From Martelella radicis (GTDB taxonomy: Bacteria; Pseudomonadota; Alphaproteobacteria; Rhizobiales; Rhizobiaceae), in assembly GCF_014196625.1 (NCBI RefSeq), contig NZ_JACIDZ010000013.1, forward strand, positions 1 to 64,000: a DNA stretch of 64,000 nt. The letters are read 5' to 3'. This document shows, one piece after another, positions 1 through 64,000 of this stretch. A program made the position numbers and the translations under genes. Below the pieces are notes generated by a model. The model was not told the DNA's origin, did no database searches, and saw only the letters and a program-made list of their open reading frames with translations. Within the stretch, counting starts at the first letter, position 1. Each line of letters begins with the position of its first letter.

Positions 1-47
1 CGGCAGACCGCCAACCCGGCGATATCGCCGGCTCCGTTTCGAACTAG
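1..47 (+). CDS. narJ: NarJ C-terminus (partial, cut by window edge)
   Basis: An open frame beginning at base 3 ends with TAG at 45-47, ten bases before the narI start. Only about 14 residues (ending DIAGSVSN) are visible, so the assignment rests on gene order: in narGHJI operons the chaperone gene narJ lies directly upstream of narI. NarJ helps insert the molybdenum cofactor into NarG. A GGAG-type ribosome site for narI follows the stop. Identity is inferred from position, not from the sequence itself. Confidence 0.5.
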   Translation, partial: ADRQPGDIAGSVSN

Positions 48-57
48 GAGACAGACC

Positions 58-777
58 ATGTCAGCCTATCTCAACACCCTCGTTTTCGGCATCTATCCCT
101 ATATCGCACTCACGGTGCTGATCCTCGGTTCCGTCATTCGCTATGATCGGGAGCCCTATTCGTGGCGGTCGGGCTCCAGCCAGTTGCTGCGGCGCAAACA
201 ACTCATCTGGGGCTCCGTGCTCTTTCACGTCGGCGTTCTGTTCATTTTCGCCGGCCACGTCGTCGGCCTGTTGACGCCGATCTGGGTCTTCGACACTCTT
301 GGCGTTAGTCATGGCGCCAAGCAGTTGCTGGCCGTCGTCGCCGGCGGCATTGCCGGGGTTTTCGGTATCGTCGGTGCGAGCCTGCTGGTTCATCGCCGCC
401 TGTTCGATGCGCGGGTGCGCGCAGCCTCGACCTTCAGCGACACGATGATCATCATTCTGCTCTGGCTGCAGCTTCTGCTCGGCCTTTGCACGATCCCCGT
501 GTCGTTGCATCATCTGGATGGCCATGAAATGGTGAAATTCATGAGCTGGGCGCAGGGTATCTTCACCTTCAATTTCGCTGCCTCGTCCTACGTCGCCGAT
601 GCCGCCTGGATCTTCAAGGCGCATATTTTCCTGGGCCTGACCATCCTGCTCGTCTTCCCTTTCACCCGGCTGGTGCACATGCTGAGCGTTCCGGTGCGCT
701 ACATCTGGCGGCCCGGCTATCAGGTCGCCCGGCAGAAGGGCGACGGATCGCGCATCAACGGCAAACCTGCGGAGTAA
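58..777 (+). CDS. narI: Respiratory nitrate reductase gamma subunit NarI (cytochrome b)
   Basis: This is the membrane cytochrome b subunit that takes electrons from quinol and passes them to the NarH/NarG nitrate reductase on the cytoplasmic face. The 239-residue protein has five hydrophobic segments. Histidines at 57, 67, 189 and 207 match the spacing of the four haem ligands of the E. coli protein (56, 66, 187, 205). The start follows the ribosome site AGGAGA. The next gene, a parvulin, begins six bases after the stop, so the two are co-transcribed. NarG and NarH would lie left of the window. Confidence 0.95.
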   Translation: MSAYLNTLVFGIYPYIALTVLILGSVIRYDREPYSWRSGSSQLLRRKQLIWGSVLFHVGVLFIFAGHVVGLLTPIWVFDTLGVSHGAKQLLAVVAGGIAGVFGIVGASLLVHRRLFDARVRAASTFSDTMIIILLWLQLLLGLCTIPVSLHHLDGHEMVKFMSWAQGIFTFNFAASSYVADAAWIFKAHIFLGLTILLVFPFTRLVHMLSVPVRYIWRPGYQVARQKGDGSRINGKPAE

Positions 778-783
778 CGGGCA

Positions 784-1689
784 ATGGTCAATCTCTTCAC
801 ACCATCACAGCCAAAGACGTCCGGCGCCGGACCCGAGCCCGGCAGCGGCTATCAGGCAGTCGACACGAAAATCCCGCCGAAGGCGCGACCGGTGTTTTCC
901 GAGATTTCCGTCAACGGGGTGGCAATTGCCGAAAGTGCCATCCTCGCCGAGGCGCAGAACCACCCGGCCGATAATCCCGGCGCGGCGCTGCGGGCGGCGG
1001 CTGAAGCGCTCGTCATCCGTGAGCTGCTGCTGCAGAAGGCCGCAGAGGAACAGGTCGCCGGTGCGCCGGAGACGACCGCCGACGGAAGGACCGAAACCGC
1101 CGAGGATGCGAAAATCCGGGCGCTGATCGAGATGGCGGTCGATGCGCCTTCTGCCGGCGACGCCGAATGCCGCCGGTTCTACGATAACAACCGGGAGCGT
1201 TTCCGTTCGGAACCGATCTTCGAGGCAAGCCATGTCCTGCTTGCCGCAAACCCGGCCGACGAGGCGGCGCGTCGGCAGGCGCGCGCCGAGGCCGAACAGA
1301 TGATCGCTGATCTTGCGGCTGGTGCCATTGGCTTCGGCGAACTGGCGCGCTTGCGTTCCGCCTGTCCTTCGGCGCAGCAGGGCGGCAATCTCGGCCAGCT
1401 TTCGCCGGGCAGCACCGTGCCGGAATTCGAGGCGGTGCTGATGCGGCTGCCGGAAGGCGAGGTAACAGGGTCACCGGTTGAAACCCGCTATGGCTTTCAT
1501 ATCATCCGCATGGATCGGCGCATCGATGGCGAGCAATTGCCGTTCGAAGCGGTCAAACCGCGCATCGCCGCCTGGCTCGAGGCCGCGTCATGGTCGAAGG
1601 CCGTTCAGCAGTTCATTGCCGTTCTGGTGGCGGACGCGGCCATCGTGGGTATCGAGATGACCGGCGCGGACGGACCGCTGGTGCAGTAA
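784..1689 (+). CDS. Parvulin-type peptidylprolyl isomerase of the nar operon
   Basis: The protein has 301 residues. A PpiC/parvulin domain spans roughly residues 140-245, with the family signatures SHVLLA near the start, QGGNLGQLSPG in the middle and TRYGFHIIRM at the end. The first ~40 residues are proline- and glycine-rich and look unstructured. There is no signal peptide, so it probably acts in the cytoplasm. Parvulin genes often follow narI in proteobacteria and are thought to help fold or assemble the reductase. The six-base gap to narI and the close downstream neighbour support an operon role. The client protein is inferred. Confidence 0.85.
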   Translation: MVNLFTPSQPKTSGAGPEPGSGYQAVDTKIPPKARPVFSEISVNGVAIAESAILAEAQNHPADNPGAALRAAAEALVIRELLLQKAAEEQVAGAPETTADGRTETAEDAKIRALIEMAVDAPSAGDAECRRFYDNNRERFRSEPIFEASHVLLAANPADEAARRQARAEAEQMIADLAAGAIGFGELARLRSACPSAQQGGNLGQLSPGSTVPEFEAVLMRLPEGEVTGSPVETRYGFHIIRMDRRIDGEQLPFEAVKPRIAAWLEAASWSKAVQQFIAVLVADAAIVGIEMTGADGPLVQ

Positions 1690-1707
1690 GGGCAAAGGGG
1701 GCTGGAA

Positions 1708-2271
1708 ATGGCGAATGCTGAAACTGTGATGGGTGAAAGCACGTCGCTCGCCTATATTCCCTTCATGCAGGATGACGCGGCCGACCGCGTTCTCGAAGCG
1801 GTTGCGCGGCGTTTGACTGCAATGGGCCATCGCGTGGAAGGCTTTATCCAGCATGCCGAAAAGGATGAGGGCCAGTGCTGCGGCGCGGTCGATCTTGAGG
1901 ACATTGCCACCGGCAAACGCTGGCAGATCATGCAGGCGCTCGGCGCTCATGCGCGCGGCTGCAGGCTGGATTTCAATGCGTTGTCCGAGGCTGCCATTTT
2001 CGCCGAAGCGCGCATCGGAGCCCGCCCGGACCTCCTCATTCTGAACCGTTTCGGCAAGGGGGAAGAGCAGGGCGGCGGTCTGCGTTCGGTTTTCGAGACC
2101 GCCTTTTTGGCAGGCGTGCCGATCCTGACATCGGTGAAGCAACCCTATCTCGATGGCTGGCAGGCATTTGCAGGCGGGTTGTCCGAGCCTCTGCCGGCGG
2201 ATGCCGAGGCTGTCCTGACGTGGAGTTGCAAGGCCATTGGCGAGGCAAGGCGGGTGCGCGATGCGGCATGA
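1708..2271 (+). CDS. DUF2478 family protein, probably linked to molybdenum cofactor use
   Basis: The 187-residue protein matches the DUF2478 family, which is often encoded beside molybdate or molybdoenzyme genes. Recognisable parts are the CCGAVDLEDI stretch, the segment LLILNRFGKGE (about residues 110-120) followed by a GGGLR turn, and a late VPILTSVKQPY strand, in keeping with a Rossmann-like NTPase fold. No classical Walker A motif is visible. The gene ends 11 bases inside moaA, which suggests translational coupling. The exact biochemical activity is unknown. Confidence 0.7.
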   Translation: MANAETVMGESTSLAYIPFMQDDAADRVLEAVARRLTAMGHRVEGFIQHAEKDEGQCCGAVDLEDIATGKRWQIMQALGAHARGCRLDFNALSEAAIFAEARIGARPDLLILNRFGKGEEQGGGLRSVFETAFLAGVPILTSVKQPYLDGWQAFAGGLSEPLPADAEAVLTWSCKAIGEARRVRDAA

Positions 2272-3289
2272 ACGCACGATAAGAGAGGCCGCGCCGCGCC
2301 CGCTTGTCGACAGGTTCGGTCGGACTGCAACCTATCTCAGGCTGTCGGTCACGGACCGTTGCGACTTGCGTTGCACCTATTGCATGTCCGAGAACATGAC
2401 CTTCCTGCCGCGCCGCGAGGTCCTCGACCTTGAGGAGCTCTATCGGCTTGCCCGCATCTTCATGGCGCGCGGGGTGCGCAAGATCAGGATCACCGGCGGT
2501 GAGCCGCTGGTGCGCAAGAACATCATGGCGCTGTTTGCCATGCTCGGCGCCCATCTTGAAACGGGGGAACTCGACGAGTTGACGCTGACGACCAATGGCA
2601 CGCTGCTGGATCGCTACGCGGAGGCGCTGTTCGCCCATGGCGTGCGCCGGGTCAACGTCTCGCTCGACACGCTCGATCCCGAGCGCTATCAGGCGATCAC
2701 CCGCTGGGGCCGGATCGAGCAGGTCTTCGCCGGCATCGCGGCGGCGCAGGCGGCGGGCCTCAGGGTCAAGATCAACGCAGTCGCCATGCGCGGCGCCTTC
2801 GAGCAGGAGGTGGACGACCTGATCCGCTTTGCCCATGAGCGGGACATGGACCTGACCCTGATCGAGGAAATGCCGCTTGGCGAGGGGCGACATGACCGCC
2901 GGGAGAGTTTTCTGTCGCTTTCGCAGCTTCGAGACACACTTTCGAAGCGATGGACACTTCAGCCGCTTGCCTTGAAAAGCGGCGGGCCGGCGCGTTATGT
3001 GCGGGTCGCGGAAACGGGTGGCCTGCTAGGGTTCATCACGCCGCTTTCCTGCGATTTTTGCGCATCCTGCAACCGCCTGCGCGTCAGCGCCACCGGTGAC
3101 CTCTACACCTGCATGGGCGATGAAGGCCGGGTCGGTCTCAGGGAGACCCTGCGGGCGAGCGAGGACGACACGCCGGTCGACGCGCTGATCTCGCAAGCGG
3201 TGGCGATGAAGCCCGAGGGGCATGCGTTTTCCATTACAAACGACCGTGTCGAGGGCATCGGCCGGACGATGTCCGTGCTAGGAGGATAA
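2261..3289 (+). CDS. moaA: GTP 3',8-cyclase MoaA
   Basis: MoaA is the radical-SAM enzyme that rearranges GTP in the first step of molybdenum cofactor synthesis. With the ATG at 2261 it has 342 residues. The SAM-binding [4Fe-4S] cysteines are C34, C38 and C41 (CDLRCTYC). The second, substrate-binding cluster is C267, C270 and C284, the expected CX2CX13C spacing. ITGGEPLVRK is the GGEP motif of the fold. A TTG start at 2237 is possible but would deepen the overlap with the upstream gene. An extra moaA inside a nar operon presumably raises cofactor supply when nitrate reductase is made. Confidence 0.95.
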   Translation: MRHERTIREAAPRPLVDRFGRTATYLRLSVTDRCDLRCTYCMSENMTFLPRREVLDLEELYRLARIFMARGVRKIRITGGEPLVRKNIMALFAMLGAHLETGELDELTLTTNGTLLDRYAEALFAHGVRRVNVSLDTLDPERYQAITRWGRIEQVFAGIAAAQAAGLRVKINAVAMRGAFEQEVDDLIRFAHERDMDLTLIEEMPLGEGRHDRRESFLSLSQLRDTLSKRWTLQPLALKSGGPARYVRVAETGGLLGFITPLSCDFCASCNRLRVSATGDLYTCMGDEGRVGLRETLRASEDDTPVDALISQAVAMKPEGHAFSITNDRVEGIGRTMSVLGG

Positions 3290-3290
3290 G

Positions 3291-3812
3291 ATGCTGATCG
3301 TTGCACTGACCATTTCCGATCGCGCCAGCCGCGGCGAATATGAAGATCAAAGCGGGGCCATGATCGAAACCTGGCTGGCGGAGACCGTCACGTCGCCTTA
3401 CGCTCTAAACCGCGTCATCATCCCGGACGGGGTGGCCTCTGTGCGGGATACGTTGACGGAGCTCTGCGACACTGTTCGCGCCGACCTGATCCTGACCACC
3501 GGCGGCACGGGACCGGCGCCGCGCGACCAAACACCGGAGGCGATGCAGGCGGTGATGCAGAAAGAGCTGCCGGGCTTTGGTGAACTCATGCGGCGCGTCA
3601 GCCTTGAGCAGGCGCCGACCGCCATCCTCTCGCGCCAGACGGCCGGGGTGCGCGGGAAGAGCCTGATCGTCAACCTGCCGGGCCGCCCGGCCTCGATAAG
3701 GCTTTGCCTTGATGCGGTTTTCCCGGCGGTCCCCTATTGTCTCGACCTGATCGGCGCCGGCCGGATCGAGACCGATCCGGCGCGGATCAAGGCCCACCGG
3801 CCGCCGGGCTGA
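3291..3812 (+). CDS. mog: MogA/MoaB-type molybdopterin adenylyltransferase
   Basis: The 173-residue protein belongs to the MoaB/Mog fold. It has the binding-loop motif TTGGTGPAPRDQTPEA (about residues 66-81) and the N-terminal TISDRASRGEYED, which resembles MogA more than MoaB. MogA adenylylates molybdopterin so that molybdate can be inserted. It begins one base after the moaA stop, so the two are surely co-translated. MogA and MoaB are hard to tell apart by eye, so the family is secure but the subgroup is inferred. Confidence 0.88.
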   Translation: MLIVALTISDRASRGEYEDQSGAMIETWLAETVTSPYALNRVIIPDGVASVRDTLTELCDTVRADLILTTGGTGPAPRDQTPEAMQAVMQKELPGFGELMRRVSLEQAPTAILSRQTAGVRGKSLIVNLPGRPASIRLCLDAVFPAVPYCLDLIGAGRIETDPARIKAHRPPG

Positions 3813-3847
3813 GGTCGGTCGTGGTTTGCAAGAAGGAGTTTCAGATT

Positions 3848-4339
3848 ATGAGAGGACGTCGCGCGCCGGAGCGCACGGTGATCATCGACGGCAAGCCGCT
3901 TCCCGAGGTTCTGGACGAGGCGATGATCCGCGATGTGGTGCACGGCTTTTATGACCGGATCCGTAAGGACCCGCTGCTCGGGCCGGTCTTCAACAGCCGG
4001 ATCGCCGCCGATGACTGGCCGCGCCATCTTCAGCGCATGTGCGATTTCTGGTCGGCGACGCTGTTGCGCACCGCGCGCTATCAAGGCCGCCCGCTGCCGC
4101 CGCATCTGGCGATCCCTGAAATTGAGGAGCGGCATTTCCGCCGATGGCTGCAGCTCTTTGCCGAAACCGTGGATGCGCTCTGCCCGGAAAAAGTGGCTTC
4201 GCTGTTTCTCGACAGGGCCATGCGCATCGCCCATTCCTTCCGTCTGGCGATCGGCTTTCATCGCGGCGAAGATACGACCGGCCTGTGCCCGATCGGGTAT
4301 GCCGACCTTGCCCGCCCGGCAAACGGTGCGAAACCATGA
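3848..4339 (+). CDS. Group III truncated haemoglobin-like protein
   Basis: The ATG at 3848 follows the ribosome site AAGGAG. An upstream start at 3737 would overlap the previous gene by 76 bases and is unlikely. The 163-residue product resembles bacterial group III truncated globins: the order VVHGFYDRIRKDPLLGPVFN (helices A-B), WPRHLQRMCDFWSATLL (helix E region), PEIEERHFRRW and AMRIAHSFRLAIGFH matches that fold. H and W residues in the RHFRRW segment are consistent with a haem pocket. Its place in a nitrate respiration operon suggests NO or nitrosative stress protection, which is inference. Confidence 0.75.
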   Translation: MRGRRAPERTVIIDGKPLPEVLDEAMIRDVVHGFYDRIRKDPLLGPVFNSRIAADDWPRHLQRMCDFWSATLLRTARYQGRPLPPHLAIPEIEERHFRRWLQLFAETVDALCPEKVASLFLDRAMRIAHSFRLAIGFHRGEDTTGLCPIGYADLARPANGAKP

Positions 4340-4626
4340 GCGCTCAGGAAATCGGGACCTTCATCGAACGCAATGCGAACGGCCAGTTCGAAATCGGCGC
4401 GGAGCGGCTCGCGCGCCGCTTCGGCCTCGGCGTCGGTGATCTGCGCGCCATGACCGCGCGCGGGCAGGTGCGGTCGTCGGTGGAGCGCGGCGACGGCGAG
4501 GATGCGGGGCGCTGGCGCCTCTCCTTCCGCATCGGCAACCGCCGCTGGCGGCTGTCCGTGCGCGAGGATGGCATGATCGAGGACGACGAGTTCAACATCG
4601 TCACCTCCGGCGGACGTTCGCTCTGA
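4336..4626 (+). CDS. Small DUF6522-like protein
   Basis: The ATG at 4336 overlaps the globin stop as ATGA, showing translational coupling. The 96-residue acidic protein resembles the DUF6522 family: an N-terminal helix with ERLARRFGLG followed by repeated arginine/tryptophan beta strands (RWRLSFRIGNRRWRLSV) and a DDEFNIV tail. It has no membrane segment or cysteine. Members tend to sit beside denitrification genes, but no function is established. It closes the operon, because the next gene faces the other way and its stop is four bases downstream. Confidence 0.6.
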   Translation: MSAQEIGTFIERNANGQFEIGAERLARRFGLGVGDLRAMTARGQVRSSVERGDGEDAGRWRLSFRIGNRRWRLSVREDGMIEDDEFNIVTSGGRSL

Positions 4627-4629
4627 GCG

Positions 4630-5157
4630 CTATTCCGGGCGGCCGGTTTTCTTGTGAGAGGGCTGTTCGTCGGCTTCGGGATCTGCCGGCTTGCCGCTGT
4701 CGTCGCGGCTTTCCGTTCCCAGCCAGGCCGGGTCCAACTCGTGCAGAAAGCAGGGTGGGGACGACACCTCCACCGCGCCTTCGTCCGGCTGATCCGTCTC
4801 GGCGTGGCGGCCGCTCCTTTCCGCGATGACGGCCGCAAGCACCCACGCGTGGTTGATGCATTCGTCGCGGGCGGCATAGAGCAAAGTTACGGTGTCTTTC
4901 CCGCTTTTTGCGCAGATTTCATCAAGCGCGGCATTGTCCGCAAGCTCCGCGCGATATTGCCTTTGAAAATCCTCCCACCGGTCTTTTCTGTGCGCGAACC
5001 AGTTGCGCAATTCGCCTGAGGGCGCGACCTCCTTGGCCCAGAGGTCAACGCGGGCCTTGCCCTTCGCAAGGCCGCGCGGCCAGAGCCGGTCGACGAGAAC
5101 GCGCAGGCCGTCCGCGTTTTCGGGTTCGTCATAGACCCGTTTGATCTTTACCGGCAT
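4630..5157 (-). CDS. DUF488 (YeaO-type) family protein
   Basis: The ATG at 5157 is preceded on the minus strand by a GGGAGGAAG ribosome site and is preferred to the upstream M at 5196. The 175-residue product matches the DUF488/YeaO family: VKIKRVYDEPE at the N-terminus, VDRLWPRGL, LWAKEVAPS, LRNWFAHRKDRWEDFQ and a VTLLYAARDE strand. No enzyme activity is established for the family. The C-terminal ~50 residues (after IAERSGRH) are proline- and glutamate-rich and exceed the usual domain. The gene ends four bases from the end of the nar operon, facing it. Confidence 0.85.
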   Translation of the reverse strand: MPVKIKRVYDEPENADGLRVLVDRLWPRGLAKGKARVDLWAKEVAPSGELRNWFAHRKDRWEDFQRQYRAELADNAALDEICAKSGKDTVTLLYAARDECINHAWVLAAVIAERSGRHAETDQPDEGAVEVSSPPCFLHELDPAWLGTESRDDSGKPADPEADEQPSHKKTGRPE

Positions 5158-5452
5158 CCTGCTGTCTTCCTCCCTTGTGATGCCCCGCAACTGCAAATCA
5201 GCGGTCGGGCTTGAAAGTCGCCGCGTGTAGGACTATCGTTGAACATATCAATGTCCAATGGCGGGCATTCCATCGCAAAGCTGCGGATCTGAGAACCGTT
5301 TCCTTCAAGGGAGCGCTTCGAATGATGCCGCGGCTTTTTTGTTTTCATTTTAGACAGCGAGGAAAGCCGATGCCACGCCGGCATGTGATCCATTCTGCGC
5401 GTCATCTCCCGTTTCCGTCAATCGTCAGCCCTTCTCGAGGCGGGGGACGGCG
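5158..5452 (+). promoter_or_regulatory. nasA leader region with a terminator-like fold
   Basis: This 295-base gap between the DUF488 start and nasA has no convincing gene. On the plus strand AGCTGCGG (5279-5286) can pair with CCGCGGCT (5328-5335), with one G-T wobble, and the second arm runs straight into six T residues plus GTTTTC. This looks like an intrinsic terminator ahead of nasA. Nas leaders of this type are commonly relieved by NasT-like antiterminators. A clear A1/G4 hexaloop hairpin, as in the nrtA leader, was not found here. The promoter itself could not be placed. Confidence 0.4.
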
Positions 5453-8400
5453 ATGGGCGTAGAGCGTGTCAAAAGCGTCTGTCCCTATTGCGGCGTCGGC
5501 TGTGGCGTGGTGCTTGATGTCGATGACGAGCGGATCGTCAGGCTTTCCGGCGACAGGGACCATCCGGCCAATCGCGGGCGGCTCTGCACCAAAGGCAAGA
5601 CCGCGCATGAGGCGATCTCTGCGCCGGGCCGTCTCGAAACCGCGCTGGTCCGGCGGGAGGCGGATGTTGTGCCCGCAACCGCGTCTGTCGAGACCGCGAT
5701 CTCCGAGACTGCGAAGCGCTTGCGCGCCATTGCCGACCGCCACGGGCCAGACGCAGTTGCGCTCTATGTCTCCGGCCAGATGTCGATGGAGGCGCAATAT
5801 CTCGCTAACAAGCTCGCCAAGGGTTTCTTGCGCACCCGCCATATCGAATCCAATTCCAGGCTGTGCATGGCCAGCGCCGGGTCTGGCTACAAGCTATCCC
5901 TGGGCGCGGATGCGCCGCCGGGATCCTATGACGACATCGAGAGCGCCGATCTGTTTCTGGTGATCGGCTCGAACATGGCCGATTGCCATCCGATCCTGTT
6001 CCTGCGGATGATGGACCGGGTGAGAGAAGGCGCGAAGCTGATCGTCGTCGATCCGCGCCGCACGGCGACCGCCGAGAAAGCCGATCTGCATCTTGCCCCG
6101 AAACCCGGGGCCGACCTTGCGCTGCTGAACGGGCTTCTGCATCTGATTGTCGAAGCGGGCGGCGTCGATCGGGCCTTTATCGATGCCTATGCCGAGGGCT
6201 GGGCCGATATGCCCGCATTCCTCGCCGACTATCCGCCGGAGCGGGTTGCGGCGATCACCGGCCTCAAGGTCGAGGACATCAGGGCGACTGCCGACATGGT
6301 GCTCGCCGCGGGCGAGTTCATGACGTTCTGGACCATGGGGCTCAATCAGTCGGTGCAGGGCACATTCAACACCAATGCCATCTGCAACCTCCATCTGGCG
6401 ACGGGCAAGATCTGTCGCCCCGGCAGTGGTCCCTTCTCGCTGACCGGCCAGCCGAATGCCATGGGCGGACGCGAGATGGGCTATATGGGGCCGGGCCTGC
6501 CGGGGCAGCGTTCGGCGCTGGTGGAGGGTGACCGGCGCTTTTGCGAAGATCAATGGGGGCTGCAACCCGGCGCGATCCGCGCCGAGGAAGGGACCGGCAC
6601 CATCGCCATGTTCGAGGCGATGGCGGCGGGAGAAATCAGGGCCGCCTGGATCATCTGCACCAATCCGGTGGCGAGCGTCGCCAACCGCAAGACGGTGACG
6701 ACGGCGCTTGAGAGCGCCGAATTCGTCGCGGTGCAGGATGCCTATGCCGAAACCGAAACCACGCCCTATGCCGATGTGCTTCTGCCGGCGGCGGTGTCTT
6801 TCGAGGCCGATGGCGTTATGGTCAACTCCGAGCGCAACATGGCGCTGACGGCGGCCGCCGCGAAGGCGCCGGGCGAGGCCCTGCCGGACTGGCAGATCAT
6901 CGCGAAAGTCGCCTGCGCCATGGGTTATGAGGCGGCCTTCAGCTATGAGAGTGCCGAAGAGGTTTTCGAAGAAATCCGGCAGTTTTCCAATCCCGCGACC
7001 GGCTACGATATTTCCGGCGTCACGCATGAACGTCTGCGCGGAGGCAGCATCCAGTGGCCGGCATCTAAGACTGGTCAAGACACCCGCAACCCGATCCGCT
7101 ACCGCGCCCCTGATAGAGGACTGAAATTCGCCACCGAAAGCGGCCGGGCGAGGTTCTGGCCGCGGCCGCATGCCGGTCCGCGCGAAATGCCGGATGGCGA
7201 TTACCCGTTCATTCTCAATACCGGCCGACTGCAGCATCAGTGGCACACGATGACCAAGACCGGCAAGGTCGCCCGGCTGAACAAGCTCAATGCCGCGCCA
7301 TTCGTCGAGATCAACCCGGCCGATGCGGCGGCGCTTGCGATTGGCGAGGGTGACCGGGTTTCGGTTTCCTCGCGTCACGGCAGGGCGGTGCTGCCCGCTA
7401 TCATCACCGACAGGGTCTCGCCGGGCGCGTTGTTTGCGCCATTTCACTGGAACGATGTGTTCGGCGATGATCTGGCGGTCAATGCGGTGACCGGTGATGC
7501 CGTCGATCAGATATCGCTACAGCCGGAGTTCAAGGTGACGGCGGTTGCGCTCGCCCGCCTGGCGGCGGCAGAGCCGGATGCGCCGGTGGTTGCGCGCGGC
7601 AAGGTCGAGGCCGTGCCGGTGTTGGCGGAAGGCAAGGACGCGCAGCCGGACACGGCCCCGCCAAGACCCGGTGTCGCGGTGTTCTTCGCCTCGCAGACGG
7701 GGACTGCGGAAATGGCGGCCGCCGATCTTTGCGACGCGTTGGACGAGGAGGGTCACCGCGCGGTATTGCGTCCGCTCGACGCGGTTTCCCCGGATGACCT
7801 TGCGACAAAGGAGCCAGTACTTTTCATCGTCAGCACCTTCGGCGATGGCGATCCGCCCGACCATGCGGCCGATTTCTGGGCGGCGCTTTTGCGCGATGAC
7901 GCGCCCCGCCCGGAGGGTTTGCGCTATGCCGTGGTGGCGATGGGCGACAGTGCCTATGATCAGTTCTGCGGCTTCGGCCGGAAACTGGATGCCCGGCTTG
8001 AGGCGCTCGGCGCGGCGCGTCTGGCGGCCTGCCGCACGCTGGATGCGGGCGAGGAAGAGGACGCGGTTGCGGCGGCGATGGCCGCTCTTTCCGGGCGTTC
8101 GAATGGCGCGGCGGCTTCGGCTGAAATCGCCGCCCGATCCAATGCGCGCAAACCGCCGCAAACCGTTGCGGCCAGGCTCAGCGTCAACCGGCTGCTGAGC
8201 GGTTCCGGCAGCGCCAAGGAGGTGCGCCAGTTCGGGTTCCGGGTCGATGGCACGGCGGATTACGAGGCGGGCGATGCGCTTTCAATCATGCCGCGCAACT
8301 GTCCCGAGCTTGTCGATGAAATCCTGAGCTCTCTGCAACTGCCGGCGGAAACGCCGATTTCCGGCATCAACGGACACGATATCGGTATTGGCGAGGCGTT

Positions 8401-9259
8401 GCGCGATCATTTCGAGATCGGTCAGCCGCATCCGGATTTCCTCAAATGGTGGGCGGATTTCAGCGGACATGAAACGCTGAAGGCGCTGACAGGCGCCGCT
8501 GATCGCAAAGCTCTCAATGACTGGCTCTGGGGCCGGCAGATCGCCGATATTCTCGCCATGGCGCCGAGACCCGTTGCCGGGCAGGACTTCTGCGATCATC
8601 TGAAGAAGCTGCAGCCGCGGCTCTATTCGATCGCCTCCAGCCCGAAGGCGAGCCCGGACGAAATCCACCTGACGGTTTCGGTGCTGCGCCATGCCCGTCA
8701 CGGAAAGAGCCGCAAGGGCGTCGCCTCGGCGTTTCTGGCCGACAGGGCGGCGGATGAGCCGGTGCGCGTTTCGGTGAAGAAACAGGCGCATTTCCGCCCG
8801 CCCGCCGATCCGGACACCCCGGCGATTATGGTCGGGCCGGGCACCGGCATCGCGCCGTTTCGCGCCTTTTTGCAGGACCGGGAGGCGGCGGGCGCGGGCG
8901 GGCCGAACTGGCTGTTTTTCGGCGAGCAATCGCGCGACAGCGGCTATTACTACAGCGACGAGATCGAGGCCTGGCTGAAGTGTGGGTTGCTGACCCGCTT
9001 CGACACCGCCTTTTCGCGCGATCAGGCGGAGAAGATCTATGTCCAGCACCGCATGGCGGAAAACGGGCGTGAAATCTGGAAGTGGTTGGAGGAGGGCGCG
9101 CATTTTTATGTCTGCGGCGATGCGAGCCGCATGGCGAAGGATGTGGATGCTGCGCTCCAGGCGGTTGCCGAGACCCATGGCGGGCTTTCGCAAGCGGCCG
9201 CCGAAGGATACGTTAAGACGCTCATCAGGGAAAAACGTTATATGCGCGATGTCTATTGA
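5453..9259 (+). CDS. nasA: Assimilatory nitrate reductase fused to a CysJ-like flavoprotein
   Basis: This 1268-residue fusion protein reduces nitrate to nitrite in the cytoplasm. Residues 1-~710 form the molybdopterin part: CPYCGVGC binds the N-terminal [4Fe-4S] cluster, and C138 in NSRLCM is the likely Mo ligand of NasA/NapA enzymes. Residues ~739-870 are a flavodoxin domain ([13 protein letters not shown]). From ~900 onward comes an FAD/NADPH reductase: RLYSIASSP near 1055 binds [15 protein letters not shown] near 1133 belongs to the NADPH site, and the protein ends in DVY. The flavoprotein half would deliver NADPH electrons directly and so replace a separate NasB. nasT follows after 21 bases. 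Confidence 0.93.
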
Positions 9260-9280
9260 CCGTTTTGCGGAAGCCGCCTC

Positions 9281-9871
9281 ATGAACAACAGTGATCTCGC
9301 GATCCTTGTCATCGATGAAAACGCGATCCGCGCCGCCATTATCAGGGACGGCCTGCTCAAGGCCGGCCACCATAATGTCACCGTGGTGGAGGAACTGGTC
9401 GGCGTCGCCCGCACGATCGAGCGCCTGTCGCCCGATGTGATCGTGATCGATATCGAAAACCCCAATCGAGACATGCTCGAAAGCCTGTTCGTGCTGTCGC
9501 GCACGGTGAAAAAACCGATCGCGATGTTCGTCGACCGCTCCGATGCCGAGACCATCCATGCCGCGGTGGAGGCCGGGGTGTCGGCCTATGTCGTCGACGG
9601 GCTGAAGCAGGAGCGGGTCAAGCCGATCCTCGACATGGCGATTTCGCGATTCAACGCGTTTTCGCGCATGGCGCAGGAGCTGGAGGCGGCGAAGAGCCAG
9701 CTCGAAAACCGCAAGGTGGTCGATCGCGCCAAGGCGCTTTTGATGAAATCGCGCGGCATGGATGAGGAAAAAGCCTATGCGCTGCTGCGGCGCACGGCGA
9801 TGGATCAGAACCGCAAGATTGTCGATGTGGCGCAAAGCCTGATCATGACGTTCGAGATGCTGGAGAGATAG
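9281..9871 (+). CDS. nasT: NasT, ANTAR-domain antitermination regulator
   Basis: The protein has 196 residues. The N-terminal receiver-like domain (~1-125) includes the phosphoacceptor-position strand DVIVIDIENPNRD. The C-terminal ANTAR RNA-binding domain (~135-190) shows ENRKVVDRAKALLMK, RGMDEEKAYALLRRTAM and VAQSLIM. NasT binds two-hairpin leader RNAs and prevents termination ahead of nitrate assimilation genes. Without nitrate it is held by NasS, encoded two bases downstream. Lying 21 bases after nasA and before nrtA, it probably controls its own operon as well as nrtA. A matching leader hairpin lies at 11231-11250. Confidence 0.93.
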   Translation: MNNSDLAILVIDENAIRAAIIRDGLLKAGHHNVTVVEELVGVARTIERLSPDVIVIDIENPNRDMLESLFVLSRTVKKPIAMFVDRSDAETIHAAVEAGVSAYVVDGLKQERVKPILDMAISRFNAFSRMAQELEAAKSQLENRKVVDRAKALLMKSRGMDEEKAYALLRRTAMDQNRKIVDVAQSLIMTFEMLER

Positions 9872-9873
9872 AG

Positions 9874-11094
9874 ATGCAGGACCTTTCAATCGGATTTGTG
9901 CCGCTTCTCGACAGCGCCATCGTTCTGGCGGCGGAGGCGAAGGGCTTTTTCATCGAGGAGGGGCTGAAGGTGCGCCTGACGCGGGAAACCTCGTGGAGCG
10001 CGATCCGCGACCGGCTGGCGGTCGGTAGCCTGCAGGCCGCCCATGTGCTGGCGCCGATGCCGATTGCCGCCAATCTTGGCCTGTTTCCGCTGGCGCCGAA
10101 GCTGGTTGCGCCGATCGCGCTCGGGCTCGGCGGCAATGCGGTGACGGTGTCGGCGGCCCTTGGCGCGGCGATGGAAGCGGAGGGGGATGAACGCGACCTG
10201 GATCCGGCCAAAGCGGGTGCGGCGCTGAAACGCGTAATTGCGGCCAGAAGGGCTGAGGGCCTGCCGCCGCTGCGCTTCGGGGTCGTCTACGTGTTTTCCG
10301 GGCACAATCTCGAACTGCGCTACTGGCTCGCGGCCAACGGCATCGATCCCGACCGAGATATCGAGATCGTGGTGCTGCCGCCGCCCTTCATGCCGGATGC
10401 GGTGGAAGCCGGGCGGATCGACGGTTACTGCGCCGGCGAGCCGTGGAACACGATCGCCGCGCGGCGCGGCGCGGCGCGGATCGTCACGGTCAAGGCGAAG
10501 ATCTGGCGCTCCAGCCCGGAAAAGGTGCTGGCGCTGCCGGCCGATTTCGTGGAGGCCAACGAGGAGACCGTGGCGGCGCTGCTGCGCGGCCTCTACCGGG
10601 CCTCGCAATGGGCGGCCGAACCGGAAAACCATGGCGAACTGGCGGCGATCCTCTCCGAACCGCATCACCTCAATGTCGATGCCGCGGTGCTGCAGCCACT
10701 GCTTTCCGGGACGGTCGCGATCAGCGAAAAGGCGGAAGCCACGGTCGAGGATTTCTTTCTCACTTCCGCAAAGGCCGCGACCTTCCCCTGGCAGAGCCAT
10801 GCGCTGTGGTTCTACAGCCAGATCGTGCGCTGGGGGCTTTGCGATCACTCGGCAGAAAACGCCGAGATCGCGAAAATGAGCTACCGGCCGGATATTTATC
10901 GCAGGGCCCTTCAGCCGCTACACACGCCCTTGCCGGGGGCCAGCCTGAAGGTCGAGGGCGCACTCAAGGCGCCGACGCCGGTGGGGGCGAGCGCCGGCGG
11001 CCTCATCCTCGGTCCCGACGGCTTTTTCGACGGTCAGACCTTCGATCCCGATCAGGTCGGCGCCTATATCGAACAGCAGAAGGCGGCCGTCTGA
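9874..11094 (+). CDS. nasS: NasS nitrate sensor (NrtA-like, cytoplasmic)
   Basis: The 406-residue protein is homologous to nitrate/nitrite-binding NrtA/CmpA proteins but has no signal peptide, as expected for the cytoplasmic sensor NasS. Shared segments include IGFVPLLDSA at the start, [38 protein letters not shown] and YSQIVRWG. NasS binds nitrate or nitrite and then releases NasT. The gene starts two bases after nasT, so the two are made together. The paralogue at 11351 has the same core plus a signal peptide, which separates the sensor from the transport subunit. Confidence 0.9.
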   Translation: MQDLSIGFVPLLDSAIVLAAEAKGFFIEEGLKVRLTRETSWSAIRDRLAVGSLQAAHVLAPMPIAANLGLFPLAPKLVAPIALGLGGNAVTVSAALGAAMEAEGDERDLDPAKAGAALKRVIAARRAEGLPPLRFGVVYVFSGHNLELRYWLAANGIDPDRDIEIVVLPPPFMPDAVEAGRIDGYCAGEPWNTIAARRGAARIVTVKAKIWRSSPEKVLALPADFVEANEETVAALLRGLYRASQWAAEPENHGELAAILSEPHHLNVDAAVLQPLLSGTVAISEKAEATVEDFFLTSAKAATFPWQSHALWFYSQIVRWGLCDHSAENAEIAKMSYRPDIYRRALQPLHTPLPGASLKVEGALKAPTPVGASAGGLILGPDGFFDGQTFDPDQVGAYIEQQKAAV

Positions 11095-11106
11095 GCCCGT
11101 ATTTCG

Positions 11107-11123
11107 TGCGCCTTTCAAGTGCA
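11107..11123 (+). promoter_or_regulatory. Possible NtrC-type site upstream of nrtA
   Basis: The 17-base sequence TGCGCCTTTCAAGTGCA fits the NtrC pattern TGC-N11-GCA and agrees with the consensus at 12 of 17 positions. It lies about 230 bases before nrtA, just past nasS. No good sigma-54 -24/-12 pair was found nearby, so an enhancer role is tentative. It would make nitrogen limitation a second input besides NasT. Confidence 0.3.
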
Positions 11124-11176
11124 TTTGCATAAATTTTAGACTGTTGTCCGGTTCATACATTTTTTATGCAAAAATC

Positions 11177-11327
11177 CGCCGATGCCGCTTGTCTGATGCG
11201 GCATTGTGTGTTTCCATAAGCCTCAAGAATTCGGCGCCCAATGGAGGGTGCCAGGCAACGCCGCCAACGCATTCGCGCCACAACTGGCCCGATGACCGTT
11301 AGGCGGCTTTTTTCGTTTTTTCGATCT
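11177..11327 (+). promoter_or_regulatory. nrtA leader RNA: ANTAR-type hexaloop hairpin and terminator (NasT target)
   Basis: Three structures lie in order. First, ATGCCGC pairs with GCGGCAT around a 9-base loop (about 11182-11204). Second, GGCGCCC pairs with GGGTGCC (about 11231-11250) around the six-base loop AATGGA, which has A at position 1 and G at position 4, the signature of ANTAR-bound hexaloops. Third, GCCGCCAAC pairs with GTTAGGCGGC (about 11261-11309) and leads into TTTTTTCGTTTTTTCG, an intrinsic terminator. NasT encoded just upstream would bind the hairpins and allow transcription into nrtA. The first hairpin is not a perfect hexaloop. Confidence 0.65.
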
Positions 11328-11350
11328 TCCCCATCCATCAGGAGAATGCC

Positions 11351-12724
11351 ATGCGCCATTTCCTTTGCTCTGCCACCATGCTCTGTTCGCTGACCTTCGC
11401 GGCCACAGCCGCCCACGCCGAAATGCTGTTTCCGGAAAAGGACGAACTGACCATCGGCTTTATCAAGCTGACGGACATGGCGCCGCTGGCGATCGCCAAG
11501 GAGATGCATTTCTTCGAGGATGAGGGGCTTTACGTCACGCTGGAGGCGCAGGCGAACTGGAAGGTGCTGCTCGACCGGGTGATCACCGGCGAACTGGACG
11601 GTGCCCACATGCTGGCCGGCCAGCCGCTGGCGGCCACCATCGGCTATGGCACCGAGGCGCATATCGTCACGCCGTTCTCGATGGACCTGAACGGCAATGC
11701 GATCACCGTGTCGAATGCGGTCTGGGACCGGATGAAGGAAAATATTCCTGTCGGCCCGGATGGCAAGCCGGAGCATCCGATCAAGGCCGATGCGCTGAAG
11801 CCGGTGGTCGAGGCATACAAGGCCGAGGGCAAGCCGTTCAAAATGGGCATGGTCTTCCCGGTCTCGACCCATAATTACGAACTGCGCTACTGGCTTGCGG
11901 CCGGCGGCATCAACCCCGGCTATTATTCGCCCGGCGATATTTCCGGCCAGATCCAGGCCGATGCGCTGCTGTCCGTCACCCCGCCGCCGCAGATGCCGGC
12001 GACGATGGAAGCCGGAACGATCGACGGCTATTGCGTCGGCGAACCCTGGAACCAAGCAGCCGTGTTCAAGGGCATCGGCGTGCCGGTGGTCACCGATTAC
12101 GATATCTGGAAGAACAATCCGGAAAAGGTTTTCGGCCTGACCGAGGAATTTACGGAAAAATATCCGCAGACGACGCTGGGGCTGACCAAGGCGCTGATCC
12201 GCGCCGCCATGTGGCTGGACGAGAACGACAATGCCAACCGCGAGGAAGCGGTCGAGATACTGTCGCGGCCGGAATATGTCGGGGCCGATGCCGAGGTGAT
12301 CGCCAATTCGATGACCGGCACGTTCGAATATGAGAATGGCGACACACGCCCGGCTGCGGACTTCAACGTCTTCTTCCGCCACCATGCGACCTATCCCTAT
12401 TATTCCGATGCCGTCTGGTACCTGACGCAGATGCGCCGCTGGGGCCAGATCGCCGAGCCGCAGGAAGACGGCTGGTATGACGAGGTCGCCCGTTCCGTCT
12501 ACCTGCCGGATATCTATCTGGAAGCCGCCCGCCAGCTTATCGACGAGGGCCATGCCACGGAGGCCGACTTCCCCTTCGACACCGATGGCTACAAGCCCGC
12601 GACAAACGAGTTCATCGACGGCGTGACCTATGACGGCCGCCATCCGAACGCCTATCTCGAAAGTTTCCCCATCGGGCTCAAGGGCGATGAGGTGATCGAC
12701 GGCAACAAGATTGCCGGACGCTGA
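11351..12724 (+). CDS. nrtA: Nitrate ABC transporter substrate-binding protein NrtA
   Basis: The 457-residue periplasmic protein captures nitrate for the NrtB/NrtCD transporter. A Sec signal peptide covers ~1-23 (hydrophobic core, cleavage after AAHA). The mature part shows the NrtA/CmpA family segments [50 protein letters not shown] and [10 protein letters not shown]. The start follows an AGGAG site. It lies behind the leader terminator, so its expression probably depends on NasT. No lipobox is visible, so it should be soluble in the periplasm. Confidence 0.94.
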
Positions 12725-12765
12725 GCGCGATTGACACCAGCACGGACAAGGAAGGCTCAGACGCT

Positions 12766-13842
12766 ATGACCATTGCCACAGACATGATGGAACCCGAAAT
12801 CGCCGCCCGGCGCGAACGGCGCATCGCCCGGATCAACCGGGCGGGCAAGGTGCTCGCGCCCTTCGGTCTCGGCTTCGTCGTGCCGCTTCTGAAGCTGGCC
12901 GCCGGCAATACCCCGTCTGAGCAATGGGCGGACCTGAAACAGATGCTGTTCGTTCCTCTGATTGGCATACTCGCTTTTCTGGCGGCCTGGGCATTCCTGG
13001 CGCCGAAGGTCCATACCTCGCTTGGTGCGATCCCGGGCCCGGCGGCGGTGTTCCAGCAGGCCGAGGTGCTGATGGACGATCATTTTGCCGAACGCCAGAA
13101 GGCCGAGGAATTTTACGCCCGGCAGGACGAGCGCAACCAGATGTTGATCGCCGAAGGCTATGGCGACCGGGTGAAGGTGCGGCCCTATACCGGCAAGCCG
13201 ACCTATCTGGACCAGATCTGGACCTCGCTGCTAACGGTCGCGCTCGGTTTCTTCATCGGCACGGTGATCGCCGTTCCGGTCGGCATAGCCTGCGGGTTGT
13301 CGAAGACCTTCGAGGGCGCGATCAATCCGCTGATCCAGCTGTTCAAGCCGGTCTCCCCGCTCGCCTGGCTGCCGATCGTGACCATGGTGGTGGCGGCGCT
13401 TTATGAAAGCCAGAACGACCTTCTTCCCAAATCGATGGTGATCTCGGCGATCACGGTGACGCTCTGTTCCATCTGGCCGACGATCATCAACACCGCCCTT
13501 GGTGTCGCTTCCATTGACCGCGATCTGGTCAATGTCGGCAAGGTGCTGCAGCTTTCCACCTGGACGACGATCCGCAAGCTGGTGCTGCCGTCCTCGCTGC
13601 CGCTGATCTTCACGGGCATGCGGTTGTCGCTCGGTGTGGGCTGGATGGTGCTGATCGCCGCGGAAATGCTGGCCCAGAACCCCGGCCTCGGCAAATTCGT
13701 CTGGGACGAGTTCCAGAACGGTTCGTCGGATTCGCTCGCCCGCATCATCGTCGCGGTGATCACCATCGGCCTGATCGGCTTCTTCCTCGACCGGGTGATG
13801 TTCGCGCTGCAGACCGCCTTCACCTATTCGGCGAACCGGTAA
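12766..13842 (+). CDS. nrtB: Nitrate ABC transporter permease NrtB
   Basis: The 358-residue inner-membrane permease carries one N-terminal membrane segment (~60-85), a hydrophilic stretch of ~100 residues, and then the binding-protein-dependent transport domain with five further segments (~155-350). The coupling loop motif for contact with the ATPase is visible as [18 protein letters not shown]. The long N-terminal extension is typical of NrtB. The gene lies 41 bases after nrtA and 7 bases before the ATPase gene, so the three form one transport operon. Confidence 0.93.
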
Positions 13843-13849
13843 GGAGGGG

Positions 13850-15616
13850 ATGATGAACAGCATTCTTCAGCTCAAAAACGTCGAAAAAGGCTTTGGCGAA
13901 GGCGTCAAGCGCAATGCCGTCCTTTCCGATATTTCGCTCGATGTGCACGAAGGCGAATTCATCGCGATCCTCGGTTTTTCCGGCGCCGGCAAGACGACGC
14001 TGATGTCGATGCTCGCCGGTCTGGAAAAGCCGGACAGCGGCGAAATCCTGTTTCGCGGCGAAAAGGTCGAAGGCCCGTCGCCGAAGCGTGGCATCGTATT
14101 CCAGAATTATGCGTTGATGCCCTGGCTTTCGGTGGAGGCGAATGTGCGCCTTGCCGTCGACGCCGTGCATCGCGACAGTCCGGCCACGGAACGGGCCGCG
14201 CTCGTCGACTGGTATGTGGCGATGGTTGGCCTCAACCATGCGCGCGATCGCAAGCCGTCTGAACTTTCCGGCGGCATGCGCCAGCGCGTATCCGTCGCCC
14301 GTGCGCTTGCCATGCAGCCGGAACTGCTGCTGCTCGATGAGCCGCTATCCGCCCTCGATGCGCTGACCCGTGCCAAGCTCCAGGACGAACTTGCCGATAT
14401 CTCGCAAAAAGAGAAGAAGACGATCATTCTCGTTACCAATGATGTCGACGAGGCCATTCTTCTGGCCGATCGGATCGTGCCGCTGACGCCCGGCCCCAAC
14501 GCCACTTTCGGCCCGTCCTTCGATGTGAACATTGCCCGGCCGCGCGAGCGTGCGGCGATGAATTCCGATCCGGATTTCATCCGGCTTCGCTCGGCTGTCA
14601 CCGAATATCTGATGGATGCGGGCCTCGGCGCCAAACCGGACACGACCCGTGTCGATGCTCTGCCGAATGTCGTCCCGATTTCGATCAAGTCGACCTCGAA
14701 ACCGCTGCCTGCCGTCTACAGGGAGAAGGCGCGATCGGCGATCGAGACGGGCTATGTCGAGTTTTCCAACGTCACCAAGATCTATCCGACGCCCAAGGGC
14801 CCGCTGACGGTGGTCGACGCCTTCGACCTGAAGATGAAGAAGGGCGAGTTTATTTCCATCATCGGCCATTCCGGCTGCGGAAAATCGACGGTGCTGTCGA
14901 TGGCGGCGGGCCTCAACCCAATCAATGGCGGGGGCATCATTCTCGATGGCCGCGAGATTTCCGGCGCCGGGCCGGATCGCGCCGTGGTGTTTCAGGCCCC
15001 CTCGCTGATGCCTTGGCTGACGGCGCGGGAGAATGTCGCGCTCGGCGTTGACCGGGTCTATCCGAAGGCAAGCCCCGCTGAACGTCGCGATGTCGTCGAA
15101 TACTATCTCGAGCGTGTCGGTCTCGGCGATGCCATGCACCGGCCGGCGGCCGACATGTCGAACGGCATGCGCCAGCGCGTCGGCATTGCCCGCGCCTTCG
15201 CGCTGTCGCCGAAGCTCTTACTGCTCGATGAACCTTTCGGCATGCTCGACAGCCTGACTCGCTGGGAGCTTCAGGAGGTGCTGATGGAGGTCTGGTCGCG
15301 CACCAAGGTCACCGCCATCTGCGTGACCCATGATGTCGATGAGGCCATTCTCCTGGCCGACCGGGTGGTGATGATGTCGAACGGGCCGAACGCCCGCATC
15401 GGCAACATCATGGAGGTCGACCTGCCGCGCCCGCGCTCCAGAAAAGCGCTGCTCGACCACCCGGATTATTACGCCTATCGGGAGGAACTGCTGGAATTCC
15501 TGGAAGCCTATGAGGGCGGCGCCTCGCCCGCCGAGGAACAGCTCGCCGCCATCAGGCAGAAGCGCGACCAGCGCATCAGCCGGCAGACCTGCAACAAACG
15601 CGTCGCAGCGGAGTAG
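13850..15616 (+). CDS. Nitrate ABC transporter ATPase with two fused ATP-binding domains (NrtC/NrtD type)
   Basis: The protein has 588 residues with two complete ABC ATPase domains. Domain 1 has Walker [11 protein letters not shown], signature [15 protein letters not shown] and Walker [13 protein letters not shown]. Domain 2 has [25 protein letters not shown] and [12 protein letters not shown]. In domain 1 the switch segment reads LVTNDVDEA, with N in place of the usual H. Domain 2 keeps VTHDVDEA, so ATP hydrolysis may be asymmetric. No substrate-binding domain is fused, unlike cyanobacterial NrtC. The double-ATPase form powers uptake with one polypeptide. Confidence 0.92.
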
Positions 15617-15621
15617 ACATC

Positions 15622-18069
15622 ATGGCCCAGAAACTCGTCATCATCGGAAACGGTATGGCCCCCGGCCGCATGCTCGAAGAGCTGTTCGAGCGCGCCCCCG
15701 GCCTCTATGACGTCACCATCTTCAACGCCGAACCGCGGGTGAACTACGACCGCATCATGCTGTCACCGGTGCTCTCGGGCGAAAAGACCTATGAAGACAT
15801 CATCATCCATGGCGATGACTGGTATGAAGCCCATGGCGTGACCTTGCATCGTGGCTCCAAGGTCGCAAAAATCGACAGGGAGGCGAAGACCGTCACGGCG
15901 GGAAACGGCGTGGCGGCCTCCTATGACCGGCTGGTGATCGCCACCGGCTCCTCGCCCTTCATCATCCCCGTGCCGGGGCATGATCTGCCCGGCGTTCTCG
16001 CCTATCGCGACATCGACGATGTTGATCGCATGCTGACGATTGCCGAAGGCCAGGGCCATGCGGTTGTCATCGGCGGCGGGCTTCTGGGCCTTGAGGCGGC
16101 CTACGGTCTGAAGCAGCGCGGCATGAGCGTCACCGTGCTGCACCTCATGGATACGATCATGGAACGGCAGCTCGATCCGGCCGCCGCCTATCTTCTGGAA
16201 AAGGCGCTGGACGAGCGCGGCATCGAGATCATCACCAAGGCCAATACCAAGCAAATTCTCGGAGACGGAAAAGTCGAAGGCGTTGAGCTGGAGGATGGCC
16301 GCATCATCTCCGCCGACACGGTGGTGATGGCGGTCGGCATCCGTCCGGCAGCGGGGCTTGCCAAGGATGCGGGGCTTGAGACCAATCGCGGCATCGTTGT
16401 CGATGACTGCATGGCGACCTCCGATCCCGCCATCTTCGCGCTCGGCGAATGCGCGGAACATCGGGGCGTCTGCTACGGTCTCGTCGCACCGCTTTATGAG
16501 AGTGCAGGCGTGCTGGCCGACCGGCTGGCCGGCGGTGCGGCCGAGTACAAGGGCTCGCATGTCAACACCAAGCTGAAGGTCACCGGCATCAAGCTGTTTT
16601 CCGCCGGCGATTTCGCCGAGGGGCCGGACCGCGAGGAGGTGGTGTTGCGCGATGCCACGCGCGGCGTCTACAAGCGCGTGATCCTGCAGGATAACCGCGT
16701 GATCGGCGCGGTTCTCTATGGCGATACCGCCGATGGCGCGTGGTATTTCGATATGCTGAAGCGCGGAACCGATGTCTCGGAAATGCGCGAGACGCTGATC
16801 TACGGCCAGGCCTATCAGGGCGGCGCTGCGGCCGATCCGGCGGCGGCCGTCGCGGCGCTTCCCGATGACGCGGAAATCTGCGGCTGCAACGGCATCTGCA
16901 AGGGCAAGATCGTGACCGCGATCAAGGACAAGGGGCTGGCCTCGCTCGATGATGTCCGCGCCCACACCAAGGCCTCGGCGTCGTGCGGCACCTGCACCGG
17001 GCTGGTCGAACAGCTGATGGCGCTGACGCTGGGCGATGCCTATAACCCCACCGCCGTGCAGCCCATCTGCGGCTGCACCGATCTCGGCCATGACGATGTT
17101 CGCCTCCTGATCCGCGCCAAGGGGCTGAAGACCATTCCCGCCTTGATGCAGGAACTGGAGTGGAAGACCTCCTGCGGCTGCGCCAAATGCCGCCCGGCGC
17201 TCAATTACTATCTCGTCTGCGACTGGCCCGGCGAATATGCCGATGATTATCAGTCGCGCTTTATTAACGAGCGCGTCCACGCCAATATCCAGAAGGACGG
17301 CACCTATTCGGTGGTGCCGCGCATGTGGGGCGGGGTCACCTCGTCGAAGGAACTGCGCGCGATCGCCGATGTCGTCGATAAGTTCGCTATCCCGACCGTC
17401 AAATGCACCGGCGGTCAGCGCATCGATATGCTGGGCGTGAAGAAGGAGGACCTGCCGGCGGTCTGGGCCGATCTCGGCAAGGCGGGCTTCGTTTCCGGAC
17501 AGGCCTACGCCAAGGGCCTGCGCACCGTGAAGACCTGTGTCGGCAGCGACTGGTGCCGGTTCGGGACCCAGGATTCGACCGGCCTCGGCATCCGGCTCGA
17601 GAAATTCATGTGGGGCTCGTGGACGCCGGCCAAGCTGAAGCTTGCCGTTTCCGGCTGTCCGCGCAACTGCGCGGAGGCGACCTGCAAGGATATCGGCGTG
17701 ATCTGCGTCGACAGTGGCTTCGAAATCCATTTCGCCGGCGCCGCCGGACTGGAAATTCGCGGCACGGAGGTGCTCGGCATGGTCAAGACCGAGGACGAGG
17801 CGCTGGAGCATATCGTGGCGCTCACCCAGATGTACCGCGAGCAGGGCCGCTATCTGGAACGCATCTACAAATGGGCAAAACGCATCGGCTATGACAAGGT
17901 CCGCGCCCAGATCATGGACAATGCGGAAAAGCGCAAGGCCTATTTCGACCGCTTCGTCGAGAGCCAGAAATACGCTCAGGTCGACCCGTGGTCGGAGCGC
18001 GTCTCCGGCAAGGACAAGCACGAATTCAAGCCGATGGCCGTGGTCGGTCAGACCGAGCCGGCGGAGTGA
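15622..18069 (+). CDS. nirB: NAD(P)H nitrite reductase large subunit NirB
   Basis: NirB reduces nitrite to ammonium in the cytoplasm. The 815-residue protein starts with an FAD/NAD(P)H-binding half (IIGNGMAPGRMLEEL; ATGSSPFIIPVPG; VVIGGGLLGLEAAYGL). Two BFD-like [2Fe-2S] segments follow: CGCNGICKGK with CGTCTGL, then CGCTDLG with CGCAKCRP. The C-terminal sulfite/nitrite reductase half ends with the sirohaem/[4Fe-4S] ligands CVGSDWC and SGCPRNCAEATCK. Sirohaem comes from the cysG gene two positions downstream. It starts five bases after the ATPase stop. Confidence 0.96.
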   Translation: MAQKLVIIGNGMAPGRMLEELFERAPGLYDVTIFNAEPRVNYDRIMLSPVLSGEKTYEDIIIHGDDWYEAHGVTLHRGSKVAKIDREAKTVTAGNGVAASYDRLVIATGSSPFIIPVPGHDLPGVLAYRDIDDVDRMLTIAEGQGHAVVIGGGLLGLEAAYGLKQRGMSVTVLHLMDTIMERQLDPAAAYLLEKALDERGIEIITKANTKQILGDGKVEGVELEDGRIISADTVVMAVGIRPAAGLAKDAGLETNRGIVVDDCMATSDPAIFALGECAEHRGVCYGLVAPLYESAGVLADRLAGGAAEYKGSHVNTKLKVTGIKLFSAGDFAEGPDREEVVLRDATRGVYKRVILQDNRVIGAVLYGDTADGAWYFDMLKRGTDVSEMRETLIYGQAYQGGAAADPAAAVAALPDDAEICGCNGICKGKIVTAIKDKGLASLDDVRAHTKASASCGTCTGLVEQLMALTLGDAYNPTAVQPICGCTDLGHDDVRLLIRAKGLKTIPALMQELEWKTSCGCAKCRPALNYYLVCDWPGEYADDYQSRFINERVHANIQKDGTYSVVPRMWGGVTSSKELRAIADVVDKFAIPTVKCTGGQRIDMLGVKKEDLPAVWADLGKAGFVSGQAYAKGLRTVKTCVGSDWCRFGTQDSTGLGIRLEKFMWGSWTPAKLKLAVSGCPRNCAEATCKDIGVICVDSGFEIHFAGAAGLEIRGTEVLGMVKTEDEALEHIVALTQMYREQGRYLERIYKWAKRIGYDKVRAQIMDNAEKRKAYFDRFVESQKYAQVDPWSERVSGKDKHEFKPMAVVGQTEPAE

Positions 18070-18079
18070 GGAGCCCATC

Positions 18080-18415
18080 ATGAGCAATGATTTCATCGCC
18101 ATCGGCCGTATTGAAGATATCCCGCGGCGCGGCGCGCGCTGCGTGAATACGGCCTTGGGGCGCATAGCGGTGTTCCGCACTGCGGAAGACGAGGTCTTCG
18201 CCATCGACGACCGCTGCCCGCACAAGGCTGGTCCGCTGTCCGAGGGCATTGTGCACGGAAGGGCCGTGACCTGCCCCTTGCACAATATGGTGATTTCGCT
18301 GGAAAGCGGTTCGGCGCTGGGCGCCGATGAAGGCGAGGTTCAGACTTATCCCGTACAGGTCGAGGACGGGCGGCTGTTCATTGCGCTCTCCGCACTGCCG
18401 ATCGCGGCGGAATAG
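18080..18415 (+). CDS. nirD: Nitrite reductase small subunit NirD
   Basis: The ATG at 18080 follows a GTGAGGAG ribosome site just after nirB. The 111-residue product has a Rieske-like fold. Unlike the E. coli NirD, it keeps both ligand pairs, CPH (DRCPHKAGPLSEG) and CPLH (TCPLHNM), so it probably binds a [2Fe-2S] cluster. It partners NirB in nitrite reduction. An earlier open frame upstream overlaps nirB and is not used. Confidence 0.93.
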   Translation: MSNDFIAIGRIEDIPRRGARCVNTALGRIAVFRTAEDEVFAIDDRCPHKAGPLSEGIVHGRAVTCPLHNMVISLESGSALGADEGEVQTYPVQVEDGRLFIALSALPIAAE

Positions 18416-18427
18416 GGGAGGCGGATC

Positions 18428-19921
18428 ATGGCCACCGGACGCGCAAGAACATCTGTCCGCATGGAGGCCCTCGCGGTCCTACCGCTGTTCTTCCAATTGA
18501 AAGGCAAGCCGGTTCTGGTTGCCGGCGGCAGTGATGCTGCTGCCTGGAAAGCCGAGCTCATGGCCGCTGCCGGGGCTGACGTCACGGTCTTTCTGGGTCG
18601 CGAAGCTGCCGACGAGGCGCTGCTTGCGCTCGAAGCCGATGGCCGGGTGCACCTTTCCGGGGCGGACTGGTCGACCACCGACTGGACGGCTTTTGAACTG
18701 GCGCTGGGCGATTGCGAGAACGACACGGAGGCGCAGGCCTTTCGCGCGCGGGCGAAGGCGGAAGGCGTGCCGGTCAATGTAATCGACAAGCCGGCCTATT
18801 GCGATTTCCAGTTCGGCTCGATCGTCAACCGCTCGCCGGTCGTCGTCGGCATTTCCACGGACGGCGCTGCGCCCATCCTCGGCCAGGCGATCCGGCGGCG
18901 GATCGAGACGCAGCTGCCGAAGGCGCTTGCCGAATGGGCAGGTCTTGCCGCAAGGCTTCGCGATGCCATCAGCCTGAGAATGAAGCCGGGCGGCGCGCGC
19001 CGGGCTTTCTGGGAACATTTTGTCGACCTGATCTTTTCTGGTGCCTCTGGCCCGGATGAAAGGGCTGAGGAGCGACTTCTTGCGCGTGCTGAAGTGATCG
19101 CCATGCGCCCGCAAACCGGCAGCGTCACGCTGGTCGGCGCCGGGCCGGGCGATCCGGAACTCCTGACGCTGAAGGCCATGCGGGTGCTGCAATCGGCCGA
19201 TGTCATCCTGTTCGATGACCTGATTTCGCCGCAAGTCCTCGAACTGGCGCGGCGCGAGGCCAAGCGCATGCTTGTGGGAAAACGTGGCGGGCGGGCAAGT
19301 TGCCGGCAGGAGGACATCAACCGGATGATGCTCGATCTGGCGCGGTCGGGTAAGCGCGTTGTGCGGCTGAAGTCGGGTGACCCTTCGGTGTTCGGGCGTT
19401 CCGGCGAGGAAATCACGGAGCTTCAGCACGCGGGTATCCCAGTCTCCGTAATCCCGGGCATTACCGCCGCGAGCGCGCTTGCGGCCGGCACTACCACCTC
19501 GCTTACACATCGCGACTGCGCCCAATCGGTGCGTTTCGTCACCGGACATTCGAGAAAGGGCGAACTGCCCACTGATATTGACTGGCGCGCCATTGCCGAT
19601 CCGACGACAACGACGATGTTCTACATGGGCGGTCGCACGGCCGGAGAGATCGGGGCACGGTTGATCAAGGATGGCCTGCCCCCCGAAACTCCGGTCCTGA
19701 TCGCATCCAATATCAGCCGCGCGGATGAAAAACGCTGGCACGGCACGCTCGCCGGTTTGGGCGACGGTATGGCGGAGATCGGCTATGACGACCCGGTCCT
19801 GTTTGGCGTTGGTCGGGTCTTCACGCGGAAGACAGCGATGACAGAGGCGATTGCTGAGACGCGGGTTCTTCCTCTCACGCCGCTCGGCGGTGCGCATTCC
19901 TTATCTGCATTTTCTCGGTAG
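18428..19921 (+). CDS. cysG: Sirohaem synthase CysG (trifunctional)
   Basis: The 497-residue protein makes the sirohaem needed by NirB from uroporphyrinogen III. Its N-terminal ~210 residues are the precorrin-2 dehydrogenase/ferrochelatase part (QLKGKPVLVAGGSDAAAWKA; NVIDKPAYCDFQFGSIV; GAAPILGQAIRRRIE). The C-terminal methyltransferase (SUMT) part starts at TLVGAGPGDPELLTLKA and includes VRLKSGDPSVFGRSGEE and PGITAASALAAGT. Two methylations, one oxidation and iron insertion are thus joined. It is 12 bases from nirD and ends the operon. A perfect inverted repeat CTAGAA-TG-TTCTAG follows at 19933-19946. Confidence 0.95.
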   Translation: MATGRARTSVRMEALAVLPLFFQLKGKPVLVAGGSDAAAWKAELMAAAGADVTVFLGREAADEALLALEADGRVHLSGADWSTTDWTAFELALGDCENDTEAQAFRARAKAEGVPVNVIDKPAYCDFQFGSIVNRSPVVVGISTDGAAPILGQAIRRRIETQLPKALAEWAGLAARLRDAISLRMKPGGARRAFWEHFVDLIFSGASGPDERAEERLLARAEVIAMRPQTGSVTLVGAGPGDPELLTLKAMRVLQSADVILFDDLISPQVLELARREAKRMLVGKRGGRASCRQEDINRMMLDLARSGKRVVRLKSGDPSVFGRSGEEITELQHAGIPVSVIPGITAASALAAGTTTSLTHRDCAQSVRFVTGHSRKGELPTDIDWRAIADPTTTTMFYMGGRTAGEIGARLIKDGLPPETPVLIASNISRADEKRWHGTLAGLGDGMAEIGYDDPVLFGVGRVFTRKTAMTEAIAETRVLPLTPLGGAHSLSAFSR

Positions 19922-20605
19922 CCCGGTCTTCGCTAGAATGTTCTAGAAGCCCGCCTTGGCTCAGCAGCCCTCAGTCGAAATCCTGTCGATGGAACGCACG
20001 AGGCGCCGCATTGTTGCCGCGCTCGGTGCTTCAGGATGATATCAACCTTATCGTTCTTGTGGAATTGGAATGATGCGAGCGCTCGCCTCTTTGCTTTCGC
20101 TGTCCCGTTGTTTTCCCAACCGAGCCGGGCCGAACTTGCGGACAAGAGCGCGCTTCCTGCCGATTGCACTGCCCTTGTCGCGTCCTTTGCTGGCGTCGCA
20201 ACCGGTCAAGACACCGATATCGAAGAAGACGATGGCGGCTGCAGCGGCACCAACCTGTTTTGGTCCGAGTGTCATTCGGCGCGCCACTCGGACTCCGCAC
20301 ACTTTAAGTATTTCAAAGACTTATCGTGCCTATCGGCGTCGAACCCCTATGCTCATTTTCAGCTCGCCCACGTGATTCATTCGTATTTCATTCTTTAATT
20401 AGCATTTGCAGAATGGTGAATGGTCCTCACTCCTTTGTGCCGGGTCCGTAATTTGGCCTGCTTTGGGAATGACCAGGATGAGGCAGGGAGCGGAAGGCCG
20501 GCTGTTCCGGCGATCTCGCGAGAAGCAGACTTGCGATGGGCCTTTGCAACCGATGGATATCAAGTGGAAGCCAGCTTGGGCCGGATTTGCCTGCACGCTC
20601 CCGGC
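19922..20605. other. 684-base intergenic stretch without a convincing gene
   Basis: No open frame here has family-like sequence or a good ribosome site. At 19933-19946 there is a 14-base inverted repeat after cysG, with no T tract. The part around 20450-20600 (with GGGAATGACCAGGATGA and GTGGAAGCCAGCTTGGGCC) resembles the intergenic repeat families common in rhizobia, but this is recognition by eye only. A 120-codon open frame at 20036-20398 has erratic composition and is not called. Confidence 0.4.
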
Positions 20606-21499
20606 CTAGGATCGGCCTGCTTCTTTGGACCGCACGGTTGAAAAAACCATTTCGCGAAACCAGCGCTGTTGCGGATCGGCGTCCAGTCTTGGATGCCACA
20701 TGGCGGATATTGTGATCCCGGGCACCCGGACCGGTAGCGGGACCTCGATCAGATCATCACTCAGGACAGACGCCGGGATTTGCGCCACGAGATCCGACCG
20801 GCGCGCGACATCCATCGCATCTGGGAAGCCGGCCACTACCGCCACAATTCTGCGGGAAAGCCCCAATTCTGCCAGAGCCTGATCAACAGGACCCGCCCAC
20901 AGGCCTCGGCGCGATGCGACGACATGCAGGCAATTGGCGAACCGCTCCGGCGTCACCGGACCGCTCAGCAACGTGTGGCCAGGGCGCACGGCGGCAATGA
21001 AGCGGTCCTGGAAGAGCGCGCGGGTTCGGATTTCCGGAGCGAACGCACCAAGCACGCCGATTTCGAGGTCAACGGCACCCTCGCGAAGCAGCGTTGCATC
21101 CTTCGCCGGCTTTGACGCCATAAGAAGCCGGGCCTGGGGAGCCGCTTCCTGCATCTTGACGATCAGAGCTGCCGCAAATCGGTGGAAAAACCCCTCATTG
21201 GCACGGAGCGAAAAGGCCCGGTTCAATGCCGCAGGATCGACCTTGCCAGACAGTGGGGCGAGAACAGCGCTGACTTCGGCAAGAAGGCCCGACACCCTAT
21301 CGCCGAGTGCCACGGCATGAGGTGTCGGCACCATACTCATTCCAGCCCTGACGAACAGAGGGTCCCCGGTGGCCGTCCTCAATCGCGACAAGTTTCTGCT
21401 CATCGCAGAGACACTCAGACCAAGCCGTTCGGCCGCCTGAGTGACGCTGCCTGTCTCGAGAAGCGCATCCAAGGCACGCAACAGGTTCAGATCGATCAT
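20606..21499 (-). CDS. LysR-family transcriptional regulator
   Basis: The 297-residue protein begins with the LysR helix-turn-helix (LNLLRALDALLETGSVTQAAERLGLSVSAMSR split over residues 4-35, with TQAAERLGLS as the core). An effector-binding domain follows from ~90. It is transcribed away from the SDR gene at 21627 with a 127-base gap, the usual arrangement in which a LysR protein controls its divergent neighbour. The likely targets are the SDR and the amidohydrolase at 29705, which were next to each other before the transposon entered. The ligand is unknown. Confidence 0.9.
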   Translation of the reverse strand: MIDLNLLRALDALLETGSVTQAAERLGLSVSAMSRNLSRLRTATGDPLFVRAGMSMVPTPHAVALGDRVSGLLAEVSAVLAPLSGKVDPAALNRAFSLRANEGFFHRFAAALIVKMQEAAPQARLLMASKPAKDATLLREGAVDLEIGVLGAFAPEIRTRALFQDRFIAAVRPGHTLLSGPVTPERFANCLHVVASRRGLWAGPVDQALAELGLSRRIVAVVAGFPDAMDVARRSDLVAQIPASVLSDDLIEVPLPVRVPGITISAMWHPRLDADPQQRWFREMVFSTVRSKEAGRS

Positions 21500-21626
21500 G
21501 GCGGGATGATGCGATTGTGTTGCATCAAACGCAAGTACTTGTTGAACTGCATGCGTATGGAGAAAGAAGTGACAACCTCCTACCTTCGAACCTGACTGTT
21601 GAAGAGTAGAGAACGGAGACTATCCC

Positions 21627-22074
21627 ATGAAACGCATTCTCATCATCGGCGCCTCCCGCGGCATCGGCCTTGCCGCGGCGGAGGAATTCGCGACCCGTGG
21701 CTGGCACGTCACCGGAACTGTCCGCGGTACAGCCAAGACCCCTCTTCATGATTTGCGCACGGCGAGGCCGACTGCCATCGATATCGCTTCGGTGGATATT
21801 ACAGACCGGGATCAGATCACGGCGTTACACCAGCAACTGAAAGGTCAGAGCTTCGACATCCTGCTGGTGAATGCTGGTACCGCCAACACCAACCAGAACG
21901 AAACGATCGCGGAAACGACCACGGAAGAATTCACGCGTGTCATGGTGACCAATGCGCTGAGCCCGATGCGGGTGGTCGAAGCCCTGAGCGATCTGGTGAT
22001 GCCGGAGGGGGACAATCGCTGTCATGTCTTCCGGACAGGGCAGCGTCGCGGAAAATACCAAAGGCGGCCATGAG
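21627..22074 (+). pseudogene. 5' part of an SDR oxidoreductase gene, frameshifted and split by a transposon
   Basis: The frame opens with the NAD(P)-binding motif IGASRGIGLAAAEEF and continues through LLVNAGTANTNQ, typical of short-chain dehydrogenases. At a run of five G (22007-22011) the frame shifts. Reading one G fewer restores GTIAVMSSGQGSVAENTKGG. The gene is then interrupted at 22074/22075 by the Tn3-family element. The catalytic Y-x3-K half lies on the far side, at 29461-29700. The ribosome site GGAGA precedes the ATG. With both lesions it cannot make the full enzyme. Confidence 0.85.
22070..22074 (+). repeat. Left 5-bp target-site duplication (ATGAG)
   Basis: ATGAG lies immediately left of the left inverted repeat and is repeated immediately right of the right inverted repeat. 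Tn3-family elements duplicate five bases. Removing the element and one copy restores the SDR reading frame exactly (GGC GGC CAT GAG GTC TAT). Confidence 0.9.
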
Positions 22075-22112
22075 GGGGTCGTTTGCAGGACGGGGCGGAA
22101 TCCTACGCTAAG
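22075..22112 (+). repeat. Left terminal inverted repeat of the Tn3-family element
   Basis: The 38 bases start GGGGTCGTTTGCAGGACGGG and end CCTACGCTAAG, the typical ends of Tn3-family inverted repeats. They overlap the stop codon of tnpA by a few bases. The inverse copy is at 29418-29455. Confidence 0.92.
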
Positions 22113-24993
22113 GTTTCGGCCAACGATATTCTCCGGTGAGATTGATGTGTTCCCAACCGAGCGGCGAGACATGGGCCAGTAAATCGGGTGATAACGGCTT
22201 TCCGGCTCGTTTCTGGTTGGCGACGGCTTCGCCGAGCTTCATGGTGTTCCAGAAGATGATGATGGCGGCGAGCAGGTTCATGCCGGCAATACGGTAGTGC
22301 TGCCCTTCTGCCGAACGGTCGCGGATTTCACCTCGCCGATGGAAGCTGATAGCCCGTTTCAGCGCGTGATGCGCTTCGCTTTTGTTAAGACCGATCTGGG
22401 CGCGGCGTTGCAGATCGGCATCCAGAATCCAGTCGATCATGAACAAGGTCCGCTCGACGCGGCCAACTTCCCGCAAGGCTGTGGCCAGTTCGTTTTGCCG
22501 TGGATAGGAGGCAAGTTTGCGCAGGATCTGGCTTGGCGCAACGCTTCCGGCTGCAATGGTGGCGGCGATACGCAGGATGTCAGGCCAATTGCGCTCGATC
22601 ATGGCCTGGTTGATCTTGCCTCCGATTAAACGGCGCAGATGAGCTGGTGCTGTCGATGGATTGAACGCATAGAGCCGTTTGGATGGCAGGTCCCGGATAC
22701 GAGGAGCGAACCGGTAGCCGAGAATGGCGCATGCAGCAAAGACGTGATCGGTGAAGCCTCCCGTGTCAGCGAACTGCTCGCGGATATGACGGCCAGCATC
22801 ATTCATGAGTAGGCCGTCAAGGATATAGGGAGCTTCGCTCGCTGTCGCGGGAATCATCTGGGTCGCGAAAGGTGCGTATTGATCGGATACGTGGGTGTAA
22901 GCTTTCACACCCGGTGTATTGCCGTATTTCGCGTTGACCAGGTTCATGGCCTCGCCTTGCTCTGTCGCCGCGAAGAATTGCCCGTCGCTCGAGGCCGAGA
23001 CACCCGCGCCCCAGAATTGCGCCATAGGTAACGCCGCCTGCGCCTCGACCACCATGGCCAGCGCCCGATCGTAGGCCTCGCCCTCGACATGCCACCGCCC
23101 AATGCGGATCAATTCCCAGAAGGTGTGGGTATTGGTCGCATCTGCCATCTTCCGAAGGCCGAGATTGATCCCCTCCGCGAGAATGACGTTCATCAGTCCA
23201 ATCCGATCGGCGCAGGGCGCTCCCGTGCGCAGATGGGTGAAGGCTTCGCAGAAACCGGTTGCAGCTTCCACCTCAAACAGGATGTCGGTAATCCGCGTAG
23301 ACGGGACCTGCTTATAGAGATCGAGAACCATATCCTCGCCACCAGACGGCGCGGCGGCTTCGAGCTTCTCGATATGCAGGACGCCGTTCTCGATGGACCC
23401 ACCGGGAATTGTGCCCGCGAGAGCGGCGCGACCAAGCTCGCGTAGCCGTAATTCGAGCCGGGCTTGCCGGTCCGCCAGCCATTCCTCCGGCCGCAATGGC
23501 ACAGCCAGGCGGCCGCTTTCGGCCAACGCCTGCGCCGGCACGAGTGCGTGTTTAAGATCACCATAGCGCCGGGACCTTGCAAGCCAGATATCCCCAGAGC
23601 GGAAGGCATCGCGCAGATGGAACAGGACTGCGATCTCCCAGAGGCGAGTGTCGCCGACCACCTGTGTGCGAAGATGACGATGCCATTTCGAACTCGGGCG
23701 CAAAAAGGCCGTATGCGCGGCATTGTTCAAGCCAGTGCGTAGGGCCGTAACCGCTTCTAGAAGCGGCTGCGCGACCGGCGCAACCCGGAGATCGAGCAGG
23801 CGCAACATGCGAGGAGCATAGCGGCGGAAACGGTGATAGCCGTCCATTACATGGTTGAGGGGATCGTCCGCCATAGTGGCGGTCAGCCTGGCTGCCATCG
23901 TGACAAGGGTTTTGAAGCCGTCCCAGCCTGATCCGCTTGCGATGACGTCGCCCAGCGGCTCCCCATCATCCTGTGCATCGACCAGCGCGCTACCGATTTC
24001 GGCGAAAGATTTCAGGGTGTCGCGCACCGCGTTCGCCTCGTCGGCGACCTTCGCCTGGCAAATACGCTCTGAAGTACGGTAGAGCTTGCCGACGATCCGG
24101 TCATGGGTCTCAACTACCGCGTCGGCGAGCATCGCCTGCCATTCCGCGGAGCAAACAGCCAGAATTGCAAGCCGCCTGTCCTCCGGGAGATCACGCATGC
24201 CATCAGCATAATACCGCTCGCCCTGCCTACGCAGACGTGTCACCCGATGAGCAGGAACACCGGCCAGCAGATTTTCGGGAAGATCCACACGTTGTAGGTA
24301 TTCGAGCCGGTCGAGCAGCCGGTTGGCTGACGAAGAGTTCGACCCCGGCTCGAACTGCCGCAGCCACACGAAGCGCGTTACCCGATCGTCGGCCGTGTCC
24401 TCGAGCAATGCCAGCAACTGTTCCCGGCTGGGCACGGACAGCCGACCTGCGATCCTGGTCTCGATCCGCCGCTCGGCATCGACCAGAGCCGTGGCGCAAA
24501 GACGCTCGATCGTCGATGTCGCGGGAAGGACCGTGCGGGTGCGTCGGCACTCGGCCACGAAGCGGATGGCTATATCCTCGTTCGACACCGCCATCTCGGC
24601 TTCCCGAAACAGCCATTCCTTTAGCTCTCGCGCACCGCGTCCGGAGAAGGTGCGGAATCGGTAGAGCGTCCGCAACTCTGCAAGATGCTCATGTCGCGTT
24701 TCTTCACGGGAGGCATAGTCAATTAGATCGTCGGAATGCAGGCCGAGCTGCGCTCCGATAAATTCAACGACCTCCGCCGGTATCATCTCGCCAGGCGCCA
24801 GTACCCGGCCGGGATGGCGGAGGACACACAATTGGAGAGCAAAGCCAAATTTGTTGTGAGCGCGCCGGCGCTGCCTGATATGGCCGAGATCCTCATCGCT
24901 CAGCGTGTAGTGCCTCAGCAAATCCGCCTGTGAAGTCGGCAGGCGCAACAGTTCATCCTTCTGCCGATCGGTTAGAGTGACGCGACGCGGCAT
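22108..24993 (-). CDS. tnpA: Tn3-family transposase TnpA
   Basis: The 961-residue transposase has the usual length for the family. The N-terminal DUF4158 part begins PRRVTLTDRQKDELLRLP and includes RRAHNKFGFALQLCVLRHPG. The DDE catalytic half has the first acidic residue in SASSDGQFF, and the last lies in the helix around KLGEAVANQKRAGKPL. TnpA cuts at the terminal repeats and joins them to the target, giving a cointegrate and five-base duplications. The gene is full length and its stop lies inside the left inverted repeat, so the element could still be active. Confidence 0.96.
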   Translation of the reverse strand: MPRRVTLTDRQKDELLRLPTSQADLLRHYTLSDEDLGHIRQRRRAHNKFGFALQLCVLRHPGRVLAPGEMIPAEVVEFIGAQLGLHSDDLIDYASREETRHEHLAELRTLYRFRTFSGRGARELKEWLFREAEMAVSNEDIAIRFVAECRRTRTVLPATSTIERLCATALVDAERRIETRIAGRLSVPSREQLLALLEDTADDRVTRFVWLRQFEPGSNSSSANRLLDRLEYLQRVDLPENLLAGVPAHRVTRLRRQGERYYADGMRDLPEDRRLAILAVCSAEWQAMLADAVVETHDRIVGKLYRTSERICQAKVADEANAVRDTLKSFAEIGSALVDAQDDGEPLGDVIASGSGWDGFKTLVTMAARLTATMADDPLNHVMDGYHRFRRYAPRMLRLLDLRVAPVAQPLLEAVTALRTGLNNAAHTAFLRPSSKWHRHLRTQVVGDTRLWEIAVLFHLRDAFRSGDIWLARSRRYGDLKHALVPAQALAESGRLAVPLRPEEWLADRQARLELRLRELGRAALAGTIPGGSIENGVLHIEKLEAAAPSGGEDMVLDLYKQVPSTRITDILFEVEAATGFCEAFTHLRTGAPCADRIGLMNVILAEGINLGLRKMADATNTHTFWELIRIGRWHVEGEAYDRALAMVVEAQAALPMAQFWGAGVSASSDGQFFAATEQGEAMNLVNAKYGNTPGVKAYTHVSDQYAPFATQMIPATASEAPYILDGLLMNDAGRHIREQFADTGGFTDHVFAACAILGYRFAPRIRDLPSKRLYAFNPSTAPAHLRRLIGGKINQAMIERNWPDILRIAATIAAGSVAPSQILRKLASYPRQNELATALREVGRVERTLFMIDWILDADLQRRAQIGLNKSEAHHALKRAISFHRRGEIRDRSAEGQHYRIAGMNLLAAIIIFWNTMKLGEAVANQKRAGKPLSPDLLAHVSPLGWEHINLTGEYRWPKP

Positions 24994-25119
24994 TCATGTT
25001 CCTTTTTCAAAATCCGACGGTGTTAAAGATGCTTTGTTTATGAAGCTGGTATGAGATACATTTCCAGTGAACAAATCATCCATGGCTCGCCCGCCGCCTC
25101 AAACCAACGTTTAAGAAAC
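24994..25119. promoter_or_regulatory. tnpA-tnpR intergenic region, probable res site
   Basis: In Tn3-family elements with divergent tnpA and tnpR, the resolution site lies between them and also holds both promoters. This 126-base AT-richer gap fits. It contains short inverted sequences, for example GTAT-GAG-ATAC at 25049-25059 and AAAC-CAAC-GTTT near 25101-25112. The three resolvase subsites were not resolved by eye. Confidence 0.5.
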
Positions 25120-25734
25120 ATGCTGATCGGATATGCCCGTGTCTCAAAAGCTGATGGCTCGCAATCGCTCGACCTGCAGCACGACGATCTGCGCGCCGCC
25201 GGCGTCGAGCAGGAAAACATCTATGAGGATCGCGCTTCTGGCACTTACGATGATCGGCCAGGTCTGGCAGCCTGCCTGAAAGCTTTGCGCGATGGCGATG
25301 TGCTGGTGGTCTGGAAGCTTGATCGCCTCGGGCGGTCGCTTGCTCACTTGGTCAATACCGTGAAGGATCTGTCGGAACGCAATATCGGTCTGCGGGTGCT
25401 GACCGGGAAAGGCGCTCAGATCGACACCACGACCGCATCAGGCCGCATGGTGTTCGGTATCTTCGCTACCTTGGCCGAGTTCGAGCGGGATTTGATCCGT
25501 GAGCGCACCATGGCCGGGCTTGCCGCCGCCAGAGCCCGTGGTCGCAAGGGGGGGCGAAAATTCGTCCTGACCAAAGCGCAGGTGCGTCTTGCCCAGGCCG
25601 CCATGGCCCAGCGCGACACTTCCGTTTCCGATCTGTGCAACGAACTCGGGATTGAGCGCGTCACATTGTATAGATATGTAGGTCCGAAGGGCGAACTTCG
25701 GGACCACGGGAAGCGCGTTCTCGGCTTGGTGTAG
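25120..25734 (+). CDS. tnpR: Serine resolvase TnpR
   Basis: The ATG at 25120 gives a 204-residue resolvase beginning LIGYARVSK. An earlier in-frame start at 25051 would add 23 unrelated residues in the presumed res site. The catalytic serine is in the YARVSKADGS segment. The arginine-rich catalytic region includes DRLGRSLAHL, and the E helix includes FGIFATLAEFERDLIRERT. A C-terminal helix-turn-helix (VSDLCNELGIERVTLYRYV) binds the res site. TnpR resolves cointegrates made by TnpA. Confidence 0.95.
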   Translation: MLIGYARVSKADGSQSLDLQHDDLRAAGVEQENIYEDRASGTYDDRPGLAACLKALRDGDVLVVWKLDRLGRSLAHLVNTVKDLSERNIGLRVLTGKGAQIDTTTASGRMVFGIFATLAEFERDLIRERTMAGLAAARARGRKGGRKFVLTKAQVRLAQAAMAQRDTSVSDLCNELGIERVTLYRYVGPKGELRDHGKRVLGLV

Positions 25735-25825
25735 GGTTTCGCGCCATCCCGCAAACTTCCCCTATATAGCTGTCCTGGGATAAAGGACAGACCACGTCCG
25801 GTGTCCCTGGCCCTGGATGTCCGGG

Positions 25826-26263
25826 TCAGGCGCGGGGCGTAATCGGCAACTTGCGGGTCCGGCCCCAGACGACGAAGGCGGCGATGGCCAGCGCGATCAT
25901 ATTCATCGGCAGGACTTCGATCTCACCCCGGTAAATATGAAAGGCGATCGCCAGGATCTGAATGGCGACGAAGCCGAGCGCCGCGAGAGGCGTCAGGGAG
26001 GGTTTGATGCGCGTCAGTGCCGGAAGAAGGATGCCAATCGTCCCGGCGAGCTCGCAAATGCCAATGAAGCGCAGCAACAGGAACGGAATCTGGGTGGCAT
26101 AGTTCAAACCCATGGCCGGCAACGCGTCCGGGGGCATGAATGTCTTCAAAGTGCCGGCGAAGCCGTAGAAGACTGCGAGGAGGATCTGCGCGGCCCACAG
26201 GCCGATCTGCCATTTGAATTGATTGGGCCGCAACGAAGCGCTGCTATTGGCAATACTGGACAT
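25826..26263 (-). CDS. DoxX-family membrane protein
   Basis: Starting at the ATG at 26263 (MSSIANSS), the protein has 145 residues and four hydrophobic helices. The family pattern shows in LLAVFYGFAGTLKTF at the start of the first helix, RFIGICELAGTIGILLP in the second, and two further helices to the end. DoxX proteins are small membrane oxidoreductase partners tied to thiol or quinone redox balance. The gene is the last of three minus-strand cargo genes behind pirin, which suggests a shared stress response. The start is not certain; an upstream M at 26296 is possible. Confidence 0.8.
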   Translation of the reverse strand: MSSIANSSASLRPNQFKWQIGLWAAQILLAVFYGFAGTLKTFMPPDALPAMGLNYATQIPFLLLRFIGICELAGTIGILLPALTRIKPSLTPLAALGFVAIQILAIAFHIYRGEIEVLPMNMIALAIAAFVVWGRTRKLPITPRA

Positions 26264-26331
26264 TGTCTGTTCCTTTGATTGTGCGATTGATGGCAAATCG
26301 GGCTACTGGGCGCGCCGCTAAGAAGGCCGCC

Positions 26332-26988
26332 TCAGTAAGCGACGCCGATCTGCGCCCTGTGGCGGGTCGGGCTCTCGATCTCGTCGAGGACCGCACGGGC
26401 ATAGTCGATGCCGCTGATCGCCGATTTTCCGTTCTCGTCGAACAACGCGACGTCGTCGCCGATCCGGTAGCGGCCGAGATCCTCGCCCGGCTGCCAGGCC
26501 GAGAATTCCATGGCCGGCGACACGAACAGCCAGTCGACCCCGGTCGTATCGGCGAGAAGGTTGTTCAGGACGTCCAGATTCTCCATTGCCTCGGCGACAA
26601 CCTCGGCAGGAACCTCAGCCGGGAAGCTCTCGCCCTCCAGCATGCGCGGCGCGCCCGCCGTGCGCCGCAGGCAGGAGAACCCACCGACCAGGACGAGGCG
26701 AGCGCCCGCATCCGCGGCCTGCTTCGCCAGATCCGCATAGACCTTCACGAGAGCGCCCTTGTTGGCCCCACGTGGGGAGAACGCGCCGACGATGACATCG
26801 GCGTCGGCGATCGACGCGCCCGCGCCCTCGACGCCGGACGCGACATAGGTGACGTCCGGGATCGGCTCTGCGGGCACGGACCGGCTGACCGAGGTCACCT
26901 GATGGCCGCGCTTTATCGCTTCGCGCGCAATCGCCGAACCGGCATAGCCGGTCCCGCCGATGACCGTGATTTTCTTGGATGCAGTCAT
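26332..26988 (-). CDS. NAD(P)-binding oxidoreductase (atypical SDR/NmrA-like)
   Basis: The 218-residue protein opens with a Rossmann motif, KKITVIGGTGYAGSAIARE, and continues with HQVTSVSRSV and LVLVGGFSCLRR. It lacks the classical Y-x3-K active site, as expected for atypical SDRs of the NmrA/YwnB type that act as redox sensors or quinone/NADPH reductases. A GGAGTT ribosome site precedes the start. It lies between the DoxX and pirin genes in the same direction. Confidence 0.85.
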   Translation of the reverse strand: MTASKKITVIGGTGYAGSAIAREAIKRGHQVTSVSRSVPAEPIPDVTYVASGVEGAGASIADADVIVGAFSPRGANKGALVKVYADLAKQAADAGARLVLVGGFSCLRRTAGAPRMLEGESFPAEVPAEVVAEAMENLDVLNNLLADTTGVDWLFVSPAMEFSAWQPGEDLGRYRIGDDVALFDENGKSAISGIDYARAVLDEIESPTRHRAQIGVAY

Positions 26989-27055
26989 AATGGAACTCCT
27001 GTTTTGATTTGTGTTCGATGGTAAAGCAGCAGCGATTTCCAGGGGAGTGCGCCTG

Positions 27056-27898
27056 CTAGACAGGCTCCAGCCGGCCCATCTGACCCGACTGGAAGCGCAG
27101 GCGAGCGCTCCGGATACCGGCCGCGTCGTTCATGATGAAAGGCCCCTCGGCGAACACGGGCTCATTAAGTGCCGGTCCGGACAGCAACAGGGCATGCACG
27201 ACCCCTCCGGCGGAGCTGAGACGCACCTCTCCCGTGCCGGAGATCGCAATTGCCGTCTCCGACGGCAGACGATGCACTTTCTCCTCGATCACGACGTCGA
27301 GTTGGCCTTCGAGGACGTAGATGACGCTGTTTTCGCCGCTGGCGAGGGGATAGGCGACCTGGCCGATCAGGAAGGCGTCGAGGATGCTGTACGGCTCGAC
27401 CGGCTCGATCGGAGAACGGACATTGCCGAAGCCGCCGACCAGAACGCGAATGCGGTCGCCGGCCTCATTCCGCCATTCCGGAACCTGTGAGGAGAGCATG
27501 TACATCGTCTTCGGATCTGCGAGCTTGTTGCTCATGCTGAGATTGACATAGATCTGCGCCCCATGCAGTTCGCTGCCGGGCACCGCCGGCACCTCCTGAT
27601 GTTGCGCGCCGCGTCCCGCCTGCAGCCAGACAATGCCGCCCGGACCGATCTCCAGGTCATTGCCGAGGGAGTCGCGGCTACGCAGCGCCCCTGGCGAGTC
27701 CTCGAAAATATAGGTTATGGCTGAGAAGCCGGCATGCGGATGCGGCCCGAAGGGCTGACCGGACACACGGAAATTATCGAGCAGCGCGAGTGGTGCAGCG
27801 AGGCCATTCATCCGCTCAAGGCCGATGGCATTGACCGAGAATATGCCACCGCTGCTGTGGCGGCGCGCTTGGACGATTTCGGACACTTGCGTGGCCAT
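27056..27898 (-). CDS. Pirin-family protein (quercetinase-like cupin)
   Basis: The 280-residue protein has two cupin domains. The first carries the metal-binding residues of pirins: HPHAGFSAITY (two His) and, further on, GAQHQEVP (His, Glu). A second jelly-roll domain follows from ~160 (NSVIYVLEGQLDVVIEEKV). Pirins are iron-binding proteins, some with quercetin 2,3-dioxygenase activity, often induced by oxidative or electrophile stress. The gene is the first of the minus-strand cargo and diverges from LysR with a 95-base gap that contains palindromes. Confidence 0.9.
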   Translation of the reverse strand: MATQVSEIVQARRHSSGGIFSVNAIGLERMNGLAAPLALLDNFRVSGQPFGPHPHAGFSAITYIFEDSPGALRSRDSLGNDLEIGPGGIVWLQAGRGAQHQEVPAVPGSELHGAQIYVNLSMSNKLADPKTMYMLSSQVPEWRNEAGDRIRVLVGGFGNVRSPIEPVEPYSILDAFLIGQVAYPLASGENSVIYVLEGQLDVVIEEKVHRLPSETAIAISGTGEVRLSSAGGVVHALLLSGPALNEPVFAEGPFIMNDAAGIRSARLRFQSGQMGRLEPV

Positions 27899-27962
27899 GA
27901 CTTCACCTCATGATTTGTGAAGCCGTTATCATCCGTTGCGTGCTATCGGACAATCCTATATG

Positions 27963-27984
27963 TTTCGATATCATGTATCGGAAA
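27963..27984. promoter_or_regulatory. Probable LysR operator between pirin and lysR
   Basis: CGATA-TCATG-TATCG (27966-27980) is a perfect five-base inverted repeat extended to TTTCGATATCATGTATCGGAA, and it fits the T-N11-A pattern bound by LysR proteins. It sits 14 bases before the lysR start, where binding would repress lysR and control pirin. A second pair ATCG...CGAT spans 27945-27969. Confidence 0.5.
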
Positions 27985-27993
27985 TATCATTAG

Positions 27994-28893
27994 ATGATCG
28001 ACGGCTTTTCCCTTGATCAGCTGCGAACCTTCGTGGCCGCGGCCGATACCGGCAGCTTTTCTGCAGCGGGACGGCAGCTTGGCCGGGCACAGTCGGTCGT
28101 CAGTCAGACGGTCGCCAATCTCGAGAGCCTGATCGGTGTCGCGTTGTTCGACCGGAGCGCCCGCTATCCTGTGCTGACCAAGCAGGGGCGGGCGCTGCTC
28201 GAGCAGGCACGAGCAGTCACGGGGGCAATGGATCAGTTCAAGGCGAGCGCACGAGGCTTGTCGGATGGCTTGGAGCCGGAACTCAGTGTCGTGATCAACG
28301 TCCTTTTTCCGACCCGCGTGCTGACGGAGGCGGTGGCCGGCTTCCAGATGCGATTCCCCGATACGTCGCTGCGCATTTCGGTGGAGGGACTGGGCGCCGT
28401 GCTCGAACTGGTTCTCGATGGAACCTGCGCGTTTGGTATCCGCGGTCCGATCGGCGGAGCGCACCCCGATCTCGGCAGCGAATACTTGCTGCAGGTCGGC
28501 TATCAGATGGTCGCCGCGCCCTGTCATCCGCTGGCGCATTACCGTGGCCCGATTCCGACCAAGACGCTCGGGCAGCATGTTCAGCTGGTTCTGTCGGACC
28601 GTTCCAAGCTGACAGAGGACAAGGATTTTCGCGTTTTTGCACCGAAGACCTGGCGACTCTACGACCTTGGTGCAAAGCACGCGTTGTTGAAGGCGGGGCT
28701 CGGCTGGGGCGGGATGCCGGTCGAGGTCATCCGTGATGATCTCGATAGAGGCCTTTTGGTTCCGCTTGAGATTGCCGACATGACGATCGCCTCAAACATT
28801 ACCATGTCAGCGATCTACCGCACGGATACGCCACCCGGTCCCGCCGGCCGCGGCCTCATCGAGGAGCTAGTAAAGGCATCGTCGCGGCCTTGA
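27994..28893 (+). CDS. LysR-family regulator of the transposon cargo
   Basis: The 299-residue protein starts with a LysR helix-turn-helix (FSLDQLRTFVAAADTGSFSA; AAGRQLGRAQSVVSQTVANL) and has an effector domain with the RVLTEAVAGFQMRFPDTSLR segment. It is divergent from the pirin, NAD(P)-binding and DoxX genes and most likely regulates them. The ligand may be an electrophile or aromatic compound, judged only from the target genes. Confidence 0.88.
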   Translation: MIDGFSLDQLRTFVAAADTGSFSAAGRQLGRAQSVVSQTVANLESLIGVALFDRSARYPVLTKQGRALLEQARAVTGAMDQFKASARGLSDGLEPELSVVINVLFPTRVLTEAVAGFQMRFPDTSLRISVEGLGAVLELVLDGTCAFGIRGPIGGAHPDLGSEYLLQVGYQMVAAPCHPLAHYRGPIPTKTLGQHVQLVLSDRSKLTEDKDFRVFAPKTWRLYDLGAKHALLKAGLGWGGMPVEVIRDDLDRGLLVPLEIADMTIASNITMSAIYRTDTPPGPAGRGLIEELVKASSRP

Positions 28894-29417
28894 GGGGCGT
28901 CTGATCGCCCGGATTGCGGCTCGGCCCACGAACGGGCATCAACGAGCCGACCGCGCAGTAGCAGCGATCGGAGCTTGCGAGGAATGCAACGGTCTCAGCC
29001 TGCCTTGGTCGCCTTGGTTCAACTGAGCAAATTCTCGAACAGTTCGGGTGTGAAGAGCTCATACACGGCCATGAAGTCGCTGCCGCGGATATGGATGGCC
29101 TCCCACGCATTAGCGGTAGGTGGTTCGCCAAGGATCATACGCAGATGTTCGAAGCCCCGCGCGCCGACGACCCAATCGAAGGCAACGAAGGCTGCCGCCT
29201 TTTTTATGAACAGCTTGCATGCCAGTCGGAATGCGAAAAAAACCTATGGCTCCGCGCCGAGATCCATCCAACCCGCTGAATAGAGGGTGCCGCTACACTG
29301 CCATAGTCGGCTGGCAGGTAGCGGGCGACATTTACGAACTGCCCCATGGGAGCCTGAAGCGCGACCGATCTCTCCTCAGGCTTGATGGTGTTGAGCGCGT
29401 CCTAATCCTAGCCCGAG
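28894..29417. other. Right arm of the transposon with no intact gene
   Basis: This 524-base stretch between the cargo LysR and the right inverted repeat holds no complete gene. Its only coding-like part is a minus-strand open frame at 29019-29243. The codons there are balanced and the frame lacks a start, which points to the end of a decayed gene captured earlier. Confidence 0.5.
29019..29243 (-). pseudogene. Remnant of an unrecognised gene (C-terminal part)
   Basis: The minus-strand frame runs from just inside a TAG (29244-29246) to TGA at 29019. It contains AAFVAFDWVVGARGFEHL, GEPPTANAWEAIHIRGSDF and VYELFTPELFENLLS. Its composition is protein-like and it ends naturally, but there is no start codon with a ribosome site, and the upstream frame is closed. 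The parent family is not recognised. It could also be chance coding. Confidence 0.3.
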
Positions 29418-29455
29418 CTAAGCGCAGGATTCCGCCCCCTACCGCAACCACCCCC
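29418..29455 (-). repeat. Right terminal inverted repeat of the Tn3-family element
   Basis: The 38 bases start CTAAGCGCAGGATTCCGCCC and end CCACCCCC. Read in reverse complement they match the left repeat at 30 of 38 positions. The ATGAG duplication follows directly. Confidence 0.9.
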
Positions 29456-29460
29456 ATGAG
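29456..29460 (+). repeat. Right 5-bp target-site duplication (ATGAG)
   Basis: ATGAG follows the right inverted repeat and matches the copy at 22070-22074, marking the insertion site in the SDR gene. Confidence 0.9.
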
Positions 29461-29700
29461 GTCTATCGCGGGTCCAAGGCCGCTTTGAACCAGTATATGC
29501 GCAGCTATGCGATCCGCGAGGGTGAAACGCGCCCGATGCTGCTGATCGCGCCTGGCTGGATTCAGACCGAACTCGGCGGCGCCGAGGCCCGCTATACGCT
29601 GGAAGAATCGGCACCGAAGCTCGTGGATCTGGTCTTGGCGCAAGAGGGCCGACCCGGCCTGCGTTATCAGGACCGGGACGGCCGCACAGTGGCTTGGTGA
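29461..29700 (+). pseudogene. 3' part of the split SDR gene
   Basis: The frame resumes with VYRGSKAALNQYMRSYA, the catalytic Y-x3-K segment of short-chain dehydrogenases. It continues through LLIAPGWIQTELGG to a natural stop after GRTVAW. Joined to the piece ending at 22074 it gives one continuous protein apart from the five-G frameshift. It is separated from its start by the 7.4-kb transposon, so it is not expressed as an enzyme. The amidohydrolase begins four bases after its stop and was evidently co-transcribed with it. Confidence 0.88.
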
Positions 29701-29704
29701 ATCC

Positions 29705-30691
29705 ATGAAAATCATTGCGACCGAAGAGCATATGGTAACCCGCGACGTTGCCTACGCCTGGCACGCCCTGGGGTTGGAAGCCTCTGATCCCGGCGTCGCC
29801 TACCATCGGGTGGGCGACATCGAGAAGCGACTGCTCGATCTTTCCGACGGACGGATCGCACGCATGGATGAAGCAGGCGTCGATGTCCAGGTCCTGTCCC
29901 TTACCACGCCCGCACTCCATGATCTGGGTCCTGAAAGTGTTGATATGGCGCGGCGCGTCAACGACGTTCTGGCTGAGGCGCTGCAGCGCCACCCCGACCG
30001 TTTCGAGGCGATGGCAACCCTGCCTGTCGCGCAACCTGAAGCGGCTGCGCGTGAGCTGGAGCGTTGCATCGTGAAGCTCGGCTTCTCAGGCGCCATGCTC
30101 TGCGGACGTGTCGGTGAACGAAATCTCGACCACCCGGATTTCGCACCGATCTTCGAGGTGGCCGGACGGTGCCACGCACCTCTCCTTCTTCACCCGCGTG
30201 TCGCTCCCGGCGCGGTGCGGAGCGCCTGGTTTACAGGGCTGGGAGATCGGGTCGAAATGGCCCTTGCAGGCTACGCGATCGGATGGCACCTGGACGCCGG
30301 CTTCCAGTTTCTGCGCCTGGTCCTTTCGGGACTCTTCGACAGGCACCCCGATCTGCCAGTCATTCTCGGTCACTGGGGCGAACTCGTGCTCTATTATGTC
30401 GACCGACTAGCCTCTGTCGATCGCGTCTCCGGCCTTGATCAATCGCTCGACGCCTACCTGCGCCGGAACGTCTATCTGGGGACCAGCGGAATGTTTTCGT
30501 CCGAGCATCTCCGTCGCGCTGTGGGGATCGTAGGCCCGGATCGTCTCCTGTTTTCCACGGACTATCCCTACCAGTACCGACCAGGGGCAACGGCACGAAC
30601 CTTCATCGAGACATGCGGACTGGAGGGGCGCGAGCTCGAAAACTATGCGTCTGGAAACTGGTTACGGATGAGCGCGGCAATTCTGCGATAA
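29705..30691 (+). CDS. Amidohydrolase-2 family protein (ACMSD / resorcylate decarboxylase-like)
   Basis: The 328-residue protein has the TIM-barrel metal-dependent hydrolase pattern: IIATEEHMV at the start (E/H metal ligands), DEAGVDVQVLSLTTP, a central histidine in PLLLHPRV, VILGHWGELVLYYVDRL and the catalytic aspartate in LLFSTDYPYQY. Relatives decarboxylate aromatic acids or open-chain products. It was the second gene of an operon with the interrupted SDR, controlled by the LysR at 20606. With the transposon upstream it may now lack its promoter or use one from the element. The substrate is unknown. Confidence 0.85.
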   Translation: MKIIATEEHMVTRDVAYAWHALGLEASDPGVAYHRVGDIEKRLLDLSDGRIARMDEAGVDVQVLSLTTPALHDLGPESVDMARRVNDVLAEALQRHPDRFEAMATLPVAQPEAAARELERCIVKLGFSGAMLCGRVGERNLDHPDFAPIFEVAGRCHAPLLLHPRVAPGAVRSAWFTGLGDRVEMALAGYAIGWHLDAGFQFLRLVLSGLFDRHPDLPVILGHWGELVLYYVDRLASVDRVSGLDQSLDAYLRRNVYLGTSGMFSSEHLRRAVGIVGPDRLLFSTDYPYQYRPGATARTFIETCGLEGRELENYASGNWLRMSAAILR

Positions 30692-30958
30692 GCCACCGCC
30701 GACGACGCGATCGTGCGAGCAGGCACGCAAGCCTTGGAAGCTTCTTATGCAGAACAATTGTAAATGCCGGCTAGGCGCAACAGCGTGAGCGCCCTGTCGG
30801 ACAGCAGATCATCCTCATCGCGCCGAACAGCCAACCTGACATTCGTCCGTTCGATGGGGTGCTCCAGGTGCCTCAATCGCGAGTGAAAATGCAAAGGAGA
30901 TCACATGGAGGCAGTCGCGCGGAACGGCGGCTCTCCACCTCAACTTGGGCCGGAGCGC

Positions 30959-31594
30959 TTAGCCTATTGGGCGTTCCAGAGCGGTAATACTGTCAAGGAC
31001 CTCGGCAACTTGCCCGCCGGGGCCATGCGCTTCGCGAGGATAATCAGCGATCTCGATCGGAGTCCAATCGGCCAGAGCAAGGGCGTCGGCAACGTCCTGC
31101 GCCTTGGGGCGCTGTATTTCCGGATCGCTCCAAGACCATGGGGCCAGACTTCCGTGCCCCGCGATCAGAAACAGGCCACCGGGCGCGACAAGGGTTGCCG
31201 CGGCACTGAGCATGGCCGCACGATCAAATTCCAGCGGCGTATGAGTGAACATCGAGAGGACAAGATCGAACGGACCATCGGGGAGCGTCCTGGAAAGGTC
31301 ATGGCGCTCGCAGGCGATTCGCCCGGCGACCCCGGCCTTCTCGGCGTTGCGCTGCACCGCTTCGAGAGCCGATTGCGATACATCGACCGCAACCACCTGC
31401 CAGCCTTTCTTCGCAAGCCAGACCGCGTCGTCTCCGCGCCCGCAGCCAAGGTCTACGGCGCGTCCGGCAGGCCGGCCCGCGATAAGGCGTTCCAACGCTG
31501 CGGAAGGCATGCCGCTGCTGGGTCGGGTCATCCCGGACCAATGACGATCCCAGAAGCTTTCGGGTGTGTCGCTTTCGCGTCTGGTCGGCTTCAT
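30959..31594 (-). CDS. Class I SAM-dependent methyltransferase
   Basis: The ATG at 31594 overlaps the stop of the exporter gene (ATGA on the minus strand), giving 211 residues. The SAM-binding motif is AVDLGCGRGDDAVWLAKKG, followed by VVAVDVSQSALEAVQ and FDLVLSMFTHTPLEF. The order resembles TehB/thiopurine-type small-molecule methyltransferases. Coupling to a multidrug exporter suggests that it methylates a toxic compound or an exported metabolite. This link is inference. Confidence 0.88.
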   Translation of the reverse strand: MKPTRRESDTPESFWDRHWSGMTRPSSGMPSAALERLIAGRPAGRAVDLGCGRGDDAVWLAKKGWQVVAVDVSQSALEAVQRNAEKAGVAGRIACERHDLSRTLPDGPFDLVLSMFTHTPLEFDRAAMLSAAATLVAPGGLFLIAGHGSLAPWSWSDPEIQRPKAQDVADALALADWTPIEIADYPREAHGPGGQVAEVLDSITALERPIG

Positions 31595-32985
31595 ATGGTT
31601 TTCCTTCCGAGTTTGCGCAGGCTGTCGAGCCCGAGGAGCGCGAAGAGGATCGTTGGATAGAGGCAGGCTGCAATCATGGCAGCCAAGGGAGTGCCGTTCG
31701 CCGAAAGCCCGAAGTAGATGCTGGAGACGATCGCGATACCGAGTGCGGCGCCGATCTGCTGAAAGGCCTGCAACGCGCCGGAGGCAGCTCCGGATTCCGC
31801 CGCAGCGGCCGCGGACATCACCGACTGGAACAGCGCCACCACCACTGTTCCCATCCCGAGCCCGCAGATGAGGAGGGCGGGCATCAGGTGCCACGGCGTG
31901 ATACCCGTTCCGATCTGCCACAGCACCAGAGCCGTCAGCGTCATGCCCGTCACAAGAAGCCCCGCGCCGATACCGATCCGCCAAGGCAGCGACCAATTGT
32001 TCAGGCGAGACGCGTTCATGGAGGCAACCATGACCCCCGCCGGAAACGCTGCCGTCGCAAGCCCGCTTTGTAGGGGCGTCAAGCCGAGGACCGATTGCAG
32101 GTAGACCGTCAGCACGAGGAAGAAGCCGGGGATCCCGGAAAACACGCACACGACGCGGCAGAGGCCCTGCATGAAAGACGCATTGCGCAAGAGAATGGTG
32201 GGTATCAGAACTGCCCGACCGCGACGTTCGCGCCGCAGCATGTGGCTGAATGTCAGTCCTGCCAGTGGAATGGCGGCGACAAGAACTGCGATCAGCGGCC
32301 ATGGCCAGTCCATTGCGCGTCCTTCAATTGAAGGCAGAACAAGGCAGACAGTCGTCATTGCGAAGAGCGCCGTGCCGATCCAATCCACCTTCTGCGACCC
32401 GGCTCGGTCTGCCGCAACGGTGAGCACCGAGCCGACGACTGCCACCATCCCCAACGGCACGTTCACGATGAAGATGGCGCGCCAGTCCAGGCCCCAGGGA
32501 TCAAGTGCCATCAGGCCGCCCCCCAGGACCGGTCCGGCCACAGAGGCGAGACTCGACACTGCCGCGAACAGGCCGAAGACGCGCGTCTTTTCCTCCTGCG
32601 GAAAGGTCACATTCAAAATGGCCAGGACTTGCGGCACCATCATTGCTGCTGAAAGCCCTTGCACCAGACGCGCGCCGACCAGCATGGTGATGCTCGTGGC
32701 CCCTGCGCATGCAGCGGAGGCCAGGGTGAATCCGATCATCCCCCCAACGAAGAGGCGCTTGCGCCCCCAACTGTCGCCGAACCTGCCCATGGGCAGCAGT
32801 CCCGCTGCCAGCGCCAGCACATAGATCGCCGCCACCCATTGCAGCTGGGTCGGCGTGGCCCCCAGGTCAGACTGGATGCGCGGCAGGGCGACGTTGACAA
32901 TGGTAACATCGAGGAGATTGATGAAGCTGCCAAGGCAGAGGAACCCCATGGCAAGCCATCGGGCGCGCGGAGTGGTCACGGTCAT
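31591..32985 (-). CDS. MFS multidrug exporter (DHA2/EmrB-QacA type)
   Basis: With the ATG at 32985 (MTVTTPRARW) the protein has 464 residues and about 14 hydrophobic segments, as in the DHA2 subfamily. The family motifs LDVTIVNVALPRIQSDL (helix 1), GRFGDSWGRKRLF (motif A) and GPVLGGGLMA (motif C of antiporters) are present. It should expel drugs using the proton gradient. It is the first gene of the leftward pair with the methyltransferase and diverges from the Rrf2 regulator across a perfect palindrome. Confidence 0.93.
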   Translation of the reverse strand: MTVTTPRARWLAMGFLCLGSFINLLDVTIVNVALPRIQSDLGATPTQLQWVAAIYVLALAAGLLPMGRFGDSWGRKRLFVGGMIGFTLASAACAGATSITMLVGARLVQGLSAAMMVPQVLAILNVTFPQEEKTRVFGLFAAVSSLASVAGPVLGGGLMALDPWGLDWRAIFIVNVPLGMVAVVGSVLTVAADRAGSQKVDWIGTALFAMTTVCLVLPSIEGRAMDWPWPLIAVLVAAIPLAGLTFSHMLRRERRGRAVLIPTILLRNASFMQGLCRVVCVFSGIPGFFLVLTVYLQSVLGLTPLQSGLATAAFPAGVMVASMNASRLNNWSLPWRIGIGAGLLVTGMTLTALVLWQIGTGITPWHLMPALLICGLGMGTVVVALFQSVMSAAAAAESGAASGALQAFQQIGAALGIAIVSSIYFGLSANGTPLAAMIAACLYPTILFALLGLDSLRKLGRKTI

Positions 32986-33040
32986 ATCGAACTCTTGAGC
33001 TTGGGACGAATTTCTCGTAACATCGTATGGCACGTGAATG

Positions 33041-33060
33041 ACGAGAGGTCAACCTCTCGT
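33041..33060. promoter_or_regulatory. Perfect 20-bp palindrome, probable Rrf2 operator
   Basis: ACGAGAGGT-CA-ACCTCTCGT is a perfect inverted repeat with nine-base arms. It lies between the exporter start (32985) and the Rrf2 gene (33088). A related partial site (ACGAATTTCTCGT) occurs at 33006-33018. It is the natural binding site for the dimeric Rrf2 protein, which would control both directions. Confidence 0.65.
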
Positions 33061-33087
33061 ATCATCAAAAGTATCATGAGAGGCATC

Positions 33088-33492
33088 ATGCGAACCGACA
33101 GCCGCCTTCCCCGCGTTCTTCATGCACTGTTGCACATGGCCGAAATGGATCGCCCAGCGACTTCGGAGGAGATTGCCGCAATGCTGGGGACGAATGCCAC
33201 CGTCGTGCGCCGAACTCTTGCAGGACTTCGGGATGCGGGCCTGCTTGCCTCCACCAAAGGGCATGGCGGAGGGTGGGTCCTGTCACGCCCGCTGACCGAA
33301 ATATCTCTGTTGGATCTGTATAGTGCACTCGGCTCGCCGGAGCTTTTTGCTATCGCTCCGGATGAGGGGCAGCCTACCTGCCTGCTGGCCAAAGCCGCGA
33401 ATACCGCCACGAATGATGCGCTTCATGCGGCGCGACAGGTATTCAGAGAACGTCTCGCGGCCCTCACCGTGGCAGAGATTGTCAGGGCGTAA
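33088..33492 (+). CDS. Rrf2-family transcriptional regulator
   Basis: The 134-residue protein has a winged helix-turn-helix (TSEEIAAMLGTNATVVRRTL) and the Rrf2 wing KGHGGGWVLSRPL. Only one cysteine is present (QPTCLLAKA), so it lacks the three cysteines that hold an Fe-S cluster in IscR or NsrR. It is probably a thiol- or ligand-sensing member. It diverges from the exporter and methyltransferase pair. The ATG at 33076 is an alternative start that adds four residues. Confidence 0.88.
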   Translation: MRTDSRLPRVLHALLHMAEMDRPATSEEIAAMLGTNATVVRRTLAGLRDAGLLASTKGHGGGWVLSRPLTEISLLDLYSALGSPELFAIAPDEGQPTCLLAKAANTATNDALHAARQVFRERLAALTVAEIVRA

Positions 33493-33630
33493 GGCAGCCC
33501 AAGCCAGCTTTCGATGCCGCGGCGCAGCCGATACGACTGATGTGTGCTTGTCGTGATCAGAATAGTCGCTGAAAAGCAGAAACGCCCGGTTCGATCTGGC
33601 AGGGCGTTCTCAAAGGTCGAGTGATCACTG

Positions 33631-33807
33631 TCAGTTTTGATTGGGCGTTGGAGTTGGAGCTGGCGTCGAGCGCCTTTGGACAAATTCTGCAACGGCTTGA
33701 CGCATTAGTGCGTGTGGGGTGCTGTCCAGTCGATTAGCCAAGGCGTTCAGTCTCTCGCGCGTATCGACATCCAACCGAACTGAAACGGGCGAGTTGGTGC
33801 CAACCAT
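33631..33807 (-). CDS. Small ribbon-helix-helix (CopG-like) protein
   Basis: The ATG at 33807 follows AAGGAAGGACAGGAA on the minus strand and gives 58 residues. SVRLDVDTRERLNALANRL is a typical ribbon-helix-helix strand and first helix, followed by TPHALMRQAVAEFVQRR. The tail is proline/threonine-rich. It starts 13 bases after the traY-like gene and may be the plasmid's own transcription regulator or an antitoxin without a visible toxin. An upstream M at 33828 is also possible. Confidence 0.7.
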   Translation of the reverse strand: MVGTNSPVSVRLDVDTRERLNALANRLDSTPHALMRQAVAEFVQRRSTPAPTPTPNQN

Positions 33808-33820
33808 TTCCTGTCCTTCC

Positions 33821-36040
33821 TTATTCATTTGTTTTAGGGGCCTTGCTTGCAATTCTTTTATTAAAGCCGCCGCCTGCCGAACTCGTCAGGCTGCCCATTG
33901 AACCGGCTGTTCCACCAGCGGCGACGTTCGCGCGCATTGCGGCATGCGTGTCGAGATCGCTGACGGCATCCGGCTCGATCAGTCGGAACACCTTACCAGG
34001 AAATTCGGCGATCAAGGCAAAAGAGCGTTCCAGCATGACGACATATGCGAAGAGCATAAACACCATGATGGCCAAAATGCCGATGAACCAGGTGATTTGG
34101 GTGTAGCTGTCACCAGACAGAGCCTGAGCTGCGGTGATGGCGTAGTAGAAGCCCCCGTTGAGAAGCGTTCCGCCAATCCGGAAGATGATCATGCCCACGA
34201 GAAGCCCGAAGAGCATGAGCACCGGTGTTGCCGTCAGCGCCAGCAACATGACGTACCCGCGTCTGGCCTGCCGCCCGCCCAGACCTTCGCCTTCCATGGA
34301 CAAGTGAGCGATCGCCCACAGCGGTGCGGCGAAGATCATCTCGACAACCAACAGGAAGAAAGCCGTCACGCCGATGACCCATATCACGGTCGGGATCATC
34401 GGCAGCACAAATGCCATGAAGTAGCCCGCGACGGATATCCCGCTCAATACCCAGCCGAGGAAGCCGGCGAACGCGATCACGGATTGTCCAAGAAAAGGCA
34501 CCGCTGCCAGCACCGCGAGCGAAATCATGATGACGCCGCTATAGAACGCCAGCTGATTGCCGACGGCGATCAGGCCCACCATAGGGTCGCCGTCATTGGC
34601 AGCCGGGTTCAGAAAGTCGAAGGCTTCGTACAGATTGCCAGCAGACACCATATAGGATGTCATGTCGGCCGTTGAATCCGCAAAGGCTGCGCGCTCGTTG
34701 GTAAAGGCGCGAACATTGCTTCTGGCGACGCTCTCGTTCCACCATTCGACCACACCATTATAGGTGCCGGCGAAACTCTCAAGGAATTTCGTGGCGTCGC
34801 CCTGGGCTGAACCGAACAGATACCAGTTGGCGTCGTCATACTGCGAGGCAATAGACTCTCCGACACGTCCTTTCGGATTGGCCGTTGCCCCGATCGCGCC
34901 ACCGGGGGCCGTCTGCGGAATTCCTCCCGCGACGGCGGAAGCGTCGGCGGTAAAGCGGCTGATCAGCTGATAGTAGTAACCCGCTTGCAGCCAACCGCCA
35001 TCCTTCAGACTGGCAGACAGGTCGATGTTCTGCTCCTTGTCGCCGATGCCGTTGATGTTGATCGTTTCTGTTTCGGATGCCGCGGATTGCACGTCGTTTT
35101 GCAGCTTGTCTGTTGCGATATAGTCCTTGAGGATGTTGGCATGAAGTTCGCGCCATTCTGCAAGATCATCTGCAAGGCCCCTATATTCGGGCAACGGTTG
35201 CCGTTGAGAAACGGCCAGGGCGACTGAATTCGCCGTCGGCGCATAGTTGTTGGTTATCTGAGTAACTGCGTCGCGCATGGCTTTTGCATAATCGGCGTAT
35301 GTTTTGTCCGATGACGCAGCGATCCTTTGGAAACCTTTGGTTTCGGAAGGAAGCGTGATTGTGCCGCACGCACCCCGATAATTGGGCATGTCATAAGAGA
35401 GCGCCAGGCTGCCGCTGGCGGTTGTCCGCCAGTTTTTGGTAATGCCTGCAATGTCGCCGCCGCCCTTTGCAGCTTCAGCGTTGTAGACAGCCCGGCACAT
35501 CTCCATGCGCCAAACAGCCTGAATGAACTGACCGTCCTTTTGGGACATGTCCGTGCCAACGATCGGCATATGGTCGTTGAAGACGAGATCCACGCTTTTC
35601 TGCCAGAAGTACGATGCCGTGCCCGTACCAAATTGCACCAGATAGGCGGCTGCATGCTGAACGCCATTATACCCCGTTGCAGGGATGGGAATGAGCAGCG
35701 CTGCTGCGACCAGTGTGCGGATCGGCGCCCACAGGGATGAATGACGTCGGCCGAGGACTTCGCCGTGGTGCGCGGATTCCATCGTCCCGATAATAATGTT
35801 GTAGGCCAACAGGATCGCACCGAGGGCGAAGAACAGGATATTGAAGTCCGAGATCAGCACCGAGATCAGGGTTTTGTCGTTCGGGCCGGGAAAAAGCGGA
35901 CCAAAAATCATGTTCAGATAGGTATTCGTCCGCTCGTCGCCGCCGCCGGAGAGAATGTCCACGACATCGATTTCCTGTGCGAACGCGCCGGAGCTGGTAA
36001 AGATGAAGGCCAGGGGCAGACCTTTTAGAAATCGCCGCAA
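33821..36040 (-). CDS. traY: DotA/TraY-type integral membrane protein of a type IVB conjugation system
   Basis: The 739-residue protein has a signal peptide (~1-21, cleavage after GAFA), a membrane segment around 65-85, a large periplasmic part and a block of four to five C-terminal helices. The start DILSGGGDERTNTYLNMIFGP and the late ISVAGYFMAFVLPMIPTVIW match the DotA/TraY family. TraY is an essential inner-membrane part of IncI conjugation, counterpart of Legionella DotA. It is the last gene of the leftward tra operon and four bases from its neighbour. Confidence 0.88.
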   Translation of the reverse strand: MRRFLKGLPLAFIFTSSGAFAQEIDVVDILSGGGDERTNTYLNMIFGPLFPGPNDKTLISVLISDFNILFFALGAILLAYNIIIGTMESAHHGEVLGRRHSSLWAPIRTLVAAALLIPIPATGYNGVQHAAAYLVQFGTGTASYFWQKSVDLVFNDHMPIVGTDMSQKDGQFIQAVWRMEMCRAVYNAEAAKGGGDIAGITKNWRTTASGSLALSYDMPNYRGACGTITLPSETKGFQRIAASSDKTYADYAKAMRDAVTQITNNYAPTANSVALAVSQRQPLPEYRGLADDLAEWRELHANILKDYIATDKLQNDVQSAASETETININGIGDKEQNIDLSASLKDGGWLQAGYYYQLISRFTADASAVAGGIPQTAPGGAIGATANPKGRVGESIASQYDDANWYLFGSAQGDATKFLESFAGTYNGVVEWWNESVARSNVRAFTNERAAFADSTADMTSYMVSAGNLYEAFDFLNPAANDGDPMVGLIAVGNQLAFYSGVIMISLAVLAAVPFLGQSVIAFAGFLGWVLSGISVAGYFMAFVLPMIPTVIWVIGVTAFFLLVVEMIFAAPLWAIAHLSMEGEGLGGRQARRGYVMLLALTATPVLMLFGLLVGMIIFRIGGTLLNGGFYYAITAAQALSGDSYTQITWFIGILAIMVFMLFAYVVMLERSFALIAEFPGKVFRLIEPDAVSDLDTHAAMRANVAAGGTAGSMGSLTSSAGGGFNKRIASKAPKTNE

Positions 36041-36043
36041 GGT

Positions 36044-36559
36044 TCAATCCTTCCTGATTATCTGCATGTCGTAAGGAAGACGGTGCTGGAGGTAGTCCGC
36101 AAAGGGGCCGAAACGGCCCTGTCGGATTTGCCAGTAGGCAAAATCGGCTTTCATCGCTTTGACCGCCAACAAAAATGCCAAAACGATGAGCGCTATGAAC
36201 GTGAAGATGCTGAAAATGCCGAAGGCAATCAGGGCCGGAATCGCTGCGAGACTAAGAAACGCGATGATCGTATAAACCGTTCGCTCCCTTAGCCAGGCGC
36301 GGGCGTCGTCGTCGATTTCATCTTGGCTCATGCCGGAGGTCTGAGCCTTGAAACGGGCGATGCCGCCGTCTTCGTCCGTCTTATAAAACTTGTCGCGAGA
36401 ATAGCGTTTCGGCCGCATTGTACGGGCGATGACATCCCAGGCAGCCACGCCGACCGAAAACCCGGACGTGACGATGAAGGCAAGCTGATGAATGCCGCCG
36501 CGTCGGGCAAGCCAGCCAGTCTTATGCGGATCAGCCTGCCGGTTCCGCCGCCTTTTCAT
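36044..36559 (-). CDS. Membrane protein of the conjugation operon (traX/IcmV position)
   Basis: The 171-residue protein has a basic N-terminus and two hydrophobic segments (~97-145). It has a conserved-looking motif RTMRPKRYSRDKFYKTDEDG. In IncI plasmids the gene between traW and traY is traX, whose product is related to IcmV. The position and size fit, but the sequence match was judged by eye. It overlaps or abuts its neighbours by one or a few bases, so the genes are coupled. Confidence 0.6.
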   Translation of the reverse strand: MKRRRNRQADPHKTGWLARRGGIHQLAFIVTSGFSVGVAAWDVIARTMRPKRYSRDKFYKTDEDGGIARFKAQTSGMSQDEIDDDARAWLRERTVYTIIAFLSLAAIPALIAFGIFSIFTFIALIVLAFLLAVKAMKADFAYWQIRQGRFGPFADYLQHRLPYDMQIIRKD

Positions 36560-37671
36560 CAGTCGTTCACCGGGATTACGGTTGTCCTGCTGTCGCGATC
36601 GTCAAGCTGAAGAGCGAGCAGTGCAGACAGGGCGGCCGCCTGTCGCCGTTCGAGTCCGAAACGCTCCCAGGAGACGTAGAGCTGCAGCGCATTGGTCAGA
36701 AGGTTTTCGCGCTCAACGGCCTCTGGCGACATCTTGGCAACCGCCTGATGCCATTCCGGATTCGGGAAGCGACTTTCAACGAAAATATCCAAAGCCTGAA
36801 GCTTCGAAACCTTGTCTCCGATTTCATAGGGGTAATTGGTCGGTGCAGCCTTTTTGGCCCAATCGGCGAGCTCACTGCTGCCGGTCGGCGCGCTCAGGTC
36901 GCCAAGGTAGGAGAGAATGGCGTGGGAGGCCGACCGGCGTGTCGCGTCGACCTGGCGCGCCGCCATCTGTGCCTTTCCTGCCGGCGTTTTCGCTTCACCT
37001 TCCGTGATTGGCTTTGCCGGGATCGGGTCGACCATATTGTTGACCATGCGCGCATATGCCTGGGCGACCTTGCCTTCGGATGTATCCAACGTCTGCGCGT
37101 CGGTGAGGAAGCGAATGTCAGATGTGGGATCTTTGAAACCGCCAACATCTTCCAGCTCGTCTCGGTCCTTGATAATGGCATTGGCGATCGCAAGCCCACC
37201 CTGGGACACTGCCTGTCCCTCAGCACCGTTTCCACGCGAGCGATTGCGGGACAGGTTCGAGACGTCAGTCCCGCCGACGCCATAGGAAGCGGTTCCGCCG
37301 CCGAATTGCATCAGACCGGAAAGGTCGAAGCACGCTGATGCGGCCGGATCGTAGCGGCCGCCTTCCGCCTTGCCGCGGGCCTCCTGACGCGCCCGCAGCG
37401 TGTCATTCAACTGTGCTGCGTCCTCGATGCGCTTTTGCGCCTCTACGGAGCGATCGGAATAGGCACTCAGCTGTGCGACCCCTTTCAGGATCGTGTCCGC
37501 AATCTGCTGCCCGACATCTGTCGTGTGGTCGTTCACGTCCTGGATGGTCTTGTTGCTGTATTGAGCAACAATGTTGCGCACGCCACCGCAAGAGCATGCC
37601 GCCTCAGCCGACTGCGCCAGACCGACACTCGCAACCGAAACCAACAGGCCGTAAATCAGATGTTTCATCAC
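36559..37671 (-). CDS. Exported conjugation protein (traW position)
   Basis: The 370-residue protein begins with a signal peptide (cleavage near SAEAA) followed by a CSCGG motif. There is no full lipobox. The rest is helical, with regions rich in glutamine and alanine. It occupies the place of traW in the IncI order. No enzymatic motif is seen. The gene overlaps the next upstream gene by four bases, and its stop abuts the traX-like gene. Confidence 0.6.
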   Translation of the reverse strand: MMKHLIYGLLVSVASVGLAQSAEAACSCGGVRNIVAQYSNKTIQDVNDHTTDVGQQIADTILKGVAQLSAYSDRSVEAQKRIEDAAQLNDTLRARQEARGKAEGGRYDPAASACFDLSGLMQFGGGTASYGVGGTDVSNLSRNRSRGNGAEGQAVSQGGLAIANAIIKDRDELEDVGGFKDPTSDIRFLTDAQTLDTSEGKVAQAYARMVNNMVDPIPAKPITEGEAKTPAGKAQMAARQVDATRRSASHAILSYLGDLSAPTGSSELADWAKKAAPTNYPYEIGDKVSKLQALDIFVESRFPNPEWHQAVAKMSPEAVERENLLTNALQLYVSWERFGLERRQAAALSALLALQLDDRDSRTTVIPVND

Positions 37672-38261
37672 TGTCCTCCGGTGCCATAGAGCTTCTGATA
37701 GGTGTCGCGCAGCAGCGAATTCTCGCCAGCGTCTCTAACGCCCGCGTCGCCGCCATAGTCGCCGCCCTGTGACAAACCCATTTTGACGGACCCGAAGTCG
37801 AGTACGTCACTGGAACCGCCGGTAAAGCTGTCTACCGAGATGCCGTCGAAGGACGGCAGCTGAAGCGCCGACGTCAGGGGCTCCGTGGCCTTGTCCCAGG
37901 CTTCTTGTGCAAAGGAGCAGATCTGTTGTTCCGCGTTGGACAATGCAGAATCGAACAGGCCCTGCACGTCAGGAACCTGAATGGCGATATCCAGATCCAG
38001 ATTCATGAGATTGTCCAGGCAACCAAGGCCATCAACGGGCTTTGGTTGTTGAAGCGCCGCTTCTTTTCGCGCCACCTCAGTGTCGATTCCTGCGCGGATT
38101 GCGTCGGTCAAACTGACTTTGACTGTGTCAGTACATGCGCCGCTTTGGCCGCCGAGCATGGAATCGAATAGCTGTTCGATCTGGTCGGTTCCCTCTGCGG
38201 CATGGGTCAATCCCGCGTGCAGCATCAGGGCAGGTGCAAAAAACAATACAAGCTTCTTCAT
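37668..38261 (-). CDS. Exported protein of the conjugation operon, function unknown
   Basis: The 197-residue protein has a signal peptide (LVLFFAPALMLHAGLTHA) and several cysteines (GACTDT, GLGCLD, EQQICS), probably oxidised in the periplasm. Acidic and glycine-rich stretches fill the rest. It overlaps both neighbours by four bases (ATGA), so it belongs to the tra operon. The DsbC-like protein encoded at 44403 could form its disulfides. The family is not recognised. Confidence 0.55.
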   Translation of the reverse strand: MKKLVLFFAPALMLHAGLTHAAEGTDQIEQLFDSMLGGQSGACTDTVKVSLTDAIRAGIDTEVARKEAALQQPKPVDGLGCLDNLMNLDLDIAIQVPDVQGLFDSALSNAEQQICSFAQEAWDKATEPLTSALQLPSFDGISVDSFTGGSSDVLDFGSVKMGLSQGGDYGGDAGVRDAGENSLLRDTYQKLYGTGGQ

Positions 38262-38977
38262 AGCGTTTTCTTTTCTCCCTGATATGGCGGCACTTCCTGA
38301 ATGAGAACGGGCCGCTTTGATCCAAAGCCGGGAAAGTCGCTGGTCGCGCCATACATTCCCCCGACGGAATAGGTGTTCGTGTATCCGAAGCCGTCGTATG
38401 AATTGCCGTTGATGGATGCCATGCGCTTCAGGATGAGATCCTGCAGCTCCGCGTAGGATGACAGGCCATTGGCCGCGAGATAGCTCTCGGGTAGCGCGTT
38501 GGGATCAAAACCGCTTGCGACCCAATCGTTCAGGGCGCCGGCGCCAAGAAAATGCGCCGCATCCAGAAGGCTTTCCTGTGTGATCTGCACGCCATTGACT
38601 GTCTGACCAACCAGCCCGCGTGTTTGGGAACTCATTGAATTCCAGTTGCTGATGGTCAGCTCGTTTACGGCGCGTTCTTGCAGCGCCTGACCAGCTTCGG
38701 AATAACGGAGATCGTCGAGCGATGAGACGCCGGCGGCGCGGGCCTTGTCTGTGAAGGTGTAGTTCGACCAGTTGCCACCAGATCCCTGGGTGTATCCGAG
38801 CGTGGCCCACGTACCGGCCGTGATCTGGTACTTGCCGAGCGCGGTGCCCTTTTTGTTGATGACCGAGTAGCTGTCGCCTCCCTCATGTCCCTTGAGAGCA
38901 TCCAGATATCCCGCATGTGCCGCTACCGATGCCAGTCCGAGCGAAAAAGCGGATAAGCACAAGATAACCTGTTTCAT
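38258..38977 (-). CDS. Lytic transglycosylase-like cell-wall enzyme
   Basis: The 239-residue protein has a signal peptide (~1-22) and then ALKGHEGGDSYSV with a glutamate in the place of a transglycosylase catalytic residue. GTALGKYQITAGTWATLGY, like the GKYQI motif of SLT-type enzymes, follows. Conjugation systems carry such enzymes to open the peptidoglycan for the channel. The gene is coupled by ATGA overlaps to the genes on both sides. Confidence 0.72.
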   Translation of the reverse strand: MKQVILCLSAFSLGLASVAAHAGYLDALKGHEGGDSYSVINKKGTALGKYQITAGTWATLGYTQGSGGNWSNYTFTDKARAAGVSSLDDLRYSEAGQALQERAVNELTISNWNSMSSQTRGLVGQTVNGVQITQESLLDAAHFLGAGALNDWVASGFDPNALPESYLAANGLSSYAELQDLILKRMASINGNSYDGFGYTNTYSVGGMYGATSDFPGFGSKRPVLIQEVPPYQGEKKTL

Positions 38978-39810
38978 AACGGCTTCTCCCGACCAGCCTC
39001 CAGGACAGGCATAAGACCGATTGTCTTGACCCGTTCACCACTGCCGACGCTGTAAACGCCGATGCCGTCGTCGATCGACAATTCGATCAGGCGGTAACCT
39101 TCCTCGTCGCGCTCTGGCTCGAGAGCGAAATCTTCGGCATAGGTCCGGAAGTTGGCGATCGCCTTATTATCGCCGTTGAGGACAATCAGTGGGCAAGGAC
39201 CATTGCCGCAATAGTAAAGGGAACGTGCTGTAATGACGGTCTCGTCGCCGCTCTTCAGGTTCACGTCAAATGCGAGAAACTCGGGCGGTTCGATGCCCTC
39301 CGGAGGGGCCGACCGAGCATTCAGGACGCCATAGGCAGCACGCTTCTCATCTTCCGTGGCAACACGGGATTCGAAAACGTCGCCAAGCACCTGGGGTGAG
39401 TATGATGTGCTGAACCACTTCCAGACCCGGCCGTCTTCAGCATGGATGGAACGAATGCCATCCAATCCCACTTCGCCAATGCCAACCGCATCACCGAGAC
39501 CACGCCAGACTTCAAGCCACATCGCGTCCGGCTCGCTGTAATAAAGAGCGACAACACCGCAATTGGGATCGCATTTGCGGTTGTCGCCGAGACGCACGAC
39601 CATCTGGTCGTAGCTATCGGTTGGCTCTTCGAGCCAGACGCGCTCGGCCTCAACCATACGATAAAAGCGCCCATACATTTTGCGAGCAACCTGTGTCGCA
39701 TCCGAATCCACGTCATTAAAGGTGATGTATTTGGTCGCTACATCCGTATCTTGCGCGACAGCTGCCGATGACGACAACAGAAGCGCCAGCGCCACGTTTC
39801 GAAAACTCAT
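38974..39810 (-). CDS. Exported protein of the conjugation operon, family not recognised
   Basis: The 278-residue protein has a signal peptide (~1-19, cleavage after AVA). Two cysteine pairs appear (CDPNCG and YYCGNGPC). The middle part is acidic and mixed alpha/beta. It overlaps traU by four bases, so it is translated with the ATPase. It stands where IncI plasmids have traV. No similarity to a known enzyme is evident. Confidence 0.6.
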   Translation of the reverse strand: MSFRNVALALLLSSSAAVAQDTDVATKYITFNDVDSDATQVARKMYGRFYRMVEAERVWLEEPTDSYDQMVVRLGDNRKCDPNCGVVALYYSEPDAMWLEVWRGLGDAVGIGEVGLDGIRSIHAEDGRVWKWFSTSYSPQVLGDVFESRVATEDEKRAAYGVLNARSAPPEGIEPPEFLAFDVNLKSGDETVITARSLYYCGNGPCPLIVLNGDNKAIANFRTYAEDFALEPERDEEGYRLIELSIDDGIGVYSVGSGERVKTIGLMPVLEAGREKPL

Positions 39811-42800
39811 GCTACTGCCTCCTTCACAATTTGATCTGCAAGGTCGCGGATGACATCGCCTCTCTTGCCCTCGTCAACGGCAACGCCCCGATCTTCCAGC
39901 TCACCGAGCCGGCGTTCGATCGTTGCCTTTGCAGATCCGTCGGGAAACCGGGCGGCCAGAATGGCGCGCGCGCGCTTCGAACCGAGGCGGTCATAGAGCA
40001 TGGACCGCAAGGCCGTGTCCTCGGATGTCGTTGACAGCGCCCATAGCTCGATCGGACCGAGCTCATTGATCAGATATTGGGTGTAAACACCGCTCTTAAG
40101 TGTCAGATAAGCCATGACCGGAGCGCCCTCGCCTGGGACGGGGCCATGCAGTGTACGCAGGATTGATCGAGCAGAGGCCGAAAGATTGTAGGTTTCGGAG
40201 ACCTCTGAGATCGCGCTTTCTGTCGGTACATTGCAGAACCAGATATTGGTGACAAGCTTCTGAATGGCCTCATCGAAGTCATCCATCAGCTGCGATGCCA
40301 AGGCAATCTGGACACCCGCCTTACGGCATACCCGAACGTCATTGATAACCTGCTGGCGAATACCGAGCCCACCAGTCATGTGGTACTCGTCAAAGCACAG
40401 TCGTTTGTGCATCTGACGGTTATTTTTCCAACGGCGCAGATGATAGTCGATGTAAACTTGTGGCGCCTTGAGGCCTCGCAATTCGTCTTCATCCAACCAG
40501 AAGTCAGAGGTTACGGCATGGTGGGCCAGCATATACATGATAGCCGTATGTCGTTTCGCTTGCGGCCCGACCGTTGCGGTCACGTCCGACAGATCAAAGG
40601 CTATGATGCGCGCGCCGGAGACATCGAAGCGCGTCGGGCGAGCGAGAATGGGGAAATCCTTGGTCGCGGAGCTGACCATGCGCTGAAATGCTTTAAGCAC
40701 GGGCTCCTGAGTGCGCGTCACCATTTCTCTGAACGGTTCTCGCACTGTCTCAGAATTCGACACCAGGATGAGATCTGACAGCGTCGGAACGGCAAAACGC
40801 TGCGCCAGCGCCGCTTCATGTCGTCGACCCTTTTCCATCAGAACATCGGTCACCTCCCACCAGGTCGAGGACTGGTCTGCGACATAGCCGATCTCGCCGA
40901 GAGCGGCGTCGACCTCATAGCTTTCCGATGGGACGTATTTCTTCGGCTCCCGGTCATCCGAAAACCGCTCATAAGCTTCGTTGATGCAGCTTGCCGCCAG
41001 CGCGGAAATGCCGTCATAGGCCGATTCAGCCCCGTCCGGCGTGCATAACAAGGTCACAAGATTGACGAGGTATCCGCGCTCGTGAGCCAGAGGAAAGCGC
41101 AATGCGAGTTGTGTGTCGAACGGATTGACCGAATACTGTTCTTCCATCCGGAGCCGGTGATAAACAATTTCGTGACGCCGGTTCGCCGGCAGGCTGTCAC
41201 GCAGCAGCGAAATCAATCCGGCCGACGACGGGCCGACATCGATGATCGAAATGCGCGGCAACAATCCGCTACCATCATCTGACTGGCCACTTTGCGGGGA
41301 CAACGCCACGCCAAGGTTCATCGAGTTCAGCAGGACAGACTTGCCGGAGCCCGGCGTTCCGACGATAACGTCGACCCATGACGTCTGCTTGGATGATCCC
41401 GGCTGATAGGGCCATAGCTTTCCGTCCGAAGTTCTGAACAGCACAGCGCCATGATCCCAGCATTTCGCCGGACGCGAAATCGGGCTCATCGCCAGTGCAT
41501 GCGACAGGCTCGCTGCCATGGGCGGCGCCGTCGATGCGCAGTTCATCGCAAGCGCTGACGACATGACGTTTTCAACGGGATCTCCGATCAGCGCGTCGGT
41601 TTGCGCCGATCCCCAGCGCTCGACAGCTCGCCGTAGATTGGCAACCTGTCTCATGAGCACGTCCTTGTCCGTTTTTGGTGCCCAGGCCGCAAAGGAGACG
41701 CGAAAGCGAACTGCCGTATCGTCGATGCCGTCGGCTTCCCGCAAGGCATCGAACGCCTGTACGATACGCCGGTTGCGCGACGGCGCGGTCCAGGTGAACA
41801 GCCGCGCATATTGTTCTTTAAAGATCTGTCCTTGATAGCCGCCTGCTTCAGTCAGCATTGAGGTGCGCCAGGAAATCCTGTCTTTGCTGTCGAGAACCCG
41901 CCGCACAAGTTCGTTGAACGAAACAACGATTTCAGGCGGCAGGGACAAATCAAATCCTGAGAAGACGCTGTTGCCGATTTCAACTGTTGACTGATCGATG
42001 ATCGTCGCGCTTTCGGTCAGCAACTGGCGAGAAAGCGCCGGCCATGTAAGATTGGATATGTCGCCCTTCTTCAGCTCCGCCTCGGTGGACGGCATTTTCT
42101 TCCGCATCGTGTCTCCTGGAAGAACAGGCTTCCAGCTTGGTGATGCATGCAGAAACTCGGGATAGAGAACGCCTCTGGCGGCTGTGATGGCGTTGCGGGC
42201 ATCCAATCGCTCCATTTCGATGCCGACCAGCGCAAATTCGCGCAAAAGCGCATCCGAGACCGACCTGTGACGTGTTCTGAGTGCTTCCAGAGCAGCATCG
42301 GGCCATTGCGATTGTCGCATCGAGGGCGCGCCTGAGAGGTTTTTCCTCCTCGCCGCCTGCCCCGCCTTGATCTCGTTCTTTTTCAGGTTGGAGGGGCGTG
42401 ACCACACCGCCAGATAAGAACGTTCTCCGGTCAGCTTTCGCGGCAAAATCCTACGGCGCTCGTCAATCAAGTCGCCAACGTCAAGCCCGCTGTCATGGGC
42501 GACGCGCCCTATCGAGCTTAATGCCATGTCGATTTCAGATGCGCCGAGATCCGGCGAATGGCCGAACCAGAATTGCAGGGCGCATCCGGGAGAGGCAAAA
42601 TAGGGTGTGATCGTGCGTCGCAGCTGTTCCACAGTCTGCGACACTTCCGTTTCACCAGCCAGCGAGCGGAACCCTTCGAGCGCAAAGACACTCACCAGCG
42701 ACCCGTCATCGGCGACAAGAGTATCATTGTCCTCCGCGGTCACCAGACGGCAATAGCCATCCAGCGACTTGCGGAAGACCGAGCGGCTCAAGGCTGCTGC

Positions 42801-42833
42801 GATGTAGTCGAGGGTTTCGCCGAAACGTGCCAT
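39807..42833 (-). CDS. traU: DotO/TraU-type ATPase of the type IVB conjugation system
   Basis: The 1008-residue protein is the largest tra product and the VirB4-like ATPase of IncI systems. Walker A is GTPGSGKSVLLN near residue 493, and Walker B is in KRLCFDEYHM near 811. N-terminal segments such as RLVTAEDNDTLVADDGSLVS match IcmB/DotO proteins. It should energise assembly or substrate transfer at the inner membrane. It is followed four bases inside by the unknown 278-residue gene and preceded by traR-like. Confidence 0.92.
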   Translation of the reverse strand: MARFGETLDYIAAALSRSVFRKSLDGYCRLVTAEDNDTLVADDGSLVSVFALEGFRSLAGETEVSQTVEQLRRTITPYFASPGCALQFWFGHSPDLGASEIDMALSSIGRVAHDSGLDVGDLIDERRRILPRKLTGERSYLAVWSRPSNLKKNEIKAGQAARRKNLSGAPSMRQSQWPDAALEALRTRHRSVSDALLREFALVGIEMERLDARNAITAARGVLYPEFLHASPSWKPVLPGDTMRKKMPSTEAELKKGDISNLTWPALSRQLLTESATIIDQSTVEIGNSVFSGFDLSLPPEIVVSFNELVRRVLDSKDRISWRTSMLTEAGGYQGQIFKEQYARLFTWTAPSRNRRIVQAFDALREADGIDDTAVRFRVSFAAWAPKTDKDVLMRQVANLRRAVERWGSAQTDALIGDPVENVMSSALAMNCASTAPPMAASLSHALAMSPISRPAKCWDHGAVLFRTSDGKLWPYQPGSSKQTSWVDVIVGTPGSGKSVLLNSMNLGVALSPQSGQSDDGSGLLPRISIIDVGPSSAGLISLLRDSLPANRRHEIVYHRLRMEEQYSVNPFDTQLALRFPLAHERGYLVNLVTLLCTPDGAESAYDGISALAASCINEAYERFSDDREPKKYVPSESYEVDAALGEIGYVADQSSTWWEVTDVLMEKGRRHEAALAQRFAVPTLSDLILVSNSETVREPFREMVTRTQEPVLKAFQRMVSSATKDFPILARPTRFDVSGARIIAFDLSDVTATVGPQAKRHTAIMYMLAHHAVTSDFWLDEDELRGLKAPQVYIDYHLRRWKNNRQMHKRLCFDEYHMTGGLGIRQQVINDVRVCRKAGVQIALASQLMDDFDEAIQKLVTNIWFCNVPTESAISEVSETYNLSASARSILRTLHGPVPGEGAPVMAYLTLKSGVYTQYLINELGPIELWALSTTSEDTALRSMLYDRLGSKRARAILAARFPDGSAKATIERRLGELEDRGVAVDEGKRGDVIRDLADQIVKEAVA

Positions 42834-42834
42834 A

Positions 42835-43209
42835 TCAGTTAATGCTTCTCAGCGTTCCATCAATGGTCGAGGTATCCGCACCCGAGCCGAGGAAGCTCGT
42901 GACACCAACGCCAGCCCAGGCCGGCAAGCCGATCAACAGTGCGCCGGCGAGAAACCAGATGAGCATCGACATCGGGGAATGCTGTTGATGCGGATTCCTC
43001 GAGTTCGAGACGAGTTTCACAATGCCGATGATGATGCACAAAAGGCCGCCGAAGAAGGCGATGGAGCCGAGAAGGTCGGCCCATGGGCCAAGCGTGGTCG
43101 TCGAAAAATTGCTGGCTAGATCGCCCAGCGATTGTTGGGCCATCACTGGCCCAAGCATGGCCAGATAAAAGCCGGAAAATGTCAGCAGGCCGGTGCACTT
43201 TCTCTGCAT
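42835..43209 (-). CDS. traR: TraR/IcmD-type small membrane protein
   Basis: The 124-residue protein has a signal-like first helix (~8-24) and two more hydrophobic segments (~48-68 and ~83-105), with SLGDLASNFSTTTLGPWADL between. The size and pattern match IcmD/DotP (TraR of IncI). It lies between the traQ-like gene and traU, exactly the IncI order. Confidence 0.75.
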   Translation of the reverse strand: MQRKCTGLLTFSGFYLAMLGPVMAQQSLGDLASNFSTTTLGPWADLLGSIAFFGGLLCIIIGIVKLVSNSRNPHQQHSPMSMLIWFLAGALLIGLPAWAGVGVTSFLGSGADTSTIDGTLRSIN

Positions 43210-43223
43210 TTGGTCTCTCCTTT

Positions 43224-43766
43224 TTATTTGACTAGAAGTTTCTCAAGCATCTGCAGGACAACGACGATGTTGATCGCCAACGTCCCTGCGACGAGATGGA
43301 CAATCCCGCGTCCCGTGTCGCCGACTTGTCCGCCGTTGCCGGCGCGGGCGAGCAGGAACAGACCCCTTACAAATCCGAGAAGGCCGATGAATTGCGCGAA
43401 CCGAACGAGAGCAATAACGGCTCGCTGGCTCATTTCGGCGGAAAGCGGCTTGGTGATTTCGGGCGCGTAGGTGAATACCTGTTCCGCCGACACGCTCTCG
43501 GATTGCAGGAAGAAGCTCATCAGGAATGCCCCGATGACCGTCGACAGCGAAATTAGAAGTGAGCCGACGAAGAACAGGACCAGCGGACCGGTGTATGAGC
43601 CAGACGCCGCGCCCCCAATACTACGGAGCTCGTGGGCTGAAGCCATGCCGACGATCGAGCGCGCCACGAATATGAGACCCACCAAAAAGCAAGTGCCTGC
43701 GACCAACGCCTGCAGGGGGGCAATGATCGCGACACCGCGCTCCAGAAGCTGGACAAAACTATCCAT
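43224..43766 (-). CDS. traQ: TraQ/IcmC (DotE)-type membrane protein
   Basis: The 180-residue protein has four membrane segments. QALVAGTCFLVGLIFVARSI near the start and the GRGIVHLVAGTLAINIV segment near the end match the IcmC/DotE family, whose IncI member is TraQ. It ends 14 bases before the traR-like gene. Confidence 0.78.
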   Translation of the reverse strand: MDSFVQLLERGVAIIAPLQALVAGTCFLVGLIFVARSIVGMASAHELRSIGGAASGSYTGPLVLFFVGSLLISLSTVIGAFLMSFFLQSESVSAEQVFTYAPEITKPLSAEMSQRAVIALVRFAQFIGLLGFVRGLFLLARAGNGGQVGDTGRGIVHLVAGTLAINIVVVLQMLEKLLVK

Positions 43767-43774
43767 AGCCCGCC

Positions 43775-44296
43775 CTATTCCGCACTATCCCCGTCCGGGG
43801 CCGGCATGGCGACGACCGGATGGGTTACAATCTCGTGCTGCACGCCAACGCCGCCATTGGCGGCCTCGAAGCCAAGAGGCCCGCCGGTGCCCTGGAGCGT
43901 GACCAGTTCGTTCAGGATAAACTCGTCCTGCTTCTTCAGCTCATTCACATGACCGATAATGCGCTCAAGGACGCCGTTCCTGGCGGTCAGCGTGTTCAGT
44001 TGCTGTACCAGATCAGCCTGCGAAGTTTTAAGCCGTTGTACCTCTGAATGTAGCTCTGAGACCTGCGCCGATGTTGCATCGGAGACCCGACCTGATTTGA
44101 CCGCCTCTGGTTGCCGCATAAACAGGTAGAGGTTGACCGCCGACACGGCCACAGCGACCAAGATCGCCATGAAAACAAGTGATTTCGGGCCACTTTTCAG
44201 CAAATTAGAGTTGCGTCGATACGATTCGTGTTCGTATAACTCAATTTGATTTGTCACGAGAGCCCCCGATGAGGTCTGATTTTTCCCCGAAATCAC
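43775..44296 (-). CDS. TraP/DotF-like membrane protein with coiled coil
   Basis: The 173-residue protein has a cytoplasmic N-terminus, one membrane segment (~41-60, SLVFMAILVAVAVSAVNLYL) and then a heptad-rich region (SELHSEVQRLKTSQADLVQQ; LNTLTARNGVLER) of about 70 residues. DotF (IcmG)/TraP have this build. It is first in the leftward operon, diverging from the DsbC-like gene. The name rests on position and architecture. Confidence 0.6.
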   Translation of the reverse strand: MISGKNQTSSGALVTNQIELYEHESYRRNSNLLKSGPKSLVFMAILVAVAVSAVNLYLFMRQPEAVKSGRVSDATSAQVSELHSEVQRLKTSQADLVQQLNTLTARNGVLERIIGHVNELKKQDEFILNELVTLQGTGGPLGFEAANGGVGVQHEIVTHPVVAMPAPDGDSAE

Positions 44297-44402
44297 CCGT
44301 CTTCCAAGGGGACTTCACAGCTCCAATGTCTTGATGTATTACAGGCTCACGCCATTATATGCAACATTGACAGGAACAAAATAGCACCCGGGGGCCTCCT
44401 TA
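44297..44402. promoter_or_regulatory. Divergent promoter region of the two tra operons
   Basis: The 106-base gap separates the leftward and rightward tra operons. On the plus strand TTGATG (44331-44336) is followed after 17 bases by ATTATA (44354-44359), a fair sigma-70 promoter for the DsbC-like gene and traMNOK. The leftward promoter was not resolved. Confidence 0.4.
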
Positions 44403-45539
44403 ATGTTCAAACGCAAGTCGGCGGTTTCTACGTCCGTCCTTTTCCCCGCCGCCTTACTCGGCCTGTGGCCACTCGGGGCGATCGCCGAAAACGGGACTCA
44501 GGCCGACATCGATCTGCCCTGGCAGACCACTTTTGTCGGTTGCAGCACATCAGCAGCACCTTTTATCGAGAACCAGCTCAACCTCTACGGCGCGCGCCTG
44601 CTGATGAAAGTTGGCGGCATGCAGGCATGGGCTGTGCCGCAGGGTGACGGCACAGAGAAATTCGCGCTGACAACGGAAGACGGACTGACGATTTTCGGCT
44701 CGGTTGTCGGACCACAGGGCGAGGACATTTCCGGCGCGTTGCTATCGACCAAGCCGAATGCCGTCTCACTCAAAACCGCCATCGCCCCCCCTCTTTCACG
44801 GCCCCCTTCACCGAAGGTCGCCCACGAGGAGCCCGCTGCATCGAACCCCAGCGCTCTCGGACCCCCCGGTCGGTTGACCGAGGCAGTTCCTGCGGAAGCG
44901 GAACCTGTCAAAGCACCGTCTTCGGATGTAGTTGAACCGGGCGACGATGCCGCACGGGCCGCATCGGCCGATCAGGCGGACGCTGGCAAACCGCCCAAAC
45001 TGGCGTCGGTGGGCTCTCAAAATACACCAGACATTCCGACCGCCCAATCTTTGGATGAGCTGGTGCAGCAGGCCCATGATTTCAGCGCCTGGTTCCCTGT
45101 CGGCAATCCAAAGCCCGACGCACCGACCTTTTTCCTGCTTGCCGATCCCACGTGCCCGCATTGTGCATGGTCAATAGATTCAATGAAGCCGCTCATCCAA
45201 AACGGCGATATCGACCTGCGCATCATTCTCGCCCCGATACTCAGCGAGGCGGCTTTCAATATTTCAGCCGCCATACTTCAGTCGGATGATGTCGGCACGG
45301 TCTTCCTGAAAAATGAGTATGCCGCGACTTCAAGCGTTGGTGGTCAAAAGGTTGCGGCAATCGCTTCCGACAAGATCGACGATCAGACAGCAGATATCCT
45401 TCGCCGAAACGTGTTGTGGATGCGCCAGAACGGGATCAAGGGCGTGCCCTTCTTCATCTACAAGACTCCTGAGGGCGGACAGTTCGCATTTGGCAATCTC
45501 ACCCAGCAGGCGCTCGATACGGCGCTCACGATGGAGTAG
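44403..45539 (+). CDS. DsbC-like thioredoxin-fold protein of the conjugation system
   Basis: The 378-residue exported protein starts with a signal peptide (~1-29, cleavage after GAIAE). An N-terminal DsbC/G-like dimerisation part follows (GGMQAWAVPQGDGTEKFALT), then a proline/alanine-rich linker (~120-205) and a thioredoxin domain with the redox motif ADPTCPHCAWSI. It resembles DsbC/TrbB proteins that isomerise disulfides in conjugation parts. The cysteine-rich exported Tra proteins encoded leftward are likely clients. The next gene starts two bases after its stop. Confidence 0.85.
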   Translation: MFKRKSAVSTSVLFPAALLGLWPLGAIAENGTQADIDLPWQTTFVGCSTSAAPFIENQLNLYGARLLMKVGGMQAWAVPQGDGTEKFALTTEDGLTIFGSVVGPQGEDISGALLSTKPNAVSLKTAIAPPLSRPPSPKVAHEEPAASNPSALGPPGRLTEAVPAEAEPVKAPSSDVVEPGDDAARAASADQADAGKPPKLASVGSQNTPDIPTAQSLDELVQQAHDFSAWFPVGNPKPDAPTFFLLADPTCPHCAWSIDSMKPLIQNGDIDLRIILAPILSEAAFNISAAILQSDDVGTVFLKNEYAATSSVGGQKVAAIASDKIDDQTADILRRNVLWMRQNGIKGVPFFIYKTPEGGQFAFGNLTQQALDTALTME

Positions 45540-45541
45540 TC

Positions 45542-46183
45542 ATGAGCGAGCAATCCTACGGTGCACTTGAAACCGTCATGAAGCGCACACAGACATATCG
45601 GACAGCGTTCCGAGTGATGTCGGTGATTAGCGGTGCGCTTCTGGTCACAACCGTCGTTTCGGTGGGCGCGGCGGCCTATCTTTCCACTCATAAGCCCGAG
45701 CCGCGCTATTTTGCGACAACGACCAACGGCCAAATCTTGCCATTGGTGGCCTTGGATAAACCGCACCTCAATGCAAACGAAGTCGCCAACTTCGCCACCC
45801 AGGCCGTGACCGCCGCGTTAACCTATTCGTTTACCAACTATCGTGCCGACCTCACCGCTGTGCAGAAGTATTTCACCCAGCCCGCTGGATGGAATTCGTT
45901 CATCGACGCTCTCGACAAGAGCGGTCAGCTCGAAATGGTGAAGGAGCGCAGGCTGAATACCACGGCGGTCGCACAAGACGCGGTGATCCTGTCGCAGGGG
46001 CCAAACGCCCGCGGGGTCTATCAGTGGATCGTGCAGATCCCGCTCCGCATCACCTATGAATCCGCGAGCGAAGTGTCCGGGCAGGATCTTCTTGTGACAG
46101 TTACCATCAATCGGATGGAAACCTATCAGACCCCTGAAGCCGTCGCGATCAACCGCTTTATCGCAGCGCGTGGAGGCGCCTAA
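45542..46183 (+). CDS. traM: DotI/IcmL (TraM) inner-membrane protein
   Basis: The 213-residue protein has one N-terminal membrane segment (~25-50) and a periplasmic NTF2-like domain. Recognisable parts are EPRYFATTTNGQILPLVALD, QAVTAALTYSFTNYRADL and LLVTVTINRMETYQTPEAV. DotI/IcmL is part of the type IVB core and is TraM in IncI plasmids. Its stop overlaps the traN start. Confidence 0.9.
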   Translation: MSEQSYGALETVMKRTQTYRTAFRVMSVISGALLVTTVVSVGAAAYLSTHKPEPRYFATTTNGQILPLVALDKPHLNANEVANFATQAVTAALTYSFTNYRADLTAVQKYFTQPAGWNSFIDALDKSGQLEMVKERRLNTTAVAQDAVILSQGPNARGVYQWIVQIPLRITYESASEVSGQDLLVTVTINRMETYQTPEAVAINRFIAARGGA

Positions 46184-47202
46184 TGAAAATGCGTACTTCA
46201 GGCGCCCTGCTATGCGTTCTCCTAGCGACCACTGCCCCTGCATTCGCGCAGGATGCGCCGAGCGGGCTTGCCCAAGCGGCTGCCCAAGGCACGCAGCGCG
46301 CCGAACAGATCAATCAGCAGCAAGCCGACCAGCAACAATACGAGCAGCCCGACAGCGAGTTTCCTGTCATTGGGTCTGACCATCTACTCAAGTCGCTGGA
46401 TGAGTTGGACCGCCCACTTTCGCCAGAAGAAATCACGGCTTACGGCGCGGCGGTTCAATCTCAAATGCCGATGACCCCCGAGTTGATCCGCGACTACAAG
46501 CGTCGGGTGAATGAAAGCCAGAAAGCCGCAGCTCAACCGGCGACCGGCTTTCGGCCGAAGGCGATCTCTGATCAGGTTCAGGTTTCGCTCGAGGCAGCCG
46601 CCCAAACCACCGCGATCAAAACCTCACCCGGAACGATCTCCAACCTCGCCTTCTTTGACCGCACCGGAAAGGCTTGGCCCATTGCCAGCTATGGCGTCGG
46701 TCGCCCCAATGCGTTTCAGGTCTATGCGATGCAGGAGGGGAGCAATCAGCTCATGATCACGCCTCTTCTTCCGCATGCCTTTACAAACCTGACCGTTTCT
46801 CTGGTCGGTGAGGACCGGCCATTAATCATCGACGTCGAAACAAACGAAAAGGTCACTCAATATCGGCGCGACTATCAGGTCGACGGTCTTGGCCCGAACG
46901 CGCATGTTTCCACGGCCGTCAGCGCTCCGCCGAGCCGCGCCTCCAACCAGGTCATGATGGCGTTCGTCCAAGGCGCCGGCATTCCACAAAACGCCACGAG
47001 GCTTTCCACGGACGAACCGTCCGTATCGGCATGGCGATACGGAAAGGATCTCTACATCCGGACGACCAGCACGCTGCTTTCACCATCCTGGACTGAAAGC
47101 CTGACCGGTCCTGGCTCGGTGCACGCCTACAAGCTCAAACCTACGCCCGTTGCACTGATCTCGTCCGATGGCTCTGTCAAGAAAGTGAGAATTTTCCAAT
47201 GA
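46183..47202 (+). CDS. traN: DotH/IcmK (TraN) outer-membrane core protein
   Basis: The 339-residue protein has a signal peptide (~1-22, cleavage after AFA), a glutamine-rich stretch and the DotH domain. Segments GTISNLAFFDRTGKAWPIAS and NQLMITPLLPHAFTNLTVSL fit the family (VirB9-like beta-rich fold). It forms the outer-membrane core ring with DotC and DotD, neither of which is in the window. It overlaps both neighbours. Confidence 0.9.
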   Translation: MKMRTSGALLCVLLATTAPAFAQDAPSGLAQAAAQGTQRAEQINQQQADQQQYEQPDSEFPVIGSDHLLKSLDELDRPLSPEEITAYGAAVQSQMPMTPELIRDYKRRVNESQKAAAQPATGFRPKAISDQVQVSLEAAAQTTAIKTSPGTISNLAFFDRTGKAWPIASYGVGRPNAFQVYAMQEGSNQLMITPLLPHAFTNLTVSLVGEDRPLIIDVETNEKVTQYRRDYQVDGLGPNAHVSTAVSAPPSRASNQVMMAFVQGAGIPQNATRLSTDEPSVSAWRYGKDLYIRTTSTLLSPSWTESLTGPGSVHAYKLKPTPVALISSDGSVKKVRIFQ

Positions 47203-48491
47203 CCGATGCAGAAAACCGATCTGACGAGAACCACAACAACCCCGATACCAGCGAAACGTACCAGGCCGCGCCGGAAGTCGAGACGGAATCGCCCATGAAC
47301 GATGAACGGCGTTCCACGATCGATCGCAGCGCACAGCGCAACAATCGTATTGTCTACGGTGGTATTCTGGTGATCGCGGTCGGTCTTGGTTTCGTGTTGT
47401 GGCAGAGCTATTCGTCTTCGCCCGTTCCATCGTCGAGCGTTGCGCGCCCGCCGAATGTCGACAGTACGCCCGGTGGCGAACAGCAAGGACGTTCAGAGCG
47501 CTACCAGAATACGCTCGATCAGTCGAACGAGGTCGGTGCCAAGACAGCTTTTGAAAACGACGAGAGCTTCATCGCGACGCCTGACGAAGCCATGCGGTCG
47601 ATTGATACGATCGGGCAAAAGAAAGAGCCGCCGCCGGTAAAACGGCCAGTCGCCCCCGCCAATGTAATCGAGCATCGCGACCAACCTGTTGAATACCGAA
47701 CCGCCGATCGTCGGCCGCCACCCAAACCGCAAACTGACTATCGACGCATTGATCAGCTTGCGAGCGCCATGAGCGCGCAACAGCAAGGATTGCTTCAGTC
47801 CTGGCAGCCTGTGGCCTCGCAGGCGACAGTTGTCGTTGAACAGGATCTGTATACGCCGCCCGAACAGCTCACAGCCAGCAAAGGACAGGACGGTGGCAAC
47901 GGTTCTGTGCAGGCGTCCGGTTCTTCGCCGGTTCAAACCTATGCAGTCGCCGGCGATACGGTCATGGCGCGTATCCAGAACGCTTCCGATTCCGATACGC
48001 CCGGACCTGTGATCGCCGAGATCATCAATGGCCCCCTAGATGGCGCACGCGCCATTGGCGCCTTTGAGGTAAACAAGACGCAGAGCGCGCTCGTCATTCA
48101 GTTCGATCGGATCGCGATGCCCGATGGCGCTAACTACGACACCAGCGCCTATGCGATCGATGCGCAGCAATCGACCATCGCGGTGAAGACAGACATCGAC
48201 CGCCGTTATTTTCAGCGCTACGGCGGTAAACTGGCGGCCGCATTCATATCCGGTCTGAGCGGCTCTCTGTCTCAACCGCAACAGCAATATGTTGGCATTT
48301 CCGACAATATTGGCTCCATCATCACCAACAAGCCGACGGTGAACGAAAGCATCTATGCCGGCTTCGCCGCAGCTGGCGACGCCATTTCCAGCGACCTCAA
48401 CAACAATGCGCCAAGCGGCCCTCTGGTCAAGGTTCGTGCCGGTCAGATGATCGGTATCCTGTTCCTCGAAAATGTCGGGGTGGCGAACTGA
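47199..48491 (+). CDS. traO: DotG/IcmE (TraO) channel protein, VirB10-like
   Basis: The 430-residue protein has an N-terminal cytoplasmic tail, one membrane segment (~50-70), a proline-rich region and a C-terminal VirB10/TrbI-like domain from ~240 (TYAVAGDTVMARIQNASDSD; IAEIINGPLDGARAIGAF). The last residues AGQMIGILFLEN are conserved in the family. TraO spans both membranes as the channel. Compared with Legionella IcmE (over 1000 residues) it lacks the pentapeptide repeats, as in short conjugation versions. Confidence 0.9.
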   Translation: MTDAENRSDENHNNPDTSETYQAAPEVETESPMNDERRSTIDRSAQRNNRIVYGGILVIAVGLGFVLWQSYSSSPVPSSSVARPPNVDSTPGGEQQGRSERYQNTLDQSNEVGAKTAFENDESFIATPDEAMRSIDTIGQKKEPPPVKRPVAPANVIEHRDQPVEYRTADRRPPPKPQTDYRRIDQLASAMSAQQQGLLQSWQPVASQATVVVEQDLYTPPEQLTASKGQDGGNGSVQASGSSPVQTYAVAGDTVMARIQNASDSDTPGPVIAEIINGPLDGARAIGAFEVNKTQSALVIQFDRIAMPDGANYDTSAYAIDAQQSTIAVKTDIDRRYFQRYGGKLAAAFISGLSGSLSQPQQQYVGISDNIGSIITNKPTVNESIYAGFAAAGDAISSDLNNNAPSGPLVKVRAGQMIGILFLENVGVAN

Positions 48492-48811
48492 TGGCGGAAA
48501 GCAGCTTCAATATCTACGGCACGCCGGTTTACTGGCGGGAAACAGTGCGAACGCCGCGCCTGCTTATCTTCGATGCCCGCCTGATATTCTTCTTCCTGCT
48601 TTTGATATTGCACCTGCGGCTATGGACCTTCATCGCTCTGGTGCTCGCGTGCTGCGGGTTCTGGCTCATCGAGCGCTATGGGTACGCTTTCCCGAATGCA
48701 CTGAGGGCCATTCGCAGTCTTATTGCTGGCCGCCAACGCCCTGCCCTACCCGGCTACAGATACCGTTCAATGATCGACTATGGCTTTGAGACGCGTGAGG
48801 TTCCGGGATGA
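48491..48811 (+). CDS. traK: IcmT/TraK-type small membrane protein
   Basis: The 106-residue protein begins NIYGTPVYWRETVRTPRLLI, followed by two hydrophobic segments (~28-60) and a C-terminal EVPG. This matches IcmT/TraK proteins, which are small components of type IVB machines. It overlaps traO by one base and the next gene by ATGA. Confidence 0.85.
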   Translation: MAESSFNIYGTPVYWRETVRTPRLLIFDARLIFFFLLLILHLRLWTFIALVLACCGFWLIERYGYAFPNALRAIRSLIAGRQRPALPGYRYRSMIDYGFETREVPG

Positions 48812-49014
48812 GCATAGCTCGAGCAAACACAGCCAAAGCTCCCGTCTGCGCATGTGTGCTCTCGGAAGGCATTGCCGGCGGCAGCGCAATTTGCGCTGTG
48901 GGTGGCGACTATAGCTTGATCAACGCGAGCCAGAACCAGTTGGCGGATGCCTCTGAATCTATTTTGGCTTCTGTGAAGTCAAACTCAGCGCGACAAAAAG
49001 GAGAGATGATTTGA
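48808..49014 (+). CDS. Small hypothetical protein coupled to traK
   Basis: A 68-residue frame starts within the traK stop (ATGA), which suggests coupling. The sequence (VCACVLSEGIAGGSAICAVG) has three cysteines and small residues but no clear family. It could be a small tra product, or a chance frame at the operon end. It stops 180 bases before repC. Confidence 0.4.
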   Translation: MSIARANTAKAPVCACVLSEGIAGGSAICAVGGDYSLINASQNQLADASESILASVKSNSARQKGEMI

Positions 49015-49024
49015 GGTAGGCTTA

Positions 49025-49140
49025 AAACGACAAAGCCCCGCGCGGCGGCAACCGGCGAGGGCTTAGTGCTAAAATAGCCGAAGACATTGATAGGCTCTTT
49101 TTAGCATTCACCCGACATCGTAGGCAAGAGGAAAAACGCA
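49025..49140 (-). ncRNA. Candidate antisense ctRNA of the repC replicon
   Basis: In the leader of repC, TGCTAAAA (49067-49074) pairs with TTTTAGCA (49099-49106), with an inner AGCC/GGCT pair. Next to it AAGCCC (49033-49038) pairs with GGGCTT (49059-49064). Read on the minus strand, this second hairpin runs into TTTGTCGTTTTAAG, a terminator. A stem-loop followed by a terminator antisense to the repC leader is the architecture of the ctRNAs that set repABC plasmid copy number. No repB gene is adjacent. The promoter and 5' end are not mapped. Confidence 0.6.
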
Positions 49141-49196
49141 TTTTATGCGCACGATACCGCTTTGCCTGCTTCCTGCTCATAAGCAAGGAAAACGGA

Positions 49197-50501
49197 ATGT
49201 TAAAATCATCGAGTGCACAGCCGTCAGGCTGGCGCAAACAAACGCCAGACCGCGCTTACTTTTCCGACCTAGCGGTCAAAGCTCTCATCGGCGATCACAG
49301 CCGCGCCGAAATCAGACAGCTTCTCAATCGCATTCGGCCCGTCCTGCGGACGAACACCACGCAAATGCTCCTGTTGAATATCCTTTTCGATGCCACCTAT
49401 GAGCAAGACTGGCAGAAAGGATCGAAGCCGGTCGTCTGGCTGTCCAACGACGCCCTTGCCCGCCAGCTCAATATCAGCGTCAGCGCCACGCGCGCCGCGC
49501 TGCGGGCGCTCACTGACATGGGCGTCATTACGCATCATGACAGCGCCAATTGCCGCCGCTTCGGGCATCGCGACCGATCCGGCCGGATTGTTCATGCCCA
49601 CGGCATCAGCCTTGCCTTGCTGGAAGCGCGGTTTGACGAGCTGACGGCCAAGGCCGACAGGCTCGATCTCGAAAACCATCGCCGGCGCGTCCTGCGCAAC
49701 GACATCACGTCGCTTAGGCGCAACATCATGGCCGCCCTGGATATGTCGAAAGAGACGCTTCCAGCGCGCCGCTGGCATAGCTTCGCAAAGCGGCTCGATC
49801 ATCTGAGGGCATTCCTGGGCAAGATTGGCCGCGCCAGTCTCGATCACCTTGAGCGTATGCACCGCGATTTCGAACGCCTTTGGAAGACGCTCAATGCGAT
49901 GGTCATGCGTGATAAGGACAAGGAAACTGACACCACGGAGTCCGTCAACAGACATCTATTAAAACCTACAACCGAACCTGAAATAGTATCTTGTAATGAC
50001 GAACGGAGTTGCGCTGACGCGCAACACTCTGGCTTTCAAGCTGACAGCGCCTGCGGCGCTGAAAGAATGGCTCTTGAAAATGAGCCTGAGCGGATTGTGA
50101 AGCCCGAACAAGCGGAAAATCCGGTGAAGTCCGGACGGCGAATAGATCTTCGAACCGTGCTGACAGCGTGCCCGATCATTTCCGAACTTTCCCCCGTGCC
50201 ACCGCGAAGCTGGCGCGAATTGGACGCATACGCCGCTGAACTTCGCCCCATGCTCGGCGTGTCGGCTCACGCCTGGGCGGAAATGCGACAGGTCGCAGGG
50301 CAAGAGCTCGCTTCGCTCGCCCTCGCCATCACCGCCCAAAAGCAGGCCGACGGCGAGGTCAGTTCGCCGGGAGGCTATCTGCGGGGAATGGCCCGGAAAG
50401 CCGCCGACGGCGAATTGCATCTCGAAAAGTCTTTGCACGGGCTACTCGCTCGAAAATTGGCCGCGCGGCCGGATCAAGGCCGCCAAGAGCTGTTCCAATA
50501 G
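49197..50501 (+). CDS. repC: Plasmid replication initiator RepC
   Basis: The 434-residue protein matches RepC of repABC-type plasmids. The N-terminal DNA-binding part shows VWLSNDALARQLNISVSATR with a helix-turn-helix, then DSANCRRFGHRDRSGRIVHA and HGISLALLEARF. The C-terminal RP-C part shows LTACPIISELS, LRPMLGVSAHAWAEMR and SPGGYLRGMARKA. RepC initiates replication, and the origin of such plasmids usually lies inside the repC gene. Neither repA nor repB is next to it. It follows the tra operon in the same direction. Confidence 0.93.
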   Translation: MLKSSSAQPSGWRKQTPDRAYFSDLAVKALIGDHSRAEIRQLLNRIRPVLRTNTTQMLLLNILFDATYEQDWQKGSKPVVWLSNDALARQLNISVSATRAALRALTDMGVITHHDSANCRRFGHRDRSGRIVHAHGISLALLEARFDELTAKADRLDLENHRRRVLRNDITSLRRNIMAALDMSKETLPARRWHSFAKRLDHLRAFLGKIGRASLDHLERMHRDFERLWKTLNAMVMRDKDKETDTTESVNRHLLKPTTEPEIVSCNDERSCADAQHSGFQADSACGAERMALENEPERIVKPEQAENPVKSGRRIDLRTVLTACPIISELSPVPPRSWRELDAYAAELRPMLGVSAHAWAEMRQVAGQELASLALAITAQKQADGEVSSPGGYLRGMARKAADGELHLEKSLHGLLARKLAARPDQGRQELFQ

Positions 50502-50526
50502 TGGGTTAGGAGGCTGAAATTCCACC

Positions 50527-51039
50527 ATGAAACGCATGCGATCCAAGTTTTTGCTCGGTATTGCCGGGGCCGTCGCGATCATTGCCGCCATTCCGGAGGC
50601 CGGCAACTTCGTCCAATCGATTGGCGTGCCGAAATCGATCCTTCGCGAAATCGGCCGGCAATCTGAGAAATACAGTCGGCAAACGACAATCGTCACCAGT
50701 GCCGGGGAAATCAGCGTTTACGACGGGGACACCATCAAAATCGGCGGTCAACGGATGCGCTTGCTCGACATCGACACACCCGAGATTTCCAAGCCGCGGT
50801 GCAGCTATGAGGAAAAGGCGGGGTCTGAGGCCCGGGACAGGCTGCGAGAGCTGATCGGTCAGGCCGGGACCGTCGAAATCATCGACAGCGGAACAACCGA
50901 CAAGTACGGTCGGAATCTGATCCATGTCGAGATCGACGGTCGGGACGCGGGTAAGGTCCTCTTAAACGAAGGTCTTGCGCTTCGCTACCGGGGCGGGTCC
51001 GCCGCCTGGAGCGCGAGAAAACGGCATTGGTGCGGGTGA
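50527..51039 (+). CDS. Thermonuclease-family (SNase-like) protein
   Basis: The 170-residue protein has an N-terminal signal or membrane segment (~7-25) and the staphylococcal-nuclease core: EISVYDGDTIKIGGQRMRLL, DIDTPEISKPRCSYEEKAG and TTDKYGRNLIHVEIDGRDAG. The aspartate, arginine and glutamate typical of the active site (YDGDT, RMRLLDIDTPE) are present. Such nucleases often sit in conjugative plasmid backbones. The gene follows repC by 25 bases. Its stop overlaps the TTG-start reading of the next gene. Confidence 0.85.
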   Translation: MKRMRSKFLLGIAGAVAIIAAIPEAGNFVQSIGVPKSILREIGRQSEKYSRQTTIVTSAGEISVYDGDTIKIGGQRMRLLDIDTPEISKPRCSYEEKAGSEARDRLRELIGQAGTVEIIDSGTTDKYGRNLIHVEIDGRDAGKVLLNEGLALRYRGGSAAWSARKRHWCG

Positions 51040-51047
51040 AAGAGAAT

Positions 51048-51854
51048 ATGGCGAACCAAAAATACGACGATATTCCAAGAATTTTGGCTGAATACAACGA
51101 TATTATGAGGGTGCTCGTCGAACGGTTGGATACACCTCAGACTAGAAAGACATTGGACGCTCTGTTGGATGAGATCCGGGGCGTAGTCAACGCAATCACC
51201 CCTTTGGCCGTTTTCTCTGCCAAATTTGATCAAACCATGCAGCTCAACGAGAAAATAGTGCAAATTGGCTGGATGCCTCACCCGGTTTTTCCGCTTGATA
51301 CGCTCGACTTGCATCTACAAGACTCCGAACTTGACGCACTTCTCGCCCGATATGTCGAGGAAAATTTCGAAGCAATAGAATGCTTCTTTATAGAGAGTGC
51401 CACGAAATATGGCATTACTGATACAGTGCCGATGGTGATGACCGAGGCGTTGAATTGCCATTGTCATAATAACTACCGCGCTGTGGTCCGTCTGCTGTTT
51501 CCGGAAATCGAGAGTGCAGCGCGAACGGTTTTCAGGTACCCCATCCAAAAGGGCATTGCGAGCATACCGGATGTGCGCGAGATAATTGGGAAGTTGTCGT
51601 TTCCAATGGTATTTGACCACCCCGGAACATTCTCAATATATGATAAGCTCAATGAACATATGTATCGCCAAGTTAAATCATCTCTAGAATTAACCGCTGC
51701 GCAAGCCGATCCGGTCCCGAACCGTCATGCTGCAATCCACGGTTTGGTCGATTATAGTTCGATGCAGAACAGCATGAACACGATCATCATGGCCGATTTC
51801 ATCTTTAGGCTTTTGGGTGAGATTTCGAAGATGCCTCGCAAAAACGGGAACTAG
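51048..51854 (+). CDS. Unknown protein with HEPN-like RX4H motif near its C-terminus
   Basis: The ATG at 51048 follows GAAAGAGA and gives 268 residues. A longer form from a TTG at 51027 would overlap the nuclease gene. Near residues 224-240 the motif PNRHAAIHGLVDY holds R-x4-H, the pattern of HEPN RNase domains, followed by NSMNTIIMADFIFRL. The middle part is helical with EALNCHCHNNYRAVVR. No classical toxin-antitoxin partner is adjacent, but a nuclease lies just upstream. The base composition is more AT-rich than its neighbours. A defence or abortive role is inference. Confidence 0.5.
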   Translation: MANQKYDDIPRILAEYNDIMRVLVERLDTPQTRKTLDALLDEIRGVVNAITPLAVFSAKFDQTMQLNEKIVQIGWMPHPVFPLDTLDLHLQDSELDALLARYVEENFEAIECFFIESATKYGITDTVPMVMTEALNCHCHNNYRAVVRLLFPEIESAARTVFRYPIQKGIASIPDVREIIGKLSFPMVFDHPGTFSIYDKLNEHMYRQVKSSLELTAAQADPVPNRHAAIHGLVDYSSMQNSMNTIIMADFIFRLLGEISKMPRKNGN

Positions 51855-51891
51855 ATCTCTGTCTAAATCTATTGGCCTTTCGCCCGTTGGC

Positions 51892-52020
51892 CGACCGCGC
51901 TCTATGTCTTCGGCACGAAGCCAGCCTTTGGTCGTCTTCGCCCATTCGGGTGACGATCGCTAAGGCAGACTGCCGCCATTGGCATCGGGCAATGAAGGAC
52001 CGGCCATCGATGCAGTCGGT
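51892..52020. repeat. 129-bp diverged direct repeat, copy A
   Basis: This stretch aligns without gaps to 63744-63872 with about 23 differences (about 82% identity). It begins CGACCGCGCTCTATG and includes CTTCGGCACGAAGCCAGC and GGGTGACGA. Read on the minus strand both copies give the shared peptide VTRMGED and ASCRRHRARS, so it may be a fragment of one conserved gene or a repeated element. Confidence 0.75.
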
Positions 52021-52199
52021 CGCGGCTGCGCTTCGCTTTAAACTGGAACTTCGTCGTAAGTGTGCGTCTCCCGATTGTGAGAACGGCGGTGCAAAAGTCG
52101 GCCACGGAAGCGGCGGAATAATTCGGTCGCGGGCGGCGTAAAAACCGGCCACCTATTTTCCTTCTGCAATGATCGCAGGAGGGACAGAGGATCTACACC

Positions 52200-53696
52200 G
52201 TGGAACTTTATCTGAAGGTTCGTCTGGCCGTCTCGGAAGGGATGAGCCGACGTCAGGCAGCCAAACACTTCAACATATCCCGCGACAGCGTAGCGAAGAT
52301 GCTGTCGTATTCGACGCCACCTGGCTATCAGCGACAATCACCAGTCCGGCGGCCGAAGCTGGATGCGTTCGTTTCGACGATCGACCACTGGTTGGATGAA
52401 GACAGACACGTACCGCGCAAACAGCGCCATACGGCCAAGCGTGTATTTGACCGGCTTCGTGATGAGTGCGGGTTCACCGGCGGTTATACGATCATCAAGG
52501 ACTATATCCGCGAACGGGAACAGCGCCGTCAGGAAGTCTTCGTGCCGCTTTCTCATCCGCCCGGCCATGCGCAGGCTGATTTCGGTGAGGCGATGGTGGT
52601 GATCGGCGGTGTTGAGCAGAAAGCCCGTTTCTTCGTACTCGATCTTCCGCATAGCGACGGTTGCTATGTGCGGGCTTATCCGGCGGCGGTGGCCGAGGCC
52701 TGGGTCGATGGCCACGTCCATGCATTTGCGTTCTTCGGGGCCGTGCCGCAATCGATCGTTTATGACAATGACCGCTGCCTTGTGGCGAAGATCCTGCCTG
52801 ACGGCACGCGCAAGCGGGCAACACTGTTCAGCGGGTTCCTGTCCCACTACCTGATCCGGGATCGCTATGGCCGACCCGGAAAGGGCAATGACAAGGGGAA
52901 TGTCGAGGGCCTCGTGGGCTATGCCCGGCGTAACTTCATGGTCCCCATCCCGCAGTTTCCGACGTGGGATGCGTTCAATGCCTTTCTGGAAGAACAGTGC
53001 CGCAAGCGCCAGCGCGACAGGCTGCGTGGTGAGAGCGAGACGATCGGTGAACGGCTGCAGCGCGATCTGGCGGCTATGTGCCCCTTGCCAGCGTCGCCCT
53101 TTGACGCCTGCGATCAGGCCAGCGCCAGGGTGACGGCCCAGTCTCTCGTTCGCTACAAGACGAACGATTATTCCGTACCCGTCGCCTATGGCCATCAGGA
53201 CGTTTGGGTCCGAGGCTATGTCGACAAGGTGGTGATCGGTTGCCGCGGCGAGGTCATCGCTCGCCATCCCCGAAGCTTTGATCGGGAGGATATCATCTTC
53301 GATCCTGTGCATTACCTGCCGCTGATCGAGCGGAAGATCAATGCGCTTGATCAGGCAGCCCCTTTGCAGGGCTGGGATCTGCCGGAGGAATTCGCGACAC
53401 TGTGCCGTCTGATGGAAGGCCGCATGGCAAAGCATGGCCGGCGAGAATACGTGCAGGTTCTTCGACTGCTGGAAAGCTTCGATATGGCTGACCTGCATGC
53501 GGCGATCAAGCAAGCCCTGCAACTCGGTGCGATCGGCTTCGACGCCGTCAAACATCTGATTCTTTGCCGGGTGGAGCGCCGGCCGCCTCGACTGGATCTG
53601 TCGATCTATCCCTACCTGCCGAGAGCAACCGTGGAGACGACATCGGCGAAGGCGTATATGGGCCTCCTGTCATCGGTGAAGGGAGAAGCGGCATGA
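52200..53696 (+). CDS. istA: IS21-family transposase IstA
   Basis: The GTG at 52200 gives 498 residues. The N-terminal helix-turn-helix (SRRQAAKHFNISRDSVAKML) is followed by the DDE integrase core: HAQADFGEAMVVIGG with the first aspartate, SIVYDNDRCLV with the second, and DKGNVEGLVGYARR with the glutamate. A C-terminal beta domain ends the protein. The ribosome site AGGAGGG precedes the start. Its stop overlaps istB as ATGA, the usual IS21 coupling. Confidence 0.95.
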   Translation: MELYLKVRLAVSEGMSRRQAAKHFNISRDSVAKMLSYSTPPGYQRQSPVRRPKLDAFVSTIDHWLDEDRHVPRKQRHTAKRVFDRLRDECGFTGGYTIIKDYIREREQRRQEVFVPLSHPPGHAQADFGEAMVVIGGVEQKARFFVLDLPHSDGCYVRAYPAAVAEAWVDGHVHAFAFFGAVPQSIVYDNDRCLVAKILPDGTRKRATLFSGFLSHYLIRDRYGRPGKGNDKGNVEGLVGYARRNFMVPIPQFPTWDAFNAFLEEQCRKRQRDRLRGESETIGERLQRDLAAMCPLPASPFDACDQASARVTAQSLVRYKTNDYSVPVAYGHQDVWVRGYVDKVVIGCRGEVIARHPRSFDREDIIFDPVHYLPLIERKINALDQAAPLQGWDLPEEFATLCRLMEGRMAKHGRREYVQVLRLLESFDMADLHAAIKQALQLGAIGFDAVKHLILCRVERRPPRLDLSIYPYLPRATVETTSAKAYMGLLSSVKGEAA

Positions 53697-54451
53697 GCGC
53701 CGAAGCCCCAGAGATCCTACTTGCCCACGACCTCAAGAGCCTGAAGCTGCCGACCTTCCAGCGGGAGTATCAGAAACTGGCCCGGCTTTGCGCCACCGAG
53801 GGCGTCGACCATATCGGATACCTCACCCGGCTTGCCGAGCGGGAAATGATCGAACGGGATCGCCGCAAGGTCGAGCGCCGTATCAAGGCAGCCAAATTCC
53901 CGGTCGTCAAAAGTCTCGACAGTTTCGATTTTGCCGCCATACCGAAGCTCAACAAGATGCAGGTGCTGGAACTGGCCCGCTGCGAATGGATCGAGCGTCG
54001 CGAGAACGTCATCGCTCTCGGCCCCAGCGGAACCGGCAAGACCCACATCGCGCTGGCCCTGGGCCTAGCCGCCTGCCAGAAGGGCCTGTCCGTCGGCTTC
54101 ACCACGGCCGCTGCCCTGGTCAGCGAGATGATGGAGGCTCGTGACGAGCGGCGCCTCTTGCGTTTCCAGAAGCAGATGGCAGGATACAAGCTGCTGATCA
54201 TCGACGAACTCGGCTTCGTGCCGTTGTCAAAGACCGGCGCGGAATTGCTGTTCGAGCTGATCTCGCAACGCTATGAGCGGGGCGCCACCCTGATCACCAG
54301 CAATCTGCCCTTTGACGAATGGACCGAAATCCTGGGATCCGAGCGACTGACCGGCGCTCTGCTCGACCGCGTCACCCACCACGTCAACATTCTCGAAATG
54401 AATGGCGACAGCTATCATCTCGCCCAAAGCCGCGCCCGAAAGGCCGGCTGA
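53693..54451 (+). CDS. istB: IS21-family ATP-binding helper IstB
   Basis: The ATG at 53693 overlaps the istA stop (ATGA). The 252-residue AAA+ protein has Walker A LGPSGTGKTHIALALG, Walker B LLIIDELGF and sensor region TLITSNLPFDEW. IstB uses ATP to choose the target and activate IstA. The gene is full length. Confidence 0.95.
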   Translation: MSAEAPEILLAHDLKSLKLPTFQREYQKLARLCATEGVDHIGYLTRLAEREMIERDRRKVERRIKAAKFPVVKSLDSFDFAAIPKLNKMQVLELARCEWIERRENVIALGPSGTGKTHIALALGLAACQKGLSVGFTTAAALVSEMMEARDERRLLRFQKQMAGYKLLIIDELGFVPLSKTGAELLFELISQRYERGATLITSNLPFDEWTEILGSERLTGALLDRVTHHVNILEMNGDSYHLAQSRARKAG

Positions 54452-54470
54452 AACCCTTCAGAAAATCGCT

Positions 54471-54527
54471 ACGCCGGTATGAGGCCCCCGCTCGGGCTAC
54501 GCCCTCCCGCGAGCCTCATACCGGCGT
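54471..54527. repeat. Perfect 15-bp inverted repeat after istB
   Basis: ACGCCGGTATGAGGC (54471-54485) and its exact inverse (54513-54527) flank a 27-base spacer, forming a strong hairpin between istB and the right terminal repeats. It has no T tract. It may end istAB transcription or help shield the element from outside transcription. Confidence 0.6.
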
Positions 54528-54760
54528 CCAAAGTGGCCGACTTTTGCTCCGCCCCGTGGCCGGTTTTTACGCCGCCGTTGACAGGCAAGCGCCTGCAAGC
54601 TCTAAAAAAAACAGCGGGCCGATAAATGCGTAGTTCCAAGACCAAGGTTGATTTCTGACTTGATGCAGAATTCGGCTCGCATGTTGCGAATGCACTGTTT
54701 AATATTCTCAAATAAGACGTAAGTATTGAAGCGCCTTATTTTTTGAAAAAGGAGGCCGAA

Positions 54761-56947
54761 TTGTGCCGTAGCTCTTTGTCTGATGCTGGACTTTATCCCA
54801 TTCCGGAAGATGAGGGGGAAAGGCTCGAAGTTCTGCGTCAGTTCCAGATCATGGATACGCCTCAGGAAGAGAACTTCGATCGTTTGACGCGCCTTGCGGA
54901 ACTGCTGTTCGATGTGCCGATTGTTCTCATCTCGATTGTGGGCAAGGACCGGCAGTTCTTCAAGTCTCGTGTCGGGCTCGATGTATGCGAGACGAGCCGC
55001 GATGTTTCGTTCTGTGCGCACGCCCTTGTTCAGGACGACGTTCTTTTCATACCCGATGCGCTGAAGGATCCACGCTTTTCGACAAATCCCCTGGTCCTTG
55101 GGCATCCTTTCATCCGCTTCTACGCCGGAAAGCCTCTGATTACACTGACAGGGCATAGGCTCGGCACTATCTGCCTGATCGACAATAAACCCAGGGAGTC
55201 TTTTTCAGAAGACGATCGCAAGATCCTGTCAGATATTGCGGCGCTGGTGATGGATCGCTTCGAGTTACGGCGATTGGAATTCATGCGATCAGTCAGTCAT
55301 GAGCGCTTTGAGAGCATTGCCCGCAGCGCGCCCGACGCCATCATCTTTACTGACAGTGAAGGTAAGGTCACCTTCTGGAACAAGGCGGCCGAGACAATAT
55401 TCGGATACAAGGAGGCGGAAATTCTGCATCAATCATCCGAGATGCTTCTGCCTGAAAGCTGGCATCCAATCTTTGATGCGGAAATGGAAAGACTAAGATC
55501 TGGTGCTCCGCTGGAGTTGGCCGACCGGATCGTAGAATTGTCGGGACTGAGAAAAGATGGAACCGAATTTCCCTCAGAGTTCTCACTTTCAACATGGTAT
55601 GAAGGGGATCAGATTTGTGCTGGTGCGATTGTAAGGGATATCAGCGAGCGTCGGTACAATGAGGAACGTCTATTCCGCCTTGCCTCTCTTGACCCGCTGA
55701 CGGATCTTCCAAACCGCGGAGCCTGGAGGGCGTGCCTCCAGAAAGAGCTTAGGGGCCACAACCCTCTGACCGTTTTATTGATGGACCTCGACGGCTTCAA
55801 GGAGGTCAACGACACGCACGGGCATTCCGCCGGGGATGCCATGCTCAAAAACGTGGGCCAGCGTCTCCAGCGCGTTTGTGCCGATGCCGTGATGATTGCA
55901 CGATTGGGCGGCGATGAGTTTGTTGCGCTTCTAAGAGGTAATGACGAACATGCAGCGCTCGTGAAGGCTCGCGAAATCATCAGGACTGTATCGGAGCCTT
56001 ACGAGTTTGCCGGATTGCGGGCCGATATTGGAATAAGCATAGGAATATCGCTTGCTCCTCAACATAGCGCACGGCCTGAAGAATTGCTTGGTGCTGCCGA
56101 TCTTGCACTCTATCGCGCTAAAAAGGACGGCAAGGGTCGCTCGGAGCTGTTTGTGCCAGCGCTGCGCGAGGTCGCGGTCGCTCGGCGCGCCTTCGAAAAT
56201 GAACTGAAACGCGCTTTTTCGGAAAGGGAGTTCGAGCTTTTCTTTCAACCTCAGTTCGAAGTCGAAACGATGCGGTTAATGGGGGCTGAGGCCCTGCTGC
56301 GATGGAACCACCCAGAGCGCGGCTTGTTGTCGCCTGCTTCCTTTATCGATGTGCTTAGCAAAAAGGCGTCATCGCCCGAAATTGGCGAGTGGATATTGCG
56401 TAGTGCTCTGAGACAGACGGCGGCATGGCGAAAGCAGGTGCCGCATTTCCGCGTGGGCGTCAATCTGTTTGAAAGCCAGTTTCGACGCGGAGATCTTGTT
56501 CAGGTTGTCGAGAACGCCCTTGCGCATTTTTCGTTAAGCGCGGATGCTCTCGAGCTTGAAATCGTAGAAGATACGCTTCTTCACGACGACTCATCAACAC
56601 TCGAGATGCTGAAGGAGCTGCGCAACCTTGGCGTAGGATTGGCCTTTGATGATTATGGCACCGGCTTCGCATCCCTCAGTCTCCTGAAAAAGTTCCCTGT
56701 GAGCCGGTTGAAGATCGACCGTACATTCATCCGCGATATCGACACAAATCCCGAAGACGAAGCTATTGTCCGCGTCATTCTTCATCTGGGCAGGGTATTC
56801 GGAATGAAGGTTATTGCTGAAGGTGTTGAGACCGAAGCTCAGATGGAACGCCTAAGGAAGTTCGACTGCCCCGAAGTCCAGGGCTACCTGTTCGGTCGAC
56901 CAATGCGAGCAGCTGATTTCGAAGAAACCTACATTTTTAATGGTTGA
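54761..56947 (+). CDS. GAF-PAS-GGDEF-EAL cyclic-di-GMP protein
   Basis: The likely start is the TTG at 54761, because AAGGAGG lies five bases before it. An in-frame TTG at 54743 has no such site. The 728-residue protein has a GAF domain (~15-165), a PAS domain (~175-295), a GGDEF domain with the intact motif RLGGDEF (~385) and an EAL domain with the intact GAEALLRW (~515) and DDYGTGFASL (~635). It can therefore, in principle, both make and break cyclic-di-GMP. It has no membrane segment. The GAF sensor and the next gene's are similar. Confidence 0.93.
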   Translation: MCRSSLSDAGLYPIPEDEGERLEVLRQFQIMDTPQEENFDRLTRLAELLFDVPIVLISIVGKDRQFFKSRVGLDVCETSRDVSFCAHALVQDDVLFIPDALKDPRFSTNPLVLGHPFIRFYAGKPLITLTGHRLGTICLIDNKPRESFSEDDRKILSDIAALVMDRFELRRLEFMRSVSHERFESIARSAPDAIIFTDSEGKVTFWNKAAETIFGYKEAEILHQSSEMLLPESWHPIFDAEMERLRSGAPLELADRIVELSGLRKDGTEFPSEFSLSTWYEGDQICAGAIVRDISERRYNEERLFRLASLDPLTDLPNRGAWRACLQKELRGHNPLTVLLMDLDGFKEVNDTHGHSAGDAMLKNVGQRLQRVCADAVMIARLGGDEFVALLRGNDEHAALVKAREIIRTVSEPYEFAGLRADIGISIGISLAPQHSARPEELLGAADLALYRAKKDGKGRSELFVPALREVAVARRAFENELKRAFSEREFELFFQPQFEVETMRLMGAEALLRWNHPERGLLSPASFIDVLSKKASSPEIGEWILRSALRQTAAWRKQVPHFRVGVNLFESQFRRGDLVQVVENALAHFSLSADALELEIVEDTLLHDDSSTLEMLKELRNLGVGLAFDDYGTGFASLSLLKKFPVSRLKIDRTFIRDIDTNPEDEAIVRVILHLGRVFGMKVIAEGVETEAQMERLRKFDCPEVQGYLFGRPMRAADFEETYIFNG

Positions 56948-57149
56948 AGAATTGGCTCTAGACGCCAAGTGCATTGTTAGCGTGTGTCTAATTCGAGTCG
57001 AGATGCTAGCAGTGGCGGCTGTTACGTTTCCCGGGCTTTTTTGTATACGTCAGGCGTTGTTTCCCAAAGTGGTAGGAGGGAGCGTTCCTCAATTACGGAA
57101 CTTCAAATTGAAAGAATACAGGGTATGGGGCCTGTGCAGGAGGAGCTAA

Positions 57150-60100
57150 ATGTCAGGTGAAACAGCGTCTTGCGATGAAACCGAAAAGGCTCGCCTTGCG
57201 GCCTTGCGAAGGCTCAAGGTTATGGACACGCCGCCTGAGGTGCAGTTCGATGCGCTGGCGAGAGCAGCAAGTCGCGTGTGTGAAACACCGATGTCAGCCA
57301 TTACGCTCATCGATCAGGACCGGCAGTGGCTGAAAGCATCGATTGGGCTCTCTGGCATTGACGAGACAGAACGTAGAAATTCTTTCTGTACTTATACGAT
57401 TGAGGGAGACTCCCTGCTTGAAGTCGAAGACACGACATCTGACAGCCGCTTTTCACGCAATGCCTTCGTCGTAAGAGAGCCGGGCATTCGTTTTTACGCT
57501 GGCGCTCCTTTGAAGCTATCTGGTGGCGAGAGTGTTGGTTCGCTCTGCGTTTTCGATACAACACCCCGTCGGCTTTCGGAAGCACAGAAGGAAACCCTAA
57601 ACGATCTGGCTGAGGCGGCCTCTAGGGCGCTCGAAGCGCGCCGGGCGACGTTGCAGGAGAACCGGCTCGTTGCTTTGGCTGCCCAGACCCAGTCTATTTT
57701 GAAGCACAGCCCTGATGCAATTCTGACCGTTGATCTGGAAGACCGGATAACGCAGTGGAACCTGGCAGCGGAGCGATTGTTTGGATACAGCGCAGAGGAG
57801 GCAACGGGCGCTTCGATTGGAATAATCATTGGAGCTGAATCTGAACGGGATATCCGCTATTTGGAACTGGAGCGAGCGGGTAATGCCCCACCGGTTCGCG
57901 CCACCCGCATCCACAGAAACGGGACAAAAATTCCGGTCTTGGTCTCGATTGGACCAGTGGTTTCCGAAGAAGGCGAGATCGTCGGAGCTACCGAGATTAT
58001 TCGCGATATTTCGGACATTGTTTCCAGAGAACGCGAACTTGCCAGCGCGGAAGGGCGCGTCCGGCGGCTTTATGAGGCCACACCGGCTATGCTGTACTCC
58101 GTTGACCTGGCGGGCACCCTTCTGAGCGCCAGCGATCGATGGCTTGATATCATGGCCTACCGTCGAGAGTATGTCGTCGGTCGCAAGCTCGCCGACTTTA
58201 TGACCGAGCGCTCCGCTCGCCTGTTTCAGGCGGAACTTCTTCCATTGCTCTACAGCGAAGGGCATTTCGAGGAGGCGGAGGGGCAGATCATTACCCGTGA
58301 TGGCGTAGTATTGGACGTGATGATCTCTGCCGTACTTGAGCGCAGAGGCTCAAGCGAAACCGTCCGGTCTATCGGCATCATGGAGAATATTAGCGATCGC
58401 CGTAAGATCGAGAGGGTGTTGCGTTCGGAGAGAACAAGACTCAACCAAATCATACAAACCACGCATGCGGGGACGTGGGAATGGAATGTTGCGACCGGTG
58501 AAAACCGTGTGAATGCGATGTGGGCTACGATGCTCGGCTATACACCGGCAGAGCTGGAGCCAGTGACGATCGAGACGTTTAAGGAACTCGTTCATCCCGA
58601 TGATCGGGGGGTGCTGAATAGCTGTATTGAGGCGCATCTCAGCGGAACAGAGTCGCGCTTTGCTGCTGAAATCCGTATGCGCCACAAGGCGGGACACTGG
58701 CTTTGGGTCGCTTCGAGTGGCCAGTTGCTGACAACGCTCGAGCAGGGGCAACCCGAATGGATGTTTGGCACCCATCAGGACATCACCGAACGCAAAAACA
58801 AAGAGGAGGACTTACGTCTGAGCAAGGAGTTCCTCGACAGGATCGGACAGGTCGCCGGTGTCGGGGGGTGGGAAGTGGACCTTGTCAACAGCGCAATTCA
58901 CTGGTCCGACAAGACATGTCAGATCCACGAGGTCGAACCGGGTTTTAAGCCCGATCTGGACGTTGCTATCGACTTCTTTGCTCCTAAGTCTCAACCGGTT
59001 ATTCAGGCGGCAGTTGAACACGCCATCTCGACGGGTGAGGGCTATGATCTGGAACTGCAGCTTGTCACCGCCAAAGGTCGGCTGATCTGGGTACGGGCTG
59101 TCGGTACGGCCGAATTCGAAGATGGAAAAGCCGTCCGGCTGATCGGCTCTTTTCAGGATATCAGCGAGGCGATCAAGCGCCGCAAGGACGTGGAGGACAT
59201 AAACCAGCGCTTCGCCGTGGCATCCGAGAATGGACGCGTTGGCATATGGGACGCCGATCTTTTGACCGGGAAGACACTCTACTCCGATATCTGGCTTGCT
59301 CAAATTGGTTATGAGCGCAACGAATTGTCGGACGACGGAATGCTCTGGAAGAGCTTCATTCATCCTGATGATATTGAGCGCGTGCGAGAAGCGAATGAAG
59401 CGCACCTGCGGGGTGATGCGCCATATTTTGAGGAGGAATTTCGCTTCCGGCACAAGGATGGTCGCTGGATATGGATACTCGACCGCGGTCTGATCACCGA
59501 ACGAGACAGCGATGGGAACGCGGTTCGGATGATTGGCACCCACATCGACATCACCACGCAGAAGGAGCAGGAGGCGGAAAGGCTTCTTCTGGGAGAGCGT
59601 ATGGCGATCGCCACTGATAACGGCGGAATCGGCATATGGGAACTGGACCTTGATACGCAGGCGGCGCGTTGGGACGATTGGATGTACAGGCTCTACGGGC
59701 TTCCCGTTGATACTCCTGGTTCACTGGTTGATCTGTGGCACCGCTACACATATCCGGAAGATGCCGAGCGTGTTCAACAGGCTGTCAGGAGAGCCATTGA
59801 AAACGATGATCTTATGGATGAGGAATACCGTGTTATCTGGCCGGACGGTTCAATTCACCATTTGCATGCTTCAGCACGCCGCGTGGCGGGCGTTGACGGC
59901 GGTCCCGACAGGTTTATCGGAGCGACATGGGATGTCACTGAAGAACGACAACTGGCTCTGGATCTGGCCGAGCAGCATGAGCTCATGCACGTCACGCTTA
60001 AATCGATCGGTGACGCCGTTATCACGACGGATGCTGACGGGAATATCCGCTGGTTGAATCCGATTGCTGAAAAAATGACAGGCTGGTCAGCCGGCCAGGC

Positions 60101-61643
60101 GCTCGGACAGCCATCCCATAATGTTTTCAACATCGTTCATGAGGAAACGAGGAAGCCCGCACTTGATCCACTTCGAACCTGTCTTGAGTTGGGTGAGGTC
60201 GTAGGTCTACCAGAGGATACGCTGCTTATCTCAAGAGACGGCTATCAGTATGGAATTGAGGACTCATGTGCCCCAATTCGCAACCAAGATGGCGAGATTC
60301 TCGGAGCTGTTCTTGTTTTCCACGATGTGAGCGAACAGAGGCGGCTTTCCCGGGAGATGTCCTATCGGGCTAGCCATGATCAGCTCACAGGCCTGATCAA
60401 CCGTTCGGAGTTCGATAGGCGCATGGATTCAGCTTACGAAAATGTCAAGAATGGCGATCCCGGAGCGGCCTTGCTTTTCATTGACCTTGATCGTTTCAAG
60501 ATCATCAATGACAGCTGCGGCCATGCGGTCGGCGATCAATTGCTGGTGGATATCAGTGAGCTGATGCGAAGTGTCATTCGCGCTGGTGACTCGCTCGCTC
60601 GATTGGGTGGCGACGAGTTTGCGGCCATTATCGAAAATTGCTCCGATGAGATGGCAATCACCATCGCCGAGAAAATCTGCAAGGCAGTGGCTGGCTATTT
60701 GCTTGTTCATGACGAAAAGCATTACCGCGTGGGCGCGAGCATCGGAGTGTCAATGATCGAACATTCTTCTGCGAGCACAGCCGCGATTCTTCAGGAGGCG
60801 GATGCCGCTTGCTATGCGGCCAAGGAAGGCGGTCGGAACCGCGTCCACGTCTGGCAGCAGAATGACAAGGCCATTGAGGCAAGACTCGGCCAGACAAGTT
60901 GGGTCGCACGCATCGAGCAGGCGCTGGAGGAAGATGGTTTCGTTCTCTATGGGCAGAAAATCGTGCCCTTTGATGGCCAGCACGATGGCAAGACGCACGT
61001 GGAGCTGTTGTTGAGGATGCTGGATGAAAACGGCGGCATAATTCCTCCCAGCGCTTTCCTTCCCGCTTCTGAGCGCTTCAATCTCGCCACCCGTATCGAC
61101 CGCTGGGTGCTCGAGCATGGACTTCAATGCATGGCATCGGCGCGCGTTGGCGGCAGCAGTGTCGTGTCGGTAAATGTCTCGGGACAGTCTGTCGGCGATC
61201 GCTCGTTTCACCGTTTCGCTCTTGAGCTGCTGCACTCAACGAGCGACGAGCTTCGGCGCAGCCTTTGTCTTGAAATCACGGAAACCACGGTAATCTCAAA
61301 CATGGCTGAAGCGGTGGAGTTCATAGAGGCCGTTCGCGAACTAGGTGTCATGATCGCACTGGACGATTTTGGCGCCGGCTCAGCTTCCTTCAATTATCTC
61401 AAGAACTTCTCGGTCGATTTCCTCAAGATCGACGGCCAGTTCTCTCAGGGGCTTCTGAACCATCCAATTGATGAGGCGTCGATCCGATGCTTCATTGATA
61501 TGGCGAGGATACTCGGGATTCAAACGGTCGCAGAGTATGTTTCGGACAAAAAGATTGCCGATCGTCTGCGCGCCATGGGCGTCGATTTCGCCCAAGGGTA
61601 TTTCTATCATGTGCCCGAGCCTGTCGCGAATCTCAAGCTATGA
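57150..61643 (+). CDS. GAF-multi-PAS-GGDEF-EAL cyclic-di-GMP sensor
   Basis: The ATG at 57150 follows AGGAGGAGC. The 1497-residue cytoplasmic protein has an N-terminal GAF domain (~15-165), about seven PAS domains (~175-1055, each ending in an IMENISDR- or DITERKN-like PAC segment), a GGDEF domain with intact ARLGGDEF (~1150) and an EAL-like domain (~1245-1490). The EAL motif reads HVELLLRM, so the alanine is replaced, while DDFGAGSASFNYLKN is kept. Phosphodiesterase activity is uncertain. It follows the shorter relative by 202 bases. Confidence 0.93.
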   Translation: MSGETASCDETEKARLAALRRLKVMDTPPEVQFDALARAASRVCETPMSAITLIDQDRQWLKASIGLSGIDETERRNSFCTYTIEGDSLLEVEDTTSDSRFSRNAFVVREPGIRFYAGAPLKLSGGESVGSLCVFDTTPRRLSEAQKETLNDLAEAASRALEARRATLQENRLVALAAQTQSILKHSPDAILTVDLEDRITQWNLAAERLFGYSAEEATGASIGIIIGAESERDIRYLELERAGNAPPVRATRIHRNGTKIPVLVSIGPVVSEEGEIVGATEIIRDISDIVSRERELASAEGRVRRLYEATPAMLYSVDLAGTLLSASDRWLDIMAYRREYVVGRKLADFMTERSARLFQAELLPLLYSEGHFEEAEGQIITRDGVVLDVMISAVLERRGSSETVRSIGIMENISDRRKIERVLRSERTRLNQIIQTTHAGTWEWNVATGENRVNAMWATMLGYTPAELEPVTIETFKELVHPDDRGVLNSCIEAHLSGTESRFAAEIRMRHKAGHWLWVASSGQLLTTLEQGQPEWMFGTHQDITERKNKEEDLRLSKEFLDRIGQVAGVGGWEVDLVNSAIHWSDKTCQIHEVEPGFKPDLDVAIDFFAPKSQPVIQAAVEHAISTGEGYDLELQLVTAKGRLIWVRAVGTAEFEDGKAVRLIGSFQDISEAIKRRKDVEDINQRFAVASENGRVGIWDADLLTGKTLYSDIWLAQIGYERNELSDDGMLWKSFIHPDDIERVREANEAHLRGDAPYFEEEFRFRHKDGRWIWILDRGLITERDSDGNAVRMIGTHIDITTQKEQEAERLLLGERMAIATDNGGIGIWELDLDTQAARWDDWMYRLYGLPVDTPGSLVDLWHRYTYPEDAERVQQAVRRAIENDDLMDEEYRVIWPDGSIHHLHASARRVAGVDGGPDRFIGATWDVTEERQLALDLAEQHELMHVTLKSIGDAVITTDADGNIRWLNPIAEKMTGWSAGQALGQPSHNVFNIVHEETRKPALDPLRTCLELGEVVGLPEDTLLISRDGYQYGIEDSCAPIRNQDGEILGAVLVFHDVSEQRRLSREMSYRASHDQLTGLINRSEFDRRMDSAYENVKNGDPGAALLFIDLDRFKIINDSCGHAVGDQLLVDISELMRSVIRAGDSLARLGGDEFAAIIENCSDEMAITIAEKICKAVAGYLLVHDEKHYRVGASIGVSMIEHSSASTAAILQEADAACYAAKEGGRNRVHVWQQNDKAIEARLGQTSWVARIEQALEEDGFVLYGQKIVPFDGQHDGKTHVELLLRMLDENGGIIPPSAFLPASERFNLATRIDRWVLEHGLQCMASARVGGSSVVSVNVSGQSVGDRSFHRFALELLHSTSDELRRSLCLEITETTVISNMAEAVEFIEAVRELGVMIALDDFGAGSASFNYLKNFSVDFLKIDGQFSQGLLNHPIDEASIRCFIDMARILGIQTVAEYVSDKKIADRLRAMGVDFAQGYFYHVPEPVANLKL

Positions 61644-61657
61644 ATAGCCCCTAGATT

Positions 61658-61809
61658 TGTAGACACCTTCGTGCCTAAAGATGAGTTAGAAGGCGACTAT
61701 GAGCAAATCGAATTTCAGTGACGATTTTAAACGCGATGCCGTTCGTCAGATCACGGAGCGAGGCTATCCGGTGTCAGCAGCAGAAAATCTAAACCGAGGG
61801 TGTCTATCA
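61658..61809. mobile_element. MITE-like, internally deleted IS3-family derivative
   Basis: TGTAGACACCTTCG at 61658 and the inverse CGAGGGTGTCTATCA near 61795-61809 share 11 of 12 bases (TAGACACC-TCG), so both ends of an insertion sequence survive in 152 bases. Between them lies only the start of a transposase OrfA. It cannot move by itself but could be mobilised by a related IS3 element. Confidence 0.6.
61699..61782 (+). pseudogene. 5' remnant of an IS3-family transposase OrfA
   Basis: The first ~28 codons read NFSDDFKRDAVRQITERGYP, the start of OrfA helix-turn-helix proteins of the IS3/IS911 group. The homology then ends abruptly at VSAAENLN, where the inner part of the element has been lost. 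The start has a GAAGGCG ribosome site. Confidence 0.7.
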
Positions 61810-61850
61810 AACTCGCGGCTATTCACAATGACCGATAATGCAGATGGTTC

Positions 61851-62243
61851 TCATGGGAGGCGTCCAGTCACATATTGGGCCTCGCCCTGGGCAAAGCTCC
61901 AGTCCTCCTCGCGATTGGTAAATACGGAAATCAGGAGGTCGTTGGGATTGAGACCACATTCCTTTTCGAGGCGCTCAGCGAGAAGCCGATAGACCTCCAT
62001 TTTCTCCACATGCGTTCGCGGACTGGTGAAAAACTGGATTGAAACCATTTGGTTCGTGCGCTCAAAACCAAGCCCCGTATCAAGGAACACCATGCGTCCC
62101 GGCTTATGCTCATGGACGATTTGATAGCGGTCGGTATCAGGGACGCCGAAGGCGCCAACGACGCAGCCTTGTATGGTATCAAGAAGGCTTTGAACCTGCT
62201 TTTCCGAGCGGCCTTCGATTAAGTCAATTCGCAGCAGTGGCAT
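61851..62243 (-). CDS. Tautomerase-family protein
   Basis: The 130-residue protein begins with PLLRIDLIEGRSEKQVQSL, the catalytic N-terminal proline of the tautomerase (4-oxalocrotonate tautomerase/MIF) superfamily after loss of Met. The rest fits the longer YusQ-type group: YQIVHEHKPGRMVFLD and TNREEDWSFAQGEAQY. It may act on keto acids or aromatic ring-cleavage products. It is flanked by fragments and remnants and seems to be a single-gene import. Confidence 0.88.
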   Translation of the reverse strand: MPLLRIDLIEGRSEKQVQSLLDTIQGCVVGAFGVPDTDRYQIVHEHKPGRMVFLDTGLGFERTNQMVSIQFFTSPRTHVEKMEVYRLLAERLEKECGLNPNDLLISVFTNREEDWSFAQGEAQYVTGRLP

Positions 62244-62268
62244 TTGGGAAACTTTCCGGGAGAGATCG

Positions 62269-62415
62269 ATGAAAGACTATATGTTGATCTGCAACGCTCG
62301 ACCGCCGAACTGGTTCCCTGTCTTATTCAAAGGCTGGAAATTGGAAGAAAGCCCACTTTTCCAAAGATTGATCAGGCTGCCAATGAAACCACTTGAGCCA
62401 ACACGCGCTGCTTGA
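62269..62415 (+). CDS. Possible 48-residue small protein
   Basis: The ATG at 62269 follows CCGGGAGAGA and opens a frame of 48 codons (DYMLICNARPPNWFP; PLFQRLIRLPMKPLEP). It is divergent from the tautomerase with a 25-base gap. It is small and has no recognised family, so it may be a chance frame or a fragment. Confidence 0.25.
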   Translation: MKDYMLICNARPPNWFPVLFKGWKLEESPLFQRLIRLPMKPLEPTRAA

Positions 62416-62550
62416 AAAAAATGGATTTTCAAAGCGTTTGCGCGACGCGATAATCATCGCTCTGGCAGCAGGTGATGTCAACCGCGGGTGCCACAGTCTG
62501 AGGGAAAAGCAGATCATGACCGTTTGCGGACAAAAACCGAAAGGATCTGT

Positions 62551-62766
62551 ATGAAAGTCGGTCTCGTCGTGATCCTGTTCCTGCTGGCCACGGTCATCAG
62601 CAGCCTATTGTCGCGCGTTGTTCCCGGTCTGCCACGGCCTTTGGTGCAAATTGCGCTCGGGTCGGCCATCGGGTCGCTGTCGACATGGTACATCACACTT
62701 GATCCGCATCTATTCTTCCTGATGATCGTTCCACCGCTTCTCTTCTATGACGGCTGGCGGCTGCCG
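62551..62766 (+). pseudogene. N-terminal fragment of an NhaP-like Na+/H+ antiporter
   Basis: The frame starts at ATG 62551 with an AAAGGATC ribosome site and holds two hydrophobic segments (VGLVVILFLLATVISSLLSR; PRPLVQIALGSAIGSLSTW). It runs into FFLMIVPPLLFYDGWRLP, the hallmark of the NhaP/CPA1 N-terminus. After WRLP the family match stops. The remaining ~450 residues of an antiporter are missing, and a minus-strand gene takes over. It is therefore a truncated copy. Confidence 0.75.
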
Positions 62767-62783
62767 TTCTCACCGGAAAGCTG

Positions 62784-63584
62784 TTATTCCTTTCTACCTT
62801 GCATAGCAGACTTGGCCAATCTCACAGCACTGATCAATTTTGGCACGAACTGGACTTGCCGCGATACAGCATCCCAATCTGACATCTTTGATATGAAAGC
62901 TGCCTGTGGGTTGTCAAATACCTCATCGAGCTTGCCGTCGAAATAAACCACCTTTTGCAACCTGGTCTTTTCAGGATCTACGCGATGGTGAAACCAGGCG
63001 TGTTCTGTGTCGAATGCAACCACAAAACCGGCGTGATCGTCGGCGTAATGCGCCCACATGAGCGCATTGTCCATACGTTCAGACAAAGAAAAGCAGTGCA
63101 AATCTCGACCCATTTGTTCCAACAAATTATTTATAGTTTTGGGATTATTCGCATACGGGACAAGAAGGTTATCAACCGTAAGATTTATGAAGTCCGGCAA
63201 TATTCTCTCTAAAGGAATGCCTCCGTACTGCTGCTCCACTAACTTCTTGGCTTGTTCAGGAGAGATATAAGCTAAATTATTTTCTTTCAGCGTTTCTGAC
63301 AATCGTTGCAACACGGCTTCTTCGGAAAGCATAGGCTTCATAAAATCCGCAAGCGTCGACAGCGCCTTAGGTCCAATCAACTTGTCGAAGGTTGAACGAA
63401 CTTCAAAAGTATCGTTTGTATTCAGCAATGGGGTGAAACGCACCGTGCCATCTTCAAGAACGTTGCCGATCCGCTCAGCGGTCAGGTACTTGTAAAGGAA
63501 ACGAGGCGGAGGAGGAGAATTCTCAAAATCGTCTGGGCTTAGAACATCCATGTTTTGCACTTTCCACATCATCCAATAGCGCAT
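62784..63584 (-). CDS. DUF2971 family protein, possibly truncated at its C-terminus
   Basis: The 266-residue protein has the DUF2971 signature: FLYKYLTAERIGNVLEDGTV, RFTPLLNTNDTFEVRS and CFSLSERMDNALMWAHYADDHAGFVVAFD. DUF2971 proteins often occur in mobile and defence regions, but their activity is unknown. The usual C-terminal segment with W-x2-E-x2-W was not seen after SKMSDWDAV, and the end faces the cut NhaP fragment, so the gene may have lost its last part in the same event. It is AT-richer than the core genes. Confidence 0.72.
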   Translation of the reverse strand: MRYWMMWKVQNMDVLSPDDFENSPPPPRFLYKYLTAERIGNVLEDGTVRFTPLLNTNDTFEVRSTFDKLIGPKALSTLADFMKPMLSEEAVLQRLSETLKENNLAYISPEQAKKLVEQQYGGIPLERILPDFINLTVDNLLVPYANNPKTINNLLEQMGRDLHCFSLSERMDNALMWAHYADDHAGFVVAFDTEHAWFHHRVDPEKTRLQKVVYFDGKLDEVFDNPQAAFISKMSDWDAVSRQVQFVPKLISAVRLAKSAMQGRKE

Positions 63585-64000
63585 TCTTGCCCATTTCTAT
63601 TCTGGAAAATAGGCCATGGCGGCGGCTAGGTATGAATTGGTGACGAGAAGAAGATGTTTCTATGCAGTTTGGACCTGAGCACCCTTCATATCAAGTGACT
63701 ACGCGACTTACTCATCAGGAATTTAGCCTTCCGCTTTTACGATCGACCGCGCTCTATGCCTTCGGCACGAAGCCAGCTCCAAGCTGTCTTCGCCCATGCG
63801 GGTGACGACCGCTAAGGCAAGCCGTCGCCGTCGGCTCCGGCCAATGAAGGTCCGGCCGGCGATGAAGTCGGTCCGGCCTTCGGCCGTCGCTATGCTAAGG
63901 CTCCTGCGGCTGCATTTGATCGCCGTCCGGACCTGTCGAGAATTACCGCAATCCCGCCTAAAGGCGGCGCTACGCTGATTGCTCCGATACTCTCCATTTT
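63585..64000. other. Terminal stretch with no gene, contains repeat copy B
   Basis: No convincing gene is seen in the last 416 bases. The notable part is copy B of the direct repeat (63744-63872), followed by a GC-rich run (TCGGTCCGGCCTTCGGCCG) to about 63890. Confidence 0.6.
63744..63872. repeat. 129-bp diverged direct repeat, copy B
   Basis: This stretch aligns without gaps to 51892-52020 in the same orientation, with about 82% identity by hand count. The longest shared blocks are CGACCGCGCTCTATG, CTTCGGCACGAAGCCAGC and GCTAAGGCA. The two copies bracket an 11.7-kb mosaic of IS21, cyclic-di-GMP genes and fragments. Confidence 0.75.

Follow-up and report, generated by a model that had tools for sequence, protein, structure and literature searches.

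The locus studied here, which lies within a 64,000-nucleotide stretch of DNA (the window), raises the question of how a transposon obtained the genes that it carries. By sequence comparison, a 7,381-bp Tn3-family transposon of the Tn3434/Tn5393 lineage sits within an SDR gene, and beyond its transposition genes it carries a LysR-pirin-NmrA-DoxX cluster. Passenger-gene gain by unit transposons is usually guessed from finished products. In this case the element still contains a readable, probable former right end; sister units are known that lack cargo and have direct repeats of their own, as is a related cluster of the likely donor type, so that the steps of cargo gain can be tested singly. The locus is of use for the study of cargo gain by transposons and is not a new system. 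The ends of the element and the host genes around it are as follows.

20606-21499, minus strand: host LysR regulator, adjacent to the SDR gene and divergent from it (73% amino acid identity in locus L047 of genome G222)
21627-22074, plus strand: left part of the SDR gene, in which the reading frame shifts near 22009
22070-22074: left target duplication, ATGAG, pairing only with the outer right end
22075-22112, plus strand: IRL, the left 38-bp terminal inverted repeat
29418-29455, minus strand: IRR, the outer right 38-bp terminal inverted repeat, used in the present insertion
29456-29460: right target duplication, ATGAG
29461-29700, plus strand: right part of the SDR gene (60% amino acid identity to the intact SDR of L047)
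29705-30691, plus strand: host amidohydrolase (Amidohydro_2), downstream partner of the SDR gene (77% amino acid identity in L047)

Between its outer ends, the element covers positions 22075-29455. IRL and IRR are identical at 30 of 38 positions and their similarity drops beyond 38 bp; in the resampled interior of the element, the best match to IRL was 26/38 (mean 21.3; 200 first-order Markov resamples). The boundary is ambiguous by one base (ATGAG plus four terminal Gs, or ATGAGG plus three on the left), and the empty site is unchanged under either reading. The initial annotation had proposed the 38-base inverted repeats, the ATGAG duplications, and the 7,381-bp size, all of which were confirmed at the positions listed. 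Comparison of the two ends with other Tn3 ends, a check that it had suggested, gave a match for both (36/38 to the lineage form on the left, 32/38 on the right). Its statement on two intact-looking ends is correct for the outer pair, but a third, worn end inside the element was overlooked. Assignment to the Tn3 family follows from inverted repeats of about 38 bp starting with GGGG, a target duplication of 5 bp (sometimes 6 bp in the family), and a DDE transposase of about 1,000 residues (961 here).

Both flanks align continuously with the intact SDR gene of G222, a genome of the same genus, where LysR, an uninterrupted 228-aa SDR, and amidohydrolase follow in order without the element; the search for an empty site with a continuous SDR gene in related genomes was therefore successful. 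All three genes are also uninterrupted in G201 (L048; 57-61% identity), while in G037 and G052 the LysR gene lies beside the amidohydrolase gene with no SDR match at E ≤ 1e-6. The intact order in G222 and G201 indicates that the three genes were one locus, split by the element, as had been postulated from the window; that this locus is catabolic may be surmised from its gene families. When window open frames of at least 150 aa within 10-45 kb were compared with 19 kb around the G222 locus (E ≤ 1e-25), only these three genes, plus one antisense frame on the same DNA, found a match. Because no other window frames match there, the three-gene locus occupies a different neighbourhood in G222. A closer empty site was sought, but of the 12 remaining genomes of the genus only G222 has the locus DNA.

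The two SDR halves had been described as joining without interruption. The join is indeed in frame locally, but alignment with the intact homologue shows that the left half keeps the ATG frame only as far as about 22010 and is read in a different one between about 22009 and the insertion. This frame change may be a real second lesion or an assembly error. It is conceivable, if somewhat doubtful, that the SDR gene was already a pseudogene through this change before the transposon arrived, so that the insertion cost the cell little. The departure from the ATG frame speaks for such an order of events; however, apart from this the right half has an open frame that can be aligned as far as the stop codon, so that decay is not advanced, a short run of bases is a usual spot for assembly errors, and the order of events is unreadable from one genome.

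The transposition functions and the inner end occupy the left half of the element.

22108-24993, minus strand: tnpA, encoding a 961-aa Tn3-family DDE transposase (NF033527, 998 bits; cut-off, 500 bits)
24994-25119: presumed res region, the 126-bp intergenic region between the divergent tnpA and tnpR genes
25120-25734, plus strand: tnpR, encoding a serine resolvase (PF00239, 2e-46)
25725-25762, minus strand: probable relic of a former right end, overlapping the last 10 bp of tnpR

Residues 6-958 of TnpA align with TnpA of Tn4430, and its D670, D743, and E873 fall on D679, D751, and E881 of that protein, which we take to be the catalytic triad. TnpR matches the structures of the gamma-delta and Tn3 resolvases; its reading frame is open from 25051, and the start at 25120 was chosen from annotated relatives of 615 bp. 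With a full-length TnpA and a resolvase domain in TnpR, both genes are intact, as first described. The res region was placed by analogy to excerpts of PMC7157771.

An element with worn ends might be a fossil that is now immobile rather than an active transposon, which we regard as unlikely. The outer ends do agree at 30/38 positions only, with the right one further from the lineage form, and a search for several copies in the same genome found one. At E ≤ 1e-20, the 12 other genomes of the genus gave a single match (239 bp at 71% in G685). Nevertheless, TIME-element ends with 29-30/38 identities moved in trap-plasmid tests, according to excerpts of PMC4133298, neither TnpA nor TnpR is truncated, and the two target repeats have not diverged.

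The cargo fills the region between the inner end and IRR.

25826-26296, minus strand: DoxX_2-family membrane protein (PF13564, 5e-19)
26332-26988, minus strand: NmrA-like NAD(P)H-binding protein (PF13460/PF05368; 87% amino acid identity to locus L043 of a Bosea MAG)
27056-27898, minus strand: pirin-family bicupin (PF02678, PF05726), matching solved pirin and pirin-like structures
27994-28893, plus strand: LysR-type regulator, divergent from the pirin gene (PF00126, PF03466; 92% amino acid identity to L043)
29022-29243, minus strand: weakly matching remnant of a decayed NAD(P)H-dependent oxidoreductase gene (tblastn, 35-41%, best E 3e-4)

The remnant was matched by tblastn against annotated genes of 4 plasmids; a Pfam search of this tail gave no family, just a chance-level match at E 0.74. 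Positions 26328-28893 (LysR-pirin-NmrA) are 81.6% DNA-identical to the Bosea cluster, a likeness suggesting that the cargo likely comes from Hyphomicrobiales. No TnpA match (E ≤ 1e-6) occurs within the 20.8 kb examined of the Bosea MAG. We also considered whether the cargo is common in the class, but at E ≤ 1e-60 it was found only in its own genome (1 of 385 sampled); the same result was obtained for further cores at E ≤ 1e-100. The cargo is predicted to mediate a LysR-controlled response to quinones or other electrophiles. A pirin/NmrA/DoxX set under a LysR regulator also differs from the resistance genes with which Tn5393 is associated, and within the library searched no paper paired 'pirin' with 'Tn3 family transposon'.

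The origin of this arrangement is suggested by the sequence at the end of tnpR. The inner 38-mer matches IRL at 29/38 positions, the lineage form at 30/38, and the right end found at this spot in cargo-less relatives at 31/38. Random 38-mers scored as well in 2 of 3,000 cases (13-kb region, which includes all three ends). The score is inflated by its last 10 bp, which are tnpR coding sequence; in the part outside tnpR, 22 of 28 bases match the lineage end. Relatives were compared using a query running to 29520, and 25 loci remained from 33 locus identifiers after removal of 7 second copies and of L060, which had no match. Core homology stops at 25762 or 25763 in 16 of these; 3 others have the stop at 25755-25767 and the remaining 6 have it at 25724-25735, and in none does homology continue past 25800. 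For the inner end itself, 18 of 22 loci were scored (L097, L100, L101, and L102, with a broken core or a different resolvase, were excluded), and a near-perfect end (36-38/38) was present at the inner spot in 10. The left end is likewise present in nine of these; the resulting units measure 3,687-3,703 bp in eight cases and 4,421 bp in the other, and direct repeats flank the cargo-less unit in L084, L099, L085 (6 bp), and L115. Since a third end-like sequence lies exactly at the terminus of cargo-less relatives, the window element resembles such a unit extended outward, its old inner end having worn down. We therefore consider it probable that the element arose when a 3.69-kb cargo-less tnpA-tnpR transposon, in place of its own right end, adopted a second one past a neighbouring LysR-pirin-NmrA-DoxX cluster.

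In this scheme, TnpA would have bound IRL and IRR, the whole 7.4 kb would have been copied into the SDR gene by replicative transposition, and TnpR would have resolved the cointegrate at res. The inner end may now be weak or dead, so that core and cargo would travel together. The ATGAG repeats pair with the outer right end and not with the inner one. Yet the outer right end is divergent as well (32/38 to the lineage form, versus 30/38 for the inner end), and similarity alone thus cannot show that the inner end is dead. For the host, the insertion would separate the amidohydrolase gene from a promoter shared with the SDR gene.

Other loci allow the extension to be viewed more widely. The outer right end was found in 5 of the 18 scored loci (the window, L088, L089, L090, and L094), and in these the inner spot is worn, deleted, or replaced, with scores of 31, 19, 18, 18, and 25/38, respectively. 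L094 has a 5-bp gap within the inner end and L088 has no recognisable one, yet in both the outer ends are bordered by 5-bp repeats. In L112 the inner end is worn (27/38), and no outer end was found. In the Tn5393-type loci L086, L087, L089, and L090, the inner spot scores 18-19/38, which 0.4-8% of random 38-mers equal (gaps allowed), so a former end is not shown in these loci. An end after tnpR and no outer end were found in 18 loci (the 10 near-perfect ones and 8 plasmid matches), with direct repeats in only 4, although some fetched stretches extend only 0.7-3 kb past tnpR and a farther outer end could be missed. The 8 plasmid loci were picked, from 40 listed of 79 matching records, for a tnpR 3' end plus a right end; having been selected for the inner end, they test only for a counter-example, and none of the 8, within the stretch fetched, has both an inner end and an outer right end with matching repeats. 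We tentatively suggest, as an idea that may well not hold, that Tn3434/Tn5393-type transposons grow outward by end-jumping. TnpA would pair the left end of the transposon with a stray right end located past adjacent host genes, and the new cargo would be locked in only after the transposon's own inner right end had worn out or been lost by deletion. The window element, a 14.9-kb element of G028, and a LysR-transporter element of Agrobacterium would then form one series.

An alternative is that the element has had its outer right end from the start and that recombination, or an exchange with another transposon, placed the cargo between tnpR and this end; the inner 38-mer would then be a tnpR-adjacent leftover or a scar rather than a former terminus. 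Several observations are compatible with this alternative: the inner 38-mer matches imperfectly and shares 10 bases with the coding sequence of tnpR, the surroundings of the outer end contain no remnant of tnpA, the Tn5393-type loci show hardly any resemblance to an end at the inner spot, and a Paracoccus study ascribes modular gain to recombination at AT-rich seams (excerpts of PMC3281130). It is nonetheless improbable, considering that the inner 38-mer coincides exactly with a near-perfect end in 10 of 18 loci, that homology stops there in 16 of 25, that most bases outside tnpR match the lineage end, and that cargo-less units with direct repeats exist. A chance likeness was rejected on the basis of the 29/38 and 31/38 scores and the random and resampled controls.

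Adoption of a second right end, the reading that we prefer, can be compared with known systems. Membership in the Tn3434/Tn5393 lineage rests on close TnpA and TnpR relatives, the divergent gene arrangement, and the same end sequence. Core DNA is 85.0-89.4% identical to Tn5393/Tn3434-type elements among the 40 plasmid records listed of 4,132 matching, and an Agrobacterium relative shows 93% amino acid identity in TnpA and 89% identity in core DNA. The whole element was also sought in plasmid records, and no record covered 80% or more of the query at a single place. Excerpts of PMC3281130 describe Tn3434/Tn3434a as a cryptic, cargo-less tnpA-tnpR transposon of Paracoccus, 3,695 bp long with 38-bp ends; this length falls within the 3,687-3,703 bp of the units found here, a likeness by description and not by sequence. 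The window element differs in adding 3.69 kb of cargo beyond the right end of that unit and in using an outer right end. With Tn5393 it shares divergent tnpA and tnpR genes, cargo downstream of tnpR, and a core 85-86% DNA-identical to the strA-strB plasmid loci L086, L087, L089, and L090. It is not Tn5393 proper, which has strA-strB and inverted repeats of 81 bp (excerpts of PMC3281130), whereas the ends here are 38 bp and the cargo is another.

The layout parallels that of Tn1721, which excerpts of PMC5756416 and PMC5736529 describe as the basic transposon Tn1722 plus an extension and a third end in the same orientation; here too a third 38-bp end, oriented as a right end, lies between core and extension. 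The inner end of Tn1721, however, is identical to its outer one, whereas that of the window element is worn, and the third end of Tn1721 comes with a truncated tnpA. An outer end with such a duplicated tnpA end was looked for and rejected, since within positions 25763-29460 neither tnpA nor tnpR gave a match better than E 0.2. TnPpa1, TIME-COMP, and other Tn3-family mosaics likewise mobilised genomic DNA between Tn3-type ends (excerpts of PMC3281130 and PMC4133298); they are built from two element copies, whereas the window element has only one extra recognisable 38-bp end.

The window contains a complete transposon at 22075-29455, a new member of an ordinary family (Tn3) with an unusually readable history. 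The features at issue are:

20606-21499: LysR gene
21627-22074: left part of the split SDR gene
22075-22112: left end
tnpA, minus strand: 961 aa, NCBIfam Tn3 transposase match over nearly the full length (998 bits)
tnpR, plus strand: serine resolvase
25725-25762: inner end
29418-29455: outer right end
29461-29700: right part of the split SDR gene
29705-30691: amidohydrolase gene

The two outer 38-bp ends agree with each other at 30/38 positions; the best left-end match in 200 Markov resamples of the element interior was 26/38 (mean 21.3). ATGAG flanks the transposon on either side, and these ends and repeats bear out the element and boundaries proposed in the initial annotation. The target repeat can also be read as six bases, ATGAGG, in which case the left terminus has three Gs; the empty site is unchanged. 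The genome holds one copy of the element, and the sole other match (200 bp, 69%) lies on the same contig within a distant Tn3-type transposase gene. This second gene (34% at the amino acid level; 11980-14883 of fetched locus L051, about 131979-134882 of the window's contig) has one end-like 38-mer close by.

The splitting of the SDR locus, also proposed initially, is confirmed by an empty site of the kind that was to be sought in relatives. The congeneric genome G222 has the LysR gene, a continuous 228-aa SDR gene and the amidohydrolase gene in succession, without the element, and the window flanks align to this locus straight through the insertion point. The three genes are likewise unbroken in G201, at 57-61% identity; in G037 and G052 the LysR gene adjoins the amidohydrolase gene, with no SDR match. 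Intact SDR copies are present in relatives. Of 13 genomes of the genus, just two, the window's own and G222, carry the DNA of the SDR end and amidohydrolase, and the genes surrounding the locus are not alike in the two. The reported uninterrupted join of the SDR halves holds near the insertion but not beyond it, where, by reference to the intact homologue of G222 (L047), the left part departs from its ATG frame at about 22009-22010. This frame change within 21627-22074 is independent of the transposon and is either a real lesion or an assembly error. The initial annotation correctly identified the element with its boundaries as well as the split locus, and overlooked the frame change, the cargo genes downstream of tnpR and the inner end.

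TnpA aligns with the sequence of the Tn4430 transposase structure from residue 6 to 958, with its D670, D743 and E873 opposite D679, D751 and E881 of Tn4430; we take these three residues to be catalytic. The 126 bp between the divergent tnpA and tnpR should contain the putative res site. The DNA of this tnpA-tnpR core is 89% identical to that of an Agrobacterium plasmid element and 85.0-89.4% identical in the best 40 of 4,132 matching plasmid records. Within the window genome's family, the core was found in 24 of 297 sampled genomes, its own included (E <= 1e-100), at 65-87% identity outside its own genome.

A scan for end-like sequences revealed the inner end, which lies in right-end orientation, begins in the last tnpR codons and scores 29/38 against the left end and 31/38 against the right end of relatives. 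Its position is telling. With the core-homology query extended to 29520, 16 of 25 relative loci lose homology at 25762 or 25763, 3 at 25755-25767 and 6 at 25724-25735, about the start of the inner end; in none of the 25 does homology continue beyond 25800.

Among 18 scored loci, 10 carry a near-perfect end (36-38/38) at this position (L082-L085, L092, L093, L095, L096, L098 and L099), and in 9 of the 10 the left end is present as well. Eight of the nine are cargo-less units of 3,687-3,703 bp; the ninth, L099, measures 4,421 bp and has one extra gene ahead of tnpR. That gene (5029-5754; G096, C20), a 241-aa ORF between tnpA/res and tnpR, resembles by eye a SAM-dependent methyltransferase; in other Tn3 elements, toxin-antitoxin pairs occupy this spot. 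The loci with a near-perfect end yielded no outer right end over stretches reaching 0.7 to about 14 kb past tnpR. Direct repeats lie exactly at the ends of four cargo-less units (L084, TTAAC; L099, AACCT; L115, TGATG; L085, six bases, CTTGTA). The remaining loci of this type show none at their ends and are therefore rearranged, old or incomplete. A unit resembling these by description is already known as Tn3434, as presented in PMC3281130.

The ATGAG next to the window's left end recurs beside the outer right end, and TATAT follows the inner end; the latest transposition therefore involved core and cargo together. All five loci in which an outer right end was found have a worn or missing inner end; they represent at most four lineages because two share the same strA-strB lineage. 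The 14.9-kb element of L094 has CATGT at its outer ends and a 5-bp gap in the inner end; the 5.55-kb element of Agrobacterium pAt1D1460 (L088) has ATATA at its outer ends and an inner end no longer recognisable; and the Tn5393-type L089 and L090, with an outer end and no matching repeats, score 18/38 at the inner-end spot. Eight further plasmid loci, picked for carrying an end after tnpR, yielded no case of such an end combined with an outer end with repeats. One of them, L112, fits neither class, with a worn end (27/38) and no outer end. The L094 element (G028, C26, 141000-160500) is of Tn3434/Tn5393 type; by eye, its cargo includes sugar-transport, GMC-type oxidoreductase and aldehyde-dehydrogenase-like genes, its tnpA looks broken and, as in Tn1721, a tnpA 3' remnant lies beside the outer end.

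Most likely, a Tn3434-type unit would have adjoined the genes that were to be captured, on whose far side lay another Tn3-type right end. TnpA would then have paired the left end with this outer end and copied the whole stretch elsewhere, and TnpR would have resolved the cointegrate; core and cargo would now move jointly, the inner end being worn. Such an arrangement resembles Tn1721, outlined in PMC5756416 and PMC5736529 as a basic transposon, an extension and a third end; unlike Tn1721, the window element lacks a second tnpA fragment, and its inner end is worn. By analogy, ends matched as poorly as these can work, because TIME elements with 29 or 30/38 end identities moved in the trap assays described in PMC4133298. 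On a Sphingobium plasmid (L052, 6001-6042), a 38-mer matching the lineage end at 36/38 has genes for a resolvase and a Tn3 transposase nearby, and the match recurs on many Sphingobium plasmids; stray right ends may have come from such sources.

The stretch from the inner to the outer end holds the cargo: three genes on one strand (DoxX, NmrA-like and pirin) and a LysR gene that diverges from them. A LysR-pirin-NmrA cluster of a Bosea MAG, on a contig of 298 kb that is presumably chromosomal, shares 81.6% DNA identity with 26328-28893, with 68/95 identical positions in the shared pirin-LysR intergenic stretch; the 20.8 kb examined of that contig contain no TnpA match. On a Methylosinus plasmid, the set occurs as LysR-pirin-DoxX with no NmrA match that can be recognised, which suggests that it is a recurring module. 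On that plasmid (pMSC49c; L045, 2923-5611), a small annotated 4Fe-4S protein gene lies between pirin and LysR. The closest proteins to the cargo pirin (92% and 88%) are metagenome entries, and its closest named relatives come from Prosthecomicrobium, Bosea, Prosthecodimorpha and Rhizobium. A pirin pattern scan of 84,980 species genomes, which detects close relatives only, returned two loci, in Bosea and in delta proteobacterium NaphS2. Judging from the gene families, the cargo is predicted to respond, under LysR control, to quinones or other electrophiles. In the tail (28894-29417), just inside the outer right end, a decayed fragment at 29022-29243 shows weakly supported kinship to NAD(P)H-dependent oxidoreductases (E 3e-4).
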